Of a DNA stretch of 64,000 nt, positions 1 through 64,000 are shown in pieces. Position 1 is the stretch's first letter; each line of letters starts with the position of its first letter. Both the position numbers and the translations under genes were made by a program. Source of the stretch: Bacteroidales bacterium (lineage in GTDB: Bacteria; Bacteroidota; Bacteroidia; Bacteroidales; F082). Location: NCBI GenBank assembly GCA_017531225.1, contig JAFXLL010000010.1, positions 523,813 to 587,812 of the forward strand. The letters run 5' to 3'. The notes beneath the pieces were generated by a model. The model ran no database searches. It had not been told where the DNA came from and was given only the letters and a program-made list of their open reading frames with translations.

Positions 1-927
1 AGTCAGCTTCAATGTGGCCATCTTGTGACTTGATGTGGTGTTTTGAGTATGATAGGTTACTGAAGTAGTTGCACCTGTAGTATTAGAGAGAGAGAGGTAA
101 TCAACACCAGGTCCGGTAAGTTCCCAAGCATATCCCGTAGCATGGTCGTTGGTTATTGTGGTTGCGGTGGGTGCGCTTGCAAGAGTATTGCCATTGGCAT
201 CAAAATAGTAGGTATTCCCGTCGAACGTGTATGAGGTATAGGCGGGGGTGTAGGTATAAGAGAAGTCGCTTGCCGTGCCGTTCACTTGATGAGGTGTGTC
301 GCCGTAAGCTATGGCGAAATCGGCTATGGTAGGAGCACCACCTGGATTTTCGGCAGGAATCACTTGAGCGGCATAGCTATGGATCGTCACTCGCTTGAAT
401 CGCGCAGCATTAGGTGTTGGGTCATAACCATATACAGATGACATCTGCCATGATCCGCCTTCATACGACACCCAAACAACTTTCCAACATTCACTACCAT
501 GAATGCCATGGTATTCCGTATGAGCTTCACATTCCTCCATGTCAAGCTGGACACCACGGGCCAGACCGTCATCCCAATCATAGAAGAAATAGTCTTCATG
601 CGGCTTGTTAAGAACCACCGTTGGGGGCGTTGTCTCGGAGATCTCCAGTGTTCCAGAAAGAGCCAATGGTGCCGAGAGATAACGGCGAATCCCGTTATTG
701 TCGATGAAATAGTAGTTGTATTCGACATTAGGACCTGAATACCAAAGACAGGTACTGGGATTAAAAGTATCAGCATTCGCCAATGTATAAGTGCTACCGC
801 TCGAAACATGAGCCAAATAGTTGCCGTCTTTTTTAATGACATACTGCGGGTCGTTTTGTGCCAACACAGCACTGCCTATCAGAAACAGCAGTGCGGTAAG
901 GATGATATGTCTTGGTGTCCTATTCAT
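1..927 (-). CDS. Secreted protein of unknown function, C-terminus beyond the window edge
   Basis: The frame is open from position 927 to the window edge, giving 309 codons with no stop. It begins with a clear signal peptide (basic MNRTPRH, then a hydrophobic stretch ending AVLAQ). Two upstream in-frame ATGs, at 945 and 951, are alternatives; 927 puts the basic residues right before the hydrophobic core. The mature part is rich in Tyr, Thr, Asn and Gly, with many aromatic beta-strand-like stretches, and I do not recognise a family. A region near residues 205-215 (PGGAPTIADFAIAYGDT) looks like a domain boundary before an immunoglobulin-like or T9SS-type tail, but that is inference. It follows the 2228-residue repeat gene by about 30 nt on the same strand, so it is probably the third gene of that operon. 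A T9SS sorting domain, if any, would lie off the window. Confidence 0.75.
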   Translation of the reverse strand, partial: MNRTPRHIILTALLFLIGSAVLAQNDPQYVIKKDGNYLAHVSSGSTYTLANADTFNPSTCLWYSGPNVEYNYYFIDNNGIRRYLSAPLALSGTLEISETTPPTVVLNKPHEDYFFYDWDDGLARGVQLDMEECEAHTEYHGIHGSECWKVVWVSYEGGSWQMSSVYGYDPTPNAARFKRVTIHSYAAQVIPAENPGGAPTIADFAIAYGDTPHQVNGTASDFSYTYTPAYTSYTFDGNTYYFDANGNTLASAPTATTITNDHATGYAWELTGPGVDYLSLSNTTGATTSVTYHTQNTTSSHKMATLKLT

Positions 928-958
928 AGGTCGTATATTGTTCATTGCCATTATTCTC

Positions 959-3900
959 TTATTCTAATTTGCCATTGATGATCACTTTCGGGTCGCCGAT
1001 TACTTCACCCATGTTACCGCCGCCATAGACGTTGCCACTGATCTTGGATCCTTTCTTGATCAGGATCTGTGGATTGCCTGTGACTTTAGCTTCCAGACCG
1101 CCGCCGAACACGTTCTTGACGGTGGCGTTCTTAATGTTCACCTGCGGATAGTTATACGGTGGGGTATGGGTATTGGATCCTGTAATAGGACTGTCTGAGG
1201 CAGGCACCCCAGGATAGTCCGCTTGATTGCCTCCGCCATACACATCGGCCAGCGACACATCCAGCGGACAGTAGTCGGCACCGGATTTTTGTTCCACGTT
1301 CACCGTGATACTGCCACCGATGGCGCCTTTCACGTTGCTGCCGCCGAAGATGGCGTTGGTGACGGTGCCGCCGAAGATCTCGAGAAGGACGTTACCTTGG
1401 ATATCGGCTCCTTTGGTTGTAGTTCCTTTAGAACCGCCGTACACGTTTTCGAAAGTACCACCTTTTACAATAAGGTGAATATTGCCGCTACCTCCATTGC
1501 CCGCCTTCACATGAGCCTCTTTGCAGCCGCCGTAGAGATTGGTGACATGCATTCCCTCGCTACAGGTGATGGTGGCCTCAATATTGCCCTCGAAGTCGGC
1601 GTACTTGCCGCCGCAGTAAAACTCGGTGATGGACACTTCCTCGCAGCCTGAAGTCTGGTCGACCGTGACGTTGGAGGTACCAGAAATGGTACCGTTTTGG
1701 TTGCTGCCAACAAAGAACTCTCCGACGATGCCGCCATGGATTTCGAGGTTGACGTTGCCAGTAATATTAGCGGCTTGGACTTCTCCGTTACCGCCGCCGA
1801 ACACCTCAGCAAAACGGCCGCCTTGGATCTTGGTAGAGACATGGGGAGCCTTTGCCGCGTTGCTACCGCCGAACACACGGCGAATGGTGTTGTAACAGCT
1901 TGCAATATTCACCATAGCCGTTTTATCTGTTGCTGTAAAGTCGGCCTTGTTGCCGCCGCCAAACACATTGGCAATGGCGTAGGTGGCATCTTCATCGGTA
2001 TAAGTGACTTGGTCTTTTGCCTCGCGATAAGTTCTATAGATATTAACTTCTACATCATCTTGAGGTGAACCGCTGGTGTTGTTGCAGCCATAGACGTTAC
2101 CTCCAATGGTGGCATTGCCCACACAGGTGTCGTTCACAGGATCAAGGCCTCTAGTGTTGTTGGGAGCACCGATGTTGACCTCGATCTTACCGTAAACTAG
2201 TCCTTTGGTGCTGACACCTTCTTCGCCGAGTCCACCGCCAAACACATTGCCACCGGTATATAAGACATATTTTCTTCCAGTAGGCATATGATTGACCAAA
2301 ATATCCAATGTATCCGTCTTGGAGAAGAGTGTGCCATCCAAAACATTGACAACCGTAGTATTCACGCTGCCGAGGGCCGAGCCACCATAAATGTCGCCAT
2401 AGAGTTTCAGGTTGGCATTAGGAGCACCAGGGGTAGTAGGTTTGTTGCCAAAGTTGACGGTGACGTTACCTGCCACCTTGGTATTTGCACCCAGACCGCC
2501 GCCGAAGACGTTAGCGACAGTGTCGTGTGAGAGTTGTGTTTGTGAGCCGATTGTGCCGCTTTGGATGGTCACCAAAGCGTCGGTGGCCACTGAGCCTTTT
2601 TCGTTGCAGCCGCCATAGATGCCACCGAGGACAGTACCACCCGTCATGACGACATTGCTTCCATTGACGCCTCTTGGGGTGTTGACGAGAGTGTCGGCAG
2701 TGATGTCATTACCGCCGCCATAGACGTTACGGTAGATGGTGCCTGCAATGATATTCACTGCTGGGGTACCTCCATAAGGAGCGTGGTTACCGCCGCCATA
2801 GACTTCGCCGACGTACCAGTCACAAGAGCCAGTCTTTTCAATATTCACCGTGATGGTGCCCTGGATGGTATCTTTATCGTTGTTGCCGCCAAACACCTTG
2901 TTAATAATGCCGTCGTTGATATTGAGTAAAACACTGTTCGACACATTAGCTGCATTGGAGCCGCCATACACGGTGCCGATGCCTTCGAGGGTGGTGCCGA
3001 TTCTTTCGGGATGAGCATAATGATCAGCGGTTAGGCTGCCAGTGCATCCAATATTGATGGTGCCCGCCTTTCCAGTAGCACGGTTGCCACCGCCATAAAC
3101 CTCTTGGACTTTCATGTCGCAAGCACCTGCAGCGGTGCTCTTGTCGACATTCACTGTGATGTTGCCGGTGATCAGTCCGCTGGTGTTGTTGCCGGCGAAC
3201 ACATGATCGATGGTGCCACCATATATATTGGTAACAGCGTTGCCTGACACCATTTCAAAGTTGGCTGCCACGCCCTCGCCGTTACCACCGCCGAAGACGT
3301 AGCCGATTTTGTTGCCACCGTAGATTTTCACGTCGGTAGAGGCCACTTTTGCTGCGTTGCCGCCGCCATAAACGTATTCGATGCTATTATTGCAATTATG
3401 TACGGTAACTTTAGGATAGCCATTGCCGTAAGTATAGGCCGCTCGGTTGCCTCCGCCGAACACATTACCAAGGGCGAATGACGAGCCTGAGGCTGGATCC
3501 GTGCCGTAGATATCCACATTGACGGAACTTTGTGGGGCACCGTTGACGTTGTTACAGCCATAGACGGAGCCTGTGACCGTACCGCCATTAACGGTGACTT
3601 GGACAGCACCGTTCACAGCTGCCGCATGATTGTTATCGCCCAAGCCGCCGCCGTAGAGATCGCCGTGGATGGTGCCGCTGGTCAAGGTGACGTTCGTCTG
3701 ATCAGTACTGGCATTGTTCACGTTGCCCAACGCCGAGCCACCATACACATCGCCCCAGATAACTGCCGTAGCTCCATTGATGGTGACGGTGACGTTGCCT
3801 TCGGTCTCGGTTTGGTGACCATAGCCACCACCGTGGACGTTGGCTCTGCTGCCGTCAGCGCCTATTGTACCGCCTGTGATGCCGACCACGATGTTGCCAG

Positions 3901-6900
3901 TGACGGTGCCGCTGGTGTTGCAGCCGCCGTAAACACCGTTGTTAACGGAACCATTGTTCATGGTCACTGTAGCAGTACCAGTAACGCCTGCCTGATTGCC
4001 GCCGCCAAAGAGCTTGATTGCCGATGAACCAGCCTTTTGGAGTGTCACCGAGGTCGATCCATTCACCGATGCCGCATCACCACCGCCATAAACTTCACCC
4101 ATAATGATAGCAACAGTGTCGGGGATAGAGAAGCCTGTGGCGACGATGCTTCCCGTAGCACCTGGTGTCAAGAGCGTTGCCATGGTGGCAGCATCATAGC
4201 CTACATTCACCACTGGGTTGGATGTAACGACTGCCGAGGAACCCAAGCCACCACCATAAACAAATTTGTTCACGGTACCGTTGATGATATTGACCAAAGG
4301 TGAAGAGAGGTTAGAGTTGTCAGGAGTATAAGGTGCCAAGTTACCACCGCCATAAACGGTGTCGAGCACCAAATTACATGGAGCGGAAACCGTGTCCAAC
4401 ACATTGACGGTGATCTGGCGTTTGACATTACCCAAGAGGTTTGATCCGCCAAAGGCGTGATGGACGGTGCCGCCATAAAGGTTCAATTGGACATTTCCAT
4501 CAATCCAAGCGTCTGTGCTATTGGTATTATCACCTTTCGAACCGCCATAAGCATAGTTGATGGTTCCGCCGTTGATGTTGAGTTCCACGTTACCAGTGAT
4601 GGTAGCTTTGTTGGAACCGCCGTAAATCTCGCCAATGGCACCCACGCCGCAATTAATAGTAGTGTTAAGGTTACTTGAGATGGGAGCCAAGTTGGCACCG
4701 CCATAGATAACACGGAACACTTCGTCTCCGCAGTCGCCAGCCTTGTCAAGATTAAGGCTGGTAGCCATAATGGAGCCCAACATATTGCTGCCGCCGAAGA
4801 TCGTGTCAATCAAGCCAGCGTTGATGGTAGTGGTAGCAGTGCCGTAGATATTGGCTGCTACAGGGCTACCGTTACCGCCGCCGAACACTCGGTTGATACG
4901 GCCACCGTCGATGAGGATGAAGGTGTTGGCACTGACAGCGCCTTCGCCTGTGGTACCTACATTAGCCGCATTACCACCACCGAAGACATCCTTAATAGTG
5001 TTTTCGCAGCCGTAGACATATACTTGAGTGCTCCTGTTGGCCACAGGAGTATATGAAGCCTGGTTGCCGCCGCCGAAGACCGACTGGATGGCGTAGGTTT
5101 GGGTTGCAGCATTTGTTGCTAAAAGTTCAGGTGTCCATGTTCCAGAGGTCAAGGTAGGATATAGATTGTGTGCAATATCATCGCCATGTGCAGTTTGATA
5201 GATGTTCACAAAAACGCTGTCCTGAGGCGAACCGTTCAGGTTGTTGCAGCCGAAGACCGCACTGGTATCGGAGAAGACAACGTTACCCACGGGGGAGTTA
5301 TTATCTATCGTCCCGATATTGACGAATACCTTTCCGTTCACTCCGGCTTTGATGTCTCCTTGTTTCTTTCCAAGGCCACCGCCATAGACGTTGCCGTAGA
5401 CGTTGCCGTTGAGTATGTTAACTGTGGTGGTATCAATACCACCATCTGTGGCATCGTTGACCCAACCCAGTGCAGAGCCGCCATAGATGTCTCCATATAC
5501 TTTCGGATACTCACTGAAGGTAGCGGGGGTGTCTCCGTAATTGACGGTGACATGGCCCTTCGTTTGGGTGTCTTGTCCATAGCCGCCGCCATGGAGGTTG
5601 GCATGAGCATCGTTAGCACCGATGGTAGTATGGTTGTCGGAGCTACCTGTGACGTTCACTGTGATGTCACCATCAACAGTACCGCTCTTGTTGCTTCCGC
5701 CGTAGATGCCGCCTCTGACCGTGCCGTTGGTGACAGTCACCAAGGCCGAACCGGTAAGACCGGCCAGGTTGCCGCCACCGAAGATGGTGTCGACCGTGGT
5801 AACCACGTTCATGATGACCACTGCGGAGTCAGCCTCAGCTGCGTTGCCGCCGCCAAACAAATTGCCGACACGGCTATTACCTTTCAGCATCAGCACCGAG
5901 TCGATGCCGTCGACTTGCGCTGCGTTGCCGCCGCCGAAGATGTTGCCATAATGGCTGTCGTTATAATAGATTGTGATTCGGTTGTTTTCGTGTTCTAGTC
6001 CTGAGAGGGTGTCGCCGATCATGACTTTCGGATGGGCTGTGACCACAGCTCCCGATCCCTTGCCGCCGCCGAAGACGCAGCCGTTGACGCTACCATGTCC
6101 CACCGTGCCGTTCCAGAGGTTAACTATTGGAGAGACTATCTTCTCGCCATTTACGAGACTAGGTGTATAAGCTGCGTCACGACCACCGCCGTAGACGGTA
6201 TCCACTTGAAGTTGACAGTAGGCCACAGTATCCCAAACGTTTACGTTGATCGCACCCAAAATGCTTCCAAAGACATCGCTGCCGCCGAAAGCGTTTTCCA
6301 TGGTGCCTCCGTGAAGGTTGAGGGTGACCGCACCTGAGATGTCAGCCGAAGCCGCAGCAATTTGTTCCTGGGTTGCACCTGGAGCGGGGAGGGTACCTTT
6401 TGAACCGCCGAATATATTGTGATATTGGCCGCCAAGGATGTTAAGGGTGACACTGCCGTCGATATCGGCCAGGTTGGAGCCGCCGTAGAAATTGCCAATC
6501 TCGTAGTCCTTATTATTACAATAAAGAGTAGTGTTTATGTTTCCAGAGATATTGGCTTCGTTGGCGCCGCCAAAGGACTCATAGATCAGCAGGACGTCGC
6601 ATTGGTTATCAATACCGAGCGACACAGTCGCGATATTGCCGTATTGGTTGCTGCCACCAAAGACTTGGCGATACAAGCCGCCTTGGACATCGGTGAGGGC
6701 AGTGCCGAAAATATTGGCGCCAGGGTTGTAGTTGGGTTGATCGGAGTGGTCATGGTTATGGGTGGCGCTATAGCCGTTACCGCCGCCAAACACTTGGTCG
6801 TAGCGTCCACCTTCAATAATAAGCCTTGTATTGGCGGCAATTGTGTCGCCTGTTGCGGTGGTGTCGCCCACATTGGCAGCGTTACCGCCGCCGTAGATGG

Positions 6901-7645
6901 TTTGAATGGTGTTTTCATCACATTCAAACACATGCACAGTAGTGCACTTAGGATCACCATTTCCATTAAGGTTTGGCTTATAGGAAGCCTTGTTGCCACC
7001 ACCATAAACGGCTTTGATAGCGAACTCCTTGGCATAATTCGGATCGTTAAGGTCGGCTGGGAAGGAGCTTTCCAACTCATCATAAGTGTCAATTCCAGCA
7101 GGATATTGGTTGTTGTGTTCACCCTCGGTATGCGCTGTTTTGTAAATATTGACGAACACGCTGTCGAGGGGGGTACCGTTGATATTGTTACAACCGAACA
7201 CGCTGCTTTTAAGGGTGGGACCGCCAGAATTGTTACCGATATTGACAAACACTTTGCCATACACCAGAGCGGCGATATCAGCTAATCCGCCATAGCTTAT
7301 TGAGTCACCGAGACCTCCACCATACACGTTGCCATTGATGACACCTTGCAGGATGGTGACATGCGTGGCCGTGCCTTCATTGTAGGTGTAGGTAGTATCG
7401 CTCCCACTCACGGTCATGGTAGCATTCACGTGAGCCAGGGCACCACCGCCGTACACGTCACCGAGAATGGTATCGCTGTTTGACTTGTTCATCAACACGG
7501 AGCTGCTCCCCATGACGACGGCCTTGTTGCCACCGCCGTACACGTTGCCGTGTACTTTAACATGAGCTGGTGGGTCTTGTGCCAGCGCCATTCCATTGAT
7601 CATCAACAGAGCCAAGGTTATTATGCAGGTAAGTTTTTTGTTCAT
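959..7645 (-). CDS. Giant secreted YGGG-repeat protein (2228 aa), predicted beta-helix/beta-solenoid
   Basis: The signal peptide is residues 1-22 (ending MALAQD). Almost everything after it is a rung repeat of the form (N/D)(V/I)(Y/F)GGG(N/S).A.V.G...V.(I/V).GG, occurring dozens of times about every 20-30 residues. On top of this is a longer period: the anchor VFGCNN or VYGCNN, followed by (N)G.PQ(D/S)SV.V.IY, occurs near residues 150, 800, 1365 and 1855, so the protein is four diverged super-repeats of roughly 490-650 residues. Cysteines recur at fixed places in each. The C-terminus is one more rung ending VIINGKLE; there is no YPNPT/T9SS-type domain and no obvious barrel. A surface beta-solenoid, adhesin or S-layer-like role is inference from repeat form. 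The gene starts 16 nt after the preceding GLUG/YGGG gene, so the two are likely co-transcribed. Long open frames on the opposite strand arise from its Gly-rich repeats and are not genes. Confidence 0.88.
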   Translation of the reverse strand: MNKKLTCIITLALLMINGMALAQDPPAHVKVHGNVYGGGNKAVVMGSSSVLMNKSNSDTILGDVYGGGALAHVNATMTVSGSDTTYTYNEGTATHVTILQGVINGNVYGGGLGDSISYGGLADIAALVYGKVFVNIGNNSGGPTLKSSVFGCNNINGTPLDSVFVNIYKTAHTEGEHNNQYPAGIDTYDELESSFPADLNDPNYAKEFAIKAVYGGGNKASYKPNLNGNGDPKCTTVHVFECDENTIQTIYGGGNAANVGDTTATGDTIAANTRLIIEGGRYDQVFGGGNGYSATHNHDHSDQPNYNPGANIFGTALTDVQGGLYRQVFGGSNQYGNIATVSLGIDNQCDVLLIYESFGGANEANISGNINTTLYCNNKDYEIGNFYGGSNLADIDGSVTLNILGGQYHNIFGGSKGTLPAPGATQEQIAAASADISGAVTLNLHGGTMENAFGGSDVFGSILGAINVNVWDTVAYCQLQVDTVYGGGRDAAYTPSLVNGEKIVSPIVNLWNGTVGHGSVNGCVFGGGKGSGAVVTAHPKVMIGDTLSGLEHENNRITIYYNDSHYGNIFGGGNAAQVDGIDSVLMLKGNSRVGNLFGGGNAAEADSAVVIMNVVTTVDTIFGGGNLAGLTGSALVTVTNGTVRGGIYGGSNKSGTVDGDITVNVTGSSDNHTTIGANDAHANLHGGGYGQDTQTKGHVTVNYGDTPATFSEYPKVYGDIYGGSALGWVNDATDGGIDTTTVNILNGNVYGNVYGGGLGKKQGDIKAGVNGKVFVNIGTIDNNSPVGNVVFSDTSAVFGCNNLNGSPQDSVFVNIYQTAHGDDIAHNLYPTLTSGTWTPELLATNAATQTYAIQSVFGGGNQASYTPVANRSTQVYVYGCENTIKDVFGGGNAANVGTTGEGAVSANTFILIDGGRINRVFGGGNGSPVAANIYGTATTTINAGLIDTIFGGSNMLGSIMATSLNLDKAGDCGDEVFRVIYGGANLAPISSNLNTTINCGVGAIGEIYGGSNKATITGNVELNINGGTINYAYGGSKGDNTNSTDAWIDGNVQLNLYGGTVHHAFGGSNLLGNVKRQITVNVLDTVSAPCNLVLDTVYGGGNLAPYTPDNSNLSSPLVNIINGTVNKFVYGGGLGSSAVVTSNPVVNVGYDAATMATLLTPGATGSIVATGFSIPDTVAIIMGEVYGGGDAASVNGSTSVTLQKAGSSAIKLFGGGNQAGVTGTATVTMNNGSVNNGVYGGCNTSGTVTGNIVVGITGGTIGADGSRANVHGGGYGHQTETEGNVTVTINGATAVIWGDVYGGSALGNVNNASTDQTNVTLTSGTIHGDLYGGGLGDNNHAAAVNGAVQVTVNGGTVTGSVYGCNNVNGAPQSSVNVDIYGTDPASGSSFALGNVFGGGNRAAYTYGNGYPKVTVHNCNNSIEYVYGGGNAAKVASTDVKIYGGNKIGYVFGGGNGEGVAANFEMVSGNAVTNIYGGTIDHVFAGNNTSGLITGNITVNVDKSTAAGACDMKVQEVYGGGNRATGKAGTINIGCTGSLTADHYAHPERIGTTLEGIGTVYGGSNAANVSNSVLLNINDGIINKVFGGNNDKDTIQGTITVNIEKTGSCDWYVGEVYGGGNHAPYGGTPAVNIIAGTIYRNVYGGGNDITADTLVNTPRGVNGSNVVMTGGTVLGGIYGGCNEKGSVATDALVTIQSGTIGSQTQLSHDTVANVFGGGLGANTKVAGNVTVNFGNKPTTPGAPNANLKLYGDIYGGSALGSVNTTVVNVLDGTLFSKTDTLDILVNHMPTGRKYVLYTGGNVFGGGLGEEGVSTKGLVYGKIEVNIGAPNNTRGLDPVNDTCVGNATIGGNVYGCNNTSGSPQDDVEVNIYRTYREAKDQVTYTDEDATYAIANVFGGGNKADFTATDKTAMVNIASCYNTIRRVFGGSNAAKAPHVSTKIQGGRFAEVFGGGNGEVQAANITGNVNLEIHGGIVGEFFVGSNQNGTISGTSNVTVDQTSGCEEVSITEFYCGGKYADFEGNIEATITCSEGMHVTNLYGGCKEAHVKAGNGGSGNIHLIVKGGTFENVYGGSKGTTTKGADIQGNVLLEIFGGTVTNAIFGGSNVKGAIGGSITVNVEQKSGADYCPLDVSLADVYGGGNQADYPGVPASDSPITGSNTHTPPYNYPQVNIKNATVKNVFGGGLEAKVTGNPQILIKKGSKISGNVYGGGNMGEVIGDPKVIINGKLE

Positions 7646-7661
7646 ATATCGTAACTTTTTT

Positions 7662-10600
7662 TTATTTCGATTGAGTTTGGATTATCACTTCGGAGTTACC
7701 ACTTACGGGGCCTTCGTTACCGCCGCCATAAACATTACCAAGCACGTGGGTGCCATCTTCGAGGATGACTTTGGTGTTGCCGCTAACGGCGCTTTCGTCG
7801 CCACCGCCATAGACATTACCTGTGTCGTCATCTCCTTGAGTGCCCACCGTGGTGTTGCCCTTGAGTGTAATGGTGGCTGTATTAACTGAGCCGAGATTGG
7901 TCTTGTCCAGGTTCTCTGTGGTATAGAGGATGTGGTCGGTCTTGTCAATACTGATGGCATCGTCGTGTTCCCATGTATAGGTCGTGGGCGCAAAGTCAGG
8001 GTTGGTTTTATATTTCACACCTGTACGATAGGTGCCCAATTGGTCATAATAGTAAGGCTCGGTTTCAAAGCCGATGGCATCGACTTGGACCGTAGGCAGC
8101 GAAGCCGAGAAGCCTGCGCCGTAGACGTTGCCGTAAACAGTACAACTGTCGAGCGTGGACGTCACATTGCCTGATACCTTGCCAAGGCTGCCACCGCCGT
8201 AGAAGTTATTCAGGATAGTGCATTCTGTCAATGTTGATGTTACGCTGTGTGTGGTTGCCAACGAGAATTTTACAAAGTCTACAAAAATACGGGCACAGTT
8301 GTTGGCGTTGTTCGACATGGGCAGGAACTGGTAGCTGAACCTGGTGGATACGCCACCGTAGGTACTATTGTATTCTTGCTTGTAGAATCTCGCCAACCAC
8401 GCGTTCCAAGAGGCGTCGTTGCCAGCCTCACCATCGTTATGGGGGAAGTTTGTAATGCTGTTATGGTTTCTTGGTGCTTGGCGACCGTAGGAGTTGCCGC
8501 CGTAGCCAGCACCGAAAAAGGTGCCGAAGGTGCAACTGGTGGCGTTGGTGACCACGGTTTTGTTATTGCTCATATCGCCGAACTTGGGTCCGCCGCAGTA
8601 CAATTCAATATAGCCGCCCGTAATTGTGGTGCTGAGGTTGCCTGTTACCGGCTTGGCTGCATTGATGCCACCAGCAAAAAACTCACGGATGTCGGCATTC
8701 TGTACTTGCCAGGTGATATTACCGGTGTTGTCGGCACCATTGGCTTTTCCGATGCCCTCCATGGCGGCACCGGCTACGGTGCCGAAGCGGCCACCGTTGA
8801 TATAGCACTCAGCATTGTCGGCATAACTGGTGACATTTGCAGTATATAGGCCAGTAAGGTAGAATTCGTCGTAGTCGCCGCCGGTAACCGACACGGGCGG
8901 GTGTTTGGACTGCAAGGTCTTGTCTTGGTGAGTGCCGCGATGGAATTCCTTGAACCACACGTTGCCGCCCACGAGGAAGTAAGTTGTTTTGTTAGCAGCT
9001 CCGTTGTTCTGACCGCTCACCCATTGTTCCATTACGCCGCCCTGCACAATATAGGGAGCTGCAACACGATCGCTACGGTCGTACTCAAACTGTGTGACGC
9101 GGAAGAGCGAGGTGTTGGTAGACTCAAACCAGCCTTTGGGCTGCATAATACCGAAGTTGTACGAGCCTGTTCCGCCAGTAGACTTCTGTGCCATACCGAG
9201 ACCGGGAACATTGATAAAGTCGACTTTTACAGGGTGGGCAGCGGTACGACCGTCGAAACGCAGCATATACGAGTAGTCGGGCTCGTTGTCGCCATCAAGG
9301 TCGATAGAGGTAACCGTATAGGGCTTGCTGTTACTTGCTTCCAAGGCACCATAATGATGATAATTGCCCACAAGTACCACGGCATAATCATTAACGGATT
9401 GATTATTTGGATCCCCTACAATGCCAACAAAAAGTCCTGTACTATTCGAACTTGATATAGCATTGCCCATCGTGGTGAGAACCACTTGGTTTTCTCCGGC
9501 AATGGAATAGCTGTTACCATTGGTGAATATCTTTCCGCCGCCTACATTGGATACGTCGTATCCTGTCCCCATTGCCGTATTATACACCTTGTCGGCGTTT
9601 TGGTCGGCCAAGTAGACGCATTTGGCCCAATAGGGCTCGATGGTGATGGCGGTAACGCCTTCAGGCACATCCCAATAGGCGCCCTGGTTGAAGATGCGGT
9701 TGCTGCCGCCGGTGCCATAGAGATCCTTGTTGGTGCAGTTGCGGTCGGCGAAATTGTATCCGCCCCAGGAGTCGGAGGCGGTGAAGGTGCCGGGGGTGCC
9801 GCCGGTGATATTTACAATCTTCCAGCCCGTCACCACGCGGTTGCCATTATAATTCTTTGTGCCTACATTGTTATAGTAAGGCAGCTGCACCTTGTAGTAG
9901 TTGAAATTGAAATGGTCGGGGTCTTTGTCAGTGATGACAAGGGTAGTGTCGGAGGTGGTGATGGTAGCTCCATCCGGTGCGCCATAGACGGCGCCTCCTG
10001 AGCCCATCTGGATGTGCACCGCAAGGGTCCCCAGCTTGCCACCTTGGTTGCGGGGCTTGCCAGTGGTGGCGTGCTCGGCGTCGATATTCACCACCGAGGG
10101 GTATTTGCCTTGCTGCATCAGCACAGGATAGGGATGATTGCTGCCAATACTGTCGGGCAACAGCACCCATTTCATCATCGCGTCGCCACTATAGGTGCCA
10201 GTGGCCCACCAGCCTGCCAGTTTGCGTTGACCGTTGAGGAGGTGGCGGAAGAACTCGAAACGCGTAAGGAAACGGTCCTCGGCGCCAAGAGCACAGTTGT
10301 AGGTGACACCCGTCGGCTGCACATAGGGGGCTTCGAGGCGGAAATAGTTGAAGTTGCTCACGCCGTTAGCATCTCTATTCACGATGTTGGTGCCGTTGTA
10401 AATAGGTGCTATACTATTGCCACCGGTAATGTCGCCATAAAACATACATGCAAAGACCATTGAACGGCGCTTGTTGTCGGCAGAAGTGGTACCATAGTTG
10501 TTGTAGCCCACAATGCCACCCACGAAGTTACCACCAGTGATGTCGGCGTATGAATAGCAATTGACCACACGAGGCGCATTCGAGGCATTGGAATTACCGT

Positions 10601-11075
10601 CAAGAAGACCCACGAGACCGCCGCAACAATCGGTAGCATTATTGGCTGTCGAGGTGCCAGTGCTTTCCACTGTGCCTCCAAGGATGCCTACATTGTATAT
10701 GCGGGCAGAGCCTGTAGCTGTGTCAGCAATAGCACCCGTAATACCCGCTTGGCTGATATTCACGTTCTCAATCACCAAATTCTTCACTGTGCCAGTGAGC
10801 TTGGCAAAAAGAGGAGTATTGAGGTTTTTTATACGATAAGGCATTTTAGTAGCGGGATCGATGGCGGCTTCCAGTGTGCCCGAGAAAGTGGCAACACTCG
10901 GTGAGCCTCCAGTGATATCCTGCGTTATGATATAATTGCCGCTTGGGTCGACGATTGCATCCAACGAAGTGATTTCTGTTTGTGTTTGTGCTTTTGCAAT
11001 CGTTGGGAACACCAGCATGAAGGCCAGCGTTATGAGGGTGAAAATATGGGAGTTGCGTTGTTTTGTTCGGCTCAT
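7662..11075 (-). CDS. Secreted GLUG-motif protein with C-terminal YGGG rungs (1137 aa)
   Basis: I chose the ATG at 11075 (MSRTKQRN) over an upstream one at 11129, because it gives a compact signal peptide ending TIAKAQ and leaves the TATCTTTG promoter box at 11127-11134 outside the gene. Residues about 30-260 carry GLUG-type repeats (GGLVGLLDG, then NCYSYADITGGNFVGGIVGYN). The middle part is long and shared with the paralogue at 11795-15241 (ADRNCTNKDLY, VTAITIEPYWAKCVYLAD, MRFDGRTA, SVTGGDYDEFYLTG). The last ~150 residues are YGGG rungs ending GNVYGGGNEGPVSGNSEVII, matching the last rung of the 2228-residue neighbour. No T9SS sorting domain is visible. It is the first gene of a leftward operon. 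Function is unknown; a surface or matrix structural role is inferred. Confidence 0.87.
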   Translation of the reverse strand: MSRTKQRNSHIFTLITLAFMLVFPTIAKAQTQTEITSLDAIVDPSGNYIITQDITGGSPSVATFSGTLEAAIDPATKMPYRIKNLNTPLFAKLTGTVKNLVIENVNISQAGITGAIADTATGSARIYNVGILGGTVESTGTSTANNATDCCGGLVGLLDGNSNASNAPRVVNCYSYADITGGNFVGGIVGYNNYGTTSADNKRRSMVFACMFYGDITGGNSIAPIYNGTNIVNRDANGVSNFNYFRLEAPYVQPTGVTYNCALGAEDRFLTRFEFFRHLLNGQRKLAGWWATGTYSGDAMMKWVLLPDSIGSNHPYPVLMQQGKYPSVVNIDAEHATTGKPRNQGGKLGTLAVHIQMGSGGAVYGAPDGATITTSDTTLVITDKDPDHFNFNYYKVQLPYYNNVGTKNYNGNRVVTGWKIVNITGGTPGTFTASDSWGGYNFADRNCTNKDLYGTGGSNRIFNQGAYWDVPEGVTAITIEPYWAKCVYLADQNADKVYNTAMGTGYDVSNVGGGKIFTNGNSYSIAGENQVVLTTMGNAISSSNSTGLFVGIVGDPNNQSVNDYAVVLVGNYHHYGALEASNSKPYTVTSIDLDGDNEPDYSYMLRFDGRTAAHPVKVDFINVPGLGMAQKSTGGTGSYNFGIMQPKGWFESTNTSLFRVTQFEYDRSDRVAAPYIVQGGVMEQWVSGQNNGAANKTTYFLVGGNVWFKEFHRGTHQDKTLQSKHPPVSVTGGDYDEFYLTGLYTANVTSYADNAECYINGGRFGTVAGAAMEGIGKANGADNTGNITWQVQNADIREFFAGGINAAKPVTGNLSTTITGGYIELYCGGPKFGDMSNNKTVVTNATSCTFGTFFGAGYGGNSYGRQAPRNHNSITNFPHNDGEAGNDASWNAWLARFYKQEYNSTYGGVSTRFSYQFLPMSNNANNCARIFVDFVKFSLATTHSVTSTLTECTILNNFYGGGSLGKVSGNVTSTLDSCTVYGNVYGAGFSASLPTVQVDAIGFETEPYYYDQLGTYRTGVKYKTNPDFAPTTYTWEHDDAISIDKTDHILYTTENLDKTNLGSVNTATITLKGNTTVGTQGDDDTGNVYGGGDESAVSGNTKVILEDGTHVLGNVYGGGNEGPVSGNSEVIIQTQSK

Positions 11076-11126
11076 TTTGTGGATATCTTTATTTATATAT
11101 ATAAATACGTGCGCGTAAAAATCCCG

Positions 11127-11134
11127 CAAAGATA
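11127..11134 (-). promoter_or_regulatory. Promoter box of the GLUG/giant YGGG operon
   Basis: Minus-strand TATCTTTG lies 51 nt before the ATG at 11075. The 299-nt gap 11076-11374 is AT-rich, contains this box and the divergent DUF5618 promoter, and holds no other gene. Confidence 0.5.
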
Positions 11135-11313
11135 CACATTTTTCTATAAAGTAAAGCCATTACTTTAGAGTTTTTACCCGTAAATTATGTTAAATTTTTT
11201 ATTCCTGTGAAAAAAATATCTTAATTGATTGGTATTTGTAATATGGTTTTATGGAATTTAAAATTCAAAAGAGTATTAATAAAGATATTGCATCACTGAA
11301 ATTTATTTTGATG

Positions 11314-11350
11314 AATTAATACTGATTATTAAAAATTGTCACTATCTTTG
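11314..11350 (+). promoter_or_regulatory. Promoter of DUF5618-like copy 1
   Basis: AATTAATACTGA (11314-11325), 17 nt, TATCTTTG (11343-11350), then GCAGCGA. The CTG at 11322-11324 lies where -33 TTG is expected. The same layout with the same spacing precedes copy 2. Confidence 0.65.
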
Positions 11351-11374
11351 CAGCGATAAAAAAAGAAAACAAAC

Positions 11375-11782
11375 ATGGAAAAGAAAAATCCAATCGAAGA
11401 AGCCCTGCGTTATGTGGATAACGCCAATACTCTTTTGAAAGAAAAAGGAGAGTTAGACCCCGAAACCCATTCCTACACCGACCGCAAATACGTGAAAATG
11501 GCCGGCAACACACTGTGGAACGGGATGTTGTTCATTCTCGACACCGTATTCCAGGTGAAGAAGAATAAAAAGCACCGCCCTGACATCAGCGACTACCAAC
11601 GGGTTGTCGGCGCTCGCGACAAGAAACTGTTGGCTTTGGTGAATATCGGCTATGACATCATGCACCTTTCCATGGGTTATGACGGCATTATTGATAAAAA
11701 AACCTGCGACAGAGGATTCCAGATCGCCAACGAGATCATCGACCGCTGTGCCGTAATGCTACCTGCTACTCCAGCCGCATAA
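11375..11782 (+). CDS. DUF5618-like small cytoplasmic protein, copy 1 (135 aa)
   Basis: This is a small soluble protein without signal peptide or membrane segment, predicted mainly helical. Its motifs are ALRYVDNANTLL, DRKYVKMAGNTLWNG, a central ARDKKLLALVNIGYDIMHL, MGYDG and NEIIDRC. The same motifs occur in two paralogues at 15475 and 15900. From memory the pattern fits the Bacteroidetes family DUF5618; that name was not checked by search. The start is fixed by the promoter box at 11343-11350 and by alignment with copy 3 (MEKKN.I.EA.RYV against MEKKDLIGEARRYV). It is divergent from the GLUG/YGGG gene on its left and convergent with the GLUG/YGGG gene on its right (12 nt between stops). Biochemical function is unknown. 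The His in IMHL and the RDKKLL segment are kept in all three copies. Confidence 0.85.
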   Translation: MEKKNPIEEALRYVDNANTLLKEKGELDPETHSYTDRKYVKMAGNTLWNGMLFILDTVFQVKKNKKHRPDISDYQRVVGARDKKLLALVNIGYDIMHLSMGYDGIIDKKTCDRGFQIANEIIDRCAVMLPATPAA

Positions 11783-11794
11783 TCGGCACAACAA

Positions 11795-14700
11795 TCAATT
11801 ATCCTTAATAATCACTTCGGAGTTGCCACTGACGGGGCCTTCATTGCCGCCGCCATAAACATTGCCCAATACCTGAGCATCTTCTTTCAGGATGACGGTG
11901 GTATTGCCCGTGACGGCACTTTCTTCTCCGCCGCCAAAGACATTGCCCGTGTTGGCATTGCCCGTGGTGCCCACTGTTGTATTACCCTTGAGGGTGAGGA
12001 CAACATGGCCATCGACGGTGCCGAGATTGCTCTTTCTCAGGTCTTGGTTGGTGTAGATATAATGTTTTGTCAAGTCGCTGCCAGATCCCCCGTTGGTCAA
12101 AGTGACACCCGCTTCCGTTGCGTTTTTCCATTCAAATGTGGTGGTTCCAGAGAATACACCAGGCTCAAACATACCCGAAGCGCTGTTGTAATTTGGATTT
12201 TGGGTGAAACCGTCATCTCTTACCTCAAGGGTAGGCAACGAGGCCGAGTAGCCAGCGCCGAAGACATTGCCCTTGACAATGCAGCTGTCGAGCACCGAGA
12301 TCACCGAGTCGACAACCTTGCCAAGGCTGCCGCCGCCATAGAAGTTGTTGTCGATGGTGCACTTCTTGAGGCTTGACGACACCTTGTTGCACTGCGCCAG
12401 CGAGAAGGCGGCAAATTTTACATATAATCGGGCACCCGTCGCACCGGTACTCCACACGAAGAACTCATAGTCAAAGTCTGTAGCTACGCCAGGCCCTTTC
12501 CTGCCGTAGTCTTTGCCTGTCTGTGAGGACTGTGTGGAGCTTCCGTCAAAGTATTTGCCTCGATCGGTGGTATAGTACCCTTGAAGCGTTGCCCAGTTTT
12601 GATTTCCACTTTCATCGTAGTATTTCTTCTTAGCAAGGGAGGTGCCGCCAAATCCTGCGCCGAAAAACTTTCCGAAGACACAGCCCTCAGCATTGGTGGT
12701 GACCTTCTTGCCATCCTGCATGTTGCCGAACTTGGGGCCGCCGCAGTAAGTGGTAACATGGCTGTTGTAAATCTCGACTGTGACATCGCCTTTGATGGGT
12801 TTGGCGTCGTTAATGCCGCCACCGTAGAAGTTGTCGATGTCGGCGTTGTAGATCTGCCACCGCACATTGCCGTCGATTTGTTCCAGCGACGCTCCTGCCA
12901 CCTCATTAAAATAGCCTCCACTGATGTAACACTCGGCGTTGTCTGAACGTACAATAGCATCTGCCTTGTAGGTTCCAGTGAGGTAGAAGCCCGGGTACTC
13001 ACCGCCCGTCACCGACACCGGCACGTGGGGTGTGGACTGGCTGCCATCGCTGTGGGTGCCCATGCCGAACTCGTTGATCCACACGTTACCACCGACGTGA
13101 ATGTATATAGTCTTGCCATTCACGGAACTTCTCTGAGTCGACACAAACTGATCAAAGACACCTCCCAGAAGGATGAGCGGGGCATCTGATTTTGAAGAAT
13201 TATCCAAGTTCTCATATTCCACTTGGCTGGAATACACAAGAGCTGTGTTAGTAGTCTCAAACCAACCTCTTGTCTTGAAGATGGTGAAGTTACAGATAAG
13301 GCTGGCACCATTGGGTTTCTGCGCCTGCGCTGTGCCGGGGATGTTCAGGAAGTCGAAGCGTATAGGGGTGATGCTCGATCTGCCAATATGGTGATAGATG
13401 AGGCTGTAGTCTGGCTCATGGTCATTGTCCATGTCCACCGACATCATGGTGAAATGGTTGGTTCCGTTTTGCGGCACAGTAGCCAAATGAAGATTGCCCA
13501 TTAGCACGAGAGCATTGTCGTAGACTGTCGGACCTAAACCGCCCAAACCAGAACCAGGTGTCGTGTTGGCGATGTAGTTTAAAGCTCTCTCAATACTAGT
13601 TTCAGCTTTTTGTCCATTAAACGTCGTAGGCGTAGAGCCACTCGGATTCAACTGTGTGCCGGTCTGGGTCACATTCTGCTTGTTTTCGTTTTTATAGTCG
13701 GTCTTGTACACCACATCGTAGTTCGGGTCGGCAATGTATACTGCCTTGGCCCAATAAGGCTCAATGGTGATGGAGGTCACGCCGTAGGGAACGTCAAAGT
13801 AGGCTCCCTGTGAAAAGACGCGCTTGCTGACGCTGTAGAGGTCTTTGTTGGAACTCTTGCGGTCGGCGTAGTTGTGGTCGGGGAAGTCCCTGATGCCCGT
13901 GGTGGGGTAGTTGGACGAGGTGTAGGGGTCGCCGTCGATAGGGGTGATGGCCGTAATCTTCCATCCTGTCACCACTCGGTTGCCTGTATAGTTTCCCTCT
14001 CCTACATCATTGTAGTAGGGCAGTTGCACCTTGTCGTAGTTGAAATTGAAACGGTCGAAATCCTTGTCGGTGCGTGTCAAGGTAAGACTGGTCGTTGTGA
14101 TACTAGCATCCGTAGGCCATGTCTGGCCGCCATCGGTTTTTGTATTGCTAATGGTCACAGCAAGCGTTTTGCCAAGTTTGCCACCCTTGTTCGGCCCAAC
14201 GATTGTGCTGTCAGGAGCATGGGTAATGTCGGGGTTAATAATGGAGGGGTAATACCCTTGTCCTTTCAGTACCGGATAGGGCTTAGGATTGTCGATGGTT
14301 CTGTCGGCCGTTTCGAGTACCCACTTGGCCAAAAGATTAGCATCATCAGGATTGCCTGTGATATATAAAGCTGCCAGCTTCTTGTTACTGTTGAGCAGCA
14401 GGCGATAAAACTCGAATCGGTTCAGGAATTTCTCTTCCACTGCCAAAGCGCAGTTGTATTTACCTGGAGTGATATGGCTGGTAGGCAGTTGCTCGTAGGC
14501 GTAGTAGTTGAAGGTATTCAGACCTCCGCTGTTCAAATTATTGATATTGTTCCCACCATATACAGGCGATTTAGTGCTACCGCCAGTGATGTCGCCGTAA
14601 AACATGCAGTTCATCACCATAGTCCTGATGTCGCTGGCCTTGGATGCATATTTGTTGTATCCCACTATACCGGACGCATCAGTACCGCCCCCCACATTGG

Positions 14701-15241
14701 CATAACTATAGCAGTTGATAACGCGGGAGCCTTTATTTGATTCCTTGTCGTAAAGGTAGCCAACGAGACCTCCCACATATTTAGTTCCGCTGACAGATCC
14801 GCCAAGAATACCACAGTTATAGATGCGTGTTTCACCTTTAGCATTTCCAGCAATGGCACCGACATTGGTGTTTTCGGTGGTGATGTCTATACCAACACTT
14901 TGAATGATAACATTCTTAATCGTAGCATCCTCAACATAGTCAAACAAAGGTTTGTCCCAGGTACCAGTGATAGTAACAAGTTGTCCGTCAATAGTTCCTT
15001 TGAAAGGGTTGGTACTGGTGCCTATCACGTCACCATTTCCACCCACTCGAGCAGTACCATCTGTAGAAAAGCTGCTGCTGAGAATGTAACTGCCTGTCAC
15101 ATCGGTAATGTCAGCCAACGAAGAAATTGTTTGGGGCTGTGCCTTCATTGACATAGGAAAGGTTATCAGCACGGTTATCAGCACCGCACAGCGCATTAGG
15201 AATCGCAAGGGTTTGTTATTGGTTAAAGTCTGTTTGTTCAT
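11795..15241 (-). CDS. Secreted GLUG-motif protein with C-terminal YGGG rungs, paralogue 2 (1148 aa)
   Basis: The signal peptide is at residues 1-34 (MNKQTLTNN..., ending MSMKAQ). It matches the 7662-11075 protein along its length: SSLADITDVTGSYIL at the start, GLUG motifs (GGLVGYLYD, NCYSYANVGGG), ADRKSSNKDLY, VTSITIEPYWAKAVYIAD, the GGNVWINEFGMGTH segment, NNFYGGGSLGKV, and a last rung GNVYGGGNEGPVSGNSEVII ending KDN. No T9SS tail is seen. Unlike its paralogue it is not followed by a giant YGGG gene; its stop is 12 nt from the convergent DUF5618-like gene. A TATCTTTG box lies 24 nt upstream of the start. It is likely a second-copy surface protein from duplication of the whole GLUG/YGGG plus DUF5618 pair. 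Function is unknown. Confidence 0.87.
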   Translation of the reverse strand: MNKQTLTNNKPLRFLMRCAVLITVLITFPMSMKAQPQTISSLADITDVTGSYILSSSFSTDGTARVGGNGDVIGTSTNPFKGTIDGQLVTITGTWDKPLFDYVEDATIKNVIIQSVGIDITTENTNVGAIAGNAKGETRIYNCGILGGSVSGTKYVGGLVGYLYDKESNKGSRVINCYSYANVGGGTDASGIVGYNKYASKASDIRTMVMNCMFYGDITGGSTKSPVYGGNNINNLNSGGLNTFNYYAYEQLPTSHITPGKYNCALAVEEKFLNRFEFYRLLLNSNKKLAALYITGNPDDANLLAKWVLETADRTIDNPKPYPVLKGQGYYPSIINPDITHAPDSTIVGPNKGGKLGKTLAVTISNTKTDGGQTWPTDASITTTSLTLTRTDKDFDRFNFNYDKVQLPYYNDVGEGNYTGNRVVTGWKITAITPIDGDPYTSSNYPTTGIRDFPDHNYADRKSSNKDLYSVSKRVFSQGAYFDVPYGVTSITIEPYWAKAVYIADPNYDVVYKTDYKNENKQNVTQTGTQLNPSGSTPTTFNGQKAETSIERALNYIANTTPGSGLGGLGPTVYDNALVLMGNLHLATVPQNGTNHFTMMSVDMDNDHEPDYSLIYHHIGRSSITPIRFDFLNIPGTAQAQKPNGASLICNFTIFKTRGWFETTNTALVYSSQVEYENLDNSSKSDAPLILLGGVFDQFVSTQRSSVNGKTIYIHVGGNVWINEFGMGTHSDGSQSTPHVPVSVTGGEYPGFYLTGTYKADAIVRSDNAECYISGGYFNEVAGASLEQIDGNVRWQIYNADIDNFYGGGINDAKPIKGDVTVEIYNSHVTTYCGGPKFGNMQDGKKVTTNAEGCVFGKFFGAGFGGTSLAKKKYYDESGNQNWATLQGYYTTDRGKYFDGSSTQSSQTGKDYGRKGPGVATDFDYEFFVWSTGATGARLYVKFAAFSLAQCNKVSSSLKKCTIDNNFYGGGSLGKVVDSVISVLDSCIVKGNVFGAGYSASLPTLEVRDDGFTQNPNYNSASGMFEPGVFSGTTTFEWKNATEAGVTLTNGGSGSDLTKHYIYTNQDLRKSNLGTVDGHVVLTLKGNTTVGTTGNANTGNVFGGGEESAVTGNTTVILKEDAQVLGNVYGGGNEGPVSGNSEVIIKDN

Positions 15242-15264
15242 ATCATGTGTATTGTTAGAAATGC

Positions 15265-15272
15265 AAAGATAC
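15265..15272 (-). promoter_or_regulatory. Promoter box of the second GLUG/YGGG gene
   Basis: Minus-strand TATCTTTG lies 23 nt before the ATG at 15241. The 233-nt gap to the DUF5618 copy 2 start holds only this and the divergent promoter. Confidence 0.5.
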
Positions 15273-15408
15273 TAATTTTAATGGTTTGTCATTATATTTA
15301 TTTTTTTATTTAAAAAACACTATGTTGTTCTGATAATCACGGATTTATATTCTATTTGATATAATAAAGTTGATTTATTAATATGATAGAATTGAAAAAT
15401 CTATCATA

Positions 15409-15445
15409 AATTAATACTGAATTTTGAATAATTGTATTATTTTTG
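15409..15445 (+). promoter_or_regulatory. Promoter of DUF5618-like copies 2 and 3
   Basis: AATTAATACTGA (15409-15420), 17 nt, TATTTTTG (15438-15445), then GCGGCGA. It is identical in layout to the copy 1 promoter, with the ATG 30 nt downstream. Confidence 0.65.
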
Positions 15446-15474
15446 CGGCGAAATTTAAACAAATAAGCATTATT

Positions 15475-15882
15475 ATGAAAAACAGTGTGATTGAAATCGT
15501 AGCAGATCCAGCAAAAGAAGCTCGCCGTTATGTGGAAAACGCTAAAGACCTTTTGAGAGACAAAGGCATGTTGGACAAGGAAACCCGTTTATATCAAGAT
15601 CGAAAGTATGTGCGAATGGCAGGCAACACCCTTTGGAACGGAGTGCTTGTCATTATAGAGGCTTTGTTTCATCTAAAGACCAAAAAACGCCCCCATCCAG
15701 ATGTGATGGACTATAAGAACGCCATATCCAACCGAGACAAAAAACTCTTAAGCTTGTTTGTTTCCGGTTATGAGATCATGCATATCTACATGGGCTATGA
15801 TGGTGGCCAAAGCAAAGAGGCCTGCGATGGAGGCATCAATATTGCCAATGAAATCATTGATCGCTGCGCCGCGATGCAATGA
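15475..15882 (+). CDS. DUF5618-like small cytoplasmic protein, copy 2 (135 aa)
   Basis: The ATG at 15475 (MKNSVIEIV) is chosen because the promoter box TATTTTTG at 15438-15445 rules out the upstream in-frame ATG at 15424. The protein is the same length as copy 1 and shares EARRYVENAKDLL, DRKYVRMAGNTLWNG, the RDKKLL centre, YEIMHIYMGYDGG and NEIIDRCAAM. It has no signal peptide or membrane segment. Its stop overlaps the alternative ATG of copy 3 at 15879, so the two are probably translated from one transcript. It is divergent from the second GLUG/YGGG gene, repeating the arrangement of copy 1. Family assignment to DUF5618 is from memory; function is unknown. Confidence 0.85.
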   Translation: MKNSVIEIVADPAKEARRYVENAKDLLRDKGMLDKETRLYQDRKYVRMAGNTLWNGVLVIIEALFHLKTKKRPHPDVMDYKNAISNRDKKLLSLFVSGYEIMHIYMGYDGGQSKEACDGGINIANEIIDRCAAMQ

Positions 15883-15899
15883 GAAAAACTATAGAAAAA

Positions 15900-16295
15900 A
15901 TGGAAAAAAAAGATCTTATCGGAGAAGCACGACGTTATGTGGACAACGCCCACAAAACACTGAAAGACAATGAAAACTACGACCCTGACACTCGTTGCTA
16001 CGACGACAAAAAATATGTCCGTTCAGCCGGTCATTACCTGTGGCATGCTGTAATGCTCGCTTTGGATTCAGTCTTCCACGTGAGGGAGGATCGCCGCACC
16101 CGCATCGATGTAGATGCTTATCGTGAAGCCGTTAGAAAGCGGGACCGCAAGCTTCTCGCTTTGCTGAACACTAGTTATCAAATCCTTCATCTCCATATGG
16201 GATATGATGGAATCCTCCTCAAAGATTCCTGTGACACAGGATTCCATGTCACCAACGACATTATCGACCGCTGTGAGCGGCTGAGGGCCAGCTAA
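15900..16295 (+). CDS. DUF5618-like small cytoplasmic protein, copy 3 (131 aa)
   Basis: This is the third tandem paralogue. Alignment with copy 1 favours the ATG at 15900 (MEKKDLIGEARRYVDNA); the ATG at 15879 overlaps the stop of copy 2 (ATGA) and would add seven residues, and is also possible by translational coupling. Conserved blocks are DDKKYVRSAGHYLWHAV, the RDRKLLALLNTSYQILHLHMGYDG centre, and NDIIDRCERL. The NTLWNG block of copies 1 and 2 is HYLWHA here, so this copy has diverged most. It ends 21 nt from the convergent zinc-ribbon gene. Function is unknown. Confidence 0.82.
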   Translation: MEKKDLIGEARRYVDNAHKTLKDNENYDPDTRCYDDKKYVRSAGHYLWHAVMLALDSVFHVREDRRTRIDVDAYREAVRKRDRKLLALLNTSYQILHLHMGYDGILLKDSCDTGFHVTNDIIDRCERLRAS

Positions 16296-16316
16296 AACCA
16301 TACTCATTTCACGGCA

Positions 16317-17102
16317 TCACCAATCTGAATCCCAGTCGGTGCTGCCGCTATCCCAGTCGCTGCTGGAGCCGCCCCAGTCATCGTCGTCATCCCAGTCGTA
16401 GTCATCGCTATTGCTGCCGGCATCGTACCACGAGGTGGACTCAAAATCCTTTCCCGAGTGATCGTAAACACGATAGTCGCTGGCGTTATCCTTGTCGATG
16501 TCAATATCCTGCGACTCGTACCAGTCATCCGTGTTTGAGTCATAATAATACCAAGAGGAACCTTGATGATAATATTGGGTGCCATGGTAGTTGTAATAAC
16601 CGTTAGGCGGGGTGTTGTCGAAAACAGACAGGATGGCACCGATAAGGAAGAGGACGAGGATGGCCATCATGCAGCCGCAGCCTTTCCTTTTCTTTTTATT
16701 CCCATCTGAAGCCGGCGGTTGATTCGACGGACGGTTGGCCTTTTGGTCGACAATCTCGGCTCTCAGGCGCTGATAAAGCTCGTTGACGGCATAGGCCTCG
16801 TCGGAGCCTTGGTAGCGAATGGCTCGCTCTCCCGTCGACTTATTCTTATACACCACACAATCGCCATTGCTGTCCTTGTAGATACCAAAGGCCTTTGGCT
16901 CGGTGATGTTCTTGCCAATGAAAAACCTGGTGACCTCCTCAGGTGGCAGATGATGAGCCACATACCAGGCCTGTAACTCTTCGATCGTCTTGGGCTGCTC
17001 GTTAGAAGTCCTGTTGGCTCCCGAGAGCGGCGCACCGCAATTCGGACAGCGCTCCGAGGTCTCCTCGATCATCGCGCCGCAGTATTCACATTTGATTTTC
17101 AT
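16317..17102 (-). CDS. Zinc-ribbon single-pass membrane protein with acidic Trp/Asp/Ser tail (261 aa)
   Basis: The start at 17102 is used because the upstream ATG at 17126 falls inside the promoter box. The N-terminus is a zinc ribbon, with C5..C8 and C19..C22 (CEYC, CPNC). A ~90-residue domain follows (IEELQAWYVAHHLPPEEVTRFF, then GIYKDSNGDCVVYKNKSTG) that resembles the small domain often fused to zinc ribbons in bacteria. After a KKKRKGCGC stretch comes one transmembrane helix (MMAILVLFLIGAILSVF). The rest is a Tyr-rich then extremely acidic, low-complexity tail with runs of Asp, Ser, Gly and Trp, ending WDSDW. The ribbon is predicted cytoplasmic and the tail outside. The gene is monocistronic by spacing. 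Function is unknown. Confidence 0.8.
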   Translation of the reverse strand: MKIKCEYCGAMIEETSERCPNCGAPLSGANRTSNEQPKTIEELQAWYVAHHLPPEEVTRFFIGKNITEPKAFGIYKDSNGDCVVYKNKSTGERAIRYQGSDEAYAVNELYQRLRAEIVDQKANRPSNQPPASDGNKKKRKGCGCMMAILVLFLIGAILSVFDNTPPNGYYNYHGTQYYHQGSSWYYYDSNTDDWYESQDIDIDKDNASDYRVYDHSGKDFESTSWYDAGSNSDDYDWDDDDDWGGSSSDWDSGSTDWDSDW

Positions 17103-17123
17103 TTCTTTTTTTCTTTGGCGAGA

Positions 17124-17131
17124 CAAAAATA
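17124..17131 (-). promoter_or_regulatory. Promoter box of the zinc-ribbon gene
   Basis: Minus-strand TATTTTTG lies 21 nt before the ATG at 17102. No TTG was found at the usual distance. Confidence 0.45.
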
Positions 17132-17196
17132 AAAATTATTTGGAAACCCCGGTAAAGTGTTTTACGATTCCGACCTCCCAGGACCCTTGGGCTTAA

Positions 17197-17657
17197 TCAA
17201 TGCCTTACAACGATTTTACTTGCCGTATTTCCGGTTTTTAGGATATATAACCCGTTAGGTAACGTGGAAACATCCACCGGGATACGGCCCGTTCTAACGG
17301 TTTGGCCTATCATATTGATGATGTGATATTCGCCATCCTTTTGATCTGGAACCTCCTCCAAGCCCACGGTGGTGGGTACCAACCGAACATCTTTTACCAC
17401 AGCCTCACCATCAACCACCTTGATGGTATGAGTCTGGGAGAAATAACCACAACTGGTATAGGTTATATGGCTTGCCGCACCTCGGGCTTCACCGTCACTG
17501 CCCGACGTGGCGTCATTTCGGGCGCGTCATTGCGAGGAGCGTCAGCGACGAAGCAATCCACCGTTGACGTCAGTGGATTGCTTCGCTGCGCTCGCAATGA
17601 CGTTCCAGACGAACCATAAACAAGTATCCCTATCAAAAGGAAAGCCAGCCGTTTCAT
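17197..17657 (-). pseudogene. Broken T9SS-exported protein gene: signal peptide and sorting domain in different frames
   Basis: From 17657 a signal peptide is encoded (MKRLAFLLIGILVYGSSG). It runs directly into the palindromic repeat at 17525-17602, then about 12 more codons, and stops near 17463. In a second frame, open from about 17500 down to 17197, the sequence reads SHITYTSCGYFSQTHTIKVV, then DGEAVVKDVRLVP (like the end of a carboxypeptidase-regulatory-like domain), then a T9SS-type tail (YHIINMIGQTVRTG...STLPNGLYILKTG). Together they look like one small exported-protein gene disrupted by insertion of the repeat and/or a frameshift. The start ATG overlaps the stop of the upstream T9SS gene (17654), so it sat at the end of that operon. 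The alternative is two short unrelated frames, which I consider less likely. Confidence 0.6.
17525..17602. repeat. MITE-like imperfect inverted repeat (78 bp)
   Basis: The left arm 17525-17561 begins CGTCATTGCGAG and ends GCAATCCAC; the right arm 17573-17602 is its inverted complement (GTGGATTGC...CTCGCAATGACG). The left arm is 7 nt longer, as three small insertions, and the central spacer is 11 nt. A partial echo of the arm tip (GCGTCATTTC) lies just outside at about 17512. Repeats of this CATTGCGAG...GCAATCCAC form are widespread in bacterial genomes as non-autonomous palindromic elements (from memory). Here it sits inside the signal-peptide end of the broken gene. Confidence 0.8.
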
Positions 17658-20515
17658 GGATTGATGATGATTTTTTGGGTTGTTTCACCAATGGTAATAA
17701 AGTAAAAGCCTTGGTTTAAGTCACGCATATCTATTTGCTGATTATCAGATGAAATATTACCCGATTTTACCGTTTGTCCCAAGAGGTTGGTGATACGGTA
17801 TTCTGTTTGCCCCTGTAGAGACGGTGCATGCACCGTCTCTACGTACAATATGCCCTTGGTCGGATTGGGATAAACAGCAAACGATGCCTCGGCGTTTTCA
17901 TCTACCTCCATGTGAATCGTGTTGTAAATGGCATCGCAATCCTCCTCGCCGGTATTGAGAACCAATTCTCCGTCCTGCCAATAGCAGCGCAAGCCATCCA
18001 CCTCATAGTCCTTGGCCATGGGCGTTTCGGGGAAGAAACTCTTCGTGTGGCCGATGCCACAGATGATATCGCCCGTAAAGAGGTGGCTGGGATCACTCAC
18101 GCTGAGCACCCTATAGGTCTCGCTCTTGTAGGTAACCGTATGCGCTGCATCCACATGCACCGTAATGGTGTACCATCCCCCATCAATCACCCATTCGTCG
18201 CCCACATCGGCACCGAAGTCATAGAGCAGCGTGAACTCCTCCGTCTCCTTGTTCCACCAATAGATCTTATCGCCATCCTCGTAGATGTACTCGTGATTGA
18301 TCCATTCCGTCTTGTCATACATGGTGTTGGTTTCCACAATAATCTTGGCGCGCCTGCTGTTGATGGCAGTATCCGCCGCATATTCCAAATGCTGGTAGGT
18401 AACGTCACCCGTGACATGTTTGATCTCATAATACCATTCAGTGCCTCGGGGGAAGATTTCAACATACGGTTCCGCTGCGGTGATATTGATACGGTAATAG
18501 AAATTCTGGTTGAAGTCCAACATCATTTTAGTTGTGAACGTTGCCGTGATTTCCTGACCTGTATAAATGGTGTCGTTGCCCACGAGAATCCATTGACCGC
18601 CATCATAGTCTTGTTCGTTTTCGAGATAATATCTCCTGCCATTCGCCATAAAGGCAAGCTCCATCCCTGGCAGAGGAATGTATCCGGTGTGTGGCATTGG
18701 AGCATCAACAATGGTTCCCGTCAAGGTGGTTTCCTCATCCGTGTCCATCTCCACCAACTCGACGACATTCACCTCTTCGCCAGGCATATCATAACGAAGG
18801 TGACGTATCCCTTTGATATCCACGTGCATGCCTTCCCTGAAAAGATCGTTGTTGATGAACGTGTCTTTGTAAAGTTGGCCGTTGCGCATCAGATAAAAAG
18901 GAGTGGGAAACGTGAAATCACCCCATAGATAAGTCAGGAAATGTTGGTTCTCATCCTCTTCACAAGGGCAGGAAAGGCAGGGTGGATCCCAATAATTCGT
19001 GGTCAACGTACCGCCCTCCAATTGGAAGGTGTAGTCCATAAATGGTCGTATGTCAACCAATTCCATCCCATAAAACTGGTTTGCATATTGATCGGTTTGG
19101 ATACCGCAATGTCCGATGAAAGTATGCGGCAGACATCCCGCATTTAATGTCACGCCATTGAAGGTAAGCGGGAATTCTTGCTGTTCGCCATTGATGGTAA
19201 TGTAATAAGTCTGATAAGGAGGATTTTTAGTTGTGATAATCACTTTATTATTGTCACTGTGCGCTTCAAGCGTTGCGTTGATGGCATCGTAATAGTGTGC
19301 AGTAGTCTGCTGGATATCAAGCACATTTTGCGAATCTCCCGCATAGTCATGCATCTCTCTGATGGTTCCAAACGCACCGATAGTGGCTCCCATGGGGATG
19401 GTGTCGTAACGCACGATGAGTCGGCTCAAATCGGTAGGATCGGGGCGGAAGCCATCCACTGTGACAGGATAGATATGATCGTCATCCACCCTAATGGCCT
19501 GTCCAGCACCGTGGGGATAATTACCAAAGGCAAAAGCCTCTTGTAAAACAACGACTTCGCCTTCGATGTAATGGATATCGTTGGTATTAAAGACGCTTTT
19601 CATGCGAGCGCCATGACCGCCAAAGTACAAATGTCCGTCGCGACCTTTATAAATGGAGCCGTCGCCCATGCCGCCAGGTGCAGGAGAATAGAGTGGCAGT
19701 GCCTCGCCGTATTCATAGAATGTCTCACCATGGTCGGCAGAATAACGCAACACTGTGTATTCGCCTACATTGTGAAGGTCGTAGATGATGCCGTTGTCGG
19801 CCACGGTGAACCGCCTGTCGGGAACGAGATACAAGCCTGGTTGTTGCTGGAATTGTCCGTAACCGCCAGCCACCACATTGCCTTCGGGATCCAACTCCAT
19901 GTGGTAAATCAAAGCGCCTTCAATCAGCCAAGTCCAGTTGTCAATGTCATTAAAATTAGCGGTATAGATGCCTAATTCATAAATTGGAACCGCATTGGTT
20001 ATGCTGATATAAACATTTCCAGCATGGTCGGCGAGGATGCTGCCGAAAACCATGTCCTGCAGGAAACTGATGCTAGTCTCATTCCACGATTCGCCGCCGT
20101 TCAAGGTCCAGAAGAACTTTTCATTATTGACCATGACGATAGTATCGTTGGATAGCGAATACATTCCTTCTACCCAGTTGGTAGAGATACCCGATGCCTG
20201 CTCCTGCCAAGTGTTGCCGTTGTTGTCGGAATAGCAGAGTTTGTGGCTGTTATCATTGAAAATGAAGATGCGGTTATTGTCGTTGATTGTAAAATGTTTT
20301 GAATTGACATAGCTCAAATCGTAGTTTAGTTGCCATGTCGCACCTTCGTCCTGGGAGCGATGGACGCCGCTATAGCCCCAGTTGCTGAAAATACTGCCGT
20401 CGGCAGAGACGCCAAGGAATTGGCCTTCCATTTCAATGGGTTTCCAGACGTTTTGTGCCGTCAGGCCGCTGAGGAAGCCTAGGCAGAGAATCATGATAAA
20501 AATTAGTTTTTTCAT
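17654..20515 (-). CDS. T9SS-exported BNR-repeat/propeller protein with family-specific central domain (953 aa)
   Basis: The signal peptide is MKKLIFIMILCLGFLSGLTAQ. Residues about 50-330 hold BNR/Asp-box-like motifs (SQDEGATW, SDNNGNTW, TLNGGESW, SADHGETF), suggesting a propeller. The middle is unassigned and includes a CLSCPCEED cysteine cluster. Residues about 700-870 form a domain shared with the genes at 22113 and 25174 (EWYYEIKH..G.VTYQHLEY, W.NHEYIYEDGDKIYWWNKE..EFTLLYDF, GDEWVI, GHTKSFFPE, LRCYWQDG). The C-terminal ~75 residues are a T9SS type A sorting domain (YPNPTKGILYVE...ITNLLGQTVKSG...MRDLNQGFYFITIG), which carries an in-frame palindrome. The gene follows the TPR regulator-like gene by 56 nt, a gap filled by a heptamer repeat. 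It is probably a cell-surface or secreted protein; substrate unknown. Confidence 0.88.
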   Translation of the reverse strand: MKKLIFIMILCLGFLSGLTAQNVWKPIEMEGQFLGVSADGSIFSNWGYSGVHRSQDEGATWQLNYDLSYVNSKHFTINDNNRIFIFNDNSHKLCYSDNNGNTWQEQASGISTNWVEGMYSLSNDTIVMVNNEKFFWTLNGGESWNETSISFLQDMVFGSILADHAGNVYISITNAVPIYELGIYTANFNDIDNWTWLIEGALIYHMELDPEGNVVAGGYGQFQQQPGLYLVPDRRFTVADNGIIYDLHNVGEYTVLRYSADHGETFYEYGEALPLYSPAPGGMGDGSIYKGRDGHLYFGGHGARMKSVFNTNDIHYIEGEVVVLQEAFAFGNYPHGAGQAIRVDDDHIYPVTVDGFRPDPTDLSRLIVRYDTIPMGATIGAFGTIREMHDYAGDSQNVLDIQQTTAHYYDAINATLEAHSDNNKVIITTKNPPYQTYYITINGEQQEFPLTFNGVTLNAGCLPHTFIGHCGIQTDQYANQFYGMELVDIRPFMDYTFQLEGGTLTTNYWDPPCLSCPCEEDENQHFLTYLWGDFTFPTPFYLMRNGQLYKDTFINNDLFREGMHVDIKGIRHLRYDMPGEEVNVVELVEMDTDEETTLTGTIVDAPMPHTGYIPLPGMELAFMANGRRYYLENEQDYDGGQWILVGNDTIYTGQEITATFTTKMMLDFNQNFYYRINITAAEPYVEIFPRGTEWYYEIKHVTGDVTYQHLEYAADTAINSRRAKIIVETNTMYDKTEWINHEYIYEDGDKIYWWNKETEEFTLLYDFGADVGDEWVIDGGWYTITVHVDAAHTVTYKSETYRVLSVSDPSHLFTGDIICGIGHTKSFFPETPMAKDYEVDGLRCYWQDGELVLNTGEEDCDAIYNTIHMEVDENAEASFAVYPNPTKGILYVETVHAPSLQGQTEYRITNLLGQTVKSGNISSDNQQIDMRDLNQGFYFITIGETTQKIIINP
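17815..17842. repeat. Perfect 28-bp palindrome inside a coding sequence
   Basis: The half site is GTAGAGACGGTGCA, followed directly by its exact inverted complement. It lies in the T9SS sorting domain of the 953-residue protein and is read through in frame, adding roughly TVHAPSLQG between conserved YVE and YRITNLLGQ. The related domain at 22113 has only a short linker at that point. GTAGAGACG...CGTCTCTAC palindromes are known as dispersed repeats in several bacterial groups (from memory). Confidence 0.85.
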
Positions 20516-20537
20516 ATTATTAAATTTTAAATTCTTT

Positions 20538-20570
20538 CTTCTTACTTCTGACTTCTGTCTTCTGTCTTCT
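20538..20570. repeat. Heptanucleotide tandem repeat in an intergenic gap (about 4.7 copies)
   Basis: Units on the + strand are CTTCTTA, CTTCTGA, CTTCTGT, CTTCTGT and CTTCT. They fill most of the 56 nt between the TPR-regulator stop (20572) and the start of the next gene (20515). On the coding strand this is purine-rich (AGAAGAC units), in the leader of the downstream T9SS gene. Copy-number change would alter spacing without touching either frame. Confidence 0.8.
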
Positions 20571-20571
20571 T

Positions 20572-21927
20572 TTATTCTATTTCATTGATAATTTCTTCAA
20601 AACTGCGATCGTCCTGGGCGCCATCCATCTTCTCCTGCTTGATGCGGTATTTGCGGCGGGCGTAGGAGTTGGTCTGCAAATTCATCATGATGGAGATCAC
20701 CTGGTTGCTGAAGCCTTGGCGGGTCAGGCTGCAGATCTGCAAATCGGTCTTGGTCAAAGTGGGATAACGCTCCAATAGTTTTTGGGTGAAATCGCTATAA
20801 ACCAAGTCGATAAGCTCAAGATAATCATTCCATTCCGTCTCCACGAGATTGAAGTCCACGGTATTCCCGGTGACTTTCTCCGAGAGGGCCAACGCCGTCA
20901 CAAATACCTTGTTTTTCTTCATGGCCACATCGAATTGACGTTGGCTCTCCTCCCCTTTTAGCTTGTCTTTCAACGTTTTCTGCCGAAGGAGCAACAGTGT
21001 CACCACCAAGGCCACGGCCAACAGCACCAATGCTAAATAAAGGTAAAGTGATTGCAGTTTGTGTTCCGACAGAAGTGTGTTCCTCTGAAGCTGAAGGTCG
21101 TAATCCCTCTTGATGTGTTGCATCTCCTCGATGTGCTGCTCAGCATGGGCCTGCATCAGGTTCTCGTTGTACTGTTCGCAACATTGCAAGGCCTTGTGAT
21201 AGTCGTTTTGCAGCTCATAGATCTGGTAAAGACCCTGATAGGCCGGCATCCTGACGCCTGCTTTCTCGCTCTCTGTAGCCAAGTTCAGGTGCTCGATGGC
21301 AAGTTTGTCATTCTCGATATAATAATAAGCCATACCTAAAGTCAAATGGCAAAGGTCGGCACGTGCTCCATGCTCCAAGGCCTCGCTCACCAACTCGACC
21401 ACCTTGTTGTATTCGCCTCGTTCCATATACACGTCGCGACAGAGTTCAAGCAGGATGTCTATCGACAACTTCTTGCTACTCTGGGTTTTAGCGATCTCAA
21501 AAGCCTCTTTGTAATACTGTTCGGCCTCGTCCACACGGTGCAATGAAGCCGCCACCCGACCAGCGTTTTGCAAGGCGCTCATTAGCAGCACGTTACCGGG
21601 CAATTGGCGGAATAGTTCAATGGCTTCCTTATGCAGCTCAAGGGCATCCTCTTTCATACCGTGTTTCCAATAGCGGGTTCCCAATTGATCCTTGATCTGC
21701 CCTTTAAGGCGTTTCACGTCGAAAGCCTCTTGGTTGCAGCGGTCAAGAACAAGAAGGGCTTGGTTGAAAGTCTCGGCCGCGGCTATTGAGTTTTCGGGGG
21801 ATAGCTCAAGGCCCTCCTGATACAAGGCGTTGGCTTTTTCAAGCTTGTTGGTATTGGATTGGCAGGCGCAAAAAAAGGATGCCGCCAGAAGGATTATAGG
21901 GATGATATGTTGTTTCGTTCTAACCAT
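20572..21927 (-). CDS. Membrane-anchored TPR regulator-like protein with C-terminal LuxR-like HTH (451 aa), copy 2
   Basis: The N-terminal hydrophobic segment ends in a lipobox-like AASFFCAC (Cys20/Cys22). Residues about 30-260 are TPR-like helices (ANALYQEGLEL, AAETFNQALLVL, EDALELHKEAIELF, AEQYYKEAFEIA, LGMAYYYIENDKLAIEHLN). A coiled region follows, then one transmembrane helix near 290-312 (YLYLALVLLAVALVVTLLLL). The C-terminal part ends with a LuxR-like helix-turn-helix signature (LTKTDLQICSLTRQGFSNQV, then SYARRKYRIKQEKM). The predicted topology is periplasmic TPRs and a cytoplasmic DNA-binding end, i.e. a one-component transmembrane regulator; this is inference. It is closely related to the protein at 23831-25177. 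It has its own promoter and precedes the T9SS BNR gene. Confidence 0.82.
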   Translation of the reverse strand: MVRTKQHIIPIILLAASFFCACQSNTNKLEKANALYQEGLELSPENSIAAAETFNQALLVLDRCNQEAFDVKRLKGQIKDQLGTRYWKHGMKEDALELHKEAIELFRQLPGNVLLMSALQNAGRVAASLHRVDEAEQYYKEAFEIAKTQSSKKLSIDILLELCRDVYMERGEYNKVVELVSEALEHGARADLCHLTLGMAYYYIENDKLAIEHLNLATESEKAGVRMPAYQGLYQIYELQNDYHKALQCCEQYNENLMQAHAEQHIEEMQHIKRDYDLQLQRNTLLSEHKLQSLYLYLALVLLAVALVVTLLLLRQKTLKDKLKGEESQRQFDVAMKKNKVFVTALALSEKVTGNTVDFNLVETEWNDYLELIDLVYSDFTQKLLERYPTLTKTDLQICSLTRQGFSNQVISIMMNLQTNSYARRKYRIKQEKMDGAQDDRSFEEIINEIE

Positions 21928-22112
21928 GTTGCAAAGTTAGTCCGAAAAAACGGTTTGTCAAGGGTTTTGGATGGAATAGCTATCAGAAAGTTATAAAAAT
22001 TTAAAATAAATTATTGTTAATCAATAATATCTAAAAACGCATAGCTATGTGATAGCTATTAGAAAAGTATTCTCTTCAACCACAATCGAAGAACCGGATC
22101 CCCTAATATATT
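21928..22112. promoter_or_regulatory. Upstream region of TPR regulator copy 2 with promoter and three ATAGCTAT sites
   Basis: On the minus strand, TAACTTTG (21932-21939) is preceded at 19 bp by TTG (21959-21961), a good Bacteroidetes promoter. Further upstream are three perfect palindromes ATAGCTAT at 21976-21983, 22041-22048 and 22052-22059. The last two are 11 bp apart and the first is 65 bp from the second, so all lie close to the same face of the helix. Two are followed by (C/T)AGAAA. The rest of the gap is AT-rich and holds no gene. Confidence 0.6.
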
Positions 22113-23816
22113 TTATTGATTTACAACAAATTTAATTGATAAATAATTGCATTTCAAGAGATAAAAACCGTTGGATAATCTCGATATGTCAATGGGTTGA
22201 CCGTTGAGTGTACCCGACATCACCGTCTGACCCATCAAGTTAACAATCTGGTATTCGCCTTGTCCGTGCTCAACAAACAGAATGCCGTTAGTAGGATTCG
22301 GATAGACCACTAGACCCGACTCCGACAAGGATTCGTCCACGCCATGATGATATTGTTCATAGATCTCATCACAGTCCATTTCACCATATTTGAAAACAAG
22401 ATTTCCCTCCTGCCAATAGCAACGAATGCCTTCAACACGGTAATCCTTGCCATGCGACATCAGCCTTTCGGGGAAGAAACTGGTTAGGTGACCGACACCG
22501 CAAACGATACTCCCGCTAAACAGGCCATTCACATCGCTCACTTGAAGCATTCGATAGTACTTGCCTTCATATTCAAAGATTTCCACCTCATCCACATGCA
22601 TCGTCAGGCTTTGTGTACCCACCTTGATCTCCCATGAATCACCCGCTTGTGCGGCAAAATCATACAGTATGGTGAACAACAGCAGCTCCTTGTTCCACCA
22701 ATATACCTTATTATCCCTTTCGTAGATGTATTCATGAGTCACTTCTTTTTGAGATTTCTTATCATAAATTTGGTTAGTGCGAACAATAATTTTTGGCCGC
22801 TCGTTTCCGATAGTGGTATCGGCAAGATACTCAAGATGTTGATAAGTAATACTGCCGTTTTCGTTGACGATTTCATAGTACCATTCCTCCCAGCAAGGAA
22901 GTGGCTGAATGTTGGTGCAATCACGCCAACCCCTAGCGTTTTGATAGGCCTCAACAGATCCTTGTGGAACATAAATCGTGAGGTTAATGAAATTACTGAA
23001 ATCTGGAAACGCACCCAGATCGATCAACGGAGGAATAGGATTGAAAGAATAAATCTTATCTAAATTGTCAGTATAGCAAAACGCATTACTCACAATGTAG
23101 GACACCGTTTCGGATAGCACTAACTCTCGAAGGTATGGATTAAAGCCAAAAGCCTCAAACCAAATCGTATCAATAGAGTTTGGGATGACAATTTTCTTAA
23201 AACAGCAATGCGAAAAAGCATAGTCCCCTATTACCTCCACTGAATTCGGAAGCACCAACGAAGAAGTGTCAAGACAACCGAAAAACGCCCCATAACCAAT
23301 GGTTTTCACATTCGCCGGAATGGAAGGCATATGGGATAAACATTCCCCAAAAGCCCATTTACCAATAATTACCACATCGTCAGGAATAACTGAATTGTTA
23401 CACCCCACCGCCAATGTAGCCGTCCTTTCGTCCACAATGCATTTGCCTTGGGCATGATACACTGGATTGTTATCGTCAACAACGATCGTATCTAATGTCG
23501 TACCCGCAAAAGGATTGATGCCGTCGCCGATATTTGTCAAAGAGGCCGGCACATATAGCCCAGTAAGTTGTCCACAATGCCAAAAAGCATAAGAAGCAAC
23601 CGTAGTGACCGCATATTCAACACCGTCATAAATGACTGTGGCGGGAATGTTCAAATCACCCTGAAACTCCTCCCCGTCAACAGATCCTTCAAGACAAACT
23701 TCAGGAGGATTGGAGCTGACAATGGAATACAAAAGGTTTCCAGCCTCAAAATCATAGGCTAAGGCTCTGGTTGTTAGGCAAGACATAAATGCCATTACAA
23801 ATAATAATCGTTTCAT
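22113..23816 (-). CDS. T9SS-exported BspA-type leucine-rich-repeat protein (567 aa)
   Basis: The start is at 23816 (MKRLLFVMAF) or two codons earlier (23822); the signal peptide ends TRALA. Residues about 60-300 are BspA/LRR_5-type repeats (VASYAFWHCGQLTGLYVPASLTNIG, IGKWAFGECLS, IPANVKTIGYGAFFGC, LPNSVEVIGDYAFSHC, IPNSIDTIWFEAFG). The central domain shared with the 17654 and 25174 genes follows (EWYYEIVNENGSITYQHLEY, HEYIYERDNKVYWWNKE, LYDFAAQAGDSWEI, CGVGHLTSFFPE). A T9SS sorting domain is at the C-terminus (VYPNPTNGILFVE...IVNLMGQTVMSG, then SRLSNGFYLLK). BspA-like LRRs are known in surface adhesins of Bacteroidetes and oral or gut anaerobes. The gene starts about 10 nt after the TPR regulator-like gene, so it is co-transcribed with it. 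Confidence 0.88.
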   Translation of the reverse strand: MKRLLFVMAFMSCLTTRALAYDFEAGNLLYSIVSSNPPEVCLEGSVDGEEFQGDLNIPATVIYDGVEYAVTTVASYAFWHCGQLTGLYVPASLTNIGDGINPFAGTTLDTIVVDDNNPVYHAQGKCIVDERTATLAVGCNNSVIPDDVVIIGKWAFGECLSHMPSIPANVKTIGYGAFFGCLDTSSLVLPNSVEVIGDYAFSHCCFKKIVIPNSIDTIWFEAFGFNPYLRELVLSETVSYIVSNAFCYTDNLDKIYSFNPIPPLIDLGAFPDFSNFINLTIYVPQGSVEAYQNARGWRDCTNIQPLPCWEEWYYEIVNENGSITYQHLEYLADTTIGNERPKIIVRTNQIYDKKSQKEVTHEYIYERDNKVYWWNKELLLFTILYDFAAQAGDSWEIKVGTQSLTMHVDEVEIFEYEGKYYRMLQVSDVNGLFSGSIVCGVGHLTSFFPERLMSHGKDYRVEGIRCYWQEGNLVFKYGEMDCDEIYEQYHHGVDESLSESGLVVYPNPTNGILFVEHGQGEYQIVNLMGQTVMSGTLNGQPIDISRLSNGFYLLKCNYLSIKFVVNQ

Positions 23817-23830
23817 ATTCAAATAGTTAT

Positions 23831-25177
23831 TTAAATTTCACTGATAATTTCCTCAAAACTTCGCTCATCTTGCAAGCCGTTCATCTTTTCCTGCTTGATA
23901 CGTGACTTGCGACGGGCATACGAGGCGGATTGCATGTTCATGATGATGGCCAGCACCTGGTTGCTGAAGCCTTGTTTGGTGAGGCAGCAGATCTGCAAGT
24001 CGCCCTGGGTCAAAGAAGGATATTTGGCCAACAGCTTAGTGGTAAAGCCGTCATACACCATGTCGATCAATTTCATGAAATCGGCCCAATCCTCCTCTTT
24101 CAGGTTGAAGTCGAGCGACGAGGCGGTAATTTGTTCGGACAATGACAAAGCCGTCAGATAAACCTTGTTTTTCTTCAGCGCCAGTTCCAATTGGTTTTTG
24201 GATTCCATGGCTTTCAGTTTCTCCCTCAGCGACTTCTGACGCAGCAGCAACAGCGTGACGGCCAACGCCACAACAAGTGCAACGAGAACACTATAGAGAT
24301 AGAGATTTCTCAACTTTTGCTCCGATTGAAGTTGGTTTTCCTGCATCTTTAAGTCGTATTCAGCCTTGATGCGCTCCACTTCCTCCCGTTTGAACACTTG
24401 CTCATCCTGCATCATGTTTTCAACGAAAAGTTCATGACACTCAAGCGATCGCACATAATCGCCGGCCGACTGATAAATCACATACATGCCTTGATAGGCT
24501 GACATGCGTACGCTGGCTTTTTCGCTTTGCGCAGCTTCGCTAAGAAAAGCCAAAGCTTCGTTATCCTCGCCAAGGTAATAATGCGCCAAGCCAATGATTA
24601 AATGGCAAAATCCCGGATCCGCACCTCCTTTTAGCGCTATTTGAGCATTTTCAATCGCTTTTTGGTAGTCACCGCTTTCCAGATAGAGATCGTGACTGGT
24701 TTCCATGAGCAATTCGTTACAGAAAGCAGTGTCGTTGAGGTTTTTCGCAATTTGCCATGCTTCATCGTAATAAACTTGAGCCTCGTTGACGCATTGCAGC
24801 GATGCTTTTACGCGGCCACAGTTCCTCAATGCAGTCATCAGCAGCGTTGGCTCGTCAAGCTCACGTAGTAAAGCCACCGCATCAAGATGCAACTCCAGCG
24901 ACTCCTTGTTAAGATCGTGTTTCCAATACATCGCACCAAGATTGTCCTCGATTTGGGCTTTCAGTCGATTCACCTCGTTACTTTGGGCGGTACAACGATT
25001 GATAGCGAGCAAGGCGTCACTAAAAGCTTCTGTGGCAGCTTCGTTGTTAGCAGCAGCACGTAGTTCCAAACCTGCTTGGAAAGAGGCATTGGCTTCTTTC
25101 AGGTAACGGGCTTCGTGATGGCAAGCTTGACAGGTGGCCAGCAACATGATTGCTACTATGAGAAAACGAGGCCTCAC
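23831..25177 (-). CDS. Membrane-anchored TPR regulator-like protein with C-terminal LuxR-like HTH (448 aa), copy 1
   Basis: The start codon is GTG at 25177 and overlaps the stop of the upstream T9SS gene (GTGA), which indicates translational coupling. The N-terminus is lipoprotein-like (MLLATCQAC, Cys16/Cys19). TPR-like helices fill about 25-260 (ANASFQAGLEL, ATEAFSDALLAINRC, ESLELHLDAVALL, AQVYYDEAWQIA, IGLAHYYLGEDNEALAFL). One transmembrane helix follows (LYLYSVLVALVVALAVTLLLL). The C-terminus carries the HTH-like LTQGDLQICCLTKQGFSNQV and SYARRKSRIKQEKMNG. It is closely similar to 20572-21927 from end to end. It lies between two T9SS cargo genes in one operon. A signalling role between the periplasm and their expression is inferred, not shown. 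Confidence 0.82.
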   Translation of the reverse strand: MRPRFLIVAIMLLATCQACHHEARYLKEANASFQAGLELRAAANNEAATEAFSDALLAINRCTAQSNEVNRLKAQIEDNLGAMYWKHDLNKESLELHLDAVALLRELDEPTLLMTALRNCGRVKASLQCVNEAQVYYDEAWQIAKNLNDTAFCNELLMETSHDLYLESGDYQKAIENAQIALKGGADPGFCHLIIGLAHYYLGEDNEALAFLSEAAQSEKASVRMSAYQGMYVIYQSAGDYVRSLECHELFVENMMQDEQVFKREEVERIKAEYDLKMQENQLQSEQKLRNLYLYSVLVALVVALAVTLLLLRQKSLREKLKAMESKNQLELALKKNKVYLTALSLSEQITASSLDFNLKEEDWADFMKLIDMVYDGFTTKLLAKYPSLTQGDLQICCLTKQGFSNQVLAIIMNMQSASYARRKSRIKQEKMNGLQDERSFEEIISEI

Positions 25178-27006
25178 TGTTTGATAAACTTAACTGTTGT
25201 ACCGTCAATGGTAATGAAATACATGCCAGAAGGCAGAGAGGAGGCATCAATGGTCTGACCATTGAGAACGCCCGTCATCATGGTTTGGCCCATCACACTA
25301 GTGATATGGTATTCGTATGAGGAAAGATCTCTGGAAGGTGTTGAAACCGTAATAATTCCGTTCGTGGGATTGGGATAGATATTGAATCTATCTGACACAC
25401 ACTCATTCAAACCCATGTGTATCGCATTGTAAATCTCATCGCAATCCTCTTCACCTTGATGATAGAGCAATGAATCACCCACCCAATAACAACGCAAACC
25501 CTTCACCTCAAAATCATCAACATGGCGCATCAGCTTTTCGGGAAAGAAACTGGTCATGTGGCCAAAGCCGCACACAATATCACCGCTAAACACTCCATCA
25601 AAATCGCTGACATGAAGCATCTTATGAGCAATCCCTTCGTATTCGAAAACGCCCACGCTATCGACATGTACCGTGACGCTATCCATTCCCACGTTTATCA
25701 CCCATTCGTCGCCTTCATTGGCCGCAAAATCATAAAGCGTGGTGAACTCATGCAAGTCTTTGTTCCACCAATAAACCTTATCGTCTCTTTCCTTAACATA
25801 TTCATGTGTGATTTCAATCTGACCGTCTTTATCGTAAACATGGTTGGTGCGCACGATTATTTTTGCTTTGTTACCGTTAATAACAGTATCTGAAGTGTAT
25901 GCCAAATGTTGGTATGTGACATTACCATTGTCATCAATAATTTTGTAATACCATTCGGAATCACCTGCAATCAACGCATTAAACCATTCCAAATCAGCGA
26001 CATTCAAACAATTATCAAATTGTTGGTAAACAGAGAAGTTTTTCCAGATGCAACCCTTGTTTTCATACCATCCCATCACATAAATATCATCAGAAAAAGC
26101 TTTAATTTTATTTGAGCCCGAAGAGCCATGAATATAATCAAACTCAAGTAAGGGTTGACTTGAATCATTTCTATATAAGGCATAAAATGCGCCATGAGGA
26201 TACCACAAACAATAGTAATACTTTTCAGCGTATGCAAAAAAATTGTTCATAAAATCTAATCCGGAGGCTTCTTTTATTACCTCATTGTTTTTCCAAATTA
26301 CAGGACAATAGATAGTCTCATTAATAGTATCACCAGTATTAATAATCTTTCCATGGCGGCCAAGAGTATAGACATCTCCGCCATCAATAGAGATTTCAGA
26401 AGCCTTCGAGTACACAACAGAAACATACGGATTAGGATTTCCTCCGTCATTTAAGTACAACAACTCATGATTTCTCCAAACAGCAGCCTTGGTTATGTCT
26501 TCTTGGACACAGCCACAGAAATAGGGAATACCCGTACTCTTATCAACATCGACATCATACAAATAACTATTATGAATGCCATCGCCCAATATCCAATGAG
26601 ACGTAAAATCTGTCCCTTTCCAAACCATAGCCACATCAACACTATCTTCATTATTTTGATAACCAATGTAATAAAGAGTGTCATTTAAACAATAGATATC
26701 AATAATTCTTGTCTGTGAAAGACCTTTTGTTGTGACATATAGCTGATCGTTTTTACGAATATCAGTATATTGTAAAGAGTTATTATAATAATAGTTGACC
26801 AACCAATAGACGTTTTCATTAGAATCTAAAGTTAACGTTTTCGGCACAACATCGTGCCCCATCTTGGTAACCTTATAGATTTTTGTACCATTCTTATAAA
26901 CTGCAGCTATTTTCCTGCTACCATAGTAACCAATAGAATAACTGTCTTGTGCGATGGTACAACAAGTCATAATCAAAAACATTGAAAGTAGAATCAACTT
27001 TTTCAT
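25174..27006 (-). CDS. T9SS-exported protein with family-specific central domain (610 aa)
   Basis: The ATG at 27006 (MKKLILLSMFLIMTCCTIAQ) is a signal-peptide start; an upstream in-frame start at 27072 would lie above the promoter. Residues about 25-350 look like a repeated beta-sheet unit (VYKNGTKIYKVTKMG, YWLVNYYYNNSLQYTDIRKN, YCLNDTLYYIGYQNNEDS, VWKNNEVI), possibly a propeller; I do not recognise the family. The shared central domain follows (EWYYKIIDDNGNVTYQHLAY, THEYVKERDDKVYWWNKD, LYDFAANEGDEWVI, CGFGHMTSFFPE, LRCYWVGD). A T9SS sorting domain ends it (IYPNPTNGIITVSTPS...ITSVMGQTMMTG, then SSLPSGMYFITID). It is the first gene of the operon that continues into the TPR regulator and the LRR protein. 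Confidence 0.86.
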   Translation of the reverse strand: MKKLILLSMFLIMTCCTIAQDSYSIGYYGSRKIAAVYKNGTKIYKVTKMGHDVVPKTLTLDSNENVYWLVNYYYNNSLQYTDIRKNDQLYVTTKGLSQTRIIDIYCLNDTLYYIGYQNNEDSVDVAMVWKGTDFTSHWILGDGIHNSYLYDVDVDKSTGIPYFCGCVQEDITKAAVWRNHELLYLNDGGNPNPYVSVVYSKASEISIDGGDVYTLGRHGKIINTGDTINETIYCPVIWKNNEVIKEASGLDFMNNFFAYAEKYYYCLWYPHGAFYALYRNDSSQPLLEFDYIHGSSGSNKIKAFSDDIYVMGWYENKGCIWKNFSVYQQFDNCLNVADLEWFNALIAGDSEWYYKIIDDNGNVTYQHLAYTSDTVINGNKAKIIVRTNHVYDKDGQIEITHEYVKERDDKVYWWNKDLHEFTTLYDFAANEGDEWVINVGMDSVTVHVDSVGVFEYEGIAHKMLHVSDFDGVFSGDIVCGFGHMTSFFPEKLMRHVDDFEVKGLRCYWVGDSLLYHQGEEDCDEIYNAIHMGLNECVSDRFNIYPNPTNGIITVSTPSRDLSSYEYHITSVMGQTMMTGVLNGQTIDASSLPSGMYFITIDGTTVKFIKQ

Positions 27007-27031
27007 AGCACGAGGTGTTTTTTGTTTGTAG

Positions 27032-27062
27032 CAAAGGTACACACAAAACAAGCCCTTGTCAA
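27032..27062 (-). promoter_or_regulatory. Promoter of the T9SS/TPR/LRR operon
   Basis: On the minus strand, TACCTTTG (27032-27039) is preceded by TTG at 27060-27062 with a 20-bp spacer, a textbook Bacteroidetes layout. Its -33 end overlaps the hairpin at 27048-27080. Confidence 0.7.
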
Positions 27063-27080
27063 GGGGGGACAAGGGCTTGT
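27048..27080 (-). terminator. 13-bp stem hairpin, likely glyS terminator overlapping a promoter
   Basis: The arms ACAAGCCCTTGTC (27048-27060) and GACAAGGGCTTGT (27068-27080) are perfect inverted repeats with a 7-nt loop. In the leftward direction it ends in a short T run (TTTTG). It lies about 90 nt after the glyS stop, with no gene between. It shares bases with the promoter of the next operon, so it may also act as an operator. Confidence 0.65.
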
Positions 27081-27170
27081 CTATGGTTGCAAAAAGTTGA
27101 ATTCTTACAAAATTTTGATTTTCAAACGATTAAAAACATGTGATAGACTTGTTATCTATGGTCATGTCTA

Positions 27171-28694
27171 TCAATGTTTAGGCTTCAACTCATCGAAAAT
27201 CATGTTGCGCAGGTTGTCGATCGGAACCCTAACCTGTTGCATCGTGTCGCGGTCGCGGACAGTGACGGTGTTGTCAACCAAAGTGTCGTTGTCGACGGTA
27301 ACGCACATCGGGGTGCCGATGGCATCCTGGCGACGGTAACGCTTGCCGATGGAGTCTTTTTCTTCGTACTGGCACATGAAGTCGACCTTCAGGCTGTCGA
27401 TGATCTCGCGGGCTTTCTCCGGCAGACCGTCTTTCTTGACCAGTGGCAACACGGCGACCTTGTAAGGAGCCAGGATAGCCGGCAGCTTCAGCACCACGCG
27501 CTCAGAACCATCTTCGAGCTTCTCCTCGGTGTAAGCATTGCTGAACATGGCAAGGAACATGCGGTCGAGGCCGATGGAAGTCTCGATGACGTATGGCGTG
27601 TAGCTCTCGTTGGTGTCGGGATCGAAGTACTGGAGCTTCTTGCCCGAGTATTTGGCGTGGGCCGAGAGGTCGAAGTCGGTGCGGCTGTGGATGCCTTCCA
27701 GCTCCTTGAAGCCGAAGGGGAAGTCGAACTCGATGTCGGTGGCGGCGTTGGCGTAGTGGGCCAGCTTCTCGTGGTCGTGGAAGCGGTATTTCTCGGCGGG
27801 CAGACCTAATGAGAGGTGCCATGCGAGGCGTTCCTGCTTCCAATGCTGGAACCATTCGAGCTCCGTGCCGGGACGCACGAAGAACTGCATCTCCATCTGT
27901 TCAAATTCTCTCATACGGAAGATGAACTGACGGGCCACAATCTCGTTGCGGAAGGCCTTGCCGGTTTGGGCGATGCCGAACGGAATCTTCATGCGGCCGG
28001 TCTTCTGCACATTGAGGTAGTTGACGAAAATACCCTGTGCTGTCTCGGGACGCAGGTAGATGGTGTCGGAGCCGTCGGCCACGCTGCCCATCTTGGTGGC
28101 AAACATCAGGTTGAACTGACGCACGTCGGTCCAGTTGCGGGTGCCACTGATGGGGCAGACAATCTCCAGGTCGAGGATGAGTTGCTTGATGGCATCGAGG
28201 TCGTTACGCTCCATGGCGCCATAGAGGCGGTGGCTGATTTCCTCGATCTTGGCCTTGTGTTCCAACACGCGTGGGTTGGTGGTCACAAACTGTTCCTCGT
28301 TGAAGGCGTCACCGAAGCGCTTGCGGGCTTTCTCCACCTCCTTATTAATCTTATCTTCAATTTTGGCCATATAGTCTTCGACGAGCACATCGGCGCGATA
28401 GCGTTTTTTCGAGTCGCGGTTGTCGATGAGCGGGTCGTTGAAAGCGTCGACGTGGCCTGAAGCCTTCCAAGTGGTGGGGTGCATGAAGATGGCAGCATCG
28501 ATACCGACGATGTTTTCGTGCATCTGCACCATAGCCTTCCACCAGTATTCACGGATGTTCTTCTTCAGTTCCACGCCGTTTTGGCCGTAGTCGTAGACAG
28601 CCGACAATCCGTCATAAATCTCGCTCGAAGGGAAGATGAAGCCATATTCCTTCGCATGAGCGGTTATCTTCTTGAAAAAATCTTCTTGATTCAT
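27171..28694 (-). CDS. glyS: Glycyl-tRNA synthetase, single-chain type (507 aa)
   Basis: The enzyme charges tRNA-Gly with glycine using ATP. This is the eukaryote-like homodimeric class II form, not the bacterial alpha2beta2 form. The N-terminal part reads FIFPSSEIYDGLSAVYDYGQNGVELK and ends with HPTTWKASGHVDAFNDP. The catalytic core has LRPETAQGIFVNY, motif 2 in FRNEIVARQFIFRMREFEQME, and motif 3 in YVIETSIGLDRMFLA. The anticodon-binding domain starts near residue 405 (LKLPAILAPYKVAVLPL) and contains GKRYRRQDAIGTP. Length is typical for bacterial members of this form. It lies 41 nt downstream of queA on the same strand and is probably co-transcribed with it. Confidence 0.95.
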   Translation of the reverse strand: MNQEDFFKKITAHAKEYGFIFPSSEIYDGLSAVYDYGQNGVELKKNIREYWWKAMVQMHENIVGIDAAIFMHPTTWKASGHVDAFNDPLIDNRDSKKRYRADVLVEDYMAKIEDKINKEVEKARKRFGDAFNEEQFVTTNPRVLEHKAKIEEISHRLYGAMERNDLDAIKQLILDLEIVCPISGTRNWTDVRQFNLMFATKMGSVADGSDTIYLRPETAQGIFVNYLNVQKTGRMKIPFGIAQTGKAFRNEIVARQFIFRMREFEQMEMQFFVRPGTELEWFQHWKQERLAWHLSLGLPAEKYRFHDHEKLAHYANAATDIEFDFPFGFKELEGIHSRTDFDLSAHAKYSGKKLQYFDPDTNESYTPYVIETSIGLDRMFLAMFSNAYTEEKLEDGSERVVLKLPAILAPYKVAVLPLVKKDGLPEKAREIIDSLKVDFMCQYEEKDSIGKRYRRQDAIGTPMCVTVDNDTLVDNTVTVRDRDTMQQVRVPIDNLRNMIFDELKPKH

Positions 28695-28735
28695 TATTGG
28701 TAACTATTTAAAATTCAGACTTTAATACTTAAAAA

Positions 28736-29785
28736 TTAGATAATCAGCATCGCGTCACCATAGGTAAAGAAACGATACTTTTCGGCAATGGCTTCCTTGT
28801 AGGCTTTCATCAGCAAATCGTAACCAGCGAAAGCTGCCACTTCCATCATCATCGGTGATTTGGGAAGGTGGAAGTTGGTGATCATGCAGTTGGCAACCGA
28901 GAAGGTGTAAGGCGGGAAGATGAATTTGTTGGTCCAGCCTTTAAAGGGTTTGATCTTGCCGCTGATGGTCATGGCGGTTTCGAGTGCCTTCAATGAAGTG
29001 GTGCCAACGGCAAACACGTTGTTGTGGCGTTGGTTGGCTTCGTTGACCAGAGTACAGCATTCCTCGTCGATATACATCTCTTCCGAATCGGGCTTGTGCT
29101 TGGTGAGGTCTTCCACTTCGATGTCGCGGAAGTTGCCCATGCCAGGGTGCAGAGTCAGCTCGGCGAAGGAGGCGCCAACGATTTCAAGGCGTTTCATCAG
29201 GATCTTGCTGAAATGCATGCCAGCAGTAGGAGCCGAAACAGCCCCCTCCACTTTGGCGTAGATGGTCTGGAAGTCTTCGGCATCTTCAGGCGTTTCGTCA
29301 CGATTGAGCTCTTTTGGGATGGGTGTATGGCCTAATGAAGACAGTGTTTTCTTGAATTCGTCATAGGTGCCGTCATACAGGAAACGCAGCGTTCTTCCTC
29401 TTGATGTGGTGTTGTCGATGACTTCGGCCACCAGCTCGTCGCCTTCTCCGAAATACAATTTATTGCCGATACGGATTTTGCGCGCTGGGTCGACAAGCAC
29501 GTCCCACAAACGGCTTTCGGGGTCAAGTTCGCGAAGCAATAGTACTTCGATCTTGGCACCTGTCTTTTCCTTTTCACCATAGAGTTTGGCGGGAAACACT
29601 TTTGTGTTGTTGATGACAAACACGTCGCCGTCTTTGACGTAATTGATGAGGTCCTTGAAGATGCAATGCTCAATCTTCTCGGTTTTTCTGTCGACAACCA
29701 TCAAACGGGCTTCGTCACGGTTTTGCATCGGATGGAGCGCGATCAATTCGCTGGGCAGGTTGAATTTGAACTGCGATAATTTCAT
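28736..29785 (-). CDS. queA: S-adenosylmethionine:tRNA ribosyltransferase-isomerase (349 aa)
   Basis: QueA transfers and isomerises the ribosyl part of SAM onto 7-aminomethyl-7-deazaguanine at the tRNA wobble position, giving epoxyqueuosine. Family hallmarks are visible: [23 protein letters not shown] at the start, [26 protein letters not shown], the central [55 protein letters not shown], and the C-terminal [30 protein letters not shown]...[12 protein letters not shown]. Length is normal and the start is unambiguous ([11 protein letters not shown]). It has its own promoter upstream and precedes glyS. No other queuosine gene is in the window. Confidence 0.95.
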
Positions 29786-29821
29786 GCTATGTTAAGTTTT
29801 GATTTTTCTTTATAAAGGGCA

Positions 29822-29852
29822 CAAAGATAGTGCAGGACAAAAGTTTTGTCAA
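29822..29852 (-). promoter_or_regulatory. Promoter of queA-glyS
   Basis: On the minus strand, TATCTTTG (29822-29829) is preceded by TTG (29850-29852) with a 20-bp spacer. The queA start is 37 nt downstream of the -7 box. Confidence 0.7.
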
Positions 29853-29882
29853 GTTTTTTTCTTAATACATTGATTGCCAGTA

Positions 29883-30620
29883 CTATTTCTGCTTATTTTC
29901 CTCTTGTTGCCTCTTCCATTCCTTGAATGCCTCGCCTGTGTCAACAATGTGCTGTCTCAGTTTCTCCAATGGCCAGGCGTCTTCTACGTTGAAGTCGCCG
30001 ATGCGGGTGCGGCGCAGTGATGTGAGGCAAGCGCCGTTGCCCAAAGCCTTGCCGAAATCGTTGGCGAGGCTGCGTATGTAAGTGCCCTTGCTGCATGTCA
30101 CCTCGAAGTCGAGTTTGGGGAAACGGTCGAGATTGAGTTTGAAATCATCGATGCGGACATCACGGGCTTTCAGCTCGATTTCTTCGTCGGAGCGGGCATA
30201 GTCGAAGGCGCGTTTTCCTTTGATTTTAATGGCGGAGTACTTAGGTGGGTATTGCTTGAGGTCGCCGAGGAATTGTTGCCGGGCAGCTTCAATCTGTTCT
30301 GGAGTGATGCCATCCGTGGGGAAGAAGGCGTTGGGCTCGCTTTCCAAGTCAAAGGTTGGTGTGGTTTGTCCCAGTAGAATCGTCCCGGTGTAGGTCTTCA
30401 CCTGCGCTTGAAATGTATCGATTTGTTTGGTCATCTTGCCCGTACACAATATGAGCAGACCCGTTGCCAAGGGGTCCAAAGTCCCAGCATGGCCCACCTT
30501 GAGCTTGCGGATGCCATAGCAACGGTTGAGCAAGGAACGGATGAAGTTGACCGTGTCGAACGACGTCCAGTCCAGGGGTTTGTCGATGAGGATGACCTCG
30601 CCTTCTTCGAAGTTGAACAT
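29883..30620 (-). CDS. truB: tRNA pseudouridine(55) synthase (245 aa)
   Basis: TruB makes pseudouridine 55 in the T-loop of tRNAs. The start is [22 protein letters not shown] at 30620, overlapping the uppP stop (TGATG). The catalytic motif HAGTLDPLATGLL is near residue 45, followed by CTGKMTKQ. Further motifs are YTGTILLGQTTPTFDLES, KYSAIKIKGKRAFDYAR, EVTCSKGTYIRSLANDFG and LTSLRRTRIGDF. An in-frame start 30 codons upstream (30710) lies inside uppP and is unlikely. It is the last gene of a ftsX, DUF3098, uppP, truB series transcribed leftward. Confidence 0.95.
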   Translation of the reverse strand: MFNFEEGEVILIDKPLDWTSFDTVNFIRSLLNRCYGIRKLKVGHAGTLDPLATGLLILCTGKMTKQIDTFQAQVKTYTGTILLGQTTPTFDLESEPNAFFPTDGITPEQIEAARQQFLGDLKQYPPKYSAIKIKGKRAFDYARSDEEIELKARDVRIDDFKLNLDRFPKLDFEVTCSKGTYIRSLANDFGKALGNGACLTSLRRTRIGDFNVEDAWPLEKLRQHIVDTGEAFKEWKRQQEENKQK

Positions 30621-31441
30621 CAGGCGAAGATTATGGCAACGAGGCCGATGATGGCGCAATAGACGGCAAACCAAATCAGTTTGCCCTTCTTCACGATGTT
30701 GATCATCCACTTGCAGGCGAAACAGCCTGCGATGAAGGCGGCTAGGAAGCCTACGATGGCAGCCAAAGGCGAGATGCCGTCCATGGCTTGACTGAAGCCG
30801 ACATCAAAGATGTCCTTGATGTCAAGCAATGCCTCGCCAAGGATGGGAGGAATGACCATTAGGAAGGAAAACTGGGCTAGCTTTTCCTTTTTGTTGCCAA
30901 GCAACAAACCTGTCGCGATGGTTGAGCCAGAACGAGAGAGACCTGGCATAACGGCGCAGGCCTGGGCAATACCGATGATGAAGGCATGCAGACCACTGAT
31001 GTTTTCCTTCTGACGCGGTTTGGCAAAGTAGGAAAAGGCAAGCAATGTAGCTGTCACTAAGAGCATGATGCCCACGATGAGGAGACCCGAGCCAAACACT
31101 TCCTCCACTTTGTCCTTGAAGAAGAAGCCCACGATAGCCACTGGAATCATCGAGATGAGAATGTTGATGGCATATTTGGTGCCGTCGTTGAGGCCTTGGT
31201 AGGTTCGCCACGACTGACGGGTGAACAAATCCTTGAAGATCCACACGATTTCCTTCCAGAGGATGACTAAGGTGCTGAGCACTGTGGCCACATGAAGCAA
31301 TACGGTAAACGTGAGGTTTGAAGAGCCGTCGTCAAGGCCAAAAAGGGCTTGGCCGATGGCCAGATGTCCACTGCTGCTGACGGGAAGATATTCCGTCAGG
31401 CCCTGAAGCAGGCCGAGTATTAATGCTTGTAACCAACTCAT
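30620..31441 (-). CDS. uppP: Undecaprenyl-diphosphate phosphatase (273 aa)
   Basis: This BacA/UppP-type integral membrane enzyme dephosphorylates undecaprenyl pyrophosphate to recycle the lipid carrier of cell-wall synthesis; the family also gives bacitracin tolerance. The first motif is [21 protein letters not shown] near residues 15-35. The second, [17 protein letters not shown], is near residue 165. Multiple transmembrane helices are evident along the chain. It overlaps the DUF3098 gene upstream (ATGA at 31438-31441) and truB downstream, so the three are translationally coupled. Confidence 0.95.
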
Positions 31442-31707
31442 TTCTTGCTCCTCCAGAAGATTGCAATGATCTCTACCACAAAGCCAGCCAAGACCAAGAT
31501 GGGAGCTAAGGTCAGGTGTTGAAAGTCAAACATCTTTTCGTTGAAGACATCGGGGTCGCTTGAGCCACCACCAATCATCAGGATGAAGCCAATTGCGATG
31601 AGGGCAAGGCCAATGAGGACGATGATGTAATTCTGTTTTCCGAAAGGCATTACCTTCTGTTCGTCAGAGATTTCGTTGGTTTCTTTTTTGTTTTTTTCTT
31701 TTGCCAT
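31438..31707 (-). CDS. DUF3098 small membrane protein (89 aa)
   Basis: This is a small protein with a charged N-terminus ([17 protein letters not shown]), then [28 protein letters not shown], and a second hydrophobic segment ([21 protein letters not shown]) ending in RSKK. Two transmembrane helices with a short loop ([13 protein letters not shown]) are predicted. This matches the Bacteroidetes family DUF3098, which is often found next to ftsX and uppP. Its stop overlaps the uppP start. Function is unknown; the context suggests cell envelope or division. Confidence 0.88.
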
Positions 31708-31765
31708 GGTATAATGTTGTTTGTTTTTCGATTTTTATACGTGCCCTTCGATGGGTTCGATGTCT

Positions 31766-32644
31766 TTATGCATACAGTCGATCGACATCAGCGTTGAGGT
31801 ATTTCCTAAGGGCTGAGTGGGTGGAAAGACCTCCGAGCAGAATGCCTAGGATGATGATCCCAATGAAAATGCCGATGATTATCTTGTAGTCCTGAATTGC
31901 TGACATCTCAGGAATTCGTTTGTTAAGGCCGTAGAGTAATAAGGCAAGGAAAGCATCCGCCAACAACGCTCCGAAAAAGCCTTGAGAAATACCACTTTTG
32001 ATAAAAGGCCTACGGATATAAGAGGCTGTGGCACCTACAAGTTGCATGCTGCGAACAAGGAAACGCTTGGAATATATGCTAAGGCGTATGGTATTTCGAA
32101 TCAAGGTGACAGCGATGATAAGAAGGATGACGCTGGCAATCATCAGCGCAAATCCGATGCGGCGTACGTTTTGGTTGATGAGGTCGACGAGTGACTTCTG
32201 ATAGTAAACCTCCTTGATGTCGGCATTGCCAAGCAGTTGCGATTCAATCACGTTGAGGCTGTCGTTATTGGCCCAAGCGGCGTTGAAACGAACGTCGATG
32301 GAAGGGAGGAGAGGGTTTTCCTCGTTGCCGAGCCATTGGAGGAAGTCTTCGCCAAGGTCGTCGCTAAGGCGGCGTATGGCTTCTTCTTTGGTGATGTATT
32401 CCGTCGACTTGACGGCAGGCATGGCATCGAGTTCTTTTTGCAAGCGTAAGATATTGGCTTCCTTTACATTGCTGTTCATCACAATCTCAAAACCGATGTT
32501 TTCCTTAAGGTGGTTGGAGAGCTTTTTGGCATGCATGATGAGAAGGGCGAATACACCTAATAGGAAGAGTACCAAAGCGATACTCATCAGCGACATAAAG
32601 TAGGATCCTGCCACGCGGCGTTTGCTTGAACTTTTTTCTGACAT
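31766..32644 (-). CDS. ftsX: Cell division protein FtsX, ABC-type permease (292 aa)
   Basis: FtsX is the membrane partner of FtsE and links division to peptidoglycan hydrolase activation. The first transmembrane helix is near residues 15-36 (YFMSLMSIALVLFLLGVFALLI). A periplasmic loop follows (ENIGFEIVMNSNVKEANILRLQKELDAMPAVKSTEYITKEEAIRRL). Three more helices lie at about 165-190, 215-240 and 255-280. The GIFIGIIILGILLGGLSTHSALRKYL end is typical of the FtsX family. The start overlaps nothing, and a TATCTTTG box lies about 45 nt upstream. ftsE is not in the window. Confidence 0.93.
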   Translation of the reverse strand: MSEKSSSKRRVAGSYFMSLMSIALVLFLLGVFALLIMHAKKLSNHLKENIGFEIVMNSNVKEANILRLQKELDAMPAVKSTEYITKEEAIRRLSDDLGEDFLQWLGNEENPLLPSIDVRFNAAWANNDSLNVIESQLLGNADIKEVYYQKSLVDLINQNVRRIGFALMIASVILLIIAVTLIRNTIRLSIYSKRFLVRSMQLVGATASYIRRPFIKSGISQGFFGALLADAFLALLLYGLNKRIPEMSAIQDYKIIIGIFIGIIILGILLGGLSTHSALRKYLNADVDRLYA

Positions 32645-32688
32645 ATTGACTTCGTCGAATCTTACGATTTCATCGTATTATGAAACGG

Positions 32689-32735
32689 CAAAGATAAACA
32701 ATTTATGCGGCGTAGTGGAAAAATTTCTATTTTTG
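32689..32735. promoter_or_regulatory. Divergent promoters of ftsX and the carboxyltransferase gene
   Basis: A minus-strand TATCTTTG is at 32689-32696 (for ftsX). A plus-strand TATTTTTG is at 32728-32735, 20 nt before the carboxyltransferase ATG. Clear TTG boxes at the usual spacing were not seen for either. Confidence 0.5.
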
Positions 32736-32755
32736 TACTTTCAAACCTATGGGAA

Positions 32756-34363
32756 ATGCAAGTACTGAAATCCAACATACGCACTGATTCCGAGGAGTTC
32801 AAGCAGAACGAGAAGAACTTCCTCGCCTTGATGGCGCAATATCGTGAGGCAATGTCGGCTTCCATGCAGGGTGGGGGCGAAGCTGCTGTGGCCAAACACA
32901 AGAAGCGCAACAAGCTGCTCGCCCGTGAACGCATCGACTTGCTCATTGACCCGAACACCCCGTTTTTGGAACTGTCGCCAATGGCTGCCTACGACACCTA
33001 TAACAATGACTTTCCTTCGGCTGGCATTATCACTGGCATTGGTGTCATCCAAGGTCGTGAGGCGGTCATCGTGGCCAATGATGCCACTGTAAAAGGAGGC
33101 ACTTACATGCAGTACACGGTGAAGAAACACCTTCGTGCTCAGGAAATTGCCATGGAAAACCATCTGCCGTGCGTCTATATGGTCGACAGTGGTGGCGCTT
33201 TCCTGCCAGAACAGGATACAGTCTTCCCCGATCGTGACCACTTTGGCCGTTTCTTCTATAATCAAGCACGCATGTCGGCCATGGGCATCCCGCAGATTGC
33301 CATCGTGATGGGTATGTGTACCGCTGGTGGCGCTTACGTTCCTGCCATGAGTGATGAGACCATTATCGTGCGCAACCAAGGCACGATTTACCTTGGTGGA
33401 CCGCCCTTGGTAAAGGCTGCTACGGGCGAGGTGGTTACTGCTGAAGAACTAGGTGGTGGCGAGATGCACACCTCCGTGTCGGGTGTGGCCGATCACTTGG
33501 CCGAAAACGACCAGCATGCCTTGCAGATTTGCCGCAACATATTCAAGACCTTGGAGAAGTCCCACCGCCAGAAACTGGATATATTACCCGTGGAAGCTCC
33601 TTTGTATGACCCGCACGACCTGTACGGTCTCGCGCCTATCGACTTCCACAAGCTCGTCGACCCGAGGGAAATCATCGCTCGCCTTGTCGATGGCAGCCGT
33701 TTCCAGGAGTTCAAGTCACGCTATGCAACTACCATCGTTTGCGGCTTTGCCCACTTGATGGGATTTCCTGTTGGAATCATCGCCAACTACGGTGTGTTAT
33801 TCTCAGAATCAGCCTTAAAAGCTACCCATTTCATCGAGTTATGCTGCCAACGTAACATTCCCTTGGTGTTCTTGCAAAACATAACAGGCTTCATGGTGGG
33901 CAAGCAATACGAGCAGGGGGGTATCGCCAAAGACGGCGCCAAAATGGTGCATGCTGTCTCTAATGCCAATGTGCCTAAGTTTACGGTTATCTTTGGTGGC
34001 TCGTTCGGTGCCGGTAACTACGGTATGGCAGGACGTGCCTACAGCCCGAGGTTGCTCTTCATGTGGCCCAACGCCAAGATTTCCGTTATGGGTGGCGAGC
34101 AGGCTGCCAGCGTGTTGGCCACTGTCAAGGAAGACCAATACAAATACAAAGGCCTTGAAGTGCCTAAAGACGAAATCGCCCAGCTGAAGAAAGAGATTCT
34201 GGCCAAATATGACTATGAAGGCTCAGCGTTTTATAGTACCGCACGGCTATGGGACGATGGCATCATCGATCCGATAGACACAAGGAAGATTTTGGCTTTA
34301 GGCATCGCTGCCTCGTTGAACCAGCCCTTCCCACAGCAACAGTTTGGCGTGTTCAGGATGTAA
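32756..34363 (+). CDS. Acyl-CoA carboxylase carboxyltransferase subunit, methylcrotonyl-CoA carboxylase beta-like (535 aa)
   Basis: It transfers carboxyl from carboxybiotin to an acyl-CoA. The start [21 protein letters not shown] at 32756 lies just after the promoter box; an in-frame ATG at 32705 is upstream of it. Recognisable blocks are [26 protein letters not shown], the oxyanion-type [12 protein letters not shown], the [17 protein letters not shown] block, [41 protein letters not shown] and [19 protein letters not shown]. The [15 protein letters not shown] and [12 protein letters not shown] forms fit the MCC beta/geranyl-CoA branch better than propionyl-CoA carboxylase. No biotin carboxylase or biotin carrier gene is adjacent. 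Its 3' end overlaps that of the convergent ABC transporter gene by 11 nt. Confidence 0.88.
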
Positions 34364-36140
34364 CAGTCCTCGCAATCTTTTCGATATTCAAACTTCTTGC
34401 CGAAGCATCGATGATGTCTTTATAGATGCCACCTTTCTTGTATATGGTGTCGGGGTCACCGTCTTCTTCAACGCGACCTTGCTGTAAGGCATAGATATAG
34501 TCGGCATCAATGATCTGCGAGATGCTATGCGAGATGATGATGACGGTGCGGTCTTTCTTGATGGCATCGATGCTGTTCTTGATTTGCTCAGTCGCGATAG
34601 CATCAAGGCTAGCCGTTGGCTCGTCAAGGAAGATGATGGGCGGGTTCTTGAGGAACATGCGTGCGATGGCAACACGTTGCTGTTGACCACCTGAAAGGTC
34701 GGCGGCATTGTTGTTGAATTGCTTCGGCAACTCCATGACCTGGTCGTAGAGATGCGACTTCTTGGCGGCCTCCACCACGTCTTCGTGCGTAGCCTTGGGA
34801 TTGCCGTAAAGGATATTCTCCTCGATGGTGCCATCGAAGATGTGGTTCTTTTGCAGCACGAGACCGATGTTCTCACGAAGGTATTGCGTGTCGTATTCGC
34901 GCAAATCCACACCATCCAAGAAAATCTGGCCCACTTGAGGCTCATAGAACTTGTCCAATAGGTTGACGATGGTACTCTTACCCGCACCGGAGAGTCCGAC
35001 CAAGGCGGTAATCTTGCCCGGGTCGATGGTCATATTCACATCGAAAAGGGCTTGGTTGCCATTGGGATAGGTGAAGTCGACATGCTTGATTTCGAACTTG
35101 CCGTGAATCTTCTCGGGACGGTAGCTGCCCGAAGGCTCGATTTCTTTCTCGGAGTTGAGGATGCCGAAAAAGCCCTCAGCATAGATTAAGGCGTCGTTCA
35201 CGTCATCGAAGATGCGCTGCAACTGCGTGATGGGGGCTATGACATTGCTGAACAGCATCACATGGTACATGATCTTACCGATGGTCATTCCGGGATAGCC
35301 TTTCAACACGAGGTAGGCAGTGAGGATGATGACTAACACAGTACCAACCTGTCTCACAAAGCTCTTCACACCGTTGTAATAGAAGGCCACACGACGGGTT
35401 TTCATTTGGTTTTCAGTCACTTGATTCTGAATATCGAGCTGCTTCTGAGCCTCAATCTGCTCTCGGTTGAAACTCTTGATGACATTGATGGAGTCGATGA
35501 TGTTCTTGATGCCCTGACTCTTGGTCTCGAGGTGGGTACGCATCTCACGGCGCCAGCCTTTGAGGCGCTTGGCCTGGCGGTAGGTGATCCAAAAATAGAT
35601 GGGAACGATGCCCAAAGCCACTAGGCCGACATACACATTGGCAGCAAACATCAGTATCAAAGCCAGCAATGCGCTCGTGAACAAAGGCAAAAGGTCGATG
35701 AAGAAGTTCTGCACTGTGCGCGACAGGCTGCTCACACCTTGGTCGATACGGGCCTGGAGTTTGCCCGTGGCATTGTCGCCCGAGTTGAAAAAGGCCATCT
35801 TGAAGGTCAGCACCTTCTCGATGACGCTTTGGGCTAGGTCGCGGCTGACGAAGATGCGCATCCGCTCGCCGTAGTAGTTTTGGGCAAAGGTGATGAGGGC
35901 CGAAAGGATTTCCTTGCCCAACAGCACGATGGTGATGATGGTCATGATGCGGGCGGCCTGGCTCCAGTTGAAGTCAGTGCCGATGAGCGAATTGATGGCG
36001 TCGACGGTCCTGTCCAAGACGATGGCGTTGACCTGGGCCATCAGAGAGCCGACAAGGGTTAGTATTAAAGTGATGAATACCAGCCATTTGTATGGCTTTA
36101 CAAAGGGTCGGATGTTCTTGAAGAGTTGGAAGAGATTCAT
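34353..36140 (-). CDS. ABC transporter, fused permease-ATPase (MsbA/half-exporter type, 595 aa)
   Basis: The start [19 protein letters not shown] at 36140 is 14 nt after the U32 gene stop. Residues 1-320 are a six-helix ABC type 1 exporter domain ([43 protein letters not shown]). The nucleotide-binding domain has Walker [11 protein letters not shown]-loop [13 protein letters not shown], signature [13 protein letters not shown], Walker [13 protein letters not shown] and H-loop VIIISHSIS. It is a homodimeric exporter by form; the cargo (lipid, peptide or drug) cannot be read from sequence. It is likely co-transcribed with the U32 gene. Confidence 0.92.
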
Positions 36141-36154
36141 AGTATTTTTATTGT

Positions 36155-37897
36155 TTAATTGTTTTCGGAGAGAACGTACATCAAGCAATTGCGACAGTCG
36201 AACTCGAGTCGGAAGACATTGGAACCATTACGGATCCATAAAGGTGTTGCCTTTTGTCCCGTTTCCTTGCTGCACATGCCATTGGCAAAACGTATGCAAT
36301 GGTGGCAGGTCATGAGGCGTTCAGGAATGGCGTCAGGGTCGATGGTTGTTGTTGAGACTTTCCCTGAAACGACTCTATGCATGCGGTTATTCCGATGGTT
36401 TTCTATCAATTCAGACATCATTTTTTCCACCAGATTCCGTTTCATCTCGCCAATGACGGAGGCAGGGATCAAACGAGGTTCAGCGAATTGCAATTCCAGA
36501 TTGATCGGGTTGAACACCGTGTCGCCCCATTGTAGGGCCTTTTTGCGGATGTTTTCGGTGGCTTTCTCAGGGTTGTTGGCAGTGATTTTGTCAATTGAGA
36601 ATTGAGAATTGAGAATTGATAATTCGGGTTGGGAGATGTGTTGGGCGGATAGTTCATAGCCGGTTTCTGTCTCGGCCAAGGTTAGATTAATGTCGATTTT
36701 TCGGTTGCCATTGGAGGCATCCACCTGTTTTTGCCATTCAATGTCGTAATTGCGATAGATCTTTGTGCCACGTTGGGCGCCATGGGGGCGGTTGCACGAT
36801 ACTGTTTGGCCATTCACCACATCGGCCCGCAAACCTTGCAGTTCGTTGTTTTCATTCAAGAAACAAAGGCCGTCACCGTTGTGCAAAGTCTTGCCGGTTT
36901 CGATTTCCATGCGGAGAGGATTGCACCAACGTACTACTCCGATGTATTCGCCCATCGATTTCGGGGTAAAAGGGGCGTCGATACCTTCTTGCCTGCCATG
37001 GATGAAGAAATCGGTGAAACCACGGTTGAAGGATTTCTCGGGGTTGACCTCGAAGCTATAACTGCAATGCCCTAGCGAAGCCTGTCGGAGATCGTGGCGA
37101 CGACTGAAGATAGCATCAAGTTTCTGCCGATAGTATGCCGTCACGTTCTTCACATAGTCAGCATCTTTCATGCGGCCTTCAATCTTGAAGCTTGTGATGC
37201 CAGCATCAATGAGTTCCTCCAGATGAGCACTGTTGTTGAGGTCCTTCAAACAGAGCAGATGACGGTTCTTGAAGAGTTCCTTGCCGTTGGCATCTAGCAA
37301 ATCCCAAGGCAAGCGGCAGGGCTGAGCGCAGGCACCGCGATTGGCGCTACGGTTGCCAATGTACTGGCTTAGATAGCATTGCCCACTATGACTAACGCAA
37401 AGTGCGCCATGAATGAAGAACTCCAAAGGCACAGAAGTTTTCTCTCGGATTTCTTGTATTTGTTTTATGCTGAGCTCACGACCTAGGACCACTTGACTGA
37501 AGCCTAATTGTTCCAGCATTTGCACTTTCTCCACTGTCAGGTTGTCGCATTGTGTGCTGGCATGAAGTGGAATGGGAGGTAAATCAAGCTGGAGCAGTTG
37601 CATGTCCTGGACAATCAACGCATCGACGCCAACATTCCAGCAATCATACGCCATCTTGCGGGCACGTTCCAATTCATTATCATACAGCAAGGTATTCAAC
37701 GTCACGTAGACTTTGGCGTCAAACAAGGCCGCATGGCGGCACAGGCGTTCGATATCCTCCATATTGTTGGACGCCTTTTCGCGAGCGCCAAAGTCGGGGC
37801 CACCGATATAGACGGCATCCGCCCCATGGTTGATGGCAGCCATGCCTACTTCGCAATCCTTGGCGGGAGAGAGAAGCTCGATTCTTGTTGTTTTCAT
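36155..37897 (-). CDS. Peptidase U32 family protein (TrhP/RlhA-like, 580 aa)
   Basis: The N-terminal U32 domain reads IELLSPAKDCEVGMAAINHGADAVYIGG, FDAKVYVTLNTLLYDNEL, LQLDLPPIPLHASTQC and VVLGRELSIKQIQEI. The family cysteine motif follows (HGALCVSHSGQCYLSQ, then GNRSANRGACAQPCR), and after it CLKDLNNSAHLEELIDAGITSFKIEGRMK. U32 proteins of this length act in tRNA or 23S rRNA C5 hydroxylation (TrhP, RlhA) rather than proteolysis in the studied cases; which applies here is open. The C-terminal part has a Cys cluster (CHHCIRFANGMC, CRNCLMY), possibly metal-binding. An insert near residues 426-435 (SILNSQFSI) is encoded by a heptamer tandem repeat. Confidence 0.88.
   Translation of the reverse strand: MKTTRIELLSPAKDCEVGMAAINHGADAVYIGGPDFGAREKASNNMEDIERLCRHAALFDAKVYVTLNTLLYDNELERARKMAYDCWNVGVDALIVQDMQLLQLDLPPIPLHASTQCDNLTVEKVQMLEQLGFSQVVLGRELSIKQIQEIREKTSVPLEFFIHGALCVSHSGQCYLSQYIGNRSANRGACAQPCRLPWDLLDANGKELFKNRHLLCLKDLNNSAHLEELIDAGITSFKIEGRMKDADYVKNVTAYYRQKLDAIFSRRHDLRQASLGHCSYSFEVNPEKSFNRGFTDFFIHGRQEGIDAPFTPKSMGEYIGVVRWCNPLRMEIETGKTLHNGDGLCFLNENNELQGLRADVVNGQTVSCNRPHGAQRGTKIYRNYDIEWQKQVDASNGNRKIDINLTLAETETGYELSAQHISQPELSILNSQFSIDKITANNPEKATENIRKKALQWGDTVFNPINLELQFAEPRLIPASVIGEMKRNLVEKMMSELIENHRNNRMHRVVSGKVSTTTIDPDAIPERLMTCHHCIRFANGMCSKETGQKATPLWIRNGSNVFRLEFDCRNCLMYVLSENN
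36593..36619. repeat. Heptanucleotide tandem repeat inside the U32 gene (AATTGAG, nearly 4 copies)
   Basis: AATTGAG occurs at 36593, 36600 and 36607, with a fourth copy from 36614 missing only the last base. It encodes part of SILNSQFSI in a linker. Because 7 is not a multiple of 3, gain or loss of one unit would shift the frame of the C-terminal third of the protein. Confidence 0.85.
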
Positions 37898-37901
37898 GGC
37901 G

Positions 37902-37948
37902 CAAAAATACGTTTTTCAGTTCGAAATAGGATTTTTTTCATAATTTTG
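37902..37948. promoter_or_regulatory. Divergent promoters of the U32/ABC operon and the O-acetylation cluster
   Basis: Minus-strand TATTTTTG is at 37902-37909, 5 nt before the U32 ATG, so that transcript would be nearly leaderless. Plus-strand TAATTTTG is at 37941-37948, 14 nt before the first AlgJ-like ATG. Both lie in a gap of only 65 nt. No good TTG boxes were seen. Confidence 0.5.
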
Positions 37949-37962
37949 CGCGTTTTGTATTT

Positions 37963-39558
37963 ATGAAAACACAAATAAAAACAATATTGTTTGCACTGAC
38001 GGGGGTACTGCTTTTTGCTTCTATGCTTCGAAACTGTTTCAACTTGCCTAGATTCAGGGGGTTGAAAGGAGTGGTTGTGGAACAGGCCAAGCCTCAACTC
38101 AACTTTAAGAGTTACAGTAATGGCAGTTTCCAAACCCAGACCGAGCAGTATCTCAAGCAGCATTTTGGTTACCGCGAGCCACTGATTCGACTCCATAATC
38201 AATATCTTTGGGATTTTTATGGTAAAACGCCTGTTTCTGAGGGACAAATCGTATTTGGGAAAGACGGCTGGATCTATGAGCCATGGGTGGTGAGAGACTA
38301 TTATCAAACCCTCTTTTTCACCCATGCCGATAATGCCGAGGAAATGACCCGGCTGTTGAAAGGAGAAGCCAAACGCTTGTACCAGTTGCAACATATCTTA
38401 GAGCCTTATGGTAAATATCTCTTTGTGTGCATGCCCCCTTCAAAGGATATGATCTATCCGGAATACCTTCCTGAAAACCATGACACAAGGCATGAAGGAG
38501 AAGAAAAAATGTCTGCTCGCTTTTTTGTCAAGGATGAATATGCCCGATTGGGTGTAAACTTTCTGGATTTGGGGCAAGATTTCCTGTTGATGAAGGACAC
38601 TGCCGACTTTATGTTGTTCCCGACAACCGGAACACACTGGTCGAGATACGCCTCACTGTTTGCCGCCGACACTCTTATCCGTTACATGGAATATTTGGGT
38701 GACATCAATATGAGGAATCTGGTTATTGGACCTCGGACTTTAGCAGATGCCGAAGATCAGGATAAAGACCTTGAGAATCTCCTCAACTTGATCAGGGCAC
38801 TCCCTCGACCACAATATTACTATGCAACGGCGACTACCGACAATGATAGCACAGCCGTGAAGCCCAAAATGATCACCATCGGCGACTCGTTCTGGTGGAA
38901 CATTGTCCAGCAACTGCCGATGAAGGAAATCTTTTCGGCTTTCCCCTATTGGTACTACAATAGCACCATCTATTACGATAAAAACCACCATTCGGTGGAT
39001 GAGGTCGACCTTGTAGACGAAATACTGTCCACGGATTTCTTCAATCTGTTCTACAGCTCGACGCAGCTCTACAGAATGAACAACGACTTCACGAAGAAGG
39101 CCTTGATAGCCCTTTGCTACGATCCTGAAGAAATCGAATCCATCAACGATGACATTGAGCAGAGCATCCGTTGCGACTCGAAATGGATGGAAAGACTGGA
39201 GGAAAGGGCCTCAACGCAGGGAAAAACCATCGACGAAGTCGTCAGCAACGAGAGGAAATGGCTTGTCAACAAGTTCCCGGAAAAGTATTTCCCCGCACTG
39301 AAAGACAGCATTCCCACCAAACGTGCTAAGCGCGTAGAAGCTTATTATACACTAGACTCCTTGTCTTTCATCGAGCAAGAGATTGAAAAAGTCATCCTTG
39401 AACTCAAAGCCAGCGAGCAAAAGATGGTCTCCATACGCGAAAAGGCGACTAAACATAACAAAACCATTGATAAGGCGCTTCGCGATGACGCACATTGGGT
39501 CGTCAACAACAAAATCCAGCGGGGTGTCTTGAAATGGCATGGAACAACAAAACATTAA
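37963..39558 (+). CDS. AlgJ/AlgX-like SGNH O-acetyltransferase protein, J1 (531 aa)
   Basis: An N-terminal membrane anchor (TILFALTGVLLFASMLRNC) precedes an AlgJ/AlgX-type domain. This begins LKGVVVEQAKPQLNFKSYSNGSFQTQTEQYL, GYREPLIRLHNQYLW and FGKDGWIY. The block expected to be DxHW reads G223-T-H225-W, and the serine block is G307-D-S309-F. Proteins of this family move acetyl groups from an MBOAT partner to a polysaccharide in the periplasm. Two C-terminal helical repeats follow, the second ending in the pattern IREKA...KT.(D/E)KALRDDAHWVVN.KIQ.G. It is the first gene of a six-gene series and pairs with the MBOAT gene 18 nt downstream. It is most similar to J3. Confidence 0.85.
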   Translation: MKTQIKTILFALTGVLLFASMLRNCFNLPRFRGLKGVVVEQAKPQLNFKSYSNGSFQTQTEQYLKQHFGYREPLIRLHNQYLWDFYGKTPVSEGQIVFGKDGWIYEPWVVRDYYQTLFFTHADNAEEMTRLLKGEAKRLYQLQHILEPYGKYLFVCMPPSKDMIYPEYLPENHDTRHEGEEKMSARFFVKDEYARLGVNFLDLGQDFLLMKDTADFMLFPTTGTHWSRYASLFAADTLIRYMEYLGDINMRNLVIGPRTLADAEDQDKDLENLLNLIRALPRPQYYYATATTDNDSTAVKPKMITIGDSFWWNIVQQLPMKEIFSAFPYWYYNSTIYYDKNHHSVDEVDLVDEILSTDFFNLFYSSTQLYRMNNDFTKKALIALCYDPEEIESINDDIEQSIRCDSKWMERLEERASTQGKTIDEVVSNERKWLVNKFPEKYFPALKDSIPTKRAKRVEAYYTLDSLSFIEQEIEKVILELKASEQKMVSIREKATKHNKTIDKALRDDAHWVVNNKIQRGVLKWHGTTKH

Positions 39559-39576
39559 TCAAAGAAACAAACAACC

Positions 39577-41043
39577 ATGGTATTCAGTAGTAACGTCTTC
39601 CTCCTATACTTCATGCCAGCCTTCTTCTTGGTCTATTTCCTCACACCGAGGAAAGCCAGAAACTATGTGCTCTTGCTGGCATCGCTCGTCTTCTACGCCT
39701 GGGGCGCGCCGGAGTTTATCATCCAGCTCGTCGCCTCAACCGTGGCCAACTTCTACCTGGTCCAATGGATGTGTAAGACCGAGAAAAAAGGACTGAAAAA
39801 GCTGCTTTGCGGCATTTCCATTATCATCCCTATCGGGTTGCTTCTGTTTTACAAGTACGGCAACTTCACGATGGAAAACCTTAACGCCATTATAGGCCTT
39901 ACGGGACATGCCCCGCTCACATGGAAACGTATCATGCTACCCATCGGCATTTCTTTCTTCTCGTTCCAAAGCGTCACATACACCTTGGACACTTACCGTG
40001 GCGTCAATAAGCCGATGGAAAAACTTACCGATTTTGTGTTGTACATCATCATGTTCCCACAGCTGATTGCCGGTCCGATCATCCGTTATTGCGACGTGGC
40101 CGACCAAATCCGCAGCCGCGAGTCGACCATGGACGACCGCTTACAGGGCTTCTACCGCTTCGTCATCGGCTTGTGCAAGAAAATCCTTATCGCCGACGTG
40201 ATAGGTGCCCAAGTGGATGCTATACTGGGTCCTGCCAATTACTCCCTTCTGGACGCGGGACAAATCTCGGACATCTTCTCACGTGTGGCCAACCTTGACA
40301 GCACCACGGCTTGGATTGTGTCGTTGGCATATACCTTCCAGATTTATTTCGACTTTGCGGGTTACAGCGACATGGCCATCGGCTTGGGTCGCATCATGGG
40401 TTTCAGATTTCCCGAGAACTTCGACAATCCATATACCTCACGCTCCATTACTGAGTTCTGGCGTCGTTGGCACATGACGTTAGGAGCGTTCATCATGAAC
40501 TATCTCTACATCCCATTAGGTGGTAATCGTAAGGGTAAGGCTCGCATGTATCTTAATCTATGGATTTGTTTTCTGCTTTCGGGATTGTGGCACGGCGCCT
40601 CATGGAACTTCGTCGTTTGGGGTGCTCTTCACGGTCTCCTCATATGTGCCGACAAACTCTTCCTCGGAAAAGTGATGAAGAAAATCGGCATGGTGCCGAG
40701 TGTTATCCTCACTTTCCTCACGGTCAACATCATCTGGGTGTTCTTCCGTGTCGAGGACTTTGGCTTGGCCTGGATGCTTATCAAGCGCATGTTCGCCTTC
40801 GATTTTACCCTGCTGCCTTTCAGCGGCAATGCACAACTCTACGTCACCATGATTATAGCCGCCTTCTTCTCCTTCTTCACATTGTCGAAGTTTGGGCAAA
40901 AGGTCCAGAAAAAGGTCTTTTTCACAGATTTCACCAATGGCCAGCACATTGCAGTATGGATTATCGCTGCATTTGCTTTCGTGTTTTGTGTAGCAGCCCT
41001 GAACGCCTCCAACTTCAGCCCCTTCATTTATTTTAGGTTTTGA
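39577..41043 (+). CDS. MBOAT-family O-acyltransferase, I1 (AlgI/PatA-like, 488 aa)
   Basis: This is a multi-pass membrane acyltransferase that carries acetyl groups across the inner membrane for the AlgJ-like partners. Hallmarks are MVFSSNVFLLYFMPAFFLVYFL, the LLLASLVFYAWGAPEFI block, LPIGISFFSFQSVTYTLD, FPQLIAGPIIRY, the FDFAGYSDMAIGLGRIMGF block, EFWRRWHMTLG, and the catalytic-His motif SGLWHGASW (His339). The C-terminus reads NASNFSPFIYFRF. It lies between J1 and J2 (3 nt gap to J2). It is strongly similar along its length to I2 at 44409. The acceptor polymer (exopolysaccharide, peptidoglycan or LPS glycan) cannot be told from sequence. Confidence 0.92.
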   Translation: MVFSSNVFLLYFMPAFFLVYFLTPRKARNYVLLLASLVFYAWGAPEFIIQLVASTVANFYLVQWMCKTEKKGLKKLLCGISIIIPIGLLLFYKYGNFTMENLNAIIGLTGHAPLTWKRIMLPIGISFFSFQSVTYTLDTYRGVNKPMEKLTDFVLYIIMFPQLIAGPIIRYCDVADQIRSRESTMDDRLQGFYRFVIGLCKKILIADVIGAQVDAILGPANYSLLDAGQISDIFSRVANLDSTTAWIVSLAYTFQIYFDFAGYSDMAIGLGRIMGFRFPENFDNPYTSRSITEFWRRWHMTLGAFIMNYLYIPLGGNRKGKARMYLNLWICFLLSGLWHGASWNFVVWGALHGLLICADKLFLGKVMKKIGMVPSVILTFLTVNIIWVFFRVEDFGLAWMLIKRMFAFDFTLLPFSGNAQLYVTMIIAAFFSFFTLSKFGQKVQKKVFFTDFTNGQHIAVWIIAAFAFVFCVAALNASNFSPFIYFRF

Positions 41044-41046
41044 GCT

Positions 41047-42783
41047 ATGAAAAAGAACAACATAACGAAAACATTATTGTTTGGGTTGACAATGCTTTTG
41101 TTGGTCTCTTTCACCATTCAACAGCATTTTCGTTTTTTTTCCTTTGCTCCGTTGAACGGGGTGTTTGTGCCAACCCCACAACCCCAGCTAACCTATGAAT
41201 CGTATCGTTCTACAGAATATCAATCACAAACCGAAAGCCATATCCGAGAAAGCTTTGGATTTCGAGAGCCTCTCATCAGATTCTTCGACCAGTTTTTGTA
41301 TGATTTCTTCCACACCACCTATAACGAAGAAGTCGTCGTCGGCAAAGACCATTGGTTCTATTTCAAACAGCATGTCAACGAATACTATGGTACAGAAATG
41401 TACCGTTGGTATGGTTCTAGCGAGGAAGCTTGCGCCGATTTCGATCGCGAGGCCAGACTGATGTGGAAACTTCGTGGCGTGTTGAAAGAGTACGGCATCG
41501 AGTTTCTCATGTTTATGGCGCCTGATAAAGGCTTCCTTTATCCCGAACACATGCCCTACCGTAAACACGATACCACCACCGTCAATGCTCGCGAATACTA
41601 CTCCGCCAAGTTCGATGATTATGGCTTCCCCTACATTGAGATGACGAAATGGTTTATTGAATTGAAAAAAGCCGACACACTGCCATATTCCCTGTTTTCA
41701 CAATCAGGCGCCCATTGGGGTTTTTCAGCAGCCTTGGCAACCGACTCCTTGCTCCGTTTCATGGAAAACCTGAAAGGCGAGCAGTTGCCCAGACTGCATT
41801 TCGGACCTTTGCGTGAAAGCTCGGAAGCAACCCTTAAAGGTGATCACGACTTGGAAAACACTGTCAATTTGATGCGGCCGGTGCCCCACGATTATGACAG
41901 GCTCTATGATGCTGAGGTGACTGTTGTGACCGACCCCACCACAATAAAGCCTAATGTGTTGTTCGTCGGGAACTCCTTTCTGCGACGAATGCATTACTAC
42001 GTGCCTTTCGACGATGTGTTTTCCTATTCCGAGTATTGGTACTACAATTCAACGGCGTACTATGGCAAAAAATACAGTAAAAATGCCAATGTGTTTAGTT
42101 TGGACATTCTACAAAAAATATTGGACGCGGATTATGTGGTTTGGTTTACCGATGGTAACCAGATGTATAAGACAAGCTATATGTTTGTTGAAACCGCTTT
42201 ACTCAATCTCTGTATTGACGACGACCTAGTACAAGAAACTCGAGATTACATCTTGGATAGCCTGGACAGAGATAGTCTGACCTTGTTGAATACCGCCAAT
42301 ATGAATGAGAAAGAACGAGGCAGTTTGTTATGGAGTCAAGCTGACAAGCTTCTTAAAAAGAACTTAGAGTATTACTTCCCAGATCTTGCGGGCAACAGCA
42401 TTCCTGTTGTCAGAAACTCCAGAGTCACTGAGGCTCTTGTGATAAAGAGAATCAAAAAAGACCCAAAATGGATGATGGCATTATGCTGTCAGTCAATCAT
42501 ACAGGATCTCCCATTAGACGATATTTTAAAAATCGAGGCAAAAAACATTTTGTGTAATGGTCTTTTGATGCGTGACATGAAAGAATCTATTTCGCGTGAA
42601 GTATATATAGAATACCTTGTGCGTGAAATGATAGAGGAAATTAGTGGTAAACCAGAGCTGTTGGAAAAAATTAATAAAAAAGCTTTGGAAAACGGTAAGT
42701 CATTTGAAGATCAACTTCGTGGCGATGCGCGTTGGTTGATAAATGAACAGATTAAGAAAGGGACTATTGTATTGGAAGAATGA
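41047..42783 (+). CDS. AlgJ/AlgX-like SGNH O-acetyltransferase protein, J2 (578 aa)
   Basis: Membrane anchor TLLFGLTMLLLVSFTIQ. The AlgJ-like domain reads LNGVFVPTPQPQLTYESYRS, GFREPLIRFFDQFLY and VVGKDHWFYFK. The expected DxHW block is G221-A-H223-W and the serine block is G308-N-S310-F (GNSF, not GDSF). Then come EYWYYNSTAYYG and VVWFTDGNQMYK. The C-terminal helical region is about 180 residues long and ends in the common motif (INKKA..NGKSFEDQLRGDARWLINEQIKKG). It pairs with J4, whose GAHW and GNS residues fall at identical positions. It follows I1 by 3 nt. Confidence 0.84.
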   Translation: MKKNNITKTLLFGLTMLLLVSFTIQQHFRFFSFAPLNGVFVPTPQPQLTYESYRSTEYQSQTESHIRESFGFREPLIRFFDQFLYDFFHTTYNEEVVVGKDHWFYFKQHVNEYYGTEMYRWYGSSEEACADFDREARLMWKLRGVLKEYGIEFLMFMAPDKGFLYPEHMPYRKHDTTTVNAREYYSAKFDDYGFPYIEMTKWFIELKKADTLPYSLFSQSGAHWGFSAALATDSLLRFMENLKGEQLPRLHFGPLRESSEATLKGDHDLENTVNLMRPVPHDYDRLYDAEVTVVTDPTTIKPNVLFVGNSFLRRMHYYVPFDDVFSYSEYWYYNSTAYYGKKYSKNANVFSLDILQKILDADYVVWFTDGNQMYKTSYMFVETALLNLCIDDDLVQETRDYILDSLDRDSLTLLNTANMNEKERGSLLWSQADKLLKKNLEYYFPDLAGNSIPVVRNSRVTEALVIKRIKKDPKWMMALCCQSIIQDLPLDDILKIEAKNILCNGLLMRDMKESISREVYIEYLVREMIEEISGKPELLEKINKKALENGKSFEDQLRGDARWLINEQIKKGTIVLEE

Positions 42784-42787
42784 CATC

Positions 42788-44422
42788 ATGAGAAAATTCA
42801 AGATAAAATATGACTGGATACTATTTGCCTTGTTGATGGTCTTTCTCTTTGTACCTATCATTCAAGAGTGGACAGGCATCTTTCCCGTGAAGCCCATGAA
42901 AGGCGTTTTTGTGCCTACCCCGAAACCCGAGTTTTCCTTCGAGACATACAAGACAAATGCATATCAAACTCAAATTGACAAATACACCAGTGAGAACTTC
43001 GGTCTGAGAGAAACCGTCATCAAGCTCTACAACCAGTATCTTTGGGACTTCTTCCACAAAACGCACGTCAGCAAAGAACAAATCGTGTATGGCAAAGACG
43101 GTTGGCTTTACCAGCCTGGAGCGATATCTGACTATTACCAGAAGCAATTCCGGTATTATGCCGCCGACTCTGCGCAGATGGCCTCGATGTTATCAAAAGA
43201 GGCGCACCGCTTATTGCTGCTCCAACAAGTCCTTGAAAGCTACGGCACGCACCTTTTTGTTTGCCTTGTGCCCGCCAAGGACCTGATTTATCCCGAGTTT
43301 CTCCCTGATGACAAAGATACAATCTACGAAGGAGAGCCTAAGATTTCGGCGCGATTCTTCAACGAAGAAGAATTCACACGACTCGGTGTCAACCACTTGA
43401 ATTTGGAGCAATGGTTTCTGCGAATCAAAGACACTGCCAACTTCGCATTGTTCCCAAAAACAGGCATGCACTGGTCGAGATATGCCGCCCTTCAGGCCGC
43501 CGACACGCTTGTCCGCTATATGGAAAACTTAGGCGACATCAACATGAAAAACCTCGTCATCGGCCCCAAGGAACTCGACAATGCCCGCAACCCTGACGAT
43601 AACCTCGAAAGCCTGCTCAATTTGCTACGCCCCATTTCAAAACCCAAATACTATTACGCCGAAGGCACAACAGACGGCGACCCCACAGCCTCTCAACCGA
43701 AAATGATTGTCATCGGCGATTCATTCTGGTGGGTCATAGCCGCCCAAATCCCATTGAAAGAAGTCTTTTCAAGAGTGCCCTACTGGTATTACAACAGCAC
43801 CGTCTATTATGACAACCGCTATCATTCCGTGGATGAGTTGAACCTTGCGGAGGAACTGGTCTCTTCAGATTTCGTCGTCTTGTTTTACTGTGCCACGCAA
43901 CAATACCGCATGAATGACGGCTTCACCCAAAAGGCATTGAAAGCTCTATGCGTTAAGGACAGTGTCGCGGTCATGGACTCGACTGATTTTGTCGAGCGCG
44001 AAATACAACGTAACATCGGAAAAATATTGGCCACGCCCAGCTCGATGGAAAACATACGCGAGAAGGCGGCTCTAAATCACAAGACCGTAGAGAAAGCCGT
44101 GCGCGACGACGCAAAATGGATTGTCAACTACCAAATTCAGGAGGGCATCCTGAAATGGCCTAGTGAAGATAACCACACCTCTATGGACTCGACCACTTTC
44201 ATCGAGCTTGAAATCCAACGCACCATAAAAGCCCTATCGGCGAAACCTGAAGCCATGGAGTCGATACGTGAGAAGGCAGCTAAATACAGCAAGACTGTCG
44301 AAAAAGCCCTTCGCGACGATGCCCATTGGGTGGTCAACTACAAAATCCAACAGGGCACCTTAATATGGCCTGGAACAACAAAAGATATAAACACAAAAAC
44401 AGAAAACCATGGTATTCAGTAG
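42788..44422 (+). CDS. AlgJ/AlgX-like SGNH O-acetyltransferase protein, J3 (544 aa)
   Basis: The start MRKFKIKYDWILFALL at 42788 is 4 nt after the J2 stop; an in-frame ATG at 42743 lies inside J2. Membrane anchor ILFALLMVFLFVPII. The domain resembles J1: MKGVFVPTPKPEFSFETYKT, NQYLWDFFHKTHVS..QIVYGKDGWLYQP, the expected DxHW block as G226-M-H228-W, and serine block G310-D-S312-F. Two C-terminal copies of the helical motif are present (IREKAALNHKTVEKAVRDDA, then IREKAAKYSKTVEKALRDDA). The end overlaps I2 by 14 nt. Alignment with the J1/I1 junction shows the J1 stop codon position is lost here, adding about ten residues (DINTKTENHGIQ). Confidence 0.85.
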   Translation: MRKFKIKYDWILFALLMVFLFVPIIQEWTGIFPVKPMKGVFVPTPKPEFSFETYKTNAYQTQIDKYTSENFGLRETVIKLYNQYLWDFFHKTHVSKEQIVYGKDGWLYQPGAISDYYQKQFRYYAADSAQMASMLSKEAHRLLLLQQVLESYGTHLFVCLVPAKDLIYPEFLPDDKDTIYEGEPKISARFFNEEEFTRLGVNHLNLEQWFLRIKDTANFALFPKTGMHWSRYAALQAADTLVRYMENLGDINMKNLVIGPKELDNARNPDDNLESLLNLLRPISKPKYYYAEGTTDGDPTASQPKMIVIGDSFWWVIAAQIPLKEVFSRVPYWYYNSTVYYDNRYHSVDELNLAEELVSSDFVVLFYCATQQYRMNDGFTQKALKALCVKDSVAVMDSTDFVEREIQRNIGKILATPSSMENIREKAALNHKTVEKAVRDDAKWIVNYQIQEGILKWPSEDNHTSMDSTTFIELEIQRTIKALSAKPEAMESIREKAAKYSKTVEKALRDDAHWVVNYKIQQGTLIWPGTTKDINTKTENHGIQ

Positions 44423-45878
44423 CAACATATTTCTCCTATACTTCATGCCGGTGTTCTTCCTGGTTTATTTTATATTACCGAGGAAGGTCCGCAACTATTT
44501 CCTACTACTCGCTTCACTTGTGTTCTATGCTTGGGGTGCACCAGAGTTCATCATCCACCTGATTGTGTCGGTCATCGCCAACTTTTATCTGGTACGATGG
44601 ATGAACAAGACGGAAAAACCGGGTCTGAAGAAACTGCTATGCGGCATTTCCATTGCCATCAGCATTGGGTTGTTGTTCTATTTTAAGTATGGCAATTTCA
44701 CGATGAACAATATCAACTCCGTGTTGGGCTGGTTCCATGCCGAGCCGTTGAAGTGGACCAAAATACTGCTTCCTATCGGCATTTCGTTCTTCTCGTTCCA
44801 AAGCGTGACCTACACCTTGGATACCTACCGCAAGGTGAACGAGCCAATGGACAAGTTGAGCGACTACATGCTCTATATTGTCATGTTCCCACAGCTCATT
44901 GCTGGTCCCATTGTGCGCTACTGCGACATTGCTGATCAAATTCGCAATCGTGAGTCGCTTTATACTGACAGGTTACAGGGCTTTTACCGTTTCGTCATAG
45001 GTTTATGCAAAAAGGTTCTTATTGCCGATGTCATAGGATTCCAAGTCGACCAGGTTTTGGGTCCGTCTAATTATGATGTTTTAACCACTGAACAACTTGC
45101 CGACATTGCCAACAAGATAGCCACCATCGACTCCACTAGCGCTTGGATTGCCATCTTTGCCTTCACTTTCCAAATCTACTTCGACTTTGCGGGTTACAGC
45201 GACATGGCCATTGGCTTGGGCCGTATGATGGGCTTTAAGTTTCCGGAGAACTTCGATAATCCTTATGTTTCCACAACCATCTCTGAGTTTTGGCGCCGTT
45301 GGCATCAGACTTTCAGTGTGTTCATTAAGAACTACCTCTATTTCCCTTTGGGCGGTAGCCGCGTAAAGACCGAAGCAAGAAAGTATTTCAACTTGTGGTT
45401 CTGCTTCCTCATCAGCGGCTTATGGCATGGTGCTGCTTGGAACTTCGTGGTCTATGGCGCCTTGCAGGGTATTTTCATCTGTGCCGACAAACTCTTTTTG
45501 AAAAGATTCAATGAGAGACTGGGACGCATCCCATCGGTATTCTTCACTTTCCTTATCATTGTTTTGACTCGCTGCTTCTTCCGTATCGAGCGCATCGACT
45601 TGTCGTGGATGTTTATCAAACGCTTGTTCGCCTTTGACTTTACCCCATTCCATTTCAGCGATAACCCTCATCTCTATGTAACCATGCTTGTGGCCGCTTT
45701 CTTCTCCTTCTTCACATTGTCGAAGTTCGGACTGAAAGTGCAGGATAAGGTTTACTTTACGGATTATAACCGTCGTCAACATATCATCGCTTTTGTAGTA
45801 AGCATCATTGCTTTCGTCTTCTGCCTTGGTGCTTTGAATGCAAGTGGTTTTAGCCCGTTCATTTATTTCCGATTCTGA
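44409..45878 (+). CDS. MBOAT-family O-acyltransferase, I2 (AlgI/PatA-like, 489 aa)
   Basis: This is the second MBOAT of the cluster. It carries the same blocks as I1: MVFSSNIFLLYFMPVFFLVYF, LLLASLVFYAWGAPEFII, LPIGISFFSFQSVTYTLDTYRK, FPQLIAGPIVRYCDIADQIRNRES, the FDFAGYSDMAIGLGRMMGF block, EFWRRWHQTFS, SGLWHGAAWNFV with catalytic His340, and NASGFSPFIYFRF. More than half the residues match I1 by eye. It starts inside the end of J3 and is followed by J4 after 3 nt, as I1 is by J2. The shared nucleotides around the start (CCATGGTATTCAGTAG) also point to tandem duplication. Confidence 0.92.
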   Translation: MVFSSNIFLLYFMPVFFLVYFILPRKVRNYFLLLASLVFYAWGAPEFIIHLIVSVIANFYLVRWMNKTEKPGLKKLLCGISIAISIGLLFYFKYGNFTMNNINSVLGWFHAEPLKWTKILLPIGISFFSFQSVTYTLDTYRKVNEPMDKLSDYMLYIVMFPQLIAGPIVRYCDIADQIRNRESLYTDRLQGFYRFVIGLCKKVLIADVIGFQVDQVLGPSNYDVLTTEQLADIANKIATIDSTSAWIAIFAFTFQIYFDFAGYSDMAIGLGRMMGFKFPENFDNPYVSTTISEFWRRWHQTFSVFIKNYLYFPLGGSRVKTEARKYFNLWFCFLISGLWHGAAWNFVVYGALQGIFICADKLFLKRFNERLGRIPSVFFTFLIIVLTRCFFRIERIDLSWMFIKRLFAFDFTPFHFSDNPHLYVTMLVAAFFSFFTLSKFGLKVQDKVYFTDYNRRQHIIAFVVSIIAFVFCLGALNASGFSPFIYFRF

Positions 45879-45881
45879 CGT

Positions 45882-47618
45882 ATGAGGCGAAAGCTCAAAT
45901 ATGACCAAGTTTTGTTCATCCTATTGATGGTACTAGGATTTTTACCCATGCTGCAGGGTTGGCTTCAAATAATTCCATTTAATCCGCTTAAGGGAGTTGT
46001 TGAAGAGGTGGAGAAACCTGGCATCAAACTGGATTCATATGTGTCGGGTGATTATGCCAAACAAGCCGAGGCTTATGCCAGTCAACATGTCGGTTTTCGA
46101 GAGCCTTTCATTCGTTTCTATAATCAATATCTTTGGAGTTTCTATCATAAGACATACGCAAACGATGTGGTAGCAGGGAAAAAGGGGTGGCTGTATTACC
46201 CACAAAGCGTAAGTGATTATTATGGACAAGAGTTGCTGCGATGGCACCCTTCTGTCGAAGCGGCGCGCGAAAAATTTGACCGAGAAGTCAAGTATTTGAA
46301 TTGGATACGTAGCATTTTACATGAAAATGGTGTTGAGTTTTTGGTTTTCATGGCACCTGAAAAGAGTTTTCTGTATCCGGAATATCTTCCCGATGATGAA
46401 ATTGACACAACTACTTTAAGTTTTAACGCCTGTGATTATTTTGCACAACGCCTTGAAGAAACAGGTTTTCCTTATATCGAGATGACTCGTTGGTTCCAGA
46501 AAATGAAAGATACGGTTGACTATCCGTTGATTCCACAGGCGGGAGCGCATTGGATTTTCCCTTCCGTTTATGCAGCCGATTCTCTTTCACGACTTATGGA
46601 GGAGCTGAAAGGTTTCTCGTTGCCAAAAATCAGAATCGGAGAAGCCTACCCTGTATCTAATAAAGACCACGATTATGACAACGATCTTGAGCTTCATCTT
46701 AATTTGGCTTTCCCGCTGAGGCACCAATTTGGTTATTGCCCGAGGCACAGGGTTAGCGTCGAACAAGACTCAACAACAGTGAACCCCAAGGTTCTGTTTA
46801 TCGGGAATTCCTATTTTTGGGCCATGAATTTGTTTGTTCCTCTAACACAAATGTTCGAAACAACAGAATACTGGTATTATTTTTCGACTGCCTATTATGG
46901 CGATAGCCTGACGGAAACGTCTAGTGTGAACCGAATGGACTTAGTAGAAAAACTGTTGGATTTTGATTATGTGGTATGGTTTACGACTGGCAATCAAATG
47001 AACAAAGGAACGTCAGGCTTTGCTGAAAAAGTCATAACCAATTTATGTTACAGCAAAAAGGAGATGGATCGACATAAAAACGTCGTAATTGATAGCCTGA
47101 GATATGACAGCCTTACGTTGTTGACTATGGACGAACCTCTTGCTGACAGCAATTACAGGCGGCTTTTGTGGAGCAAGGCAGAACAAGAGGTTTATAGCCA
47201 TGCTGAGCGATACTTCCCTGACTTGGCATCCGATAGTCTTCCCCGAGCGAGGAATCCTCGAATAAAAGAAGTGTTGGCTATTAAAGAAATCAAGAAGGAC
47301 TCTGTGTGGATGTGGAATTTGGCGAACTGCCAGACCATTATTCAGAATGCCTCACTGGAGCAGGTTTTGCTGATGGAAGCACACAATAGCATGGAGGGCA
47401 AGCCATTAATGCGCGATATGCCAGAGGTTGTGGCTAAACGCGATCGGGTGGAGAAACTTGTGCGAGAAGTGGAGGATGAGATACGCAATAAACCGGATCT
47501 CATGGAAAAAATACGAAAGAAAGCCGAAGAGAGAGGACAAACTGTCGAAAAACAAACGCTTTTAGAAGCCAAGTGGATTGTCAACGACAAAATAAAAAGA
47601 GGCGTAATTAAGTTATGA
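45882..47618 (+). CDS. AlgJ/AlgX-like SGNH O-acetyltransferase protein, J4 (578 aa)
   Basis: Membrane anchor QVLFILLMVLGFLPMLQG. The AlgJ-like domain reads LKGVVEEVEKPGIKLDSYVS, GFREPFIRFYNQYLW and VAGKKGWLYYP. The expected DxHW block is G221-A-H223-W and the serine block is G308-N-S310-Y. VVWFTTGNQMNKG follows, as in J2. The C-terminal region has WMWNLANCQTIIQNASLEQVL, aligned with WMMALCCQSIIQDLPLDDIL of J2, then IRKKAEERGQTVEKQTLLEAKWIVNDKIKRG. It has the same length as J2 and is its paralogue. It is the last gene of the O-acetylation cluster, 34 nt before the small lipoprotein gene. Confidence 0.84.
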   Translation: MRRKLKYDQVLFILLMVLGFLPMLQGWLQIIPFNPLKGVVEEVEKPGIKLDSYVSGDYAKQAEAYASQHVGFREPFIRFYNQYLWSFYHKTYANDVVAGKKGWLYYPQSVSDYYGQELLRWHPSVEAAREKFDREVKYLNWIRSILHENGVEFLVFMAPEKSFLYPEYLPDDEIDTTTLSFNACDYFAQRLEETGFPYIEMTRWFQKMKDTVDYPLIPQAGAHWIFPSVYAADSLSRLMEELKGFSLPKIRIGEAYPVSNKDHDYDNDLELHLNLAFPLRHQFGYCPRHRVSVEQDSTTVNPKVLFIGNSYFWAMNLFVPLTQMFETTEYWYYFSTAYYGDSLTETSSVNRMDLVEKLLDFDYVVWFTTGNQMNKGTSGFAEKVITNLCYSKKEMDRHKNVVIDSLRYDSLTLLTMDEPLADSNYRRLLWSKAEQEVYSHAERYFPDLASDSLPRARNPRIKEVLAIKEIKKDSVWMWNLANCQTIIQNASLEQVLLMEAHNSMEGKPLMRDMPEVVAKRDRVEKLVREVEDEIRNKPDLMEKIRKKAEERGQTVEKQTLLEAKWIVNDKIKRGVIKL

Positions 47619-47652
47619 GTATTGGTATGATTATTGGAGTGAATAATAATAT

Positions 47653-48015
47653 ATGAAAAAAGTCTTTTATATAGTATTTTTGTTAGTCGTGACGCTTCTC
47701 ATGAGTTCATGTGGCGATCCGATGAGTTCCAAGGACCCTGACGTGAACTTGCTTTATGGCAAGTGGCAGGAAGGCTCCGTTTATGAACGGTACGACGAAA
47801 CGGGATTGGGCGCCACATGGGATGTGGACGACGATATTGGCGAGGAAGAAGCCCAACTTTTCAAATGGACGTTGGAAGGTAGTACGTTGATTCACGAACA
47901 TATAGGAACTTTCGTGACCGTCCCCAAGGTGTATACCATCACGACGCTTACCCAGTCGGATCTTTCTTATAGCGACGACTATGGAAAAACTCATCATTAT
48001 ACGAAAGTGGAATAA
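47653..48015 (+). CDS. Small lipoprotein, lipocalin-like (120 aa)
   Basis: Lipoprotein signal peptide with lipobox LLMSSC (Cys20), giving an acylated periplasmic or outer-membrane protein. The mature part reads LLYGKWQEGSVYERYDETG, LFKWTLEGSTLIHEHI and VYTITTLTQSDLSYSDDYGKTHHY. This G.W...G..W...L....Y.I..L.....Y pattern resembles small lipocalin-like lipoproteins common in Bacteroidales; assignment is by pattern only. It is 3 nt upstream of the AsmA-like gene and likely co-transcribed with it. Function is unknown. Confidence 0.78.
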   Translation: MKKVFYIVFLLVVTLLMSSCGDPMSSKDPDVNLLYGKWQEGSVYERYDETGLGATWDVDDDIGEEEAQLFKWTLEGSTLIHEHIGTFVTVPKVYTITTLTQSDLSYSDDYGKTHHYTKVE

Positions 48016-48018
48016 CCC

Positions 48019-51000
48019 ATGAAAAAGGCATTAAAGATAACAGGCATTACCTTGGCTTCCCTTGTCGGGTTGGTGTTGGTCGTTGCAGGTATTGCCATGG
48101 CCATGTTCACTTCTTCTGGTCGGTTGACCAAGATGGTCAAGAAATATGCTCCGCGTTACATCAATTGTGAAATGCAACTGGGTAAAGCAGACCTTACACT
48201 TTTCAAGACTTTTCCCAACGTGGGTGTCAATATCGAGAATGTTGCACTTCTCAACCCGATGGAAGGATCGCCTTCCGACACTTTAGCCAATATCGACAAC
48301 CTAATTGTGGTTTTGGATGTCAAGAAACTATTGAGGGAAAAGGAAATCGTCATCAGGAAGTGCATCCTTGAAGACGCTTTAGTCAACCTTTATACGGATC
48401 ATGAAGGTCATAGCAACCTTGATGTGTTTAACACAAAAGAAAAGAGTGATACAACCGCTACTTTTGACTATTTAGTGGACATTGAGGAGGTGAAACTGGT
48501 TAATACAGACTTGCTATATACAGATGCCCGTACACAAATGACTGGGAGTACCAGAGGCCTTGATCTAGACATGAAAGGCAAGATGCGAGGCAACGACATC
48601 GATGCTGATTTGGCCTTGTTGGCCGATAACGTTGGTTTGCGAATCAAAAACGTGGATTTGTCGCTTCAGCCGTTAGACCTTGACTTTGAAGGCAATATCT
48701 TTCAACTTGATCGGATTGACGGGAGGCTCCAACTAAAGACCCCCGATGTTTGCTTGAATATAGGAGAACCTTATCTTAAAAATGACACCTTGAATCTGAC
48801 GCTGCCAGTCAATTTTGGCATAAAAGACCTGTCAGGCCATCTTGACCATGCTCAAATAGGTTTGAACGACTTCCTGTTCAATATCGATGGCGACATGGCT
48901 GTGGCTGATAATGGTGACATTAATTTGGATTTGGATGTGAATACTAACCCGTTAGTTGTGGAGGATGTGATTTCGTTTTTACCCCACGATTTGCAGCAGA
49001 CTCTCAGCGATGTGGCATATTCCGGAAGGTTGACCATCTCTGATGCTACAGTTAAAGGTGTCATCAACGACAGCCTTGTCCCAGAGATTACGGCTAAGGT
49101 CATTAGCAACGATTTGCTTGTTGACGTGCACGACTTGCCCTATCCATTCCAGGTGCTGGATCTTGATGGTTTGCTTAGCCTCGATTTGACCAACAAAATG
49201 GGTAAGGTAGAGGTCAACAGCCTCGATGCAAGATTCAATCGTTGCGATTTAAAAGTCAAAGGTCTTGTCGACGACCTTATGGGCAATTTGGGCTTCAAGT
49301 TGAATGTTAAAGGCGATGTGCCTATGGCAGATCTGAAAGGTTTCTTGCCGAAAAACATGAAATTAGCCGGCCGTACAGACCTTAATCTGGATGCTAACTT
49401 TACCTTGAAGCAGCTGCTGAAGTCGCTCAAGGACTATGACTTCAATCGTTTGGTGGCAAAGGCCAACATGAGAATCAAAGATTTCGCTTTTGACATGGAC
49501 ACTATCCATGCCGTTTCTCCATTATTGAATGTGGGGCTTACCCTGCCTGCTGGGGCGAAGGAAAAAGGCCGCAAAGGCGTGTTTGTTTCACTTGCTACCA
49601 ATGCATTGAACGCCAAGGTCGGGAAAGGTATTACTGCGGATTTGAGGAGCCCCGATATCAAACTATCTGCCGATAGTTTTAAGGGTGGAATAGAAAAGAT
49701 GCTGATGGATGCCGCCATCAATTGCAGCAAATTGGACATTGTTTATGATACCATTGATGCCCACATCAACACGCCCGCCATCACTTTTGTGACCACGCCT
49801 GACAAAAACTCAAAGCGTCTGAACGCTCGTGTTACTCTCGATGGCAAAAGAATTGATGCAAAGATGGGCCGTGCTTATGCAGTGAATAGCAATACATTGA
49901 AAATCAATGCATCGGTAAACCAAAACAAGAACAAATCTGATTTCTTGAACCGATGGAATCCGACAGCTGATTTTATGCTCAATGATGCTACGGTGCAAAT
50001 TGCAGGCTTAGGGGAGGATATCCGAATCAATAACATCGACTTCTTGTTCAACTCCAGTGAATTGGATTTCAAGAAAAGCACTTTCCGTATTGGCAAATCT
50101 GATATGAGCCTGCAAGGTAGTGTCATCGGCATCAAGGAATGGATCGAAGACCATAAGAATTTGATGAAAGGCGAGATGCAGCTTACTTCCAATTTTGTTG
50201 ATATCAATGAAATCTTGGACTTGACTAGCGGCTTGGGTCGTTCTGGAGAAGAGAGTAAGGGTGAAAGCCAGGAAGGCGATCCTTTCATGGTTCCTGAAGG
50301 TATTGATTTCAGCTTTATTCTTAACACGAAAAAAGCTTTGTACGATAACTTCGACTTAAACAACCTTAGTGGCACCATGACGGTTAAAGATGGCACCCTG
50401 ATTTTGCAGGAAATTGGCTTCACTAATAAAGCCGCCGAAATGCAGCTTACCGCCCTCTATCAATCGCCAAGGAAGAACAATCTTTTCCTTGCCATGGATT
50501 TCCACCTCCTAGATGTTCAAATCAATGATTTGTTGCACATGGTGCCATACATCGATACATTAGTACCTATGCTGAGAACCTTTGACGGACAAGGCGAGTT
50601 CCATATTGGTGCTGAAACCTATCTTAAGTCAAATTATCAGCCTAAGATTTCCACCTTGCGTGCTGCTGCCGACATCGAAGGCAAAAACCTGACAGTGAAA
50701 GATAAATTCACCTTTACGAAAATCACAGATATGTTGAATGTCAGCACAAATGGTGAATATCGTGTTGATAGCCTTGACGTGCAACTCACAGCCTTCAAAG
50801 ACGAAATCGATTTGTGGCCTTCGCAGATTGCCATAGGGAAATACAAGGTCACCGTTGATGGCCGAATGCAACTCGACAAGACCGGCGAATACCATCTTTC
50901 GGTAACGAAGTCTCCGTTGCCGGTGCGTATGGGCTTGAAAATCTCAGGACCACTCAACAAGTTGGAGTACAAACTTGAAGAATGCAAGTACCCGAATCTC

Positions 51001-51090
51001 TATAAGCCGAACAAGCGCAATGACCGGGAACAGATGTGTTTTGAGTTGAAGAAAAAGATTGCCGACCGTTTGAAAGAGAATGTGAGATGA
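48019..51090 (+). CDS. AsmA-family protein (1023 aa)
   Basis: One N-terminal membrane helix (ITGITLASLVGLVLVVAGIAMAMF) is followed by a very long periplasmic chain of the AsmA kind: YINCEMQLGKADLTLFKTFPNVGVNIENVALLNP near residue 50, repeated beta-rich segments with FxL..D and DL.G.L..DL patterns, and a C-terminal AsmA-like stretch (FDGQGEFHIGAETYL, LTVKDKFTFTKITDMLNVSTNGEYRVDSLDV). AsmA-like proteins are thought to bridge inner and outer membranes and carry phospholipids; the length and form fit the Bacteroidetes group. It follows the small lipoprotein gene by 3 nt, and a terminator lies just after its stop. Confidence 0.87.
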   Translation: MKKALKITGITLASLVGLVLVVAGIAMAMFTSSGRLTKMVKKYAPRYINCEMQLGKADLTLFKTFPNVGVNIENVALLNPMEGSPSDTLANIDNLIVVLDVKKLLREKEIVIRKCILEDALVNLYTDHEGHSNLDVFNTKEKSDTTATFDYLVDIEEVKLVNTDLLYTDARTQMTGSTRGLDLDMKGKMRGNDIDADLALLADNVGLRIKNVDLSLQPLDLDFEGNIFQLDRIDGRLQLKTPDVCLNIGEPYLKNDTLNLTLPVNFGIKDLSGHLDHAQIGLNDFLFNIDGDMAVADNGDINLDLDVNTNPLVVEDVISFLPHDLQQTLSDVAYSGRLTISDATVKGVINDSLVPEITAKVISNDLLVDVHDLPYPFQVLDLDGLLSLDLTNKMGKVEVNSLDARFNRCDLKVKGLVDDLMGNLGFKLNVKGDVPMADLKGFLPKNMKLAGRTDLNLDANFTLKQLLKSLKDYDFNRLVAKANMRIKDFAFDMDTIHAVSPLLNVGLTLPAGAKEKGRKGVFVSLATNALNAKVGKGITADLRSPDIKLSADSFKGGIEKMLMDAAINCSKLDIVYDTIDAHINTPAITFVTTPDKNSKRLNARVTLDGKRIDAKMGRAYAVNSNTLKINASVNQNKNKSDFLNRWNPTADFMLNDATVQIAGLGEDIRINNIDFLFNSSELDFKKSTFRIGKSDMSLQGSVIGIKEWIEDHKNLMKGEMQLTSNFVDINEILDLTSGLGRSGEESKGESQEGDPFMVPEGIDFSFILNTKKALYDNFDLNNLSGTMTVKDGTLILQEIGFTNKAAEMQLTALYQSPRKNNLFLAMDFHLLDVQINDLLHMVPYIDTLVPMLRTFDGQGEFHIGAETYLKSNYQPKISTLRAAADIEGKNLTVKDKFTFTKITDMLNVSTNGEYRVDSLDVQLTAFKDEIDLWPSQIAIGKYKVTVDGRMQLDKTGEYHLSVTKSPLPVRMGLKISGPLNKLEYKLEECKYPNLYKPNKRNDREQMCFELKKKIADRLKENVR

Positions 51091-51097
51091 TGAATTG

Positions 51098-51135
51098 AAA
51101 AAGTTGACATATATATGATACATGTTGACTTTTTT
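51098..51135 (+). terminator. Rho-independent terminator after the AsmA-like gene
   Basis: Stem arms AAAAAGTTGAC (51098-51108) and GTTGACTTTTT (51124-51134) pair over 11 bp with two G-T wobbles, around a 15-nt loop, and end in a T run. It starts 7 nt after the stop codon region. Confidence 0.65.
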
Positions 51136-51169
51136 GCCGAAAAACTCTTCCTAATCGGAAAAAAAAGTC

Positions 51170-51177
51170 TACTTTTG
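51170..51177 (+). promoter_or_regulatory. Promoter box of the 51209 outer-membrane protein gene
   Basis: TACTTTTG at 51170-51177, 31 nt before the ATG. No TTG was found at the usual distance. Confidence 0.45.
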
Positions 51178-51208
51178 TCCCCAGATACTAACCTAAATTT
51201 ATAATCAA

Positions 51209-51946
51209 ATGAAGAAAAATTTACTTATCATTGGCCTTCTGATGGCCATGTCGCTGACTGTTTCAGCACAGAACAATGGTTTTGCCTTTGGTTTTAAATT
51301 GGGCCCCAACTTTGGCTGGACTGGCTCGACTACGGGTGCTGCTGTTAGTGAAGGTGCACGCACTGGTTTCGATATGGGTGTTGTGGCAGAGTATTATTTT
51401 GCCGAAAACTATGCTATTGTCACCGGTGTCAATGTTGGCTTCCTCGGTGGTCACTATAGCTTCACCAATGGCAGAATGGATACCATTACAGGTCTTGAGA
51501 CCTTCCCTGTTGACAGGTATTACAAGACGACGATTTACGAAATCCCGTTGATGCTTAAGATGGTGACCAACGAACTTGGCAATTTGCCTCTTCGCGTTTA
51601 TGCAGAAGTTGGTGGAGGTATTGGCTTAGCTGCTAAGAAAGTCAAGGTTAAGGATGCTATTGATGGCGCTCCTCATGCTGACAATTGGGTTACTACCAAT
51701 AAAGAATTCAGCAACCTTCGCGCTGCTTTGAAGATTGGCGCTGGCGCACAGTATGCTCTTGATGAATCAACCCGTCTCTTTGCTGGCGTCTATTTCTCAC
51801 ACGACTTCATCAATATGATCAATTACATCAAACCTGATTATTGTGGTAATTATATTGATGTTGAGGGTAATAAGATTGCAGCCCGCGATCTGAAGTTGAA
51901 CGTCCTTCAAAATCGCATTGGTATTGAAGTGGGTGTTCTCTTCTGA
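51209..51946 (+). CDS. Outer-membrane beta-barrel protein, porin family (245 aa)
   Basis: Signal peptide ending MSLTVSAQ. The mature chain begins NNGFAFGFKLGPNFGW and alternates strands with aromatic girdles (GFDMGVVAEYYFAENYAIVTGVNVGFLGG, TTIYEIPLMLKMVTN, LRVYAEVGGGIGLAAKK, AALKIGAGAQYALDESTRLFAGVYFSHDFI). It ends in an aromatic-terminal strand (RIGIEVGVLF). This is the small 8-10-stranded barrel family (outer membrane protein beta-barrel/PorT-like) common in Bacteroidetes. It is a single gene with its own promoter, convergent with another barrel gene across a shared terminator. Ligand unknown. Confidence 0.87.
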   Translation: MKKNLLIIGLLMAMSLTVSAQNNGFAFGFKLGPNFGWTGSTTGAAVSEGARTGFDMGVVAEYYFAENYAIVTGVNVGFLGGHYSFTNGRMDTITGLETFPVDRYYKTTIYEIPLMLKMVTNELGNLPLRVYAEVGGGIGLAAKKVKVKDAIDGAPHADNWVTTNKEFSNLRAALKIGAGAQYALDESTRLFAGVYFSHDFINMINYIKPDYCGNYIDVEGNKIAARDLKLNVLQNRIGIEVGVLF

Positions 51947-51967
51947 TCCGATTCGTTTATCTAAAAC

Positions 51968-52005
51968 AAAAAAAGAGCGGCTCATGTCGAGCTGCTCTTT
52001 TTTTT
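51968..52005. terminator. Bidirectional rho-independent terminator
   Basis: A stem of A-run, GAGC(G)GCTC, short loop, GAGC(T)GCTC, T-run at about 51968-52005 has one G-T wobble. It lies between convergent barrel genes (stops at 51946 and 52023) and has A and T runs on the correct sides for both directions. Confidence 0.85.
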
Positions 52006-52022
52006 ATGGACATGTTTGAAGA

Positions 52023-52742
52023 TCACAACAGTTTGTAACCAACCGTAACCATGAACATGTTTTGTTTCGTGTTGTCAATGTTGTTGGTGTTGATGTATTG
52101 GCCCCATTCAGTGTTGTTGATCACATCGGCACCAAAGACTTTGGTGATACCTTTATTGTAGTTGATGTCGAGTGTGAAGCGAAGGATGTCGACGCCAACG
52201 CCCATCTGAAGGCCCCATGCAATATCCTTGGTATCGAATTCGGCATTTTGAAGTTGTTCTGGGAAATCAGCTTCTCCGACTGAAGCCGACTTTTGCACCA
52301 CGGTTTTCTCGGGGATGATGAAGTTGGCAGTGGGACCAATCTGGGCACGAAGGGCGATGTTGTCAGTAAGTTCTAGTTTGTAGCCAAACAACAAAGGAAC
52401 TTGGATGTTCATGGCCTTTCTCGTCATGGTAAACTGTAAGCCATTAGGGATTTCGATGTTCTGGACAGAGGCATTGGAAGTGTCGATCGTCATGTCGAAG
52501 GCGTTGGAGGTTTTGAACCAAAGCACTTCAGGCTGTACATAGAAGTGGCCAATTTCCACACGGCCAAACACTCCAATGGTAAAGCTGTTCATGAAGCCAG
52601 TTTTGATATCTTCTTTCTGGTAGGAAAGCTTCGTGGTTTGGTAACCGACCTTAGGGCCGATGGAAAGATCAAAACCGCCACCGGCAAAAGCAGCGCTACC
52701 CATCATGAGTAATGCAGCGAGAAGAAGAGATGTTTTTTTCAT
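52023..52742 (-). CDS. Outer-membrane beta-barrel protein (239 aa)
   Basis: Signal peptide MKKTSLLLAALLMMGSAAFAG. Barrel-like strands follow: FDLSIGPKVGYQTTKLSYQKEDIKTGF, NSFTIGVFGRVEIGHFYVQPEVLWFKTSNAF, IQVPLLFGYKLELTDNIALRAQIGPTANFI, AWGLQMGVGVDILRFTLDINYNKGI. It ends MVTVGYKLL with a terminal hydrophobic strand. It belongs to the small Bacteroidetes porin-like barrel families (outer membrane protein beta-barrel domain). A TAATTTTG box lies at 52781-52788, divergent from the nadE promoter. Function unknown. Confidence 0.87.
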   Translation of the reverse strand: MKKTSLLLAALLMMGSAAFAGGGFDLSIGPKVGYQTTKLSYQKEDIKTGFMNSFTIGVFGRVEIGHFYVQPEVLWFKTSNAFDMTIDTSNASVQNIEIPNGLQFTMTRKAMNIQVPLLFGYKLELTDNIALRAQIGPTANFIIPEKTVVQKSASVGEADFPEQLQNAEFDTKDIAWGLQMGVGVDILRFTLDINYNKGITKVFGADVINNTEWGQYINTNNIDNTKQNMFMVTVGYKLL

Positions 52743-52780
52743 TTGAATGATGTTTTAATGAATACTAAGTTATTTGACTA

Positions 52781-52837
52781 CAAAATTAAGAATCATTTTT
52801 CAATCTATGTGTTTCTCGATAAAATAAATTACCTTTG
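52781..52837. promoter_or_regulatory. Divergent promoter boxes of the barrel gene and nadE
   Basis: Minus-strand TAATTTTG is at 52781-52788 (39 nt before the barrel ATG). Plus-strand TACCTTTG is at 52830-52837 (25 nt before the nadE ATG at 52863). The region between genes is AT-rich. Confidence 0.5.
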
Positions 52838-52862
52838 TGGCTTAAAACAAATTTATAAACAG

Positions 52863-54497
52863 ATGAAAATAGCAATAGCACAACTCAATTATTGTGTAGG
52901 CAATTTTGAGCAAAACACAAAAAAAATAATCGATGCTGCATCAGAAGCCAAGACTAAAGGTGCCGATCTTGTTGTTTTTTCGGAACTTTCGATTTGTGGG
53001 TATTTCCCATACGATTGTTTGGAGTTTTCCGACTTTATCTGCAATTGCCAAAAAGCCTTGGATAATATTGCAAAACACTGTCATGACATCGCTGTTATCG
53101 TAGGTGCCCCTATAGCGAATGGAGAAGAAGGCCAGAAGCCGCTTTTCAATGCAGCTGTATTTATGTATCAAGGGCACCGACATGTTTTTAAGAAAAAACA
53201 AATTGGCTCCAATCCTTTATTTGACGAGCGAAAGTATTTTGAACCATCTCATGATGAGGAGCAATTGTTGGATTTCGGGGGCCATCGAATTGCCATTGCC
53301 ATTGGCGACGATCTGTCGAACAGGAGTTCGGACCCCATCTTCATGGAAAATCGCATTGACGACTTAAAGAGACTATCTCCAGATATGGTTATTGCCCTTG
53401 CGGCATCGGCTTTTGACTATACCATGTCGCGTTATCGTTGCGATACCTTACGTCAGACCGTGCTGAAACATGAATTGCCTCTCATTATGGTCAATCAAAT
53501 AGGGGCACAAACGCATCTTATCTTTGACGGAGGTTCTATGGCTTTTGCCAACAACGGACACGTCGACACGGCCTTGCCTTTCTTTAAGGAGGCGGTTGTT
53601 GTCGTTGATACAGATAACATGTATTTTTATCGTACAGCTGAAGACAACATAGCCATACCCGAAAAGATGTCGCTGATACACGATGCCTTGGTATTAGGTG
53701 TTCGTGACTATTTCCACAAGATGGGCTTCAAGAATGCCATCGTAGGCCTTTCTGGTGGTTTGGATTCCGCTTTGGTGACCTATTTTGCTGCTAAAGCAAT
53801 TGGTGCTGAGAATGTACGGGTAGTGTTGCTCCCTTCGCAGTTTTCTACTGATCATTCTGTGTCGGATGCCGAGGCGCTTGCCAAAAAGTTGCAAATCCAT
53901 TATGATACCGTTGCAATAAAGCCAATTTATGATGTGTTTGAGAAGGAGCTTCAGCCTTTCTTTGAGGGTCGCCCCTTTGACGTGACGGAAGAAAACCTTC
54001 AGGCGCGAATTAGGGGAGTCATCCTTATGGCTTTCAGCAATAAGTTTGGTAATATTTTGTTGAATACCAGCAATAAATCTGAGGCTTCCGTAGGCTATGG
54101 AACCTTGTATGGTGATATGTGTGGTGGCCTATCGGTGATTGGTGACGTCTATAAGTCAGAAGCATATGAATTGGCGCGCTTTATTAATAAGGAGGAGGAA
54201 ATCATCCCATGGCACACCATAGAGAAAGCCCCTTCTGCCGAGTTGCGCCCTGATCAGAAGGATAGTGACAGTCTGCCTGATTATGGTCTTCTTGACGCCA
54301 TCCTTTTCCAGTATAATGAATGCTCAAAATCGGCTGCAGAGATTACAGCGATGGGTTTTGATAGTGCAGTTGTTGAGCGGACAATCAAGATGGTTAACCG
54401 CAACGAATTCAAGCGTCAACAGGTAGCTCCCATCTTGCGTGTTTCCCCACGTGCTTTTGGCGCTGAACGCCAAATCCCTATTGTCGCTAAATTCTAG
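52863..54497 (+). CDS. nadE: NAD synthetase with degenerate glutaminase domain (544 aa)
   Basis: It makes NAD from deamido-NAD, ATP and a nitrogen donor. The start MKIAIAQLNYCVGNFEQN at 52863 follows the promoter box; in-frame ATGs upstream are ruled out by it. Residues 1-270 are a nitrilase-type glutaminase domain: catalytic Glu is E41 (VVFSELSICGY) and the lysine is about K111. The cysteine block, normally ICEDxW, reads IG148DDLS, so the nucleophile is glycine. Residues about 275-544 are the synthetase domain with the P-loop SGGLDS (297-302), LPSQFSTDHSVSDAEALA, NTSNKSEASVGYGTLYGD and AELRPDQKDSDSLPDY, all intact. It probably uses free ammonia, or another glutaminase, rather than its own. 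It is a single gene, followed by a bidirectional terminator. Confidence 0.93.
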   Translation: MKIAIAQLNYCVGNFEQNTKKIIDAASEAKTKGADLVVFSELSICGYFPYDCLEFSDFICNCQKALDNIAKHCHDIAVIVGAPIANGEEGQKPLFNAAVFMYQGHRHVFKKKQIGSNPLFDERKYFEPSHDEEQLLDFGGHRIAIAIGDDLSNRSSDPIFMENRIDDLKRLSPDMVIALAASAFDYTMSRYRCDTLRQTVLKHELPLIMVNQIGAQTHLIFDGGSMAFANNGHVDTALPFFKEAVVVVDTDNMYFYRTAEDNIAIPEKMSLIHDALVLGVRDYFHKMGFKNAIVGLSGGLDSALVTYFAAKAIGAENVRVVLLPSQFSTDHSVSDAEALAKKLQIHYDTVAIKPIYDVFEKELQPFFEGRPFDVTEENLQARIRGVILMAFSNKFGNILLNTSNKSEASVGYGTLYGDMCGGLSVIGDVYKSEAYELARFINKEEEIIPWHTIEKAPSAELRPDQKDSDSLPDYGLLDAILFQYNECSKSAAEITAMGFDSAVVERTIKMVNRNEFKRQQVAPILRVSPRAFGAERQIPIVAKF

Positions 54498-54520
54498 GAG
54501 ACGTTTTAATTGTGTAAACA

Positions 54521-54550
54521 AAAAAAGCCAGGCTTTTGCCTGGCTTTTTT
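54521..54550. terminator. Bidirectional rho-independent terminator between nadE and the OmpA-family gene
   Basis: A perfect stem AAAAAGCCAGGC / GCCTGGCTTTTT with a short T-rich loop lies 24 nt after the nadE stop and 22 nt from the stop of the convergent OmpA-family gene. A and T runs flank it on both sides. Confidence 0.9.
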
Positions 54551-54571
54551 ATTATAGTTAATGATGGCTGA

Positions 54572-55852
54572 TTAGTTCTGAGCTTCCTTGACGAGTTCAA
54601 CCAACACGCGGCGGTCGAATTCGGTCGGGTCGAGTTCCTTAACACCACCCACGGGAGCGAGGATGATTTGGCTCTCCGGAATACCCATTTCCATGAGTTC
54701 CATCATGATCTTGCGGCAACGGTTCTCTGAAAGGGTTTGGTTGTAAGCCGGGGTAGCGGTAGCGCTGTCGGCAGAACCTCTCAGGCGAATCTTGAAGTTG
54801 TTATCCTTGGCCACTTGAGCAATTTCTCTCAGGTTAACGAGATCTCTTCTCGACATCAGCTGATAAGAATCGCGATTGAAGAAGATGGAGAAAGGATAGC
54901 TGATGATATCTTCGGTCTGAACATTGACGAACTTAACGATAGTGTCGCAGGGTTCCGGTTCTGGAGCGGGCATGTTGACAAATTCATCAAGTCTCTTCTT
55001 GAGGGCTTCCATTTCTTCACAGCAGTTGTAAGGCAGGTCATACTGTCTGCTGAAGTAATAGGTAAGACCGAGTTGTGCCTGGTAAAGGTTGTCAAATCTC
55101 TTAGGTCTCACGCCGCCTTCTTCGAATTCATAGGTCCAGGAGTCGATGGTCCATCTTTGGAAGGTCCAGTTGAGGTCGAGGTTGAGGTCGAGATGTTCAC
55201 CCAATCTGAAGCAGTTGTTCAAACCAGTGGTAACGGCCAACTCGAAATTAGCAGCTACTTGAGATTTGTCTTTTGACAGGTTGTTGATGATCGACTTCAG
55301 AGCAAGGATGTCTTCAGAAGTGAAACCAGTGCCAGCACCAACGTACAAGACGGGAGTCCAAACTCTCTTGGGATTGTAGTAACCTTGGAAGAAGTCAATG
55401 GGACTCACCATGAAGTCAGCCATCAAGTTGTGGTAACGCATGGAAGTGGCATAAATCTCATTATTGCCAATGCCTTCAACAGGTTGCGGGTTGTCACCAT
55501 AAAGGAATTGGAGGCTTTCCAAACCGATATGTCTGCCGCGGATGTAGCTGTTAATCTTGTTGTTGCTGTATCTCAGTCTGACAGCAGTTTTGTGATTGAT
55601 CCACTTACCGACATTGGCCGAGAAACCGAAAGTAGGTTTTCCCCATTCCACTGCAGTGTAACTATTGGCATAGTTCAAATTCTCAGGAGTTCTCATACTG
55701 CCTTGCCACCAGTTAGCAGAGGCGTTAGCTCCGATGAACCAGTTCTGACCGAACTTGGTGGTCAAGTAACGAACGGAATCAACTTGTCCGGCAGCCATCA
55801 CGGAAGAGGACAATGTTAAAAAAGCAACGATTGCGATAAATACTTTTTTCAT
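54572..55852 (-). CDS. OmpA-family outer-membrane protein (426 aa)
   Basis: The signal peptide ends SSSVMAAG. Residues about 25-280 form a beta-barrel (FGQNWFIGANASANWWQGSM, GFSANVGKWINHKTAVRLRYSNNKINSY, WTPVLYVGAGTGF, HLDLNLDLNWTFQRW, AQLGLTYYFSRQYDLPY). A short linker follows (PAPEPEPCDTIV), then a C-terminal OmpA peptidoglycan-binding domain (SIFFNRDSYQLMSRRDLVNLREIAQVAKDN, then LRGSADSATATPAYNQTLSENRCRKIMMELMEMGI...DRRVLVEL). It anchors the outer membrane to peptidoglycan. It has a good promoter (TACTTTTG at 55902-55909, TTG at 55928-55930). It is a single gene. Confidence 0.92.
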   Translation of the reverse strand: MKKVFIAIVAFLTLSSSVMAAGQVDSVRYLTTKFGQNWFIGANASANWWQGSMRTPENLNYANSYTAVEWGKPTFGFSANVGKWINHKTAVRLRYSNNKINSYIRGRHIGLESLQFLYGDNPQPVEGIGNNEIYATSMRYHNLMADFMVSPIDFFQGYYNPKRVWTPVLYVGAGTGFTSEDILALKSIINNLSKDKSQVAANFELAVTTGLNNCFRLGEHLDLNLDLNWTFQRWTIDSWTYEFEEGGVRPKRFDNLYQAQLGLTYYFSRQYDLPYNCCEEMEALKKRLDEFVNMPAPEPEPCDTIVKFVNVQTEDIISYPFSIFFNRDSYQLMSRRDLVNLREIAQVAKDNNFKIRLRGSADSATATPAYNQTLSENRCRKIMMELMEMGIPESQIILAPVGGVKELDPTEFDRRVLVELVKEAQN

Positions 55853-55901
55853 TTTTAATTTTATTACTGTTTGTTGTTTTTAATCCTAGAGATTTGAGCG
55901 G

Positions 55902-55934
55902 CAAAAGTAGGCATTTTTTCCCAAATACAACAAA
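55902..55934 (-). promoter_or_regulatory. Promoter of the OmpA-family gene
   Basis: On the minus strand, TACTTTTG (55902-55909) is preceded by TTG (55928-55930; 18-bp spacer) and TTTG (55931-55934; 21-bp spacer). The ATG is 50 nt downstream. Confidence 0.65.
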
Positions 55935-55976
55935 TAAATCGAAAAATTAATGTATTTTTTTGAAAAACAGGCAAAA

Positions 55977-56861
55977 CTATGGCTTGGATGAGAGCCTTTC
56001 CAATGTATTAATGACTAGTTTTTTAACATAAGGATGATAATCGGATGCAAATTTTTCTGTCACCCGGTTGGCGATGGCGACACAGATGGTCAAGCAATTA
56101 TGGCCCATCATTTTGCCAAGGCCATAGAGAGCAGAAGACTCCATCTCGAAATTGCACACACGCCAACCCTGATAGTTGAAGGATTCGATTTTGCGGTTGT
56201 GCTCTGGGTAAGCAAGGTCCATTCGAAGAGTGCGGCCTTGGGGACCATAAAAACCCGGAGCCGTTGCTGTCAGGCCTTGATAGTAGCCTTGCGCCAAACG
56301 ATCAAACAAATCCTTGGAACATTCCACTACATAGGGCAGAGGAAGGTCTTTCGGGTAATCCATTTGTTTGATAAAGGCATCTCGCATGGCGATGTCGTTC
56401 ACTTCCTTGTTTTTTGCATAGAAGTAAAGCAAGCCGTCCAAGCCGATGGCATAACGAGTGGCCACATAACTGTCTTCAACCTCAATTTCAGGTTGAAGGG
56501 CTCCGCATGTTCCAATGCGGATGAGATTAAGCGAACGATGTCCTTCCTTGGGTATTCTTGTCTTCAAATCGATATTGGCTAGGGCGTCGAGCTCGTTCAT
56601 CACGATGTCCAAATTGTCGGTGCCCATGCCTGTCGACATAACTGTGATGCGTTTGCCGTTGTAATAACCCGTTCGGGTGACTAGTTCGCGGTTTTGTCGT
56701 TTCACCTCTATCTTGTCGAAAAAAGAAGCAATCAGTTCAACTCGTCCTGGGTCGCCCACCAAAAGGACATCATCTGCGAGTTGGTCTGGATGCAGGTTCA
56801 AATGATAGACCGCACCTTCACTATTAAGGACGAGCTGTGATTCTGGTATAGGTTGATTCAT
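55977..56861 (-). CDS. Nucleoside phosphorylase, uridine-phosphorylase-like (294 aa)
   Basis: It cleaves nucleosides with phosphate to free base and ribose-1-phosphate, in salvage. The start MNQPIPESQLVLNSEG is at 56861; the next in-frame start upstream is a TTG at 56885 inside the promoter box. Motifs of the PNP/UDP family are: DDVLLVGDPGRVELI near residue 30, VMSTGMGTDNLDIVMNELDAL, LIRIGTCGALQPEIEVEDSYV near 110, and the active-site MESSALYGLGKMMGH block near 245, followed by TICVAIANR. Substrate specificity cannot be settled by eye; the fold fits uridine phosphorylase in Bacteroidetes. It is divergent from cinA. Confidence 0.88.
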   Translation of the reverse strand: MNQPIPESQLVLNSEGAVYHLNLHPDQLADDVLLVGDPGRVELIASFFDKIEVKRQNRELVTRTGYYNGKRITVMSTGMGTDNLDIVMNELDALANIDLKTRIPKEGHRSLNLIRIGTCGALQPEIEVEDSYVATRYAIGLDGLLYFYAKNKEVNDIAMRDAFIKQMDYPKDLPLPYVVECSKDLFDRLAQGYYQGLTATAPGFYGPQGRTLRMDLAYPEHNRKIESFNYQGWRVCNFEMESSALYGLGKMMGHNCLTICVAIANRVTEKFASDYHPYVKKLVINTLERLSSKP

Positions 56862-56882
56862 AACTTTTTCAGTTTGTGTGTG

Positions 56883-56947
56883 CAAAGATACGAAATAATT
56901 TGAAATGTCGTTTTTTTCATAGCGGTAAAGAAAATGGGCTATCTTTG
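56883..56947. promoter_or_regulatory. Divergent promoter boxes of the phosphorylase and cinA
   Basis: Minus-strand TATCTTTG is at 56883-56890. Plus-strand TATCTTTG is at 56940-56947, 17 nt before the ATG at 56964. No TTG boxes were found at the usual spacing. Confidence 0.55.
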
Positions 56948-56963
56948 CAAAAAATGTATGAGT

Positions 56964-58205
56964 ATGAAAGATGTAGTCATTAAAAGCATATCAATTGGTG
57001 ACGAGTTGCTTATAGGTCAGGTTATTAATACGAATGCGGCATGGCTTGGAGCTCAGTTGTCGGAAGCAGGATATCAGTTGGATTCCACTTTGACCATTGG
57101 TGATTCAGAAAAGGCCATTCTCGATGCCTTTAATGCTTGCATGGATTCTGATTTGGTTCTGGTCACTGGCGGATTGGGGCCTACTTCCGATGATATCACA
57201 AAACCTACGGTATGCAAGTTTTTTGGTACGGAACTTGAATTCTTTCAAGCCGCTTATGATAATGTGGTTTCATTATTCAAACGTCGCGGCTTTCAGATGA
57301 GTGAACGCAACCGCAGCCAAGCTATGTTGCCGAAATCTTGTGAATACATTCCGAACACCTATGGCACCGCTCCTTGTATGTGGCTGGAGAAAAAAGGCGT
57401 GGTGTTTGCTTTCATGCCAGGTGTACCGTTTGAGATGAAAGGAATCTTTACCGACGAACTGCTGCCGCGAATCAAGCAACGTTTTCAATCGAAGCCATAC
57501 GAAAAGCGTGTCATTATGACTACAGGTATCGGAGAATCGTTTTTGGCCGACCGTATCAAGAACTGGGAAGAAAATTTGCCCGAGTTCCTTTCCTTGGCCT
57601 ATTTGCCCCAATATGGAATGGTACGACTGAGGCTGAGTGGCAGGCATGATGATGGAGTGTTCCTTCATAAGACCCTGGATAGGGAAATCGCTAAGCTTAC
57701 TGACCTTATTCCCGAGTATATCTTTGCCATGCAAGATCAGCCCATAGAACGAACGGTTTTCGACCTATTAATTAATAAAAGGAAGACTTTCGCTTCGGCG
57801 GAGAGCTGCACTGGCGGCAATATTGCCCATGTTATTACCTTGATTCCCGGCAGTTCCGATGTGTTTAAAGGAACAGCGGTTACCTATGCAACACCGATGA
57901 AATCCAAGGTGTTGGGAGTTCCAGCTGCGATGATTGAGGAACATGGGGTGGTGAGTCAGGAAGTGGTAGAACGCATGGCAGAGGGAGTTCGTGGCTTGAT
58001 GGAGGCTGATTTTGGTGTTGCCACTACAGGTGTCGCTGGCCCGAGTGGAGGTACAGAGGAGACGCCGGTAGGCACAGTATGGATTGGCGTGGCATCGCCT
58101 TCGGGCGTGGTTTCGAAACGCTTCAATTTCGGCAAGGACCGTGAAAATGTCATTAATCGCGCTACCATTGCGGCTTATGAAATGCTAAGACAACAATTAA
58201 TGTGA
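56964..58205 (+). CDS. cinA: CinA-family protein with NMN deamidase domain (413 aa)
   Basis: The start is MKDVVIKSISIGDELLIGQVINTN at 56964; an ATG two codons earlier (56958) is also possible. The N-terminal molybdopterin-binding-like domain has the VTGGLGPTSDDITKPT motif near residue 65. A middle region ends FAMQDQPIERTVFDLL. The C-terminal CinA/PncC domain reads TFASAESCTGGNIAHVITLIPGSSDVFKGTAVTYAT, with GVATTGVAGPSGGTEETPVGTVWIGVA further on. PncC deamidates NMN in pyridine nucleotide recycling; in some CinA proteins the N-terminal domain acts as an ADP-ribose pyrophosphatase. It ends where gldB begins (overlap or 2-nt gap). Confidence 0.93.
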   Translation: MKDVVIKSISIGDELLIGQVINTNAAWLGAQLSEAGYQLDSTLTIGDSEKAILDAFNACMDSDLVLVTGGLGPTSDDITKPTVCKFFGTELEFFQAAYDNVVSLFKRRGFQMSERNRSQAMLPKSCEYIPNTYGTAPCMWLEKKGVVFAFMPGVPFEMKGIFTDELLPRIKQRFQSKPYEKRVIMTTGIGESFLADRIKNWEENLPEFLSLAYLPQYGMVRLRLSGRHDDGVFLHKTLDREIAKLTDLIPEYIFAMQDQPIERTVFDLLINKRKTFASAESCTGGNIAHVITLIPGSSDVFKGTAVTYATPMKSKVLGVPAAMIEEHGVVSQEVVERMAEGVRGLMEADFGVATTGVAGPSGGTEETPVGTVWIGVASPSGVVSKRFNFGKDRENVINRATIAAYEMLRQQLM

Positions 58206-58207
58206 AT

Positions 58208-59215
58208 ATGAGAATAACAATTCAGGCCTTTGTTTTAACTTACCTCTTCATTGCGTTGGCTTCTTGCCAGCCACAAGAGGCCGCTTATAAATCAAAATTG
58301 AATATCGATGCCAAACCCTTTGATTTGGAATTCAATAGATATGAAGATGTGCTATTTAATCTTGACACCGCCGACTTCCAAAACGAACTTAAGAGAATAC
58401 AAGACCATTATGGGGTGTTCCTCGGTGGCGACCTCAGCAATCCCGATGCCATACAATATCTCAAAGACTTTGCCACTGATCCGTTTAGCACTAACCTTTA
58501 TCAAAAGGTGAAAGAAGCTTTCCCCAGTTTGAAAGAAGTGGAACCGATGGTGGAAGACGTGTTTGCTCATTTTCACTATTATTATCCCGATATCGAAATC
58601 CCCAAGAAAGCCTTTACATGTATTACTGGCATTCGTCCTGATGAACCTCCTGTTCAGATTATCGACAATCAGTTGGTGATTTCATTGGATTGGTACCTTG
58701 ATGGTGATGAAGTATACGACCAGATAGGGATGCCGAAATATATGCAGGTGAGGACAGATAAAGTCACTTTGGCCAAGAATGTAGCTGAACAGTTATATAT
58801 GCAGTATTTATACGAGTGGCGTAAGCAGGGCCAAGTAGTTGGCGAAATGGTGTTTTACGGTCGACGTAACTTCTTTGTCGAGGCGATGTGCCCCGCCATG
58901 CCCGACAGCATTTTGCTTGGCTATTCTGACAAACAATGGCGTTGGGCTAAGGAGAACGAAGGGCAAGTTTGGGCCGATATCGTTGGCAACCGCCGTCTTT
59001 ACGATGCTGGTCTAGATAGCTACATGATGTTTTTTGGCGACGGTCCTTTCACACAGGCCTATAGCAATGATGCTCCATCGCGTTTAGGCGAGTTTTTCGG
59101 ACTAAACATCATGCGTTCATATGCCTCCAATCACGACTTTGACCTTCAAACGCTGATGAAACGGAAAGATTTGCAGGATATATTCCAGGATTCTGGTTAT
59201 AAGCCAAAGAAGTAA
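58208..59215 (+). CDS. gldB: Gliding-motility-type lipoprotein GldB (335 aa)
   Basis: The start is ATG 58208 (MRITIQAFVLTYLFIALASC); a GTG two codons upstream (58202) overlaps the cinA stop. The lipobox is ALASC. The mature protein matches GldB features: FDLEFNRYEDVLFNLDTADFQNELKRIQDHYGVFLGG, YPDIEIPKKAFTCITGI, DNQLVISLDWYLDGDE, AEQLYMQYLYEWRKQGQ, WAKENEGQVWADIVGNRRLYD and SRLGEFFGLNIMRSY. GldB is needed for gliding in Flavobacterium and is widely kept in non-gliding Bacteroidetes, where its role is unclear. It is co-directional with cinA and probably co-transcribed. Confidence 0.88.
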   Translation: MRITIQAFVLTYLFIALASCQPQEAAYKSKLNIDAKPFDLEFNRYEDVLFNLDTADFQNELKRIQDHYGVFLGGDLSNPDAIQYLKDFATDPFSTNLYQKVKEAFPSLKEVEPMVEDVFAHFHYYYPDIEIPKKAFTCITGIRPDEPPVQIIDNQLVISLDWYLDGDEVYDQIGMPKYMQVRTDKVTLAKNVAEQLYMQYLYEWRKQGQVVGEMVFYGRRNFFVEAMCPAMPDSILLGYSDKQWRWAKENEGQVWADIVGNRRLYDAGLDSYMMFFGDGPFTQAYSNDAPSRLGEFFGLNIMRSYASNHDFDLQTLMKRKDLQDIFQDSGYKPKK

Positions 59216-59235
59216 CAATCAATAATATATCCGAC

Positions 59236-59277
59236 AACAAACGACAACAAACGATTGCAGTCGACTACAAACGTTTG
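59236..59277. repeat. Three short CGACAACAAACG-type direct repeats
   Basis: CGACAACAAACG is followed directly by ACAACAAACG, and after about 10 nt by CGACTACAAACG, within the 125-nt gap between gldB and the ComM gene. They could be a binding site for the ComM gene promoter. No standard TAnnTTTG box was found; CATCTTTG at about 59307 is the nearest match. Confidence 0.5.
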
Positions 59278-59340
59278 TTCAGCGGCTTTTTCTTGACAAG
59301 GTGTGCATCTTTGCAGCATGAAACTTTAAAAAGAAGAATT

Positions 59341-60873
59341 ATGCTAGTAAAGACATTTGGATGTGCCCTTTTCGGCATAGAAGCGATTCAGGTCACCATT
59401 GAAGTAAACATTGACAGAGGCATTAATTTCTATTTGGTAGGACTGCCCGACAATGCGGTCAAGGAGAGCCAACAGCGTATTCAAGCTGCAATTATTAATT
59501 TAGGGTATTACTATCCTCACAAGAAAATTGTCATTAACATGGCGCCTGCTGACATTCGCAAGGAAGGTTCGGCATATGACCTGCCAATTGCCATGGGTAT
59601 TTTGGCGGCTTCAGAACAGGTTAATGCGGATTTGTTGGAGCAATTTATCATCATGGGTGAGTTGTCGTTGGACGGAACGCTTAAACCTATCAAAGGCACC
59701 TTGCCAATTGCCATCAAGGCAAAACAGGATGGTTTTAAGGGGCTTATTATTCCTAAGGCAAACGCGCGCGAAGCTGCAGTGGTGGAAGGTTTGGAGGTGT
59801 ATGGCGTAGATAACATCCATGATGTCATTTCCATTTTAAATGGCGAAAAAGAAATTAAGCCTATAAGTATTGATGCCATTGACTCGTGGCGAGATGTCGA
59901 ATCTGAGCTCGACTTCAGCGACGTCAAGGGGCAAGAGAACATCAAACGCGCATTGGAAATTGCTGCTGCAGGTGGCCACAATGTCATTCTCATTGGCCCG
60001 CCCGGCAGTGGCAAGACCATGTTGGCCAAACGGATGCCGACCATCTTGCCACCGTTGACCATGGCTGAAGCCTTGGAGACCACTAAGATCCATTCTGTGG
60101 CGGGTTTGGTAGGGCGTAATGCCTCGCTGGTAAGGACACGCCCTTTCCGCAGTCCGCACCACACCATCAGCGATGCGGGTTTAGTTGGCGGTGGCACCTA
60201 TCCGCAGCCTGGTGAGATCTCGCTTGCTCACAATGGTGTGCTCTTTCTTGACGAACTACCCGAGTTCAAACGCACGGTCTTAGAGGTGATGCGACAGCCA
60301 ATGGAAGACAGAGTCGTGACTATCTCTCGCGCTAAGATGACGGTCGACTTCCCCGCCAACTTTATGATGGTTGCGGCGATGAATCCGTGTCCTTGCGGCT
60401 ATTATAACCATCCCGACAAGGAGTGCACTTGCAAGCCAGGTGTGGTTCAGCAGTATCTCAACCGTATCAGTGGTCCGTTAATGGACCGAATAGATTTGCA
60501 TGTTGAAGTTGTTCCTGTTGCCTATAAAGATTTGTCTTCAAAAAGTAATGGTGAGCCAAGTGCGAAGGTGCGCGAACGCGTCATCAAGGCGAGAAAGATC
60601 CAGGAAGAACGTTATGCAGCATATCCGACCATCCATGCCAACGCACAGATGACCTCGCAACTTATCCAGAAGTATTGTGACCTGGATGATGACTGCCGTA
60701 AGATGCTCAAAAATGCCATGAACCGTCTTGGACTTTCTGCACGTGCATACGACAGAATTCTTAAAGTCTCCCGCACCATTGCTGACCTTGATGGTAGTGA
60801 GAACATCCAGACGGGACACTTGGCAGAGGCTATTAACTATCGAAGTCTGGATCGTGATAACTGGGGGAGTTGA
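59341..60873 (+). CDS. comM: ComM/YifB family AAA+ ATPase (Mg-chelatase-like, 510 aa)
   Basis: Start MLVKTFGCALFGIEAIQVTIEVNI at 59341. The N-terminal domain is the YifB/ChlI-like SGNP fold (FYLVGLPDNAVKESQQRIQAA, VINMAPADIRKEGSAYDLPIAMGIL). The AAA+ Mg-chelatase domain begins near residue 205 (DVKGQENIKRALEIAAAGGHNVILIGPPGSGKTMLAKR; Walker A GPPGSGKT). It continues with RPFRSPHHTISDAGLVGGG, Walker B GVLFLDELPEF and the MNPCPCGY...CTCKPGVVQQYLNRISGPLMDRIDLH zinc-like segment. ComM helicase promotes branch migration and integration of incoming DNA in natural transformation, and the family is common in bacteria. An in-frame start at 59275 is upstream of the likely leader and was not chosen. Confidence 0.92.
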   Translation: MLVKTFGCALFGIEAIQVTIEVNIDRGINFYLVGLPDNAVKESQQRIQAAIINLGYYYPHKKIVINMAPADIRKEGSAYDLPIAMGILAASEQVNADLLEQFIIMGELSLDGTLKPIKGTLPIAIKAKQDGFKGLIIPKANAREAAVVEGLEVYGVDNIHDVISILNGEKEIKPISIDAIDSWRDVESELDFSDVKGQENIKRALEIAAAGGHNVILIGPPGSGKTMLAKRMPTILPPLTMAEALETTKIHSVAGLVGRNASLVRTRPFRSPHHTISDAGLVGGGTYPQPGEISLAHNGVLFLDELPEFKRTVLEVMRQPMEDRVVTISRAKMTVDFPANFMMVAAMNPCPCGYYNHPDKECTCKPGVVQQYLNRISGPLMDRIDLHVEVVPVAYKDLSSKSNGEPSAKVRERVIKARKIQEERYAAYPTIHANAQMTSQLIQKYCDLDDDCRKMLKNAMNRLGLSARAYDRILKVSRTIADLDGSENIQTGHLAEAINYRSLDRDNWGS

Positions 60874-60883
60874 AATGAAAAAA

Positions 60884-60914
60884 TTGTGATTGTGTAGAAT
60901 AATCATTATTTTTG
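60884..60914 (+). promoter_or_regulatory. Promoter of the sialidase gene
   Basis: TTG (60884-60886), 20-bp spacer, TATTTTTG (60907-60914). The ATG is at 60957. Confidence 0.65.
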
Positions 60915-60956
60915 TCCCGCAATACACTGACGTTTAACCGCATAACACCTATCGCC

Positions 60957-63494
60957 ATGAAGAAGCTCCTTGTTCTCGCTGTTCTGCTGACGGCCTTAAC
61001 GACGGCTTTTGCCCAACCTGCCCATCACATCACATTCAATGGAACAGACCAATTCATGGTCATACCGCATAACGAAGACTTCAATATTGCTGCCGACCAA
61101 AGCTTCACGGTCACGGGATGGGTGCGCAACGAGACTTATACCAGCTATCCACGCTATGTGTGCAAGCGCGATATGTCGGTGCAAAGTGCGGGTAGCGAAC
61201 GTACGGGATATGAGTTCTTTGGCACGGGCAGTGTGGGCCAGTCGCTGGGACTTAATACGCCCACTTCGACCTCGGGTCATGCCTTGTCGATCTATACGGG
61301 TGTCACGGTGCCGATAGGGGAGTGGATGCACTTTGCACTTGTGGTGGATCGTCAGAATAACGAGATTCGTATTTACCATAACGGTCAGACCAACAGTAGT
61401 TGGGTGGCACCAGTGAATGACTGGGCCGTGACCAATACGCACGACTTGTTTATAGGGGCAGGTAACAGCGGTGGACAGCCAACTAATTTCTGCAACGGCT
61501 CGTTCGGCAATGTGAGATTCTACCATATGGCATTGGATGCCGATGAGATTAATGTTGACATGAGTGCAGATGATTTATATGATCTGCATCCTGGTATGGC
61601 GAATCATTTGAAAGCCGCCTACGATTTCTCAACAGTATGGATTGCCGACAACATGTTGGCCGACCTCTCAGGCCACGGTCACAACGCACAGATGGTCAAT
61701 TTCAACTTTGGTGACGCTGAGATTCTAAATGTTACCTTGACCCAAGACACCCGTATGACGGGTCGTGGCAACACGAATGACGTACTGCTAAAAGCAGCGG
61801 TCAGTTTTGGCGGTGACAATGCCGTGGTCGGACTGCAATCCATGGTGTTGAACCTTGGAGGAACTACAGATCTGAGTGATATTAAAGAGGTTAAAGTGTA
61901 TTCAACTGGTTCTGTCAACGCTTTTGACGAACGCCATCCTGATAATGCCACTTTGCTTGGTAGCATAGAACCTGCTGCAGGCGACTTGATTTGCAACTTA
62001 CAAGGCAACCTCGTCTCGGGCACCAATTACCTGTGGGTCGTGGCGCATGTGGCTGGCCATGCTACTGAGGGCAACACAATCGATGCTTCACTGAAGTCGA
62101 TTACGACATTGGAAGAGACTTATGAGTTGGCTAATCCTTCGCCCGATGGTAGCCGTGAAATCATTCTTGCACATACCTTGCTTTTGCAGCCTGGAGACTA
62201 TAACTCAACCAATTACCGTATCCCTGCCGTCATCACAGCAAAGGACGGAAGCATCGTGGCGGTCACCGACAAGCGCAAATACAACGAAGGCGACCTGCCC
62301 GAGGACATCGACATCGTGTGCAACCGAAGCACCGATGGCGGTAACACCTGGAGCGAGCCTTACACCATTGCCTTAGGCACGGGCGTCAACCATGGCTTCG
62401 GTGATTGCGCCTTGGCATGGAGCAACGACGACAACGGCCTCATCGCAGGCTTCGTGGGCGGCCCCGGCTTGTGGTATTCCACCCCGTCAAATCCAATCCG
62501 CACCTATATCTGTAAGAGTTATGACAACGGTCAGACCTGGACCGAACCTGAAGACATCACCAACTTCATCTTTGGAGACAACTGCATCGTGCCTGAGCAG
62601 CGCACATGGCGCGCCTCGTTCTTCGGTTCAGGCAATGGCTTACGCACCTCTACGGGCCGCATTATGTTCGTGGCTGCTATCCGTGAGACTACGGCGCAAG
62701 TGCTTTACAACCATGCCGTCTATTCCGACGACAACGGTCAGACATGGCATGTGTCAGGTCGTGCATCTTCATCGGGCGACGAGGCCAAGGTCACCGAGTT
62801 GGTTGATGGCCGTATCCTGATGAGCATCCGACATGGTGGCAACCGCTGGTACAACATCTCTGAGGACGGCGGCGAGACTTGGCAGCCCACCACCTCCACT
62901 TGGTACGACATCACCGCGCCAGCTTGCAATGGCGACATGATCCGTTATACTTCTGTGAACCAAGGTCACGACAAGAACCGCCTGCTGCATTCAGTGCCTT
63001 ACGGTAACTCACGTACCGATGTAACGGTCTATGTGAGTTACGATGAGGGTGAAACTTGGCCGGTGAAGAAATGCATTGTGCCCTACAGTTCTGCCTATTC
63101 CTCGCTCTGCGTCTTGCCCGATGGTACCATTGGACTCTATGTCGAAGAAGCCTACGCTGGTGCTTCTGGCTATTCGACGGTGTTCTACAACTTCAGCCTC
63201 GAATGGCTCACTGATGGTAACGACACTTTTGACCCGACGGGAGTGTCTGAAAACCAAATACAAACGGAGTCGTTGAATGTTTATCCTGTGCCCGCCTCCT
63301 TCTTTGTCACGATTGAAGCGGAAGGGATGAAGACCATCAATGTTTACAATGCTTTGGGACAGCTTGTCAAGTCGGTTTCTGCTGATGGGACTTCGGAAGT
63401 CTGCTTGGATGTTTCAGAGTGGGCTGCTGGTGTGTATTTGGTTGAGGTTATGGATACTAACGGCATGAAAAAAAGCGGCAGGTTGGTCAAATGA
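60957..63494 (+). CDS. T9SS-exported sialidase with N-terminal LamG domain (845 aa)
   Basis: Start MKKLLVLAVLLTALTTAFAQ at 60957, a signal peptide. Residues about 20-210 are a LamG/concanavalin-like fold (FTVTGWVRNE, GEWMHFALVVDRQNNEIRIYHNGQ). Then comes a beta-sandwich of the BNR-associated N-terminal kind (NVTLTQDTRMTGRGNTNDVLLKAAV). The catalytic six-bladed propeller starts NYRIPAVITAKDGSIVAVTDKR and holds Asp boxes STDGGNTW, SYDNGQTW, SDDNGQTW, SEDGGETW and SYDEGETW. It contains RIMFVAAIRE and ILMSIRHGGNRWYN. It releases sialic acid from glycans; the RIP motif and propeller length fit family GH33. The last ~70 residues are a T9SS sorting domain (LNVYPVPASFFVTIEAEGMKTINVYNALGQLVKSV...GVYLVEVMD). 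No sialic acid catabolic genes are adjacent. Confidence 0.92.
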   Translation: MKKLLVLAVLLTALTTAFAQPAHHITFNGTDQFMVIPHNEDFNIAADQSFTVTGWVRNETYTSYPRYVCKRDMSVQSAGSERTGYEFFGTGSVGQSLGLNTPTSTSGHALSIYTGVTVPIGEWMHFALVVDRQNNEIRIYHNGQTNSSWVAPVNDWAVTNTHDLFIGAGNSGGQPTNFCNGSFGNVRFYHMALDADEINVDMSADDLYDLHPGMANHLKAAYDFSTVWIADNMLADLSGHGHNAQMVNFNFGDAEILNVTLTQDTRMTGRGNTNDVLLKAAVSFGGDNAVVGLQSMVLNLGGTTDLSDIKEVKVYSTGSVNAFDERHPDNATLLGSIEPAAGDLICNLQGNLVSGTNYLWVVAHVAGHATEGNTIDASLKSITTLEETYELANPSPDGSREIILAHTLLLQPGDYNSTNYRIPAVITAKDGSIVAVTDKRKYNEGDLPEDIDIVCNRSTDGGNTWSEPYTIALGTGVNHGFGDCALAWSNDDNGLIAGFVGGPGLWYSTPSNPIRTYICKSYDNGQTWTEPEDITNFIFGDNCIVPEQRTWRASFFGSGNGLRTSTGRIMFVAAIRETTAQVLYNHAVYSDDNGQTWHVSGRASSSGDEAKVTELVDGRILMSIRHGGNRWYNISEDGGETWQPTTSTWYDITAPACNGDMIRYTSVNQGHDKNRLLHSVPYGNSRTDVTVYVSYDEGETWPVKKCIVPYSSAYSSLCVLPDGTIGLYVEEAYAGASGYSTVFYNFSLEWLTDGNDTFDPTGVSENQIQTESLNVYPVPASFFVTIEAEGMKTINVYNALGQLVKSVSADGTSEVCLDVSEWAAGVYLVEVMDTNGMKKSGRLVK

Positions 63495-63503
63495 CGAATT
63501 GAA

Positions 63504-63533
63504 TTGCAGTTTCAAAGTTTTTCCGTACCTTTG
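63504..63533 (+). promoter_or_regulatory. Promoter of fusA
   Basis: TTG (63504-63506), 19-bp spacer, TACCTTTG (63526-63533). The ATG is at 63589, so the leader is about 50 nt. Confidence 0.7.
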
Positions 63534-63588
63534 CAGCCCGAATCAGGAACCTAATTTTTATTTGAAATAATTGAAAATCAAATAAATA

Positions 63589-64000
63589 ATGAGTTTAAAC
63601 ATTTCAAAATTGAGAAACATCGGTATTGCTGCGCATATCGATGCTGGTAAGACTACGGTTTCGGAACGCATCCTGTTCTTCACGGGCGTCAACCGTAAAG
63701 TGGGTGAAACGCATGATGGACAAGCCACCATGGACTTTATGAAACAAGAGCAGGAGCGCGGCATCACCATCGCTTCGGCAGCCATCACTGCCCATTGGAA
63801 CGGCTATCAGATCAACCTTATCGATACTCCCGGCCACGTCGACTTCACTGTCGAGGTGGAACGCTCGCTGCGCGTCATCGACGGCATGGTGGCGGTGTTT
63901 TGCGCCGTGGGTGGCGTGGAGCCGCAGTCGGAGACGGTGTGGAACCAAGCCGACAAATACCGCGTGCCCCGCATTGCCTTCGTCAACAAGATGGACCGCA
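63589..64000 (+). CDS. fusA: Elongation factor G, N-terminal part (cut by the window edge)
   Basis: EF-G drives translocation in protein synthesis and ribosome recycling. The visible 137 codons start [23 protein letters not shown] (P-loop AHIDAGKT). They include the G2 region ([13 protein letters not shown]), G3 (DTPGHVDFT, with [17 protein letters not shown] after it), and the start of G4 (NKMDR). The rest is off the window. It lies 94 nt after the sialidase gene with its own promoter. Long frames on the opposite strand in this region are antisense shadows. Confidence 0.95.

Follow-up and report, generated by a model that had tools for sequence, protein, structure and literature searches.

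The P0001 gene occupies positions 959 to 7645 on the minus strand of the window, the 64,000-nucleotide stretch of Bacteroidales DNA analysed here. As the preliminary description had it, this open reading frame begins with ATG and encodes 2228 residues (226 kDa, pI 4.9, computed from sequence). It lies second in an apparent operon of five same-strand genes, which extends beyond the window and encodes proteins of 1137, 2228, 3220, 2685, and 9572 residues with intergenic gaps of 16, 7, 16, and 30 bp. Together the products comprise 18,842 residues, about 2 MDa, in a 2.6-Mb genome. The first gene, P0002 (7662 to 11075, minus strand; 1137 residues), starts with ATG at 11075, in a frame that remains open to a TTG at 11129. 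Its paralogue P0003 (open reading frame 11795 to 15241, minus strand; 1148 residues, 48% identical) lies 719 bp upstream, outside the tight operon. The third gene, P0005, begins in the window (1 to 951, minus strand) and runs past its edge to contig position C7:515101; its 3220-residue product comprises a YGGG array followed by five C-terminal InlB-B repeats. The fourth and fifth genes, encoding P0006 (2685 residues) and a giant of 9572 residues, lie outside the window. The giant, about one megadalton (1.0 MDa) and encoded by a 28.7-kb gene, is both the last and the largest product. By eye, each of the five proteins has a Sec-type N-terminus. The Bacteroides-type promoter pattern matches once in the window, at 55902, not near the operon and at chance level (1.13 expected).

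P0001 is divided into a Sec-type signal peptide, judged by eye (residues about 1-22, MNKK...MALA/Q; 7580 to 7645), four super-repeats, and a C-terminal cap, all on the minus strand. The super-repeats, delimited by the rung list, BLASTP, and an order test, are SR1 (residues 64-719; 5489 to 7456), SR2 (720-1299; 3749 to 5488), SR3 (1300-1751; 2393 to 3748), and SR4 (1752-2178; 1112 to 2392). Four ordered units of about 500 residues had been proposed: the number and order stand, but the uniform length does not (656, 580, 452, and 427 residues). Judged by the rung list, some of the late rungs are missing from SR3 and SR4. The GCNN.xG.P anchors fall at residues 149, 797, 1361, and 1851, as expected from the first estimates of 150, 800, 1365, and 1855. 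The cap (residues 2179-2228; 962 to 1111), defined by own-genome matches to residues about 2172-2224, consists of two rungs of the type GNVYGGGNMGEVxGxxKVIIN. The same kind of cap ends P0002, P0003, P0006, and proteins of relatives, and it is the most constant end feature among untailed YGGG proteins.

Whole-protein BLASTP of P0001 against itself returned the trivial full-length match alone; since this was uninformative, the super-repeats were compared pairwise. SR1 and SR2 are 43.6% identical (E 2e-124), and the best matches for the remaining five pairs have E-values from 1.5e-28 to 7e-57, in keeping with the proposed growth by internal duplication. In all six pairs the rung-order chain score, whose penalties were the analyst's own choice, exceeded every one of 2000 rung-order shuffles. 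The long period is therefore more than repetition of the short rung, and the two-level repeat first described is upheld. SR1, SR3, and SR4 each cluster with the super-repeats that hold the same position in other species; the grouping of SR2 is ambiguous. Because three of the four thus group with their counterparts in related species, the duplications look ancient.

These comparisons bear on whether the array might be a non-functional repeat expansion or an artefact of draft-genome assembly. The operons do come from draft assemblies, in which giant repeats are prone to misassembly, and in three relatives a TAA falls inside a match. Nevertheless, separate genomes repeatedly contain long open frames (the last operon genes of those read encode 4450-9572 residues), and super-repeat positions are largely kept across species. 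Moreover, SR4 compared with two relatives displays an excess of third-codon-position changes, which across five pairs are about 1.8 to 2.8 times as frequent as first-position ones. This explanation thus appears very improbable.

What fold might the rungs adopt? Among 323 YGGG motif windows from four proteins, hydrophobic and Gly/Asn positions are in register from one tandem rung to the next; the YGGG core was set by the search pattern, whereas the flanking positions were not. Rung lengths in P0001 vary widely (9-64). From these sequence features, the YGGG segment of P0001 is probably a rigid beta-solenoid. The repeat profile matched no solved structure among PDB sequences (E up to 1), and its only Pfam match, in one of 41 rows, was at chance level. 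For P0001 itself, Pfam offered no filamentous haemagglutinin or chlamydial Pmp family (E up to 1). Neither P0001 nor P0006 matched PHROGs, and the SR2 block matched nothing in phage or plasmid records (E up to 1e-3). Thus the repeat had no family in the Pfam, NCBIfam, and PDB scans, the middle of the giant (P0008 and P0009) lying outside the first two. The MiiA motif surface protein family, NF053582, was considered and rejected: the end of one relative scored 16.9 bits against a cut-off of 24, the best score in the genome itself was 15.3, also below the cut-off, and among 14 control genomes 10 also give a match to the family at E up to 10. A literature search for MiiA by name gave unrelated papers alone among the matches listed. 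Nor was the YGGG family recognisable in the available portions of a limited collection of papers on Bacteroidales, giant and T9SS proteins, the rumen, and CTD-less cargo.

The recurring cysteines of the preliminary description are well conserved. Those at P0001 residues 880, 972, 999, and 1090 are present in 73, 72, 72, and 72 of 73 aligned rows, comprising 72 non-redundant copies and the SR2 reference. The four are therefore almost invariant among these copies, which were picked by similarity to an alignment (A1) that itself contains them. Cysteines of the YGGG repeat fall at the same rung phase, and two optional cysteines one rung apart tend to occur together (Fisher p 2e-5, with no correction for relatedness). 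The recurring cysteines of P0001 may form disulphides or metal sites.

As first noted, P0001 carries no recognisable T9SS tail: NCBIfam, TIGR04183 included, gave no match for the last 110 residues (E up to 0.1), and none for the whole protein (E up to 1). The export route was accordingly left open. It is now answered in part by the last operon gene, beyond the window, whose 9572-residue product ends in a T9SS CTD of type A (TIGR04183, 29.1 bits, cut-off 23; the Pfam counterpart PF18962 scores 20.2, below its cut-off of 27). The giant is the only operon product with such a tail. The genome contains 100 T9SS tail matches and, as the secretion component searched for, the SprA family TIGR04189, found in two pieces (1923 and 572 bits) and in none of 14 controls.

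Alternatively, each protein might be exported separately, with the two-rung cap serving as an unrecognised signal for T9SS or another route; the constancy of the cap at untailed ends is what commends this idea. But the cap consists of ordinary rungs. Type A CTDs, long and most short, carry a D GxY motif followed by Ile, according to PMC11969387, and by eye the cap lacks it. Furthermore, P0005-like proteins of several species end instead in InlB-B-like repeats. Separate export through the cap is therefore rather unlikely.

Operons of relatives display the same division between tailed and untailed products. In all eight operons read (that of this genome and seven chosen from strong matches), the tailed gene is the last and largest. 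T9SS tails were found on eight of 32 C-terminal ends scanned, precisely those of the eight last genes, and on none of the other 24; this count omits a P0002-like ORF of genome G112, whose end is not inside a single fetched stretch, an ORF left incomplete on G142 contig 2, and neighbouring ORFs containing three YGGG motifs or fewer. A 1514-residue ORF of G124 may not end naturally, because a nearby match contains TAA. The tailed gene comes first in Xylanibacter brevis ATCC 19188, a cultured rumen strain in which it immediately precedes a P0002-YGGG fusion gene. It also comes first in G679, which belongs to another family and encodes a tailed protein (31.6 bits), a P0002-like protein, and an untailed YGGG protein; gene order is therefore not fixed. 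G112 and G110 have no separate P0001-like gene. G774, from a third family, encodes an untailed YGGG protein of 2513 residues; the 39.9 kb fetched show no tailed neighbour, although another YGGG frame runs off the edge of that stretch.

The first gene provides a further clue. The N-terminus of P0002 resembles the IgA1 protease/GLUG region (Peptidase_M26_N, E 2e-10, Pfam), and positions 12-221 of its family profile match residues 119-396 of 6xjb_A in the PDB (E 1.2e-13). At 33 of 75 loci a P0002-like region is fused to a YGGG array. If tandem P0002-like copies are also counted, under a loose rule, arrangements that are fused or adjacent number 52 of the 75; requiring at least 10 motifs in the neighbour lowers this to 41. 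Among three relatives' P0002-like first-gene proteins scanned, all contain CHB_HEX_C_1/Fn3_assoc (chitobiase-C) and one contains RicinB_lectin_2 (E 7.5e-10); in the window itself, Pfam detected no lectin domain in P0001 or P0002.

The lectin domain weighs against a periplasmic location, in which the untailed YGGG proteins would assist the giant, as scaffold or chaperone, until it is exported. Their Sec-type starts, the lack of any T9SS tail found on them, and the apparent operon that they share with the tailed giant all fit that idea. However, a lectin domain, present in one of the three first genes scanned, would be of little use in the periplasm, and a repeat of the same type as the giant's suggests a structural role rather than that of a chaperone. 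A periplasmic role is accordingly considered unlikely.

Together, these observations suggest, with about even chances, that P0001 is secreted and serves as a rigid module, probably a beta-solenoid, in an adhesive fibre or coat that several proteins form at the cell surface, with export via its tailed partner. Because the giant alone carries a type A T9SS CTD, it would be the protein that crosses a SprA-type channel, thereafter to be anchored or released. The untailed proteins may reach the surface with the giant or assemble upon it through contacts between rung edges, and P0002-like proteins, with lectin-type modules in some relatives, could provide the binding function. A more specific version, offered tentatively and itself doubtful, is a heteropolymeric fibre of several giant YGGG solenoids joined at their ends, whose single T9SS-tailed megadalton subunit takes the untailed partners with it across the outer membrane. 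If so, several proteins would be co-exported under a single T9SS sorting tag; to our knowledge, no T9SS route of this kind has been described.

In the libraries scanned, the YGGG repeat thus lacks a curated family, a solved relative, and a described function, and the recurring combination of a single tailed giant and several untailed relatives offers a sharp case for studying surface delivery of proteins that have no T9SS signal. Names from ruminant projects attach to 58 of 76 named loci among the best 80 of 214 matches, so the repeat may be relevant to how these bacteria attach to feed, to the host, or to one another.

SprB is a repetitive protein, as is the operon's giant. The giant also resembles SprB-type T9SS giant surface adhesins of Bacteroidota in its very large size and T9SS CTD, but the tail of SprB is type B and that of the giant type A (PMC12618676). 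P0001 differs from these adhesins in having no CTD and in being built of YGGG rungs, and the operon differs in encoding, besides the giant, several untailed proteins with its type of repeat. Likeness to the N-terminal region of streptococcal IgA1 protease (Peptidase_M26_N, GLUG) is confined to P0002-type proteins, with none in P0001. Right-handed parallel beta-helix adhesins include filamentous haemagglutinin and the chlamydial Pmp proteins. P0001 likewise consists of tandem Gly/Asn-rich rungs with V/I positions, which, judging from their sequence, are likely stacked.

P0001, the 2228-residue YGGG-repeat protein, is encoded at 959-7645 of the window on the minus strand; the frame claimed for it is confirmed, with an ATG start and no internal stops. 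Judged by eye, its amino terminus is a Sec-type signal sequence (MNKKLTCIITLALLMINGMALA|Q), and the first YGGG rung, the short repeat unit, begins no more than about 12 residues past it. The gene is the second of five on the minus strand of contig C7, which are separated by gaps of 16, 7, 16 and 30 bp and form an apparent operon that crosses the window edge. In order, the products are P0002 (1137 aa), P0001 (2228 aa), P0005 (3220 aa), P0006 (2685 aa), and a giant of 9572 aa and 1005 kDa. P0005 has five InlB-B repeats (PF18998, E 3.6e-42) at its carboxy terminus. P0003, a paralogue of P0002, is encoded 719 bp upstream of P0002. The T9SS type A sorting domain, hereafter the tail, is limited in this operon to the last gene (TIGR04183, 29.1 bits against a cut-off of 23); the PF18962 score of the giant is under cut-off (20.2 against 27). 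The 2.58-Mb genome encodes SprA, the T9SS outer-membrane channel component, and contains 100 tail matches.

Three proteins encoded nearby on the minus strand (17654-20515, 22113-23822, and 25174-27072) share a WYYEI...TYQHLEY-like region, and all end in type A tails (43.3, 36.9, and 45.2 bits). Around the giant-protein cluster lie three small plus-strand ORFs of 135-152 aa (11375-11782, 15424-15882, and 15879-16295); by eye these are alike, with RDKKLL and IIDRC-like stretches in common, and are putative paralogues. A five-gene row at 37963-47618 (plus strand) appears to hold membrane-bound O-acyltransferase genes in duplicate, accompanied by AlgJ/AlgX-like partners.

Operon regions were read in our own genome and in seven more from the genus, hand-picked among strong hits. 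Each of the eight operons has its largest gene last (9572, 6619, 7574, 7954, 6921, 7499, 4770, and 4450 aa), and the end of that gene matches TIGR04183 in every case, seven over cut-off and that of genome G112 at 22.2 bits. These eight were the only matches at E ≤0.01 among 32 scanned ends; the remaining 24 gave none. P0001-like genes are not universal among the operons read: G112 and G110 have no separate one; G133 joins P0002 and P0001 in a single 3198-aa frame. At locus L151 (6021-12928, plus strand) a P0001-like gene is preceded by a tandem pair of similar P0002-like genes, whose products (1133 and 1120 aa) are each about 68% identical to P0002. The boldest reading that the data allow is a putative co-export of the untailed proteins under a single tag.

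Other arrangements occur. Xylanibacter brevis ATCC 19188 encodes a YGGG protein (2987 aa or more; no Pfam match; tail slightly under cut-off at 21.6 bits) 4 bp ahead of a 2662-aa P0002-like/YGGG fusion. Genome G679, from another family, encodes in order a tailed protein (3937 aa, 31.6 bits), a P0002-like protein of 1121 aa that shares 59% identity with P0002, and an untailed YGGG protein (1191 aa). G774, from a third family, has an untailed 2513-aa protein with no tailed neighbour within the stretch fetched, past whose edge a further YGGG frame continues. Together with the same-genus arrangements, these show that the set recurs, with varying order and membership. Tailed proteins that carry 11-12 YGGG motifs and span 3459-3659 aa are encoded in three further genomes (loci L162, L156, and L157), where the retrieved stretches show no operon of this kind around them; one genome has two side by side, and one tail sits right at cut-off. 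They may represent a simpler version of the giant.

Cut at the YGGG-type motif, P0001 yields 64 rungs, each 9 to 64 residues long, grouped into super-repeats SR1 (residues 64-719), SR2 (720-1299), SR3 (1300-1751), and SR4 (1752-2178), followed by a two-rung cap. By pairwise BLASTP, SR1-SR2 is the strongest pair (43.6% identity, best E 2e-124) and SR1-SR3 the weakest by best E (1.5e-28). To detect long order apart from the short rung, the rungs of one super-repeat (17, 17, 14, and 12 kept, with starts less than 12 residues apart dropped) were shuffled 2000 times against another. In all six pairs the chain score exceeded every shuffle, bearing out the ordered long-period repeat of the preliminary description; its recurring Cys positions are borne out by the alignment described below. 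Best rung partners of SR1 and SR2 are nearly in register; SR3 and SR4 are missing late rungs.

Cysteines were aligned in 73 rows: 72 non-redundant GCNN-to-L block copies, from our own and related genomes, plus the SR2 reference. Cys occupies P0001 positions 880, 972, 999, and 1090 in 73, 72, 72, and 72 rows, the copies having been chosen by similarity to alignment A1, which biases toward conserved positions; a fifth, within GCNN, is present in 54/73. In SR2 all four lie 7-8 residues ahead of the next YGGG (about 7-10 residues in SR1 and SR4), sharing one phase in rungs 21, 24, 25, and 28. If rungs stack, the Cys of rungs 24 and 25 would be neighbours. Two optional Cys columns, 982 and 1011, lie one rung from each other; both are filled in 11 rows, one alone in 5 and 7, and neither in 50 (Fisher p 2.2e-5, ignoring relatedness of rows). 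The pattern fits, without proving, stacked rungs with cross-rung disulphides. From rung periodicity, flanking pattern, and Cys phase, we infer a solenoid fold. Scans that covered the giant only outside its middle matched the repeat to no library family and no PDB sequence; the single Pfam hit (1/41 rows) is at chance level.

A tree was built from 36 blocks of four genomes. In it the partner of SR1 is the opening block of an unfinished 2345-aa related ORF (support 100/99), SR3 groups with other species' third-type blocks (94/83, under the starred threshold), and SR4 with their last blocks (99/99), in a clade that also contains P0006-type blocks; a grouping of SR2 with its positional counterpart was not resolved in this tree. 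Because three super-repeats group with other species' blocks, the duplication appears mostly to predate the split of the species compared. Differences affect 37-60% of third against 17-34% of first codon positions in the five pairs compared (P0002 and SR4 twice each, P0006 once), which suggests purifying selection on the coding sequence.

P0002 is found in 20/150 family genomes, own included, all within the genus. The super-repeat block occurs in 32/100 genus genomes at E ≤1e-3 (16 reach 1e-80). At order level, matches at 1e-10 occur in 7/295 genomes and 4/183 genera; a phylum sample gives our own genome only (1/395) at 1e-15. Named loci among the best 80 of 214 matches number 76, with the labels Bacteroidetes, Bacteroidales, Bacteroidaceae, Prevotellaceae, Prevotella, or Xylanibacter. 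As read from their titles, 58 of these 76 bear ruminant-project names (RUG, Tb.RUG, RGIG, or Red_deer), and two of the 76 are isolates, Prevotella sp. tc2-28 and X. brevis ATCC 19188.

Flanks of up to 10 kb were inspected at 75 P0002-like loci. Fusions of a P0002-like region with a YGGG array occur at 33. Including adjacency brings the figure to 52 under a loose rule, which accepts tandem P0002-like copies as neighbours, or to 41, recounted from the locus list, when only neighbours with 10 or more motifs qualify. P0002-like proteins of relatives contain CHB_HEX_C_1 and Fn3_assoc in all three scanned, and RicinB_lectin_2 in one. P0002 itself matches Pfam Peptidase_M26_N, and the profile of its family matches streptococcal IgA1 protease in the enzyme's amino-terminal region (E 1.2e-13). 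The IgA1 protease-like region, the lectin-type modules, and the YGGG fusion or adjacency favour the view that the operon products may form an adhesive surface assembly. The likeness to the streptococcal enzyme is one of amino-terminal regions, and does not imply its catalytic part.
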